Source of the DNA: a virus
Virus record (IMG/VR): IMGVR_UViG_3300011116_001045
Span: 1 to 22,371 of that record
Length of the DNA: 22,371 bases
Direction: 5' to 3' (one strand)
In this document: positions 1-22,371 of the stretch, in pieces
How the letters are laid out: each line of letters begins with the position of its first letter
Numbering within the stretch: the first letter of the stretch is position 1
Notes under the pieces: model-generated
Database searches by the model: none
The model's input: only the letters and a program-made list of their open reading frames with translations
Told to the model about the DNA's origin: nothing
Position numbers and translations under genes: made by a program

Positions 1-24
1 GGGTTTGACCAACCACTTATTCTT

Positions 25-414
25 TCATAAAGAAAAGATTCCCGTGGCATGAGTCTTATGGTCGACATCTTGGATGTATGTTTCCACCTTATGTCCTTTA
101 ATCGTAATATCATGGTCAGAATTCCATTTCTGTTTTAACGCATCCAAATAATTAATTATAGAATCTTTATCATCCATTCCCAATTCTTTTACATCTATAA
201 CCAAGTGGATATCTATATCGCTCTCAGGGGTCCAATTGTAGTTAGCTGAACTGCCTATTAAAATTATATCCTGCAGCGTAGCTTTCAACTCCACGTCATC
301 ATAAAAATCTCTTCCTATCTTTACTAAGTGTGTCAAAACGTCTGGACGAATTCTTCCAGATTCGTCCCAGATATCAGGGTTTAGTCTTGAGTTATAAATC
401 CTTTGATTAAGCAT
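25..414 (-). CDS. Nucleotidyltransferase-fold protein, probably cut short by an in-frame TGA
   Basis: A 129-aa product with the signature of the minimal nucleotidyltransferase (Pol beta-like) fold: G54-S55 in 'LIGSSANYNW', then the two metal-binding acidic residues D66 and D68 in 'SDIDIHLVID', with E111 in 'KVETYIQD' as a candidate third acid. The family transfers nucleotides to a small molecule, protein or RNA; the substrate cannot be told here. The start overlaps the end of the HAD gene upstream by 8 bp, so the two are probably translated as a pair. Odd point: the frame stops with TGA after 'GIFSL', but the same frame continues without another stop to the window edge as 'KNKWLVKP'. From memory, phage homologues of this type continue past this point with a similar Trp-containing stretch. 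So the gene may be a nonsense mutant, a readthrough gene, or carry a base error. The fold is well supported; the true 3' end is uncertain. Confidence 0.75.
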   Translation of the reverse strand: MLNQRIYNSRLNPDIWDESGRIRPDVLTHLVKIGRDFYDDVELKATLQDIILIGSSANYNWTPESDIDIHLVIDVKELGMDDKDSIINYLDALKQKWNSDHDITIKGHKVETYIQDVDHKTHATGIFSL

Positions 415-919
415 ATCGTGATAGTTGTTTTATGGATTCCTTAGCAGATGTATGTAGAATCCCGATTCCTCCTGCTCCGATCCAAGAACGGACATTCTTT
501 TCATAATCGTCTACCAAAATTTTGTTCTTCCAAGCATATCTCTTTTTATCCTGAGCTGAATCCACTATTATTACATTGCTGTTTGGTATTTTATTCAAAA
601 ATCCGTGCTTCCTTAACCACTTCAGTTTACCCTGTTTAACTATATTTGACCCATGATTTTTCTTTCTTGAACTGCTTAATATACCTATTCTTAAAAAGTG
701 TGAGAACACGTATGATTTAAGTTCTTCCATATCAGGAGTAGGAGTAAGTCTTTCCCAGAAAACAGATCCTTGTTCTAGTATAAAATCCCAGTATTTCTTT
801 TGGCCAAACTCTTTCTCATAGTCATCTGGTTCTTTTCCTGTCAATCGTTTGAAATCGGCTTCAAACGAGCAAAGAACTCCATCCATATCAAGAAATACTG
901 TTACGTCGTTTTCTGTCAT
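407..919 (-). CDS. HAD-superfamily 5'(3')-deoxyribonucleotidase-like hydrolase
   Basis: A 170-aa protein with HAD phosphatase motifs. Motif I is 'FLDMDGVLCSFEAD', with nucleophile D11 and acid/base D13. A Ser-rich motif II lies at 82-84 ('ILSSSRKK'), and motif IV is 'ILVDDYEKNV' with D137 and D138 coordinating magnesium. The length and the 'DMDGVLCSF' start match the small 5'(3')-deoxyribonucleotidase group common in phages, which dephosphorylates nucleoside monophosphates and may act in dNTP pool balance; the substrate is inferred. The ATG at 919 has no clear Shine-Dalgarno and sits in an AT-rich leader, with a TATTTAT element about 21 bp upstream. Its stop overlaps the start of the nucleotidyltransferase gene. 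Polynucleotide kinase-type phosphatases share the fold but are a poorer match in length. Confidence 0.8.
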   Translation of the reverse strand: MTENDVTVFLDMDGVLCSFEADFKRLTGKEPDDYEKEFGQKKYWDFILEQGSVFWERLTPTPDMEELKSYVFSHFLRIGILSSSRKKNHGSNIVKQGKLKWLRKHGFLNKIPNSNVIIVDSAQDKKRYAWKNKILVDDYEKNVRSWIGAGGIGILHTSAKESIKQLSRYA

Positions 920-940
920 AATAAAATTACTATACTACAA

Positions 941-949
941 TATAAATAG
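941..949 (-). promoter_or_regulatory. TATTTAT-type element upstream of the HAD gene
   Basis: The plus strand reads TATAAATAG, so the gene strand reads CTATTTATA, ending about 21 bp before the HAD start codon. The same core (ATAAATA on plus) occurs in most of the longer gaps that precede minus-strand genes. As written on the plus strand it equals the T4 late promoter consensus TATAAATA, but in the orientation opposite to the gene. Its role is unknown. Confidence 0.3.
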
Positions 950-979
950 TTGACAACTTAATTTAAAGTCGTAAGGTAC

Positions 980-1044
980 AAGCAATAAGCAGCTAAGCAA
1001 CACTAAGCAAAGCAACTAGAGAAAGAAATAAGCAACAGCAAGCA
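980..1044. repeat. AAGCA-rich low-complexity spacer
   Basis: Seven copies of AAGCA (starting at 980, 987, 995, 1005, 1010, 1030 and 1040) lie in 65 bp between the small ORF and the HAD gene leader. The spacing is irregular, so this is not a clean tandem array. On the transcribed minus strand it gives a TGCTT-rich, pyrimidine-rich leader or spacer RNA. I see no ORF or convincing hairpin in it. Confidence 0.6.
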
Positions 1045-1055
1045 CCTGGGGAAAA

Positions 1056-1238
1056 TTATGCTAGGATGAGCTTAAAAGAAAATCCGTCGAAGGTATATCT
1101 ATCAAGATAAAATCTCTCAAAAGAATCTGTGTTCCAATCTGAGCTGTTGGGTTGCCCAAAAACGGGACCAGATAAAACATGACTTAAATCGTTGTCATTA
1201 TACTCGACAAATTCAACATTTGAATTTGCGTTTTTCAT
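1056..1238 (-). CDS. Small hypothetical protein (60 aa)
   Basis: A 60-aa frame starting 'MKNANSNVEFVEYND' and ending 'FSFKLILA'. A TTG five codons upstream would extend it, but the ATG at 1238 is the more likely start. The composition is acidic and aromatic and looks protein-like rather than a shadow of another gene; nothing overlaps it on either strand. No Shine-Dalgarno is evident; an AATAAATAT (plus strand) element lies only 3 bp before the ATG. It sits between the sheath terminator and the HAD gene, so it would need its own promoter or readthrough. I do not recognise a family. Confidence 0.45.
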   Translation of the reverse strand: MKNANSNVEFVEYNDNDLSHVLSGPVFGQPNSSDWNTDSFERFYLDRYTFDGFSFKLILA

Positions 1239-1241
1239 AAC

Positions 1242-1250
1242 AATAAATAT
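1242..1250 (-). promoter_or_regulatory. TATTTAT-type element at the small ORF start
   Basis: The plus strand reads AATAAATAT. The surrounding 11-mer CAATAAATATC (1241-1251) is identical to that at 19407-19417, which lies in front of another small minus-strand gene. It is only about 3 bp from the ATG, too close for a -10 box serving that start codon. Confidence 0.3.
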
Positions 1251-1282
1251 CAAACCGATTTATCAGACTTCTATTTAACTGC

Positions 1283-1322
1283 AAAAAAAAAAGAACTCCG
1301 AGAAAAAAATCTCGGAGTTCTT
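1283..1322 (-). terminator. Intrinsic terminator of the tail sheath gene
   Basis: A perfect 12-bp stem (arms 1291-1302 and 1311-1322, core GAACTCCGAG/CTCGGAGTTC) with an 8-nt A-rich loop. On the minus strand it runs directly into ten T residues (plus-strand A-run at 1283-1292). It begins about 20 bp after the sheath stop codon at 1342. Stem plus U-tract in the correct orientation make this the clearest transcription signal in the window. It fits termination after a highly expressed late gene. Confidence 0.92.
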
Positions 1323-1341
1323 CTTGAATTTTTACCTAACC

Positions 1342-4300
1342 TTAAGCGCCAGGGAAAGTTGCGCCGGTCGGCAAGATATTGAAGTCAAGGATAATGAATT
1401 CAGCAGTCTTAGCCGGTTGGAGATAAATCTGTCCGTAGAGAACATTTCTGTCTACCAAGTCAGGAGTGTTGTTGCTCTCATCCATAACCACCTGGAAGGC
1501 ATACAAACCACTTCTCTGTTGAACGCTCTCCAAGTAAGGATTGACAATCGCCAAGAACTTGTTACGCGTCACAGCAACGTTTTGTTCAAACACTAAGAAC
1601 TTCGATGACGAAGCAATGAACTTCTTCAAGGCAATAAGCAATCGACGAACATTTACACGATCCAATGCACTTGGAGCAACCTGTAGGGTCTTTTGTCCCC
1701 ATACTGAGATTCCCTGACCAGGGAAAGCAGCGATAGGATTGACACGTCCCTCATAGAGAGTGTCACGTTCCTGATGAGTTAAACGATCCATTACTTGAAC
1801 CGCCTGAGAGATTCCACCACGGTTCAAACCAGCAGGAGCGAACCACTCGGCAGCCGTGTTGTCGTTTGCAGCATAAACAGCCGGCAACACAACCGACGGA
1901 GGAACACTTACAATTTTATTAAGGTTCGTATCGAGTATCTTTACCCAAGGATAATAAGTGGCGACGTAGTTACTATCAAACGTTTCCGCCTGAGCGACCG
2001 CTGCGTCGATAAGTCCCGTGCTTTGATTTGAAGCCGGGAACACAACGTTATCCATGATGTAGAAGCAATCTCCACGGGCTTCACACATATCAATAACAAG
2101 GTTAGTGACATAAGAGTGAAGGCTTGAGAAGATACCTGGGGTCACGATAAGATTGATATCAAACTCATCAGCATTTCCAAGGGCTGCCACACACTGCTTA
2201 TAACCGACGCTACCTGCGCTTGTTATACTCGTGCAATCCAATCCTTGAGTATTTCCGGCAATAATATCGGAACCTACGTTGATAGGAACCGCTGGCCACT
2301 GACCGTCAAATCCACCCTGCATACCCATTACAAACTTACGTTTCTTTACGTTAGTTACTTCATCGGCAGCAACATAGTAAGAAGGAACTCCGTTTCCGGC
2401 GGTCACACCACTTGAACTATAATTTGTCTCCAAATCAAAGTCTTCGTTTTCCCCGGTCGAATCATTTGATCCGAACGATGGGAGAGGAGCGAAATACTGT
2501 TCATTGTCTCTATCACAACCGACTCCCGAAGAAGCGGTAGGATATAGGGCAGCAAGCGTATCACTTGCTCCAACAGGAACCTCACCGATCATAACACCCG
2601 AAGCGTAACGTCCTGGCGACTCGCTATAGGTGGACGCCTTTGTATACCTCATTGGAGGAAGGAAGCTACTGTAGTTACTGTTTATCGGTGTAGAATAAGC
2701 ACGGAATCCATACGGAACCGCTGCCACAGGATATGTGTCCGTGGTCATTTCGACTCGGATATACTTACTCAAAGTAGAATAAGTTCCAAACTCAATGATC
2801 TTACCAGCGAAGGTGATGTAATTATACTTGTCACCAATTCTACGAGCAATGAAATTAGCGGAATTTGGATCCAATGACAAATTCTGGAAAGTCTCCAAAA
2901 TCTTAGGACGTTTCTCAGTGTCACTGAAATCACGAACGCTCAAAGTGAACGAACCGTAATCCGAGCCAGGGACCTGACCAGCAAGACGAACATTGCTTAT
3001 CTCAATCTTGAATCGTGTATTTTCAGCCGTTCCGTCGCCGAGGGTGTGAACCTTAAACAAGTTATACTTTGTAGAGACTGCTGTGCCACTTGCACCCCTC
3101 CAAGGAGCAATCGTCTGAGACGTTACCCACGGAGTAGAAGCATTCGTCAAAGCAAAGTCACTGTCAGCCGTAGAAGGTGTAAGAGAAGCTGCATCAGTGA
3201 AATTCAACACATCACCAACACGAACCTGGCCCTCAACTGATGTTCCCATACCAATCATCCAACTCTTCTTATCTGCCTTTACACGGGCAATAGTGTCTTC
3301 AAAAATACGGTAGACATACGCTGCCTCAATCTTCTGTCCACTTACTTGTGTGGATGGATTTCCCGCTGTCGGATCATTTCCGAATACGGATGTTATATAC
3401 TTAGAACTATTTGGGTCCAGTGAGAACTCATATGTTCCAAATCCGGAACCAGCCGAGCTGCTCAACTGAACAGCGAAGTTAAGAGCGGTCGCACGTTCAG
3501 CAACCCCCGCTGGGCCAGATGACGCGGTGACTGTAGACAGAATCGAACCACTGAATCCAGGAACACTCAAGTCACTTGTTGATTGAGTTGCATTTCTTGT
3601 GTTAGCAAGAACAGCCAAGATCTGTGGAAGATTTGCACTTGAAGTCGAAGCACATGGATCAGAACTTACAACGCTTGACGAAGTAAACGTTCCGGTGTAA
3701 GGTCCAAACGAACCACTTACTTGTCCAGCAGCGAGATACAACACAGTTCCACATCCTCCCGATGAACGATATGCTTTGAACACCGCATTGTTTAATTTCA
3801 AAGAAGTGCCACTTACAACATCAAAAGTTGAAGAAGCGGTCACATTCAACTGAACGAAGCTCATAGAGAAGTTAGAAACCGTTTCGGTGGATTCCAACAA
3901 TGCCTGAGCAAGTTTTTCTGCTGCTGTCTTAGATGAATTTCCTTGTATACTTGAAGTGATATAAACTGTGGCAGCGGAGCCGGTATTTATATTTACCGTT
4001 CCGATAACAGACGTCACACCTGCGTATTCAAGACTTCCCGACCCAGCTGGCAAGAAAGAACTTGTGTTATTCTCGAAGGTCACGGTCAATACCGCGCTCA
4101 TGCTTATTATTCCAGAGGTTGATGCGGTCAATGCTGCAAAGCTAGCGGAATTCGGTGTGATAAAATCGGTTATCGTGGTGGACCCGCCGGTGCTTTCAGC
4201 ATACGATGGGATAGAGTTTCCCGTCGAGCCAGTCTCCACTGAAGCAGATACTTCAAGTCGTGACCACGTTCCCGGAATAGCATAAATCATCAAAGGATTG

Positions 4301-4608
4301 TTCTGCTTATATCCGGTAAGAGCACCGACACGGCAGACGGTCACTTGACCCTGTTCCTTCAAATATTCTTTAGCGGTGTATGGTCCATAAAAAACTCCGT
4401 CAGCAACACCAAATTTCTCTTCAAGCTCCGACACGCTACGAACTAACGTTGGTGCAAAGCCGGGACCTTTTGCAAATGGTGCTACGATAGCACCACCGAT
4501 GTCAGCGACACCTTGAGCAAGGCCGCTCAAGTCGTTCTCTCGCGTGAAAACTCCGGGACTCACGACACGGTCCACAGGACTAAATTTACCACCCTCAGTG
4601 ATTGGCAT
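1342..4608 (-). CDS. Contractile tail sheath protein (T4 gp18 type), enlarged
   Basis: A 1088-aa protein that polymerises around the tail tube and contracts to drive DNA delivery. The N-terminus has the sheath signature 'SPGVFTRENDLSG' and 'GAIVAPFAKGPG' (residues 17-50). A middle conserved block runs from about 515 to 600 ('VRLAGQVPGSDYGSFTLSVR', then 'ETFQNLSLDPNSANFIAR'). The C-terminal lock region includes 'NPIAAFPGQGISVWGQKTLQ' and ends with 'NNTPDLVDRNVLYGQIYLQP' plus a beta strand, as in T4-like sheaths. T4 gp18 is about 660 aa; the excess here is largely Ser/Thr/Gly-rich sequence at about 115-500, probably one or more surface-exposed inserted domains. The ATG at 4608 has a good Shine-Dalgarno (AAAGGA, 4618-4623 on the complement). 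It is the last gene of the main structural run and is followed by a strong terminator. Confidence 0.95.
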   Translation of the reverse strand: MPITEGGKFSPVDRVVSPGVFTRENDLSGLAQGVADIGGAIVAPFAKGPGFAPTLVRSVSELEEKFGVADGVFYGPYTAKEYLKEQGQVTVCRVGALTGYKQNNPLMIYAIPGTWSRLEVSASVETGSTGNSIPSYAESTGGSTTITDFITPNSASFAALTASTSGIISMSAVLTVTFENNTSSFLPAGSGSLEYAGVTSVIGTVNINTGSAATVYITSSIQGNSSKTAAEKLAQALLESTETVSNFSMSFVQLNVTASSTFDVVSGTSLKLNNAVFKAYRSSGGCGTVLYLAAGQVSGSFGPYTGTFTSSSVVSSDPCASTSSANLPQILAVLANTRNATQSTSDLSVPGFSGSILSTVTASSGPAGVAERATALNFAVQLSSSAGSGFGTYEFSLDPNSSKYITSVFGNDPTAGNPSTQVSGQKIEAAYVYRIFEDTIARVKADKKSWMIGMGTSVEGQVRVGDVLNFTDAASLTPSTADSDFALTNASTPWVTSQTIAPWRGASGTAVSTKYNLFKVHTLGDGTAENTRFKIEISNVRLAGQVPGSDYGSFTLSVRDFSDTEKRPKILETFQNLSLDPNSANFIARRIGDKYNYITFAGKIIEFGTYSTLSKYIRVEMTTDTYPVAAVPYGFRAYSTPINSNYSSFLPPMRYTKASTYSESPGRYASGVMIGEVPVGASDTLAALYPTASSGVGCDRDNEQYFAPLPSFGSNDSTGENEDFDLETNYSSSGVTAGNGVPSYYVAADEVTNVKKRKFVMGMQGGFDGQWPAVPINVGSDIIAGNTQGLDCTSITSAGSVGYKQCVAALGNADEFDINLIVTPGIFSSLHSYVTNLVIDMCEARGDCFYIMDNVVFPASNQSTGLIDAAVAQAETFDSNYVATYYPWVKILDTNLNKIVSVPPSVVLPAVYAANDNTAAEWFAPAGLNRGGISQAVQVMDRLTHQERDTLYEGRVNPIAAFPGQGISVWGQKTLQVAPSALDRVNVRRLLIALKKFIASSSKFLVFEQNVAVTRNKFLAIVNPYLESVQQRSGLYAFQVVMDESNNTPDLVDRNVLYGQIYLQPAKTAEFIILDFNILPTGATFPGA

Positions 4609-4654
4609 AGGTTATATTCCTTTCAAATTGTTGAATAGATTACAAGAATCTAAA

Positions 4655-4664
4655 TATAAATATA
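4655..4664 (-). promoter_or_regulatory. TATTTATA-type element upstream of the sheath gene
   Basis: The plus strand reads TATAAATATA, 46 bp before the sheath ATG. It lies in an AT-rich gap with a second element at 4687-4694 in the opposite orientation. Together they make this gap the likeliest place for a separate promoter for the sheath gene. Confidence 0.35.
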
Positions 4665-4686
4665 CCCAACTTTTTGAAACCTCAAC

Positions 4687-4694
4687 TATTTATG
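4687..4694 (-). promoter_or_regulatory. Candidate T4-type late promoter for the sheath gene
   Basis: On the minus strand the sequence is CATAAATA followed by GTTGAG, matching the T4 late promoter -10 consensus (TATAAATA) in seven of eight positions and in the correct orientation. It lies 79 bp upstream of the sheath ATG, just past the stop codon of the preceding gene. The 12-mer ATAAATAGTTGA also occurs at 942-953 on the opposite strand. The call rests on motif and position only. Confidence 0.4.
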
Positions 4695-4697
4695 GGA

Positions 4698-4973
4698 TTA
4701 TTTAACGGAAGGTGTAAAAGTTCCATCTTTTAAGTTAAGACTGCCGTCTCCATACTTAGAACTCAAAGTTTCTATCAAAACCTCTTCCTCTTTTTGTAAT
4801 TCAAGATACTCCAATTTAGCTTTATTTTCCTCTTCATTAAGATTTTTTATAGCCTGTTCTATGGATAATCTTTCGAGCGTCAACTGACCAAAATAAAGTA
4901 TCTTCTCTTGATACTTAGACTGTAACGTTTTTATAGAGTTAATATCGTCTTCTGAGAATTTTTTGGAATTCAT
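4698..4973 (-). CDS. Small predicted coiled-coil protein (91 aa)
   Basis: The ATG at 4973 gives a 91-aa product starting 'MNSKKFSEDDINSIKTLQSK'. A GTG at 4988 in the same frame would add five residues, but the ATG is preferred because a GGATGA purine stretch precedes it at suitable spacing. The protein is rich in Lys, Glu and Leu with heptad-like spacing through residues 10-70 (coiled coil predicted by eye), and ends in a short acidic-to-Gly tail 'KYGDGSLNLKDGTFTP'. I recall similar small proteins near the tail genes of T4-like environmental phages, usually unannotated. It lies directly before the sheath gene and starts 7 bp after the stop of the 51-aa gene, so it is likely co-transcribed with it. 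A chaperone or baseplate role is possible but not shown. Confidence 0.7.
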   Translation of the reverse strand: MNSKKFSEDDINSIKTLQSKYQEKILYFGQLTLERLSIEQAIKNLNEEENKAKLEYLELQKEEEVLIETLSSKYGDGSLNLKDGTFTPSVK

Positions 4974-4980
4974 AACAATT

Positions 4981-5136
4981 TCATCCACGGTTTAAAGATT
5001 CACTTACTCTGATTGAAATTTCTTGGTTCAAAACCCTAAGATTATTTTGGCACAACTCAAGTCTCATTAATTCATCATATGCAAGTGCTTTTAATTCTAT
5101 AATTGAAAGATTCTTTATATCTAATTTCTCATTCAT
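4981..5136 (-). CDS. Small conserved-looking protein (51 aa)
   Basis: An ATG at 5136 opens a 51-codon frame: 'MNEKLDIKNLSIIELKALAY' followed by 'DELMRLELCQNNLRVLNQEI' and a short tail ending 'SLNRG', with stop TGA at 4981-4983. The sequence is amphipathic, probably two helices or a short coiled coil; the 'LKALAYDxL' stretch followed by a helix with 'NLxxLNxxI' reminds me of tiny proteins encoded beside tail genes in T4-like environmental phages. It fills an otherwise empty gap between the 112-aa and 91-aa genes, and its stop lies within the leader of the 91-aa gene, suggesting translational coupling. Function unknown. Confidence comes from codon-like composition, the tight fit and the plausible helical pattern. 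Confidence 0.65.
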   Translation of the reverse strand: MNEKLDIKNLSIIELKALAYDELMRLELCQNNLRVLNQEISIRVSESLNRG

Positions 5137-5167
5137 AACTATATCTATTCAATCGTTGTTATAAAAA

Positions 5168-5506
5168 TTAAACTATTTCTCCGGAGTCTGATACAAATAA
5201 AGTTTTCAACATAGATTTATCTACTCCATTTATACGAACGTTATCAAAATCTGACAATATTAATGTTTTCACAGAAGAATAAAATGACTCCTCGGAATTC
5301 CAGTTTTCATAAAAAAATTTAAATGAATCTCCCGACAACTCCATTGTAAAGATTACCGGATTATCAGAAACTCCTCCGAATTCGTCCGAAGAAACAAACG
5401 ACAAGATGGCTTTCGGCGATTTTGAAACCTTGCCATATATGTGAATTTCATCCGAAATAAATCCATATATTTGTTTAACAACTATTGGTGTAGTATTTTT
5501 TAACAT
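5168..5506 (-). CDS. Hypothetical protein (112 aa)
   Basis: A 112-aa frame with start ATG at 5506, only 4 bp after the stop of the 1690-aa fibre gene, so probably translated from the same message. The sequence alternates hydrophobic and polar residues ('IVVKQIYGFISDEIHIYGKV', then 'VIFTMELSGDSFKFFYENW'), suggesting a beta-rich fold. No signal peptide, membrane segment or metal-binding motif is seen. Its position after a fibre gene and before two small helical proteins and the sheath suggests a virion or fibre-assembly role, for example a fibre chaperone, but that is guilt by association. I do not recognise a family. Confidence 0.65.
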   Translation of the reverse strand: MLKNTTPIVVKQIYGFISDEIHIYGKVSKSPKAILSFVSSDEFGGVSDNPVIFTMELSGDSFKFFYENWNSEESFYSSVKTLILSDFDNVRINGVDKSMLKTLFVSDSGEIV

Positions 5507-5510
5507 AAAA

Positions 5511-8500
5511 TTAAGACAATATTCCTAAGTTTCTCAAAGCTTTAACGACTTGTCCAATTGTATATCCATCCCAAGTAGCAGAATCATTTGAGATTAAAGA
5601 TGTATTTGCTGAAAACGTCGATGCAGCTATGCTTGAACTCGGTTGGATTATAGGAGTAGCATTCCAAAAACCAAGTTTTTGTGTAGAATCGGTACAAATT
5701 TTAGATCCGTTGGAGGTATTTGTTACCAGATTAAATCCGTCGGATAAGGTCAAAGAATTGTCGACCGTAAACCTTTTAGATCCTGACGTGGCAATCGAAA
5801 TCGCATTTACTCCTGATAGATAAAATCCGTTGTTTGCGGAACCGCTTTTGAATCCAATTGATGGCGATGATGAAGTTCCATCTGTAGAAAAAAATCTTCC
5901 CGTTGAATCAATATAAGATAACGTATTTCCGCTACTATCAACCCATCTTTGCATATCCCCCGCTTGAGACGCTGCTCCCTTCACTGTCCACGATACTCCT
6001 GATGGGTAAATATTTACGGCGGACATATTTGCAGCCCGCAACCTCAATGTCACAGCGCTGTCGCCATTATAAAACTCAAATGTGGTAGCATCCGCCCACT
6101 GAGCATACGTGTTTTTTGCTGACGTAGATTCGTTAAAAACTATACACGAATTATTTATATCAGACGTCCTCTGAGTGATCGTTATAAAAGACCCAGAGTA
6201 ATACGTCGAACTTCCATCGGAACCAATTTTATTCAATACAAAACCATTGGAATTTTGATATTCAGCCAAACTCACAGACTGACCTGATGCACCTTTGAAT
6301 ATACTATTTATTCTAGATCCTGTATAACAGTTAACATAAAATTGACTTGAAGATGCGGGACCATTTACACCTATCTGCCCAGATTGCATTATATTCAACG
6401 CGGAAGCACTCAATCCTGAATTATATACATCGAAATTTATATCCTTTGATGTTCCTGTTCGTATACCCCAATTTAATGACGGTGCATCTATACTAGCTGT
6501 GCCGTTTCCGTTTAATGGATTAACGGTATCAGAAACATCGGTTCCGATATCTAAAACACCATTCTTCTTAAACCGTGCTCCCATTTGATTTCCAGATGCG
6601 TCCGAAAAAGCAAGCATATATTGTGACTGCGTAGGAGCCGCTTTCAACAATAAAGCAGAATTTGAAGATGTAGTATTTATTATCCCACACTGGCTCGTCA
6701 TCGGAGAAGACATAAACTGTGACCCAACTGTAAATAACCCCGATGTGTTTATTCCAAATCTATTTGAGTTAGACAAATAATCGTAGAAAAACAACTGACC
6801 TGATGAGTTTATATACATTTCGTAGTCCCCTATAACGGAAGAAGTTCTACTTAATCTAAACCCTGATTGAGATGATCCACTGTAATGAAATGGCGACAAC
6901 CCTTGGGAAGTTCCTACTCCGAATGAATTTCCTCTAAAAATATTACTAAATGATTGACCAGAACATGAAATGAAGCTAGATGAAACCGAACTTGTGGCCC
7001 AACTGCTTGTTATGTTATACTTGCTACCAGTAGATATATTTGGCGCATTTTTTGCCCAACTTGCGGAAATAACCACGCCCGATATATTTGAACTGGTGAT
7101 ATAACTAGATGTGTTAGAGACATCAGTTGAATAAGCATAACTGCTGGATATTGAGAAACTGCTTGAATCTGTGGAGCTTGCGGAAACCGCATAACTTGAA
7201 GACCACGCTGCGCTGCTTGAATCTGCGGAGCTTGCGGAAACCGCATAACTTGAAGACCACGCTGCGCTGCTTGAATCTGCAGAGCTTGCGGAAACTGCGT
7301 AACTTGCAGAAGCCGCATAGCTTGATGACTCAGCGTAAGCCGCAGAATCCGTGTAACTCGACGTTTCCGCGTAACTTGCAGAAACGGACGGCGAACCTGG
7401 AGCATAACTTGCTGACATTGCATAGTCTGCCCAGCTACCAGACACGGAGTAGCTTGAAGAAACCGACGGCGAACCTGGAGCATAACTTGCTGACATTGCA
7501 TAGTCTGCCCAGCTACTAGACACAGAGTTTATAGAACTCGTAGCCCAACTGCTTGTTATATAGAATCTGCTTCCGGATCCTATTATTGGAGCATTTGCTG
7601 CCCAGCTTGAAGAAATTGCTCTACTTGAGCTGAAAGCATAACTAGCTGATATAGATCTACTTGAAGAAAATACATAACTTCCTGATATAGAGAAACTTGA
7701 AGAAGTTACTATACCAAACACATTCGATGAGGTTACATAGCTAGATGTATTTGACGTCCCAGAATTTAAAGAGTAACTTGATGATACCACATTGGATGCC
7801 CAGCTGCTCGTAATGTTATATGAACTTCCTGTAGAAATATTAGGGGCATTCAGAGCATAACTTGCTGACGAAACCATTCCAAATACATTTGAAGAAGTTA
7901 TATAACTTGATGTCAACGCTGTGGTTGTGTTTGATGAAAAACTTGAACTTGTCGAGACGCTTGCCGTCCCAACCAAACTTCCAGTAAACCCTCCGGCCGA
8001 ATTTACCCCAAGAGACGTTGATAACGACCCTGTAATTTTCTGATTTCCAATTACATCCACAACCCCAGATCCCGCCGGCTTTATAGAGATGTTCACATTT
8101 GAAGCACCAGACCCAGAACTCTCCGATGCCAATGTTATTGATGTGGAAGATGCGGACAAAGCTGCCCTCACAAAGTTTGATGTATTAGTATATGTTCCAT
8201 ACACATTAAACGTTTGTCCAGAGCCTGTATTTCTTAGAGCTAAAATATTTGCGTTATCTCTAGCAAGAATTACATCATAATTACCTATACCGAACACCGA
8301 GTCACAGTATAAAACCCCTCCATTTGTCCTAAATCCTGTAGACGAAGGGAATGAAATGAGTCGTGTTCCTGCGTCATAAGAAAGAACAAGTCCGTTGTTT
8401 GATATGGTCAACTGATCTGTTAGAGTTCCACCCACAAGTGGCAAATATGCACTTGCAGAAACCGCGAAGCTAGCCGACGTAGCAACGCTCGAAGTGAGAG

Positions 8501-10583
8501 ATACGGATGATGTATTTGCGTAACTAGCAGATACGGAAAAACTAGACGATGTAACCGTTCCAAACACATTTGAAGCCGCTACATAACTCGATGTAAGAGA
8601 TGTTCCAGAATTTACAGAATAACTGCTTGAAACTGAACTTGTGGACCAACTGGATGTTATGAAATACGTGCTTCCGGTTAAAATATTTGGAGCGTTTAAC
8701 GCATAACTGGCTGTTGTCGCATTAGACGATGTTCCGAGTAAACTTCCTGTAATACTGCCCAATGATGCGTCGAAACTTCCTGTAAATCTATAACTTCCAC
8801 TGAATGACTTGCTGTTTATCCATGTAGATCCGCTATAAACGAGAAGATCGCCGTTTGATAAGTTTGAAGAACTTACGTTCGACAAAGATTCCAACGTAGT
8901 TGCGGGGTTTGATCCACCCGTAGCTCCAACGCCGGACACCTGTCTAAACAATCCAGACTGAACAATCAAAGCATCAGCGCCCGATAATGAAGTAACAGTA
9001 CCTCCTTTTACAATAACATAACCCAAATATATGTTATTCAACGCCGTGTCAGGAGATTCCGAAAATGCTTCTATATCAACTAAAGATTGCGCCTCTGATA
9101 TGCTTTTATATGTGTCATTTCCGTAATAGACATTAAAGAATCCGTTTGTGTTAGGTGCCCAAAACACCCGCTGTATGCTATATCTTCCACTTGCAACGGT
9201 TGCCAATTGACCGGTCGATGTATTTACATATTTAGTATTATCCAATACAGTGTAACCCGCATTAAGAGGCCCAGAGTCTATCACAAAGGAAGAACCGGAC
9301 TGATAATATCGGTTTATTCTACAATTGTTTACACCGGAATCCACAACAGTAGAAGGATGATCAGGATCATTGATATAGTTAGCCCCAACCAAAAACGACG
9401 TTCCCGAAGACTTCCGTATTCCAAGAGTGCTTCCGCTCGTCTGCAATACGTTTCCGCTCAATTTCATAGGCCCGAACGCTCTTACGAAATCGTTCATTTG
9501 AACCGTAACACCATATGAAATCTGTTGATTATTGAATACGTTAGTAGAAACGCTTGCACTTAGATGGAAAATTTCTCCTAAATGGATCGAAGATTCCCAC
9601 TGTGCTGGCGAAGAAGAACCCCACGCAGAAGACTGCTGGATCAGTTCTCCCGACGAACTTATTCCCACGTATGTAACATATGCGCTTCCACTGTAAACAA
9701 GTGGTTGGTTCAAAAACGCTGACCAATTTAGATATCGTATCGTAGGGTATGGAGCACTAGACGTTAAAGCATTTAGACTCACTATTATTCCGGATCCGCT
9801 TGTGACACTGAATGTGTTTGTTCCGGGCGTCGATGAAATTACCCCACCGTGAAGAATTCCTGTGTAAAGATCTGACTCTAACCACCGAAGTCTTGTAGTG
9901 TTATTAAATCCGTTTCCATTTTGACTAAAATATAAGTCATTTGTGCTTCCGCTCACATAGATGTAAGACGAGGATATTGATGGATTTATATTAGTAGTTA
10001 CCGGTAAAAAGTTTACATATCCGTCGTGTTGAAAATCACCATATACTTTAATAGATGGAGAAGATGTTCCTCGGGATCCACTTACAACCAAATTTCCACT
10101 GACGGTAGAATCTCCTATCAAATTGTTACTTCCAGACGAAAACAGTGAACCCGTGACCGTTTGAGAACCTATGAAATTGTTACTGCCAGTTGTAGCAAAA
10201 AATCTGCTGGAAGTTCCGTTGAAAAGCAGGCTGTTTGAACTAAAGCTGGAAGATACTGAATAACTACTTGAAATCGATGCGGTTGCCCAACTGCTTGTTA
10301 TATTGTATGTGCTTCCTGTTGCAATATTTGGAGCATTTAGAGAATAACTAGCTGTCAAAGAATAACTCGCGGAGACGTTTGGTGAACCAGGAGCATAACT
10401 CGCAGAAAATGCGTTTTGGGAATAAGACGCGCTTAAAACCGTCATCGAACTGGTAGAACTTATAGACAATTTTGTATCCGCATAAGTTTTTACCGCTAAC
10501 TGTGAAGGTACAACGTTATGACTTGCCGTTACAAACGTTGTATCCCTATCAATGGGTATTCCACGAGTAGTTCCTTGTGACAT
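5511..10583 (-). CDS. Giant Ser/Thr-rich repeat tail fibre / adhesin-like protein (1690 aa)
   Basis: Predicted virion fibre. The N-terminus 'RGIPIDRDTTFVTASHNVVP' then 'SQLAVKTYAD' (7-37) is a classic phage fibre opening. Residues about 45-120 are 'SASYxxN' repeats; about 125-600 form a non-repetitive beta-rich region. Then come further Ser-rich repeats, including five copies of a module built on '[NFY]ITSSW', and a domain with 'GIGNYDVILARDNANILALR' and 'FNVYGTYTNTSNF' typical of phage fibre distal regions. Exact tandem duplications occur at about 1010-1065 and 1090-1141. The C-terminus has 'STQKLGFWNATPIIQPS' and ends 'QVVKALRNLGILS', the usual tail-fibre tip motif. The ATG at 10583 has an AGAAAGGA Shine-Dalgarno about 8 nt upstream. 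It probably acts in host surface contact. The repeat style is shared with the 1017-aa protein two genes upstream, implying a common origin. Confidence 0.88.
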   Translation of the reverse strand: MSQGTTRGIPIDRDTTFVTASHNVVPSQLAVKTYADTKLSISSTSSMTVLSASYSQNAFSASYAPGSPNVSASYSLTASYSLNAPNIATGSTYNITSSWATASISSSYSVSSSFSSNSLLFNGTSSRFFATTGSNNFIGSQTVTGSLFSSGSNNLIGDSTVSGNLVVSGSRGTSSPSIKVYGDFQHDGYVNFLPVTTNINPSISSSYIYVSGSTNDLYFSQNGNGFNNTTRLRWLESDLYTGILHGGVISSTPGTNTFSVTSGSGIIVSLNALTSSAPYPTIRYLNWSAFLNQPLVYSGSAYVTYVGISSSGELIQQSSAWGSSSPAQWESSIHLGEIFHLSASVSTNVFNNQQISYGVTVQMNDFVRAFGPMKLSGNVLQTSGSTLGIRKSSGTSFLVGANYINDPDHPSTVVDSGVNNCRINRYYQSGSSFVIDSGPLNAGYTVLDNTKYVNTSTGQLATVASGRYSIQRVFWAPNTNGFFNVYYGNDTYKSISEAQSLVDIEAFSESPDTALNNIYLGYVIVKGGTVTSLSGADALIVQSGLFRQVSGVGATGGSNPATTLESLSNVSSSNLSNGDLLVYSGSTWINSKSFSGSYRFTGSFDASLGSITGSLLGTSSNATTASYALNAPNILTGSTYFITSSWSTSSVSSSYSVNSGTSLTSSYVAASNVFGTVTSSSFSVSASYANTSSVSLTSSVATSASFAVSASAYLPLVGGTLTDQLTISNNGLVLSYDAGTRLISFPSSTGFRTNGGVLYCDSVFGIGNYDVILARDNANILALRNTGSGQTFNVYGTYTNTSNFVRAALSASSTSITLASESSGSGASNVNISIKPAGSGVVDVIGNQKITGSLSTSLGVNSAGGFTGSLVGTASVSTSSSFSSNTTTALTSSYITSSNVFGMVSSASYALNAPNISTGSSYNITSSWASNVVSSSYSLNSGTSNTSSYVTSSNVFGIVTSSSFSISGSYVFSSSRSISASYAFSSSRAISSSWAANAPIIGSGSRFYITSSWATSSINSVSSSWADYAMSASYAPGSPSVSSSYSVSGSWADYAMSASYAPGSPSVSASYAETSSYTDSAAYAESSSYAASASYAVSASSADSSSAAWSSSYAVSASSADSSSAAWSSSYAVSASSTDSSSFSISSSYAYSTDVSNTSSYITSSNISGVVISASWAKNAPNISTGSKYNITSSWATSSVSSSFISCSGQSFSNIFRGNSFGVGTSQGLSPFHYSGSSQSGFRLSRTSSVIGDYEMYINSSGQLFFYDYLSNSNRFGINTSGLFTVGSQFMSSPMTSQCGIINTTSSNSALLLKAAPTQSQYMLAFSDASGNQMGARFKKNGVLDIGTDVSDTVNPLNGNGTASIDAPSLNWGIRTGTSKDINFDVYNSGLSASALNIMQSGQIGVNGPASSSQFYVNCYTGSRINSIFKGASGQSVSLAEYQNSNGFVLNKIGSDGSSTYYSGSFITITQRTSDINNSCIVFNESTSAKNTYAQWADATTFEFYNGDSAVTLRLRAANMSAVNIYPSGVSWTVKGAASQAGDMQRWVDSSGNTLSYIDSTGRFFSTDGTSSSPSIGFKSGSANNGFYLSGVNAISIATSGSKRFTVDNSLTLSDGFNLVTNTSNGSKICTDSTQKLGFWNATPIIQPSSSIAASTFSANTSLISNDSATWDGYTIGQVVKALRNLGILS
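7161..7314 (-). repeat. 54-bp in-frame tandem repeat, about 2.8 copies
   Basis: Copies begin at 7161, 7215 and 7269, exactly 54 bp apart, and differ at only a few positions. Each encodes an 18-residue unit of the type 'SSADSSSAAWSSSYAVSA' in the giant fibre (about residues 1090-1141). The near identity, including third positions, points to recent duplication, and a multiple of three means copy-number change would keep the frame. Confidence 0.9.
7381..7527 (-). repeat. 78-bp in-frame direct repeat, about 1.9 copies
   Basis: The segment starting at 7381 recurs at 7459 with very few differences, the match fading after about 7527. Each copy encodes a 26-residue unit containing 'SWADYAMSASYAPGSPSVS'. 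It lies beside the 54-bp array, so this part of the fibre shaft appears to be actively lengthening or shortening. Confidence 0.9.
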
Positions 10584-10617
10584 TATTGATCCTTTCTAGT
10601 ATTCAATGTGGCATTTA

Positions 10618-10947
10618 TTATGTGTTCTCCTGACCAAATAAATTAAAAGATAGTGTAGCGTCTGTGGCATACACCGTAACAACGTCTGTTGCTGATAATG
10701 TCATCCCTATGGTGGCCGTGAATGTATCTCCGGAAGCAACTATAACGTCATAATAAATATAATGTTTGTCGTCTATCGTGGCCCCGGCCGGCCGGACGGC
10801 TACTCTAAAATACGTTTCCGCTGCACCTCTATTACACACCACTATAGAGGACACAACTGTATCTGTTCCGGAAGGAACGGTATACAATGTAGTATTTGTT
10901 GTAGCGGCCGGTGATACTTGACCAAGCACTTTTCTTATAGTCGCCAT
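10618..10947 (-). CDS. Small beta-rich virion-associated protein (109 aa)
   Basis: A 109-aa protein starting 'MATIRKVLGQVSPAATTNTT' with 'LYTVPSGTDTVVSSIVVCNR' and ending in 'ATLSFNLFGQE'. I recognise this as a common but uncharacterised small phage protein with a beta-sandwich pattern, usually found among tail-fibre genes. Alternating strands, one Cys, and no signal peptide or membrane segment. It lies between the two giant fibre genes: its start is 7 bp after the stop of the 1017-aa fibre gene, whose last codons supply a GGGAGGA Shine-Dalgarno, so translation is likely coupled. A role as fibre cap, adaptor or decoration protein is plausible but inferred. Confidence 0.8.
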   Translation of the reverse strand: MATIRKVLGQVSPAATTNTTLYTVPSGTDTVVSSIVVCNRGAAETYFRVAVRPAGATIDDKHYIYYDVIVASGDTFTATIGMTLSATDVVTVYATDATLSFNLFGQENT

Positions 10948-10954
10948 AGTTTTA

Positions 10955-13900
10955 TTATCCTCCCATCAGAAGGAAATTTTGATTAAAATTAACTTCTAAT
11001 ACATATGAAGCCGTTACTGAATATGAACTACTAATTGTCGATATAGATCTCGATGACGATATTGAATACGAAGAACTTGTGGAATAATCGGAGAAACTAG
11101 CCGACGGAGCAGTTGACGAAAAACTGCTTGAAATAGAAGAAGTCGACCAGCTACTTGTTATAAAGTATCTACTGCCGCTTCCAAGGGTTGTTCCCCCCGA
11201 TGAATTCAAAGCATAACTGGACGTTATTGAATAACTCGATGAAATAATGACGCCAAATATATTTGAGGCAGTGACGTAACTGGCTGTATTTGAAGTCGAA
11301 GAAAAACTTGACGATATGGACGATGTAGCCCAACTGCTTGTTATATTGTATGAGCTTCCGGTTCCAAGGGTTGTTCCACCTGCGGAAGAGTTCATCGAAT
11401 AACTCGCGGTCACAGAATACAGAGCCGCGCTGGAACTTACTCCAACGCTCGATGTAAACGAATAACTGGAAGATACGCTGGTTAAAGAGTAACTTGACGA
11501 CAACGTTGGTGATCCTGGAGCATAACTCGCTGACAAAGCTTGAGCAGCGGAAAGTGCGTAACTGGCCGTCTCCGTTGGAGCTCCCGGAGCATAACTTGCA
11601 GAAAATGCTCGTAGAGAATAGCTCGAAGATAGAACAACTCCGTAAACACTTGAAGCAGTGACATAACTTGAGGTATTCGATGTAACTGAATAACTGCTCG
11701 AAACTGATGCGGTCGCCCAGCTGCTTGTTATATTGTATGAGCTTCCGGTTCCAAGGGTTGTTCCCACTCCGCCCCCGGGAGAAACCAAAGCATAACTCGC
11801 GGTCACAGCAAATAATGTTGCACTAGAACTTATAGCGACGCTAGATGTTATAGAATAACTAGCGGACGTGATTAATCCCACTACGTTAGAAGCAGTTACA
11901 AAACTTGCTGTATTTGATAGTGAAGAAACGTTCGATGAAATAGAATTAACAGACCAGCTGCTCGTTATATTGTAACTACTTCCGCTGCCCAACGTTGTTC
12001 CTCCAGTTGAAGAATTGAGAACATAACTGGCTGTCAAAGCGAACAATGAATTGCTTGAACTTATTCCTACACTCGACGAAACAGAATTATTTGACCAGCT
12101 GCTCGTTATATTATGAGAACTTCCCGTCGAAAAATTCGGGGCATTTAAAGAATAACTTGCAGACAAAACCGTTCCGTATATATTGGATGAAGTTACATAA
12201 CTGGCTGACAAAGACGTCCCAGCAGCTGTGGAGTAACTGCTAGATACGGCGGTATTGGATATTGAAGAGAAACTGCTTGATATCGATGTGGACGATACAA
12301 GAGAGTAACTTGAAGTTATAGCGGACCGAGCGTCACTGCTTGAAATTGCGTAACTTGATGTATAAGAATAACTGCTAGAAACTGACGAAGTCGCCCAACT
12401 GCTTGTTATATTGTATGTGCTTCCTGTAGAAATATTGGGGGCATTCAGAGCATAACTTGCAGTAGGAATGGAACCGGTAGTTAAACTTCCTACTTTTGTT
12501 ATATTTAAGCTTCCGGTCCAAGTGGACAGTGCTAAATTTTCTACGTTTGTTATTGAAAGGTTAGTTCTTACCGATGATGTGCTGGAAAAGGAAAGATTTC
12601 CTGTGTTATCTATTGCCATCAATCCCACACCATTGCCTGCCAAAGAATTCATCCGCAAATTCTTCCAGTCAAATTTTGTGCTTCCGAGATATCTTAGTGT
12701 ACAATTAGATGTATCCCATAAAATCGCGTGGCTTCCAAACTCATCTTCTAAAAGACGTGAAGATAAATCCAAAGAAGCCGTGCCATTGGAATCTATAAGA
12801 GTGCTTATCCATTTTGGCACCGAAGAAGAAATCTGTAGTACCTGTCCCCTTGAACCTGATGCAAGTCTCGCTGCCGTCGATCCGCTCCTGTAGATCATAT
12901 CTCCCGTGGTAGTCATTGGAGACAACGCATCAAACGCAGAAGCAGCGGTCGTATTTCCGGTACCTCCTGAGGATATAGGAACGGTAGCCACAGAGTTAGC
13001 AAAACTTGAAGTCAGCGAATAGCTTGCAGAAGATTGAACCGATACATAGCTTGCTGTCAAAGAATTCGATGACCAGCTGCTTGTTATGTTGTATGAACTT
13101 CCAGTGGAGATGTTTGGTGCGTTTAGAGCATAACTAGCAGACGTGACCACTCCGATAACATTTGATGCAATCACATAACTTGAGGTATTCGATGTAACTG
13201 AATAACTGCTCGAAACTGATGCGGTCGCCCAGCTGCTTGTTATATTGTATTTGCTTCCTGTCGAAAGGTTAGGAGAATTCAGTGAATAACTCGATGTGAT
13301 CGAATAGCTTGCCGATGATTGGACTGAAATATAACTGGCCGTAGATGAAAACGTCGACCAACTACTTGTTATGTTGTATGAACTTCCTGTAGAAATATTT
13401 GGTGCATTTAGAGCATAACTGGAACTCAATACTACGCCAACGATTCCACTTGAAGATACAAAGTTAGATATTCCCGCAGTTGTAGAATAACTGCTTGACA
13501 CCGACGAAGTAGCCCAACTGCTTGTTATGTTGTATGAACTTCCAGTGGAGATGTTTGGTGCGTTTAGAGAATAACTCGACGTGATGGAATAACTGGCCGT
13601 GGGCTGTATTCCAATGTAACTCGCTGTCGATGCATTTGTAGACCAACTACTTGTTATGTTGTATGAACTTCCTGTGGTGAGCGTAAATCCATTTAGTACA
13701 ATACTAGCAGTTTCGGCGTAACTTGAGCTAGCAGGAGATCCTAAAACAAAACTGGATGTTAAAGCATAACTAGAACTTTTTGCTGTAGCGGAATAGCTCG
13801 AAGATACCGATAAACTTGAGGTGGCAACCCAACTCGCGGATTCAACTGTAAACAAAGAACCCAGTTGAGTATTTGTTATAGTGTTAAGTGAACCGGTTAC

Positions 13901-14008
13901 GTCGAAATAGACCACCGAACTCTGAGTATTTCTTAGTATAAATTCCTCAAAATCAGCGCTGCCAGACCGTTTTCTGGTCATTAAAATATCTAAGTCGGAA
14001 ATCGCCAT
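10955..14008 (-). CDS. Second Ser/Thr-rich repeat fibre protein (1017 aa)
   Basis: A predicted fibre-like virion protein. The N-terminal ~60 residues ('MAISDLDILMTRKRSGSADF' onwards) are non-repetitive and probably the virion attachment part. Most of the rest consists of repeats of the kind 'SYALNAPNISTGSSYNITSS' plus 'WATSSVSSSYS'; the '[NF]ITSSW' core occurs eleven times. A non-repetitive insert in the middle carries the phage-fibre motif 'PISSGGTGNTTAASAF' with 'TTTGDMIYRSGS' and 'GQVLQISSSVPKWIS'. Later repeats replace 'NAPNISTGS' with 'GGTTLGTGS', showing two repeat subtypes. The short C-terminus ends 'LLMGG'. The ATG at 14008 has AAGG 7 nt upstream. It is shorter than the 1690-aa fibre and lacks that protein's 'QKLGF..ATP' tip, so the two may form different segments of one fibre or two fibres. 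Confidence 0.85.
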   Translation of the reverse strand: MAISDLDILMTRKRSGSADFEEFILRNTQSSVVYFDVTGSLNTITNTQLGSLFTVESASWVATSSLSVSSSYSATAKSSSYALTSSFVLGSPASSSYAETASIVLNGFTLTTGSSYNITSSWSTNASTASYIGIQPTASYSITSSYSLNAPNISTGSSYNITSSWATSSVSSSYSTTAGISNFVSSSGIVGVVLSSSYALNAPNISTGSSYNITSSWSTFSSTASYISVQSSASYSITSSYSLNSPNLSTGSKYNITSSWATASVSSSYSVTSNTSSYVIASNVIGVVTSASYALNAPNISTGSSYNITSSWSSNSLTASYVSVQSSASYSLTSSFANSVATVPISSGGTGNTTAASAFDALSPMTTTGDMIYRSGSTAARLASGSRGQVLQISSSVPKWISTLIDSNGTASLDLSSRLLEDEFGSHAILWDTSNCTLRYLGSTKFDWKNLRMNSLAGNGVGLMAIDNTGNLSFSSTSSVRTNLSITNVENLALSTWTGSLNITKVGSLTTGSIPTASYALNAPNISTGSTYNITSSWATSSVSSSYSYTSSYAISSSDARSAITSSYSLVSSTSISSSFSSISNTAVSSSYSTAAGTSLSASYVTSSNIYGTVLSASYSLNAPNFSTGSSHNITSSWSNNSVSSSVGISSSNSLFALTASYVLNSSTGGTTLGSGSSYNITSSWSVNSISSNVSSLSNTASFVTASNVVGLITSASYSITSSVAISSSATLFAVTASYALVSPGGGVGTTLGTGSSYNITSSWATASVSSSYSVTSNTSSYVTASSVYGVVLSSSYSLRAFSASYAPGAPTETASYALSAAQALSASYAPGSPTLSSSYSLTSVSSSYSFTSSVGVSSSAALYSVTASYSMNSSAGGTTLGTGSSYNITSSWATSSISSSFSSTSNTASYVTASNIFGVIISSSYSITSSYALNSSGGTTLGSGSRYFITSSWSTSSISSSFSSTAPSASFSDYSTSSSYSISSSRSISTISSSYSVTASYVLEVNFNQNFLLMGG

Positions 14009-14015
14009 AATACCT

Positions 14016-14025
14016 TATAAATATT
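14016..14025 (-). promoter_or_regulatory. TATTTATA-type element at the 1017-aa fibre start
   Basis: The plus strand reads TATAAATATT, ending 7 bp before the fibre ATG and touching its AAGG Shine-Dalgarno. A second copy is at 14044-14053. It is so close to the start that it could be an AU-rich leader element rather than a promoter box. Confidence 0.3.
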
Positions 14026-14043
14026 AAACCCCACCTACAATAC

Positions 14044-14053
14044 GATAAATATT
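14044..14053 (-). promoter_or_regulatory. TATTTAT-type element upstream of the 1017-aa fibre
   Basis: The plus strand reads GATAAATATT, 35 bp before the fibre start and just past the stop of the 51-aa gene. At this distance it could serve as a promoter -10 region for the fibre operon, though in the gene orientation the match is TATTTAT, not TATAAATA. Confidence 0.3.
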
Positions 14054-14058
14054 TGGGG

Positions 14059-14214
14059 TCAAGGTATCCAAACCGCCATGGGTTCACGTTTCCAGGAACC
14101 GTTTGAGTAGATGTATACAAAATTGTCATCTTTAGCCATCCACCCCTCCCCTCCCGGAGAGGATGAAGAGGATGGGACTTGATGCCAGATATCTTCGGTC
14201 GAATGTATATTCAT
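14059..14214 (-). CDS. 51-aa stand-alone virion beta-module, paralogue of the gp15-like C-terminus
   Basis: The ATG at 14214 ('MNIHSTEDIW') opens a 51-aa frame that ends 'MAVWIP'. A longer frame from 14319 would run inside the upstream gene out of frame and is not preferred. The protein lines up with the last ~45 residues of the upstream gp15-like protein: 'IWHQVPSSSSSPGGEGWMAK' versus 'LWHDAPVSPNSYGQEGWMAL', then 'YIYSNGSWKREPMAVW' versus 'YVYIGGMWRRHSLSSW'. This pattern (Pro/Ser loop, 'GxxGxMAxD', 'VYIxxxxWxRxxxxxW') is a small module I recall from many phage tail and fibre proteins. The start is 4 bp after the upstream stop codon, so it is likely translated by reinitiation. The stop is TGA. 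Exact role unknown; a virion surface or tail attachment is inferred. Confidence 0.75.
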   Translation of the reverse strand: MNIHSTEDIWHQVPSSSSSPGGEGWMAKDDNFVYIYSNGSWKREPMAVWIP

Positions 14215-14218
14215 TTTA

Positions 14219-15382
14219 TTAAAATGTAGACCACGAAGAAAGAGAGTGTCTCCTCCACATTCCTCCGATATAGACATAGTGATAGTTTGAATCCAGTGCC
14301 ATCCATCCCTCCTGACCATAAGAATTTGGGCTTACAGGAGCATCGTGCCAAAGTTGAACCCCCGGTTGTTCATTGGATGTTTGGGTCACAAGGTTCTCAT
14401 AAAAACCTCTAATTTGATTGAGTTGTTCAGAAGAAACATCGGACGTCTCTCCGGACATATTTATCTTCGGCTTAACAAAATCTTCTCCATCCGGAACCAT
14501 AGGATTTTCGTGGGTGTAGTCAATGGGTTTCTTATACGAAGTGTTCTTGAGATTACTGTTTATCTCAGCCATCTGACGCCCGGAAACAATTTCTGTTCCG
14601 ACCTTTATTGCCCTCGGAGTTAAACTTCGTTTTACGGTCTGTTGCCTTTCCTCAAAAGACTCCTCCAGAAGATATGCCTTAACTTTCAAACTAAATGTGG
14701 CTTTGACGAGACGGTCGTCGTCAGATTGACTCTCCGACGTGAACGAGAATGTATCAGCGTAAACTCTGAATTTAAACCTCTTTGGATCCCCCCAATATTC
14801 TTCGCACGCAAAGTTTATCTTTTGAACTATTGTATTTATTTGTTCTACATACTCACACCAACAGATAAATTCGTATGTTACGTCGATATGATCCGGTAAC
14901 GCTACGCTCAAAACTTGGTTTACAGGAGCGACATAATTATTCAATATAGAAAACCTATCATACTTGTTCTTTGCGTCAAATTTTCTTAAAACCGGATAAG
15001 TTAAGTGTCGGTTAAGAGTCATTAAATTCGGGTCTTTAACAAAAGATGTTCTGGAAAAAACTATCAATGGAAGTTGAAGTTTTCCTTGTTGGTCACGGAG
15101 AACTCCGTCTTGTTGAATGGCCTTCCATTTCTCCTGAGAAGCATATTGAACAGGAACCTTTATACTGGAACCGTTATCCAATACGTGTATATTAATCTCA
15201 TCCGTTATATGTTTCAATACCGCCGTATCTATATCCAACAACTTTACCGTGAAGTTTTTAGAGGAGTCTTGGTCACGGCGGATGTTCAACGCACGATTCT
15301 CGGAAACCTTTGCGCCCGCCATCGCAGACGTAGATTGTATATTATTTGGTGCTGGGTTGTTAGTATTTCCTTGCCACGCCAT
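14219..15382 (-). CDS. gp15-like tail completion / sheath stabiliser protein with added C-terminal module
   Basis: A 387-aa protein. In T4, gp15 caps the tail tube and sheath and joins the tail to the neck. Features that recall gp15: 'IKVPVQYASQEKWKAIQQDG' (T4 has a similar 'IRVPITYASKEHF' stretch), 'LQLPLIVFSRTSFVKDPN', then 'HIDVTYEFICWCEYVEQINT' and a region ending 'VKATFSLKVKAYLLEE' where T4 has a comparable closing strand. Length exceeds T4 gp15 (272 aa) because of a linker (about 275-340) and a ~45-residue C-terminal module also present as the separate 51-aa gene downstream. Gene order (gp13-like, gp14-like, gp15-like) supports the call. The ATG at 15382 has no strong Shine-Dalgarno. 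Remote similarity only, so assignment is moderate. Confidence 0.65.
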   Translation of the reverse strand: MAWQGNTNNPAPNNIQSTSAMAGAKVSENRALNIRRDQDSSKNFTVKLLDIDTAVLKHITDEINIHVLDNGSSIKVPVQYASQEKWKAIQQDGVLRDQQGKLQLPLIVFSRTSFVKDPNLMTLNRHLTYPVLRKFDAKNKYDRFSILNNYVAPVNQVLSVALPDHIDVTYEFICWCEYVEQINTIVQKINFACEEYWGDPKRFKFRVYADTFSFTSESQSDDDRLVKATFSLKVKAYLLEESFEERQQTVKRSLTPRAIKVGTEIVSGRQMAEINSNLKNTSYKKPIDYTHENPMVPDGEDFVKPKINMSGETSDVSSEQLNQIRGFYENLVTQTSNEQPGVQLWHDAPVSPNSYGQEGWMALDSNYHYVYIGGMWRRHSLSSWSTF

Positions 15383-15394
15383 AATTTTATGAAA

Positions 15395-15871
15395 TTAGTT
15401 TTGTCTATCAACAAGATTTATCTTACTCAATCTTGAATAGTGTGTGTTACAAATTATAGATAAACTCTTGTCTGGCTGTCCCGCCAAAAACTGTTCTTGA
15501 ACTACATTGTCAATTTCGTGATACCTCTCATTAAAGAAAATCAAATCACCCACTTGTGGAAAAAAGTTAACCTGTTGAAGCATCTTTTCTCTGAACATAA
15601 AAACCGGATTCTGCTTCCGGTCAGGGCCGAACTCAGCATCCTCCGTTGTTATATCACCACCGTCTCTTAAACACGTCATTTCTATTCCAGGAAAATAAAA
15701 CTTTCCGGATGATTGATCGGTTTCACCGTATATGTTAGTCACCGTCTCAAGCGGTGCTATCTTATACAACGTCACCACTACTTGAACAATATCTGAATAC
15801 AATTCAGCTTGAATAGAATTCAAAAAAAGTCTATCTCTCGATGAATAGTATCTTCCTAAGAAATCAGACAC
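15395..15871 (-). CDS. gp14-like neck protein
   Basis: A 158-aa protein with 'FFPQVGDLIFFNERYHEIDN' followed by a strand-rich tail, resembling the 'EGDLIYFP...LFEINWV' part of the T4 neck protein gp14, which helps form the head-tail connector. It is shorter than T4 gp14 (256 aa). The start must be the GTG at 15871, because the preceding in-frame codon is TAA; a strong GGAGG Shine-Dalgarno lies about 9 nt upstream inside the last codons of the endonuclease gene. The two genes overlap by 8 bp. Position between the gp13-like and gp15-like genes matches T4 order, apart from the inserted endonuclease. Confidence 0.68.
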   Translation of the reverse strand: MSDFLGRYYSSRDRLFLNSIQAELYSDIVQVVVTLYKIAPLETVTNIYGETDQSSGKFYFPGIEMTCLRDGGDITTEDAEFGPDRKQNPVFMFREKMLQQVNFFPQVGDLIFFNERYHEIDNVVQEQFLAGQPDKSLSIICNTHYSRLSKINLVDRQN

Positions 15872-16760
15872 TTAATACTGCCTCCATCACAGTTTTTGGT
15901 AGATTTTTTTCTAAAATTCTCAAAATCTTAAAGTTATTTTTAATAGCTATTTCGTTTTTTTCAATATCATTAAAGAAAGCCTTCTTTTGAAATTCATATT
16001 TGCACGATTCTATTGTTTGTTTGTGCCAAAAATCACCATCAATTTCTAATAAAATATTATAATCCGTCAATAAAGCATCGTATACTTTTCCACACAGTTC
16101 GTATTTCTTGATGTAATTTATTTTTTCTTCATCCATCATACCATACACCTTTGTTTCTAGCGAAGTGTCTCCGTTGGGAGAAAATACCACTTTGAAACCC
16201 TTTATGGATGCATTTAAAAGGTGTTTACGCCAACCAACTTCGTCTCGATTCTTCCACGTTTTCCAAATTTCTCCAACCCGCTTTTTTTCGGATTCATTAT
16301 TCTTCCAAAACAAAATCTTAGACTCAGAAATTTTTTTGTTTCTTTCATCTGTATAAATACGAGAATATAGAGAAGGATCTCTTTCAAACTTTCCCTTAGA
16401 TGAGTTTGAAATTTTTTCTTTAGTTTCAGCGGTTCTCGGAACTCCTCGTCTAGCTTCCATCTTTTTTTTGACAGACGTTTCTGACATAGCCAGTTTTGTT
16501 TTCCGTGACACATTTTCACGATATTCTGGGTCGGAGTAAGCCAACAGCTTTGCACATCTTCCTCCACAACAACCGCTATATCCTTTGTTTAGATTTATAA
16601 AATTCGTTGGTGAAGAACAATGTTTGCAAGATCCGACATTTCCTATATATTTACAGTAATATTCCTCGGTGGAGATATTGTGTGAGTGTTTTATATGGAT
16701 ACCCAAACATCTGAAATCGGAAAAACTTCTTGAACACATCTTGCACAAAATTTTATCCAT
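15864..16760 (-). CDS. Free-standing homing endonuclease (zinc finger, NUMOD3-like, Vsr-like nuclease)
   Basis: 298 aa. Domains in order: a C2H2-like finger (C6, C9, H22, H27); a second Cys cluster (C45, C48, C64/C65, C69); NUMOD3-like DNA-binding repeats at about 75-130 ('VPRTAETKEKISNSSKGKF'); and a C-terminal nuclease of the Vsr/PD-(D/E)xK type with D228, E239 and D241 in 'LLEIDGDFWH'. Such proteins cut a specific site in related phages lacking the gene and spread by recombination. The gene lies exactly between the gp13-like and gp14-like genes, overlapping each by 8 bp, in an otherwise conserved T4-like order. Its 3' end carries the Shine-Dalgarno of the gp14-like gene. No Shine-Dalgarno precedes its own ATG. 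A DNA-repair Vsr enzyme is unlikely given the NUMOD-type region. Confidence 0.85.
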   Translation of the reverse strand: MDKILCKMCSRSFSDFRCLGIHIKHSHNISTEEYYCKYIGNVGSCKHCSSPTNFINLNKGYSGCCGGRCAKLLAYSDPEYRENVSRKTKLAMSETSVKKKMEARRGVPRTAETKEKISNSSKGKFERDPSLYSRIYTDERNKKISESKILFWKNNESEKKRVGEIWKTWKNRDEVGWRKHLLNASIKGFKVVFSPNGDTSLETKVYGMMDEEKINYIKKYELCGKVYDALLTDYNILLEIDGDFWHKQTIESCKYEFQKKAFFNDIEKNEIAIKNNFKILRILEKNLPKTVMEAVLSV

Positions 16761-17961
16761 AAGTATTAATAAGTATTAAACCAAATACCCAAACTCCTAT
16801 GTAAATCAGATTCGGAATTTTCTTCAAAACCTCGTTGGTTTTATCAGATTTATTCGCATTGGCCTCAAGCTGTTTGTCTATAGTTGTTGCTTCCAACATT
16901 TCCCTAAGTTGGGATATTAATGTTTCTTTTTCGGCAGCGGCCTCGGACCTAAGTTCGCCGCCGTCCAGTGTGACTTCTCCACCAGGAATTGGAACCGTGG
17001 AATACTTCTGCCTAATAGCACCCAAGACTTCTTTGCATAGAGCGAGAAAATATTTCTTAATCCACTGGCGACCGACTGAGTTTATGGTATAATACGGTAT
17101 GTTTTGGTATGGTATATTTGAATAATCAGATGACTTTTGATACGCTGAGCCAGACAAAAACATAGAAGAACTCTTGTCGTTTTCAACAAAATATTCAAAA
17201 TAGAGTTTATAGGAGACGTTAGGTATCGGAAATATCTTCAGCTTATTATTAACCAATTCAAATGAATACGCGCTCTTTCTAACCATGTCATTGAACTCAA
17301 TCGCCTGACCCCGGAGAAGATCCTCGAAAATTGGGGTCATCAGAAATTGGGTGGCAGGAGAGTATCCCGCGAAACCCATCTCGTTAAGTATGTTGCTATA
17401 ACTCATACCGGTCATACTAAATGGGTCATATATCCTAGCGAATGCGGGAGTAGGTCCATGAAACACTCTACGAATTTCAATACGATTAAAACTCTCAGAG
17501 GTGTTTCCCCATAAGGATTGTAAATCGTAGGTTTGCGTTCCCTGTGTGACGTTTATTGTTCCTCTTTTTAAATCTATCTTTCCACCAACCATCGCCTCTG
17601 TTCCATATGCTTTTGATACATCGACTACATAATTAAGACCGGAATCCACAACCGCCTTGCCCCCAACATTGGTGGTTCTAGTCTGACCGATTAGGTTTAG
17701 ATAGTTATTTTTTATGTTGAATTGATTTACTTGAGCACCATATTCCGATACCGCTTCTTCATAACAAGCATAAAAGTTTATGTCCGTCAGCTCTATATCA
17801 ACGACTGGATATCCAAGCCTTTGACCCGCCCATCTTGCTCCACTATAACAGTCTGCTGTAAATTCGGAATCGGTGTCGTATAAACCAAACGGTGTGGAGC
17901 CAGACACGGCAGAGCCGCTTCCTGGCCAACGAATTCTATCTTGGTCGATTCCAATACTCAT
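16753..17961 (-). CDS. gp13-like neck protein with unusual C-terminal extension
   Basis: A 402-aa protein resembling the neck (gp13-type) proteins of T4-like environmental phages: an N-terminal Gly/Ser stretch, then 'YPVVDIELTDINFYACYEEA' (51-70), and near the C-terminus 'RQWIKKYFLALCKEVLGAIR', 'PIPGGEVTLDGGELRSEA' and a helical segment. It probably forms part of the head-tail connector. The last 13 residues, 'VWVFGLILINTYG', are strongly hydrophobic and unlike the rest; from memory, relatives stop at about 'IYIG'. The extension falls right where the endonuclease gene begins (8-bp overlap), so insertion of that gene may have removed the native stop. The ATG at 17961 has a weak Shine-Dalgarno. 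The assignment rests on remembered family patterns plus gene order. Confidence 0.65.
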   Translation of the reverse strand: MSIGIDQDRIRWPGSGSAVSGSTPFGLYDTDSEFTADCYSGARWAGQRLGYPVVDIELTDINFYACYEEAVSEYGAQVNQFNIKNNYLNLIGQTRTTNVGGKAVVDSGLNYVVDVSKAYGTEAMVGGKIDLKRGTINVTQGTQTYDLQSLWGNTSESFNRIEIRRVFHGPTPAFARIYDPFSMTGMSYSNILNEMGFAGYSPATQFLMTPIFEDLLRGQAIEFNDMVRKSAYSFELVNNKLKIFPIPNVSYKLYFEYFVENDKSSSMFLSGSAYQKSSDYSNIPYQNIPYYTINSVGRQWIKKYFLALCKEVLGAIRQKYSTVPIPGGEVTLDGGELRSEAAAEKETLISQLREMLEATTIDKQLEANANKSDKTNEVLKKIPNLIYIGVWVFGLILINTYG

Positions 17962-17967
17962 ATACCA

Positions 17968-17976
17968 TATAAATAG
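17968..17976 (-). promoter_or_regulatory. TATTTATA-type element at the gp13-like start
   Basis: The plus strand reads TATAAATAG, 6 bp before the ATG of the gp13-like gene; ATATAAATAGT is shared with 940-950. It is one of the recurring elements found in longer gaps in front of minus-strand genes. Confidence 0.3.
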
Positions 17977-17992
17977 TATAGTCTACCTAAAC

Positions 17993-18007
17993 CCGAAAGA
18001 GTTTCGG
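17993..18007 (-). other. Short hairpin after the GP88-like gene
   Basis: CCGAAA and TTTCGG flank a 3-nt loop in the gap between the GP88-like stop (18015) and the gp13-like start. The 6-bp stem lacks a following T-run, so it is not a convincing terminator; it may be an RNA processing or stability element, or chance. Confidence 0.3.
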
Positions 18008-18014
18008 TGGCGTA

Positions 18015-19193
18015 TTAGTGAATTAACAAATATGTTCCCAACACGTCTTTTCTACTTGCAGAGTCGTCTCCGTCCCTCGGACGAACAATAACGTTGTATT
18101 TACCCACTTCGTCCGATTCAGGAGTATTTCTCAATTCGTCGTAAGTCAATATAGAGTTCTTGTCCACCTTAAACTTCTTAGCCATCCGATCCTTCAATGT
18201 ATCCAAATCAGCGTCGGATTTAAATTTGACGCGGCCCTTCTCGTCCTTTACGTATTTAACCCTACCACTGGCACCAGGCTCTGTCTGAAGCAAATCAATG
18301 AAATCTTCCTTTGGAACCACAGTGGAGTTTTTTGTCTTTGTGAAATCAATGCGTTTCTCTTCTTCCTTCTTAGCACCCATAGAGAAGTTTATTAAGAAAT
18401 TAGAAGGTTTATCACCCTGAGCAACCGACGCCATCTTCGTGTAGGCGTAGAAATTAACCTTCGGGAACTTCCTAGCAATAGAATATGCGAGAGCGAGATA
18501 ATCCGGCGAGAAGAAGTCTCCTGCATCATGCCAACGAATTACGTTCTGTATATCCTTCTTATCAGATGCGGAGGATAGATTCGCTATCTCGTTCTCCAAC
18601 ATCTTTGAAAATCCGGCAGGATCATTTAAAAGGAAATTTAGGACCTTTGTCTGAGACAATGAAGCATCAGGAAACTGGACATATCCACCCTTTCTGGCAT
18701 AACAATACACCTTACAAGCCCCAGCGCCCGGACAAGTGTCGACAACAACGAACTTACCTGTCTTTTCATCTATCGCCAAACCTTTCAACGCTGGCAGACC
18801 GATATTGTAAAATTGAACAAATCCCTTTCCTCCACTATGAGCCAATTTTTCATTCTGCTTAAGGAGTTTCTTAGGACGTGTCATTATTGCTTTTCTTAGA
18901 GCATCCAGATCATATTTTTTATTGTCCTGATTGTGTATTTCTATGTTGCTAGCGTGAACATACGGCATATCAAACCTATCCTTTGCCGATTTTTCTCCGG
19001 ACATGGTTTTTGCCATATATTTCTGCATCTCATCATCGGAAACATCGCGTGTAGTTGCACCCAAAAAGTCCGCCTCATTTAAATTGTTTTTCACAAAGTC
19101 TTCGATTGGTATAACTTTCATCTCCAACAATGACTCGGATTTAATCTCATCCAAACATTCACCTATGATTTTTTTAAGTTCGGGAATTTTCAT
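18015..19193 (-). CDS. GP88-family protein (mycobacteriophage gp88-like), function unknown
   Basis: 392 aa. The core matches the phage 'Gene product 88' family: 'CPGAGACKVYCYARKGGY' with C154, C160 and C164, then 'RWHDAGDFFSPDYLALAY' (220-237) and 'FPKVNFYAYTK' (243-253). The closely spaced Cys suggest a metal or cluster site, but biochemistry is unknown. Apart from C13 there are no other Cys, so any second Cys group seen in some relatives is missing; the end is instead 'RPRDGDDSASRKDVLGTYLL'. The first ~40 residues look separate: 'MKIPELKKIIGECLDEIKSE', ending in an 'LNE-A' site (40/41), reminiscent of T4 capsid-targeting peptides removed by the prohead protease. The start is 1 bp after the stop of the 68-aa gene. 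Whether it is packaged in the head is inference only. Confidence 0.78.
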   Translation of the reverse strand: MKIPELKKIIGECLDEIKSESLLEMKVIPIEDFVKNNLNEADFLGATTRDVSDDEMQKYMAKTMSGEKSAKDRFDMPYVHASNIEIHNQDNKKYDLDALRKAIMTRPKKLLKQNEKLAHSGGKGFVQFYNIGLPALKGLAIDEKTGKFVVVDTCPGAGACKVYCYARKGGYVQFPDASLSQTKVLNFLLNDPAGFSKMLENEIANLSSASDKKDIQNVIRWHDAGDFFSPDYLALAYSIARKFPKVNFYAYTKMASVAQGDKPSNFLINFSMGAKKEEEKRIDFTKTKNSTVVPKEDFIDLLQTEPGASGRVKYVKDEKGRVKFKSDADLDTLKDRMAKKFKVDKNSILTYDELRNTPESDEVGKYNVIVRPRDGDDSASRKDVLGTYLLIH

Positions 19194-19194
19194 A

Positions 19195-19401
19195 TTATTT
19201 TACCGTTACAAAGATAACTCCATTTACAGATTTCAACTCCACGTTTACAACATCCCGTCTTAGATTTGTAAAAAAGACGGATTGACCTCCGACTGTTTTG
19301 GTTTCATGTGCGTTTGACGCAACTTCAAAATCAACTGATGGCTGACTTTCCTGTTCGGATTGAAGATGATCCTCGGATAATAGGTCTTTAAGTTTAATCA
19401 T
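19195..19401 (-). CDS. Small hypothetical protein (68 aa)
   Basis: A 68-aa frame, 'MIKLKDLLSEDHLQSEQESQ' followed by a beta-strand-like half ending 'VELKSVNGVIFVTVK'. The N-terminal ten residues (amphipathic, ending L-S-E) resemble the N-terminus of the adjacent GP88-like protein and T4 internal-protein targeting peptides. It is the first minus-strand gene after the divergent region, and the GP88-like ATG follows 1 bp after its stop, so the two form a coupled pair. No family recognised. Confidence that it is a real gene comes from position, tight spacing and the shared N-terminal pattern. Confidence 0.65.
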   Translation of the reverse strand: MIKLKDLLSEDHLQSEQESQPSVDFEVASNAHETKTVGGQSVFFTNLRRDVVNVELKSVNGVIFVTVK

Positions 19402-19469
19402 GGTGTCAATAAATATCGTCGCACAGTATAAAATGTTGAAACATTTCGATTATAGACTAACATACATAT
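19402..19469. promoter_or_regulatory. Divergent promoter region at the strand switch
   Basis: 68 bp separate the minus-strand 68-aa gene from the plus-strand macro-domain gene. The plus strand has TATAAAAT at 19427-19434; the minus strand has TATACT (19425-19430), a good -10 hexamer leaving roughly a 17-nt leader to the 68-aa ATG. For the plus strand, TTGAAA (19436-19441) and TAACAT (19458-19463) are 16 bp apart, which would give a leaderless or nearly leaderless macro gene, consistent with its lack of a Shine-Dalgarno. An AATAAATAT element is at 19408-19416. Confidence 0.5.
19431..19446. promoter_or_regulatory. 16-bp dyad, candidate operator
   Basis: AAATGTT-GA-AACATTT is a perfect 7-bp inverted repeat with a 2-bp spacer. 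It overlaps the TATAAAAT box and a candidate TTGAAA -35 in the only divergent intergenic region of the window. The size fits a dimeric repressor site, and a protein bound here could affect both directions. No matching regulator gene is visible in the window. Confidence 0.4.
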
Positions 19470-19940
19470 ATGTTCAAAGAACTCAAAACTGACCTTTTAA
19501 CTGCTGAGGTGGACGCTATAGCACACTGTGCCAATTGTTTTTGCACTATGGGATCCGGTATAGCTAAGCAAATAAAAGAAAAACTTCCAGAAGCCTTTCT
19601 TGTGGATTCAAAGACCCAAGCCGGAGACAGAACTAAGTTTGGTCGATTTTCTTGTGCAGAAATCAACAACCCAAAGATTAAAACAAGTGTTAAATTCGTT
19701 TACAATCTATATGGTCAGTTTTATTACGGAAGGGATTCTCGTAAGTTAAACTACGAATCAATCTACACCGCTCTCGAAGGAATGAGACGGGATTGTGTAT
19801 CAAAGCCAGTGAAAACAATTGGATTCCCAAAAAACATGGGATGTAATTTAGCAGGAGGACATTTTCCAATAGTTTACGAAATGATACATCACATCTACTC
19901 AGACAGTCCGTTCGATGTGTTTATATGTGAGTATGATTGA
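19470..19940 (+). CDS. Macro-domain protein (ADP-ribose-1''-phosphate phosphatase-like)
   Basis: A 156-aa single-domain macro protein. The start 'FKELKTDLLTAEVDAIAHCA' gives the usual first strand and 'GDLL'-like loop; 'NCFCTMGSGIAKQIKEKLPE' is the ADP-ribose-binding segment with the Gly-rich turn; 'VYNLYGQFYYGRD' and 'NYESIYTALEGMRRDC' follow; 'GFPKNMGCNLAGGHF' is the phosphate-binding loop, where relatives usually have GCGLAGG. These proteins bind or hydrolyse ADP-ribose derivatives. In a phage this could recycle tRNA-splicing or NAD products, or reverse ADP-ribosylation used by host defence; the sequence does not decide. The ATG at 19470 lacks a Shine-Dalgarno. It is the first gene of the plus-strand group. 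Confidence 0.88.
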   Translation: MFKELKTDLLTAEVDAIAHCANCFCTMGSGIAKQIKEKLPEAFLVDSKTQAGDRTKFGRFSCAEINNPKIKTSVKFVYNLYGQFYYGRDSRKLNYESIYTALEGMRRDCVSKPVKTIGFPKNMGCNLAGGHFPIVYEMIHHIYSDSPFDVFICEYD

Positions 19941-19952
19941 TTTCCTAGGGTT

Positions 19953-20852
19953 ATGGGTTGTGTGATGATACTTATACTCATGGAACATCTAAAATCAAAG
20001 TGTCCGAAGTGCCACAAAGGTGTCACGTTTAAAACAAAAAGTGGTTTATATAAATTCACGAAATACAACAGAAAGTGTAAAAATTGTTGTAATAAAAAGG
20101 ATTATGTAAAGAACGAATTTGTTAGAGTTTGTAACGAATGTGGTGATGAAATGATATACAAAACAAGAATAGAAAAAAACCGTTCTGACCGAGAAGGGAG
20201 GATATGTCGATCATGTGCATCTACCATATATAATGCCCGTAGAGGATGTGTTCTCGACGCAGAAACTAAAAATAAATTACGGGATTCACGTATAGGCAAG
20301 AAGTTGTCATCAGAAACAAAGGAGATTCTCAGACATAGAATGATGGGTAATAAAAATCCATTTTTCGGCAAGAAACATACGCCGGAATCTTTATCGGAAA
20401 ATAGCAGAAAAAACACGGGAAAAAATTCTAAAAATTTCGGAAAAAAGTTATCTGAAGAACATAAAGAAAAATTGAGACTCTCTTTTAGAGATAGGTTAAA
20501 TAAATTGAGAATACCACTTCCAAATGGGAGGTGTTTTAACAAAAATGCATGCATTTTCATAGATAATTGGGGAAAATCAAACGGATATGAATTTCAACAC
20601 GCCATGAACACTGGTGAAAAATTAATAACTGGATATTCCGTGGATGGTTATGATCCAAAAAATAACACCGTATTTGAATATGATGAAAAAAGACACTACA
20701 ATTGTTTGGGTGAATTGAACCGTAAAGATGTGGATCGAATGATTAGGATAATAAAATCGTCAAACTGTAAATTTATCCGATACAATGAATTTTTAAACAA
20801 ACTCTATGAGTGTAGATTGGTGGAAAACCAGATACACTATTCAACACTGTAA
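19953..20852 (+). CDS. Second free-standing homing endonuclease (zinc motifs, NUMOD3 repeats)
   Basis: 299 aa. The N-terminus has four CxxC pairs ('KCPKCHK', 'KCKNCCNK', 'VCNECGDE', 'ICRSCAST'), indicating zinc ribbons. Residues ~100-185 hold NUMOD3-type repeats ('GKKLSSETKEILRHRMMGNK', 'NPFFGKKHTPESLSENSR', 'FGKKLSEEHKEKLRLSF'). The C-terminal nuclease-like part has 'VDGYDPKNNTVFEYDEKRHY' (D231, D234, E242, E245, H248), a PD-(D/E)xK-like pattern different from the first endonuclease. It sits between the macro-domain and GMP reductase genes, 12 bp after one and 2 bp before the other, which is typical of an inserted mobile gene. Starts at 19953, 19965 or 19980 are all possible; a TAGGG stretch precedes the first. 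Its target is probably in this or a neighbouring gene of a related phage. Confidence 0.82.
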   Translation: MGCVMILILMEHLKSKCPKCHKGVTFKTKSGLYKFTKYNRKCKNCCNKKDYVKNEFVRVCNECGDEMIYKTRIEKNRSDREGRICRSCASTIYNARRGCVLDAETKNKLRDSRIGKKLSSETKEILRHRMMGNKNPFFGKKHTPESLSENSRKNTGKNSKNFGKKLSEEHKEKLRLSFRDRLNKLRIPLPNGRCFNKNACIFIDNWGKSNGYEFQHAMNTGEKLITGYSVDGYDPKNNTVFEYDEKRHYNCLGELNRKDVDRMIRIIKSSNCKFIRYNEFLNKLYECRLVENQIHYSTL

Positions 20853-20854
20853 TT

Positions 20855-21847
20855 ATGCCTAAAATTTTATCAACCCGTTCAATTTATTATAACGACTGTA
20901 ATTTGATTGCCCAGCCGGTCCATGAGACGTTAAAAAGCCGAACAGAAGTTCCAAAAGAATTGGATAGAATTTTTGTATCTCCTATGGCAGCAATAGTAGG
21001 AAATACATTTACAGAAGAGGCCACAGACTTGGGATTGAACGTAGGAATACACCGATTTTGTGACGCGTATAAACAGATTGAAATGGTCAAATCTTCCCCA
21101 CATAATTACAAGAATACATACGTGAGTATCGGATTGAACGACTGGGATAGAGTGTCTCTACTAAAGGATTACACGTCGAATTGGATAATAGATTGCGCAA
21201 ACGGTTATTTATTCAATCAGATACTTCCCACCATACGACGACTACAATCCACAGCTAGTATTAAAAATCTGGTGATAGGAAACATACATTCTAAAGAAGG
21301 CATAGAAATTTACAAAGAGTTGTCTGAGGAAATATTCCGTGTTTATTTCAGAGTTGGTATTGCGTGCGGGTCAGCGTGTTCGACATCGGATGCCACGGGG
21401 ATAAACCGTGGACAGATAACCGAACTCATTGAATGTCGTGAATATATCGACAACGAAAAATTCTCTAACTTCTTTGTAATGGCCGACGGAGGAATCAAAA
21501 ACGGAAACTACGCGTCAAAAGCATTTGGTGCCGGAGCAGATTGTATCATGTTGGGCGGGTTCTTTTCGAGAGCAAAAGAGGCGGAAACCCATGTCATAAA
21601 GGACGGAACATATTGGGGAGGTGCAAGCAAAAAACAACAAGAACTGTTCGGCGGAGTAAAACGCCACAGCGAAGGCAAGGTATATCAAGTTGAGGGTGAA
21701 CTTCTTCCGTTGGAAGCCCTCGTGAATGAACTGTGGGGAGGCATAAGCAGTTGTGTCAGTTACAGTGGATATTCCACATTGAATGATTTTATTGGTCACG
21801 GTGTTTTTGAAATAAAGGAAAACAGTTTACCCCCACGGGGAAGATGA
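20855..21847 (+). CDS. IMP dehydrogenase/GMP reductase family enzyme, GMP reductase-like
   Basis: 330 aa, about the length of bacterial GuaC, with no CBS insertion. GMP reductase converts GMP to IMP with NADPH. Family features in order: 'TLKSRTEV' (25-32); 'IIDCANGYLF' (111-120), matching the reductase-type D-x-ANGY rather than the dehydrogenase D-x-AHG; catalytic loop 'VGIACGSACSTSDATG' with nucleophile C175 and T181; 'MADGGIKNGNYASKAFGAGA' (209-228); 'HSEGK' with E273 at the place of the GuaC catalytic Glu; and 'LWGGISSCVSYSGY' near the end. The loop differs from the usual GPGSVCTTR, having extra Cys171 and lacking the Arg. Known role: purine salvage and adenine/guanine balance; here it could tune nucleotide supply in infection. 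Its start is 2 bp after endonuclease 2, so it may have lost its native leader. Confidence 0.85.
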   Translation: MPKILSTRSIYYNDCNLIAQPVHETLKSRTEVPKELDRIFVSPMAAIVGNTFTEEATDLGLNVGIHRFCDAYKQIEMVKSSPHNYKNTYVSIGLNDWDRVSLLKDYTSNWIIDCANGYLFNQILPTIRRLQSTASIKNLVIGNIHSKEGIEIYKELSEEIFRVYFRVGIACGSACSTSDATGINRGQITELIECREYIDNEKFSNFFVMADGGIKNGNYASKAFGAGADCIMLGGFFSRAKEAETHVIKDGTYWGGASKKQQELFGGVKRHSEGKVYQVEGELLPLEALVNELWGGISSCVSYSGYSTLNDFIGHGVFEIKENSLPPRGR

Positions 21848-21859
21848 AAGGAAATAATT

Positions 21860-22276
21860 ATGGGATGGGGTGGATATGGGATATATGATGGAGATGGAAC
21901 ACAAACCTGTCACTATGACTTTATTGTGTGGAGTGGATGTGCTACCGAGGATGAAATATATGATGGAGAGTGGCTTAAACTCAACAAGACAAAGATTCCA
22001 GTGGATAGACTCTCCATTTTTGAAAAAAATATAGGAAAAGTCATTAAGAAGATGCCTAAGGTTAAATTTTGGAATGAAAATAAAGCCATTGAATGGCAAA
22101 TGCTTTTGTCGTTATTGTTAGATAACAAAATAAAACCGCCGGCGGTTGTAAAGAAGAATGGGATACTTGCAACCGAATTTTTAATGGGAGAACATGCATC
22201 GGATTTCTGTTCACCGGCAGCCCGTAGAGCGATTTTAAGAAGATTTATAAAACGTATAAATGCGGCAAAATCTTAA
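21860..22276 (+). CDS. Hypothetical protein (138 aa), 'MGWGGYG' N-terminus
   Basis: A 138-aa protein starting 'MGWGGYGIYDGDGTQTCHYD'. An AAAGGAAA Shine-Dalgarno lies 8 nt before the ATG, just after the GMP reductase stop. Aromatic/Gly-rich start, then a mixed helical region ('LLSLLLDNKIKPPAVVKKNG') and a basic C-terminus 'AARRAILRRFIKRINAAKS'. The N-terminus is reminiscent of small bacterial and phage proteins that begin 'MGxWGYGxxDND', but I cannot place it in a family with confidence. Likely co-transcribed with the GMP reductase and the next gene. No signal peptide or membrane segment. Confidence 0.75.
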   Translation: MGWGGYGIYDGDGTQTCHYDFIVWSGCATEDEIYDGEWLKLNKTKIPVDRLSIFEKNIGKVIKKMPKVKFWNENKAIEWQMLLSLLLDNKIKPPAVVKKNGILATEFLMGEHASDFCSPAARRAILRRFIKRINAAKS

Positions 22277-22292
22277 TTGAAAAGAGGCACTT

Positions 22293-22371
22293 ATGTTTAA
22301 GACCGAGGTCGTTAACAAATACAAATCGGACCGATATGACGTGTATATAGGTCGAGGATCACCTTATGGAA
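22293..22371 (+). CDS. DUF4326-like protein, 5' fragment
   Basis: The ATG at 22293, preceded by AAAGAGG at good spacing, opens a frame running off the window edge; 26 residues are visible. 'VVNKYKSDRYDVYIGRGSPY' followed by Gly matches the start of the DUF4326 family, where a short VVN strand is followed by 'DVYIGRG' and usually 'GNPF'. The family is small (around 100 residues), common in phages and of unknown biochemistry. Only the N-terminus can be judged. Confidence 0.65.
   Translation, partial: MFKTEVVNKYKSDRYDVYIGRGSPYG

Follow-up and report, generated by a model that had tools for sequence, protein, structure and literature searches.

Predicted capsid-targeting leaders on a GP88-family protein and its 68-residue neighbour in an IMG/VR virus record

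The N-termini of two proteins encoded side by side in the virus record IMGVR_UViG_3300011116_001045 of IMG/VR (22,371 bases, analysed in full and called here the window) very probably function as capsid-targeting leaders in the manner of the internal proteins of phage T4, which predicts that both proteins are packaged and cleaved. According to this hypothesis, leader-bearing proteins would be produced together with the products of the virion genes, and the helix formed by each leader would dock on the core of the prohead. A gp21-type protease would then cut the 68-residue protein after Glu10 and the GP88-family protein after Glu12 and Glu40, and the trimmed proteins, freed inside the head, would be delivered into the host along with the DNA. 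Docking, cutting, presence in the virion and ejection are what we infer from the leaders, and the proteins could accordingly act at the very start of infection. The features of the window that are relevant here are listed below.

19195 to 19401, minus strand: gene of the 68-residue protein, directly 5' of the GP88 gene; homologues hold the same position in the two nearest relatives, L001 and L002.
19372 to 19401, minus strand: predicted leader MIKLKDLLSE of the 68-residue protein, predicted cut after Glu10; identical in 3/3 homologues.
18015 to 19193, minus strand: gene of the GP88-family protein, 392 residues (PF17338, E 2.7e-34).
19158 to 19193, minus strand: predicted first GP88 leader MKIPELKKIIGE, predicted cut after Glu12; T4 register in 37/42 relatives with Glu at this place.
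19074 to 19157, minus strand: GP88 residues 13 to 40, a linker modelled at low confidence, which includes a conserved hydrophobic segment and ends at the second site.
19074 to 19082, minus strand: second predicted cleavage site, Leu-Asn-Glu40 before Ala41; Glu in 44/44, Ala next in 30/44, junction retained in enlarged relatives.
18018 to 19073, minus strand: predicted mature GP88, residues 41 to 392; model ordered from residue 41, except for about 161 to 180.
18702 to 18734, minus strand: cysteines C154, C160 and C164 (CX5CX3C), a possible Fe-S site, invariant in the alignment of 44.
16753 to 17961, minus strand: neck gene (head-tail adaptor Ad2), 3' of the GP88 gene (phrog_211, E 9.9e-14).
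14219 to 15382, minus strand: tail sheath stabiliser-like (gp15-like) gene, a weak assignment (Pfam 23.9 bits against a cut-off of 25; phrog_227, E 0.005).

The stop codon of the 68-residue protein gene and the ATG of the GP88 gene are separated by one base, and the tail sheath gene also lies near this pair on the same strand. Both reading frames, their N-terminal peptides and the LNE triplet before Ala41 are as the sequence-only reading of this DNA had described them. The two leaders are closed by the T4-type L/I-x-E motif, as LSE in the 68-residue protein and IGE in GP88, and both MIKLKDLLSE and MKIPELKKIIGE fit the register of T4 leaders, with hydrophobic residues at positions -6, -3 and -2 of the Glu. 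Passages of a T4 review attribute targeting mainly to leader residues 4 and 7 and processing to residues 8 and 10, with gp21 cutting after L/I-x-E (PMC9026906). The match to PF17338 (119.4 bits against a cut-off of 24.4) is restricted to residues 110 to 326, so the GP88 leader lies outside the known domain.

GP88 relatives were taken from IMG/VR as the best 80 of 459 loci, most of which encode a short hydrophobic leader ending in Glu whose letters are very different from one protein to another. Together with the window they provide 81 proteins, of which 44, all matching PF17338, were aligned; those left out are mostly near-copies, cut-off forms or long-insert forms, and the L002 protein ends at the end of its contig. 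Glu occupies column 12 in 42/44 aligned proteins, the row of L020, which begins two codons late, being counted as a miss, and P3 is I, L or V in 42/42. The full T4 register is found in 37/42 of these leaders versus 3/730 of the other Glu of the same proteins. Column 40 is Glu in 44/44, with L, V, M or I at P3 in 44/44 and Ala next in 30/44, while L, I, V, M or F stands at P3 of 98/730 other Glu; these counts are not independent events, as several records and loci are near-copies. Both the T4-like character ascribed earlier to the leader and the second fitting site, LNE before Ala41, are supported by the alignment. Mean pairwise identity among the 44 proteins is 0.24 at residues 2-11 and 0.23 at residues 20-28, against 0.67 at residues 110-326. 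The leader is one of the least conserved parts of GP88, indicating that leader and body evolve apart.

A looser pattern detects the first leader in 70/73 distinct GP88 frames versus 73/719 internal Met positions of the same proteins; 3/73 fail it, and the GP88 of L070 has no first leader. This pattern is weak on its own because it also fits 290/1043 other frames of the GP88 loci. Its count for the second site, 65/73, is lowered mostly by failure of the anchor pattern, and the alignment count is relied on instead. Applied to all frames of 13 sequences (11 records, L001 and the window), a loose N-terminal pattern fits 83/1777 frames versus 92/5803 internal Met windows, an enrichment so mild that it was dropped for the register test. 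In the isolate HTVC008M, 5/224 frames fit a leader pattern (raw count); a frame with a DUF6267 match begins with MYNDLLVE and a P-loop-type protein with MIPFILKE.

Structure prediction presents the leader as a part distinct from the body. The AlphaFold2 model built from the 44 sequences (mean pLDDT 82.6) has a helix at residues 3-19 followed by a region of low confidence at about 20-40 (mean pLDDT 62, 54 and 53 for residues 11-20, 21-30 and 31-40), and is ordered from residue 41 except at about 161-180, where the third Cys sits. Three GP88 homologues from outside this group, D29 gp88 (Mycobacterium phage, 240 residues), Gilgamesh gp56 (Streptomyces phage, 246 residues) and vir335 (215 residues), start at or near the core and all lack the leader. 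The proteins studied here share with D29 gp88 (PF17338) the core domain with three Cys and a GDFFS stretch and differ from all three outside members by about 105 extra N-terminal residues carrying the leader and two predicted sites. The sequence-only reading had raised the question of whether its N-terminus belongs to the conserved GP88 fold; the separate helix of the model and the three leaderless homologues speak against this explanation.

Enlarged relatives provide a second view of the junction at residue 40. Thirteen GP88 proteins have at least 440 residues, leaving aside L074, whose extra sequence is inside the body. In 12/13 the GP88 body comes immediately after L/V/I/M-x-E and Ala, and the thirteenth, L009, has LDE before Val. 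A leader is visible ahead of the extra sequence in 11 of those 12, L039 being cut by the contig end. Because several of the 13 are close relatives, the 12 kept junctions represent fewer than 12 events. Comparison of L027, which reads EDMAEAKLGG, with L036, which reads EDMNEA, an insert, then GGLMEAKLGG, illustrates an insert that restores the same junction, as a cleavage site would leave. The inserts give no Pfam family match in the 10/13 proteins scanned. Frames of the 80 loci contain 14 stretches of the form G-V/I-A-E-G/A, some of them as repeats inside enlarged GP88s; they are found in L039, L053, L061, L064, L073 and L077. Four scrambled forms of the pattern gave 1, 1, 1 and 0 occurrences and D or Q in place of E gave 11; the stretches are possible additional cleavage sites.

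The further leader-bearing proteins that the sequence-only reading had proposed to look for are present on some contigs and were not found on others. The MKK[ST]ELK leader of GP88 is found on other frames of its own contig in G011 (3/95), G015 (4/59) and G019 (5/35), with shuffled-peptide means of 0.06, 0.12 and 0.09, respectively. The leader of the 68-residue protein is carried by 5/132 frames of G014 versus 0.26 by shuffling and also by frames of G008 (4/95), G010 (3/85) and G007 (2/110); it was not found in the frames of G011, G004, G002 and G006. For 6 of the 12 GP88 leaders tested, no other frame of the contig carries the leader; the leader of the window is one of these, with no partner among the 22 other frames, and the window alone is too small for the test. 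The one partner found in G008 does not exceed what shuffling gives (P 0.145). The same-contig test omits G006, whose GP88 lacks the first leader, and covers 11/13 sequences for the leader of the 68-residue protein.

A scan of IMG/VR extends the reuse of both leader types to many unrelated proteins. MIKLKDLLxE gives at least 130 DNA matches in at least 120 loci, 109/130 of them at the first possible start of a frame, corresponding to at least 125 proteins that fall into at least 58 clusters (blastp, E 1e-3, leader removed first). The MKKSELKxxIxE type gives at least 134 matches in at least 119 loci, 116/134 at the first start, and at least 129 proteins in at least 75 clusters, counts that rest on 119 of 120 loci. 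Phe is accepted in place of Leu by both DNA patterns, and the second additionally tolerates some other residues where Ser or Thr is specified. A scrambled MIKLKDLLxE, the control having been run for this first peptide only, returned from the whole collection four copies of one 35-residue frame. Of 30 scanned leader-bearing proteins, four passed a Pfam cut-off, with matches to poly(A)-polymerase/CCA-type, DUF6267, DUF5661 and class I chitinase-type families; matches to 5'-nucleotidase and FMN-reductase were below the cut-offs. The 68-residue protein itself has two IMG/VR relatives at the sensitivity used, and all three proteins share the same first ten residues, followed by a variable stretch.

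Two records have additional leader-like starts. The record G008 (loci L016 and L021) has two GP88 genes, each with a leader, and the gene that follows the first copy, coding for a 155-residue protein, carries a leader similar to the one on the second copy. ADP-ribosyltransferase was a guess for this protein, which has no Pfam match. Leader-like peptides also open five more frames of L001 in the neighbourhood of its protease and capsid genes (977-3528 and 6516-6824): MKDISSIIKKLVEE, MYLTSELIRSVLRE, MNMFGMKRLME, MIKLKHIVE and MNRDELKALIKE.

The sequence-only reading had tied its hypothesis to a prohead protease in the genome. None was found in the 22,371-base window, which is a fragment, but gp21-type Peptidase S77 is encoded by both nearest relatives among the best 80 of 459 loci, L001 (GP88 89% identical, 24,100 bases) and L002 (81%, 19,754 bases); in the search that covered these two, 4/10 shorter records have it. 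The S77 gene of L001 corresponds to the head maturation protease phrog_207 and is followed on the same strand by the major head protein gene, phrog_138; the genes of the 68-residue protein and GP88 lie about 8 kb after the protease. From this arrangement, gp21- and gp23-like genes would be predicted at most about 7 kb beyond the right end of the window. Among 19 other GP88 records, S77 is found in 10, which are the ten largest and include G001 and G002, near-copies at GP88. The MIKLKDLL leader was followed in the 15 records of at least 54 kb among the 80 listed, and S77 was detected in 9/15. The other six, four of them above 125 kb, have no match to S77, phrog_207 or Peptidase S78. A gp23-like gene is present in two of the six, near the contig end in both, and these two records argue most clearly against a strict coupling of leader and protease. 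The capsid-targeting reading is weakened by the window without protease, by such leader records without S77 and by the missing same-contig partners. In G009, the record of L022, the prohead protease domain (74469-76073) is split by about 1.1 kb within an open frame of 595 residues, as an intein or another in-frame insert would do.

Gene order places GP88 among virion genes. In G003, with other genes interspersed, the order is major head protein, scaffold, protease, portal, tube, sheath, sheath stabiliser, Hc2, GP88 and Ad2. The GP88 gene is 10-12 kb from the protease gene on the same strand in G003, G004, G007, G008 and G010; the second copy of G008 is 78 kb off, and G002 and G006 encode GP88 on the opposite strand, at a large distance from the protease gene. 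A homologue of Ad2 lies at most three frames from GP88 in 21/80 loci, and the sheath stabiliser-like gene has homologues in 12/80. The position between Hc2 and Ad2 in G003, and next to Ad2 in the window, would suit leaders that dock proteins on another part of the virion, such as the neck or portal, with the Glu sites left uncut. We give this alternative a small chance, because leaders that recur on a wide range of unrelated proteins point to a general signal with cleavage, and because the L/V/M/I-x-E second site is present in all 44 aligned proteins and its junction is kept in the enlarged forms. A role in the infected cell, with a non-structural GP88 whose leader helix would dock on some phage or host protein, is also hardly probable. 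D29 gp88, encoded among small hypothetical genes, would fit such a role, but the place among virion genes, the S77 protease of the relatives and the T4 register argue against it, and so does leaderless Gilgamesh gp56, encoded between capsid and head-to-tail adaptor genes. That the N-termini reflect chance or a common N-terminal composition, as the many unrelated frames accepted by the loose pattern might suggest, is next to excluded by the T4 register, the invariant second Glu and the scrambled-peptide control.

We privilege the capsid-targeting hypothesis, which brings these proteins close to known systems. As far as the T4 review describes them, T4 internal proteins and Alt likewise have a short N-terminal leader with hydrophobic residues at -6, -3 and -2 of a Glu closing L/I-x-E, depend on a gp21-type protease (found here in relatives) and form an unrelated set of cargo proteins (PMC9026906). 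The present case departs from T4 in that the leader letters vary by lineage and are not those of T4, that GP88 has a further conserved site, and that certain relatives are polyprotein-like; packaging is here a prediction from sequence. The same pages already suggest that leaders may let T4-like phages load various proteins (PMC9026906). Head propeptides of the giant phage SPN3US, in the parts of the article dealing with them, are also cut after Glu, as predicted here, and some at several sites; several of them exceed 100 residues, whereas the present leaders have about 9-12, plus the linker to residue 40 (PMC5694885). Among the listed titles and abstract openings of open PMC papers, none connects capsid targeting with GP88 or with uncultivated phages. 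The scale and form look new: leaders specific to a lineage that recur on numerous unrelated proteins, the second kept GP88 site and the extra modules at that site.

Invariant residues hint at the activity that GP88 might bring into the host. C154, C160 and C164, WHDAGDFFS and YAYTK are invariant in 44/44 aligned proteins; the CX5CX3C spacing is found also in Gilgamesh gp56 and vir335, and D29 gp88 has CX6CX3C. A gene like that of the G004 Fe-S biosynthesis protein lies at most 1.2 kb downstream of GP88 in 10/80 loci, several of them near-copies, and directly adjoins it in 8; the four neighbour genes scanned belong to PF01521 (Fe-S_biosyn). The three invariant Cys and this neighbour hint at an Fe-S enzyme, our leading guess for GP88 activity, and we judge it rather likely that GP88 is an Fe-S protein.

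The canonical radical SAM motif is CX3CX2C. Radical SAM enzymes occupy ranks 1-6 of the structural matches of the first GP88 model, headed by spore photoproduct lyase (Z 6.7, rmsd 5.0, 221 residues aligned), with viperin, NifB and QueE at Z 4.8 or less; Z values below 8 may reflect merely a common arrangement. A second model, of another member, finds radical SAM enzymes in 20/50 rows (best Z 5.4) with enolase-superfamily fragments scoring higher (Z 6.0). As spore photoproduct lyase is absent from these 50 rows and enolase-superfamily fragments are best, identity with this enzyme is not claimed. Foldseek found no match at E < 0.001 for either model, the best E of the GP88 profile against solved structures was 0.18, and GP88 was the only family below E 0.0009 when the 44 members were scanned with Pfam and NCBIfam. 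GP88 may resemble spore photoproduct lyase, viperin and NifB in its barrel-like model and in three invariant Cys after a strand, and differs from radical SAM enzymes in its Cys spacing (CX5CX3C, or CX6CX3C in D29 gp88), weak fold scores and lack of sequence match. A radical-SAM-like enzyme is a tentative assignment that we hold below even chances. GP88 was found in cellular genomes at 3 loci of 590 candidate stretches, among the matches listed.

A wider reading, doubtful when taken as a whole, would join these elements. T4-like uncultivated phages would possess a general head-cargo system in which interchangeable leaders, own to each lineage, are placed on dozens of unrelated proteins, some of them polyproteins with modules parted by prohead-protease sites; GP88 would be an injected Fe-S enzyme, possibly radical-SAM-like, coming from the last host and perhaps acting on damaged DNA. 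If this is true, an N-terminal peptide in the sequence would reveal, among phage proteins without known function, those that travel in the virion and are injected, and would give a time and place of action to these GP88 proteins. Many uncharacterised proteins of uncultivated T4-like phages would become candidates for host takeover in the first minute, and the interchangeable leader with modules at the cut site would show how phages recruit new cargo.

Other genes of the window deserve mention. A 298-residue protein encoded between virion genes (15864-16760) has close homologues in 4/80 loci and weak ones in 2, and may be a mobile endonuclease, a guessed function. On the opposite strand, 19470-21847 codes for a macro-domain protein and an IMP dehydrogenase-like protein, whose homologues among the 80 loci are found in L001 and L002 only. 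The regions 5511-10583 and 10955-14008 each encode a very long protein, rich in serine and with repeated SSYSLNAPNISTGSSYNITSSW-like units; both are perhaps fibre proteins, also a guess. The octamer TATAAATA occurs in 7 copies in the window versus 1.6 expected by shuffling (the largest of 100 shuffles gave 5), including those at 17968-17975, 14016-14023, 4655-4662 and 941-948. Five copies are on the plus strand, and four of these lie 7-47 bases upstream of starts of minus-strand genes, the gene strand reading there TATTTATA.
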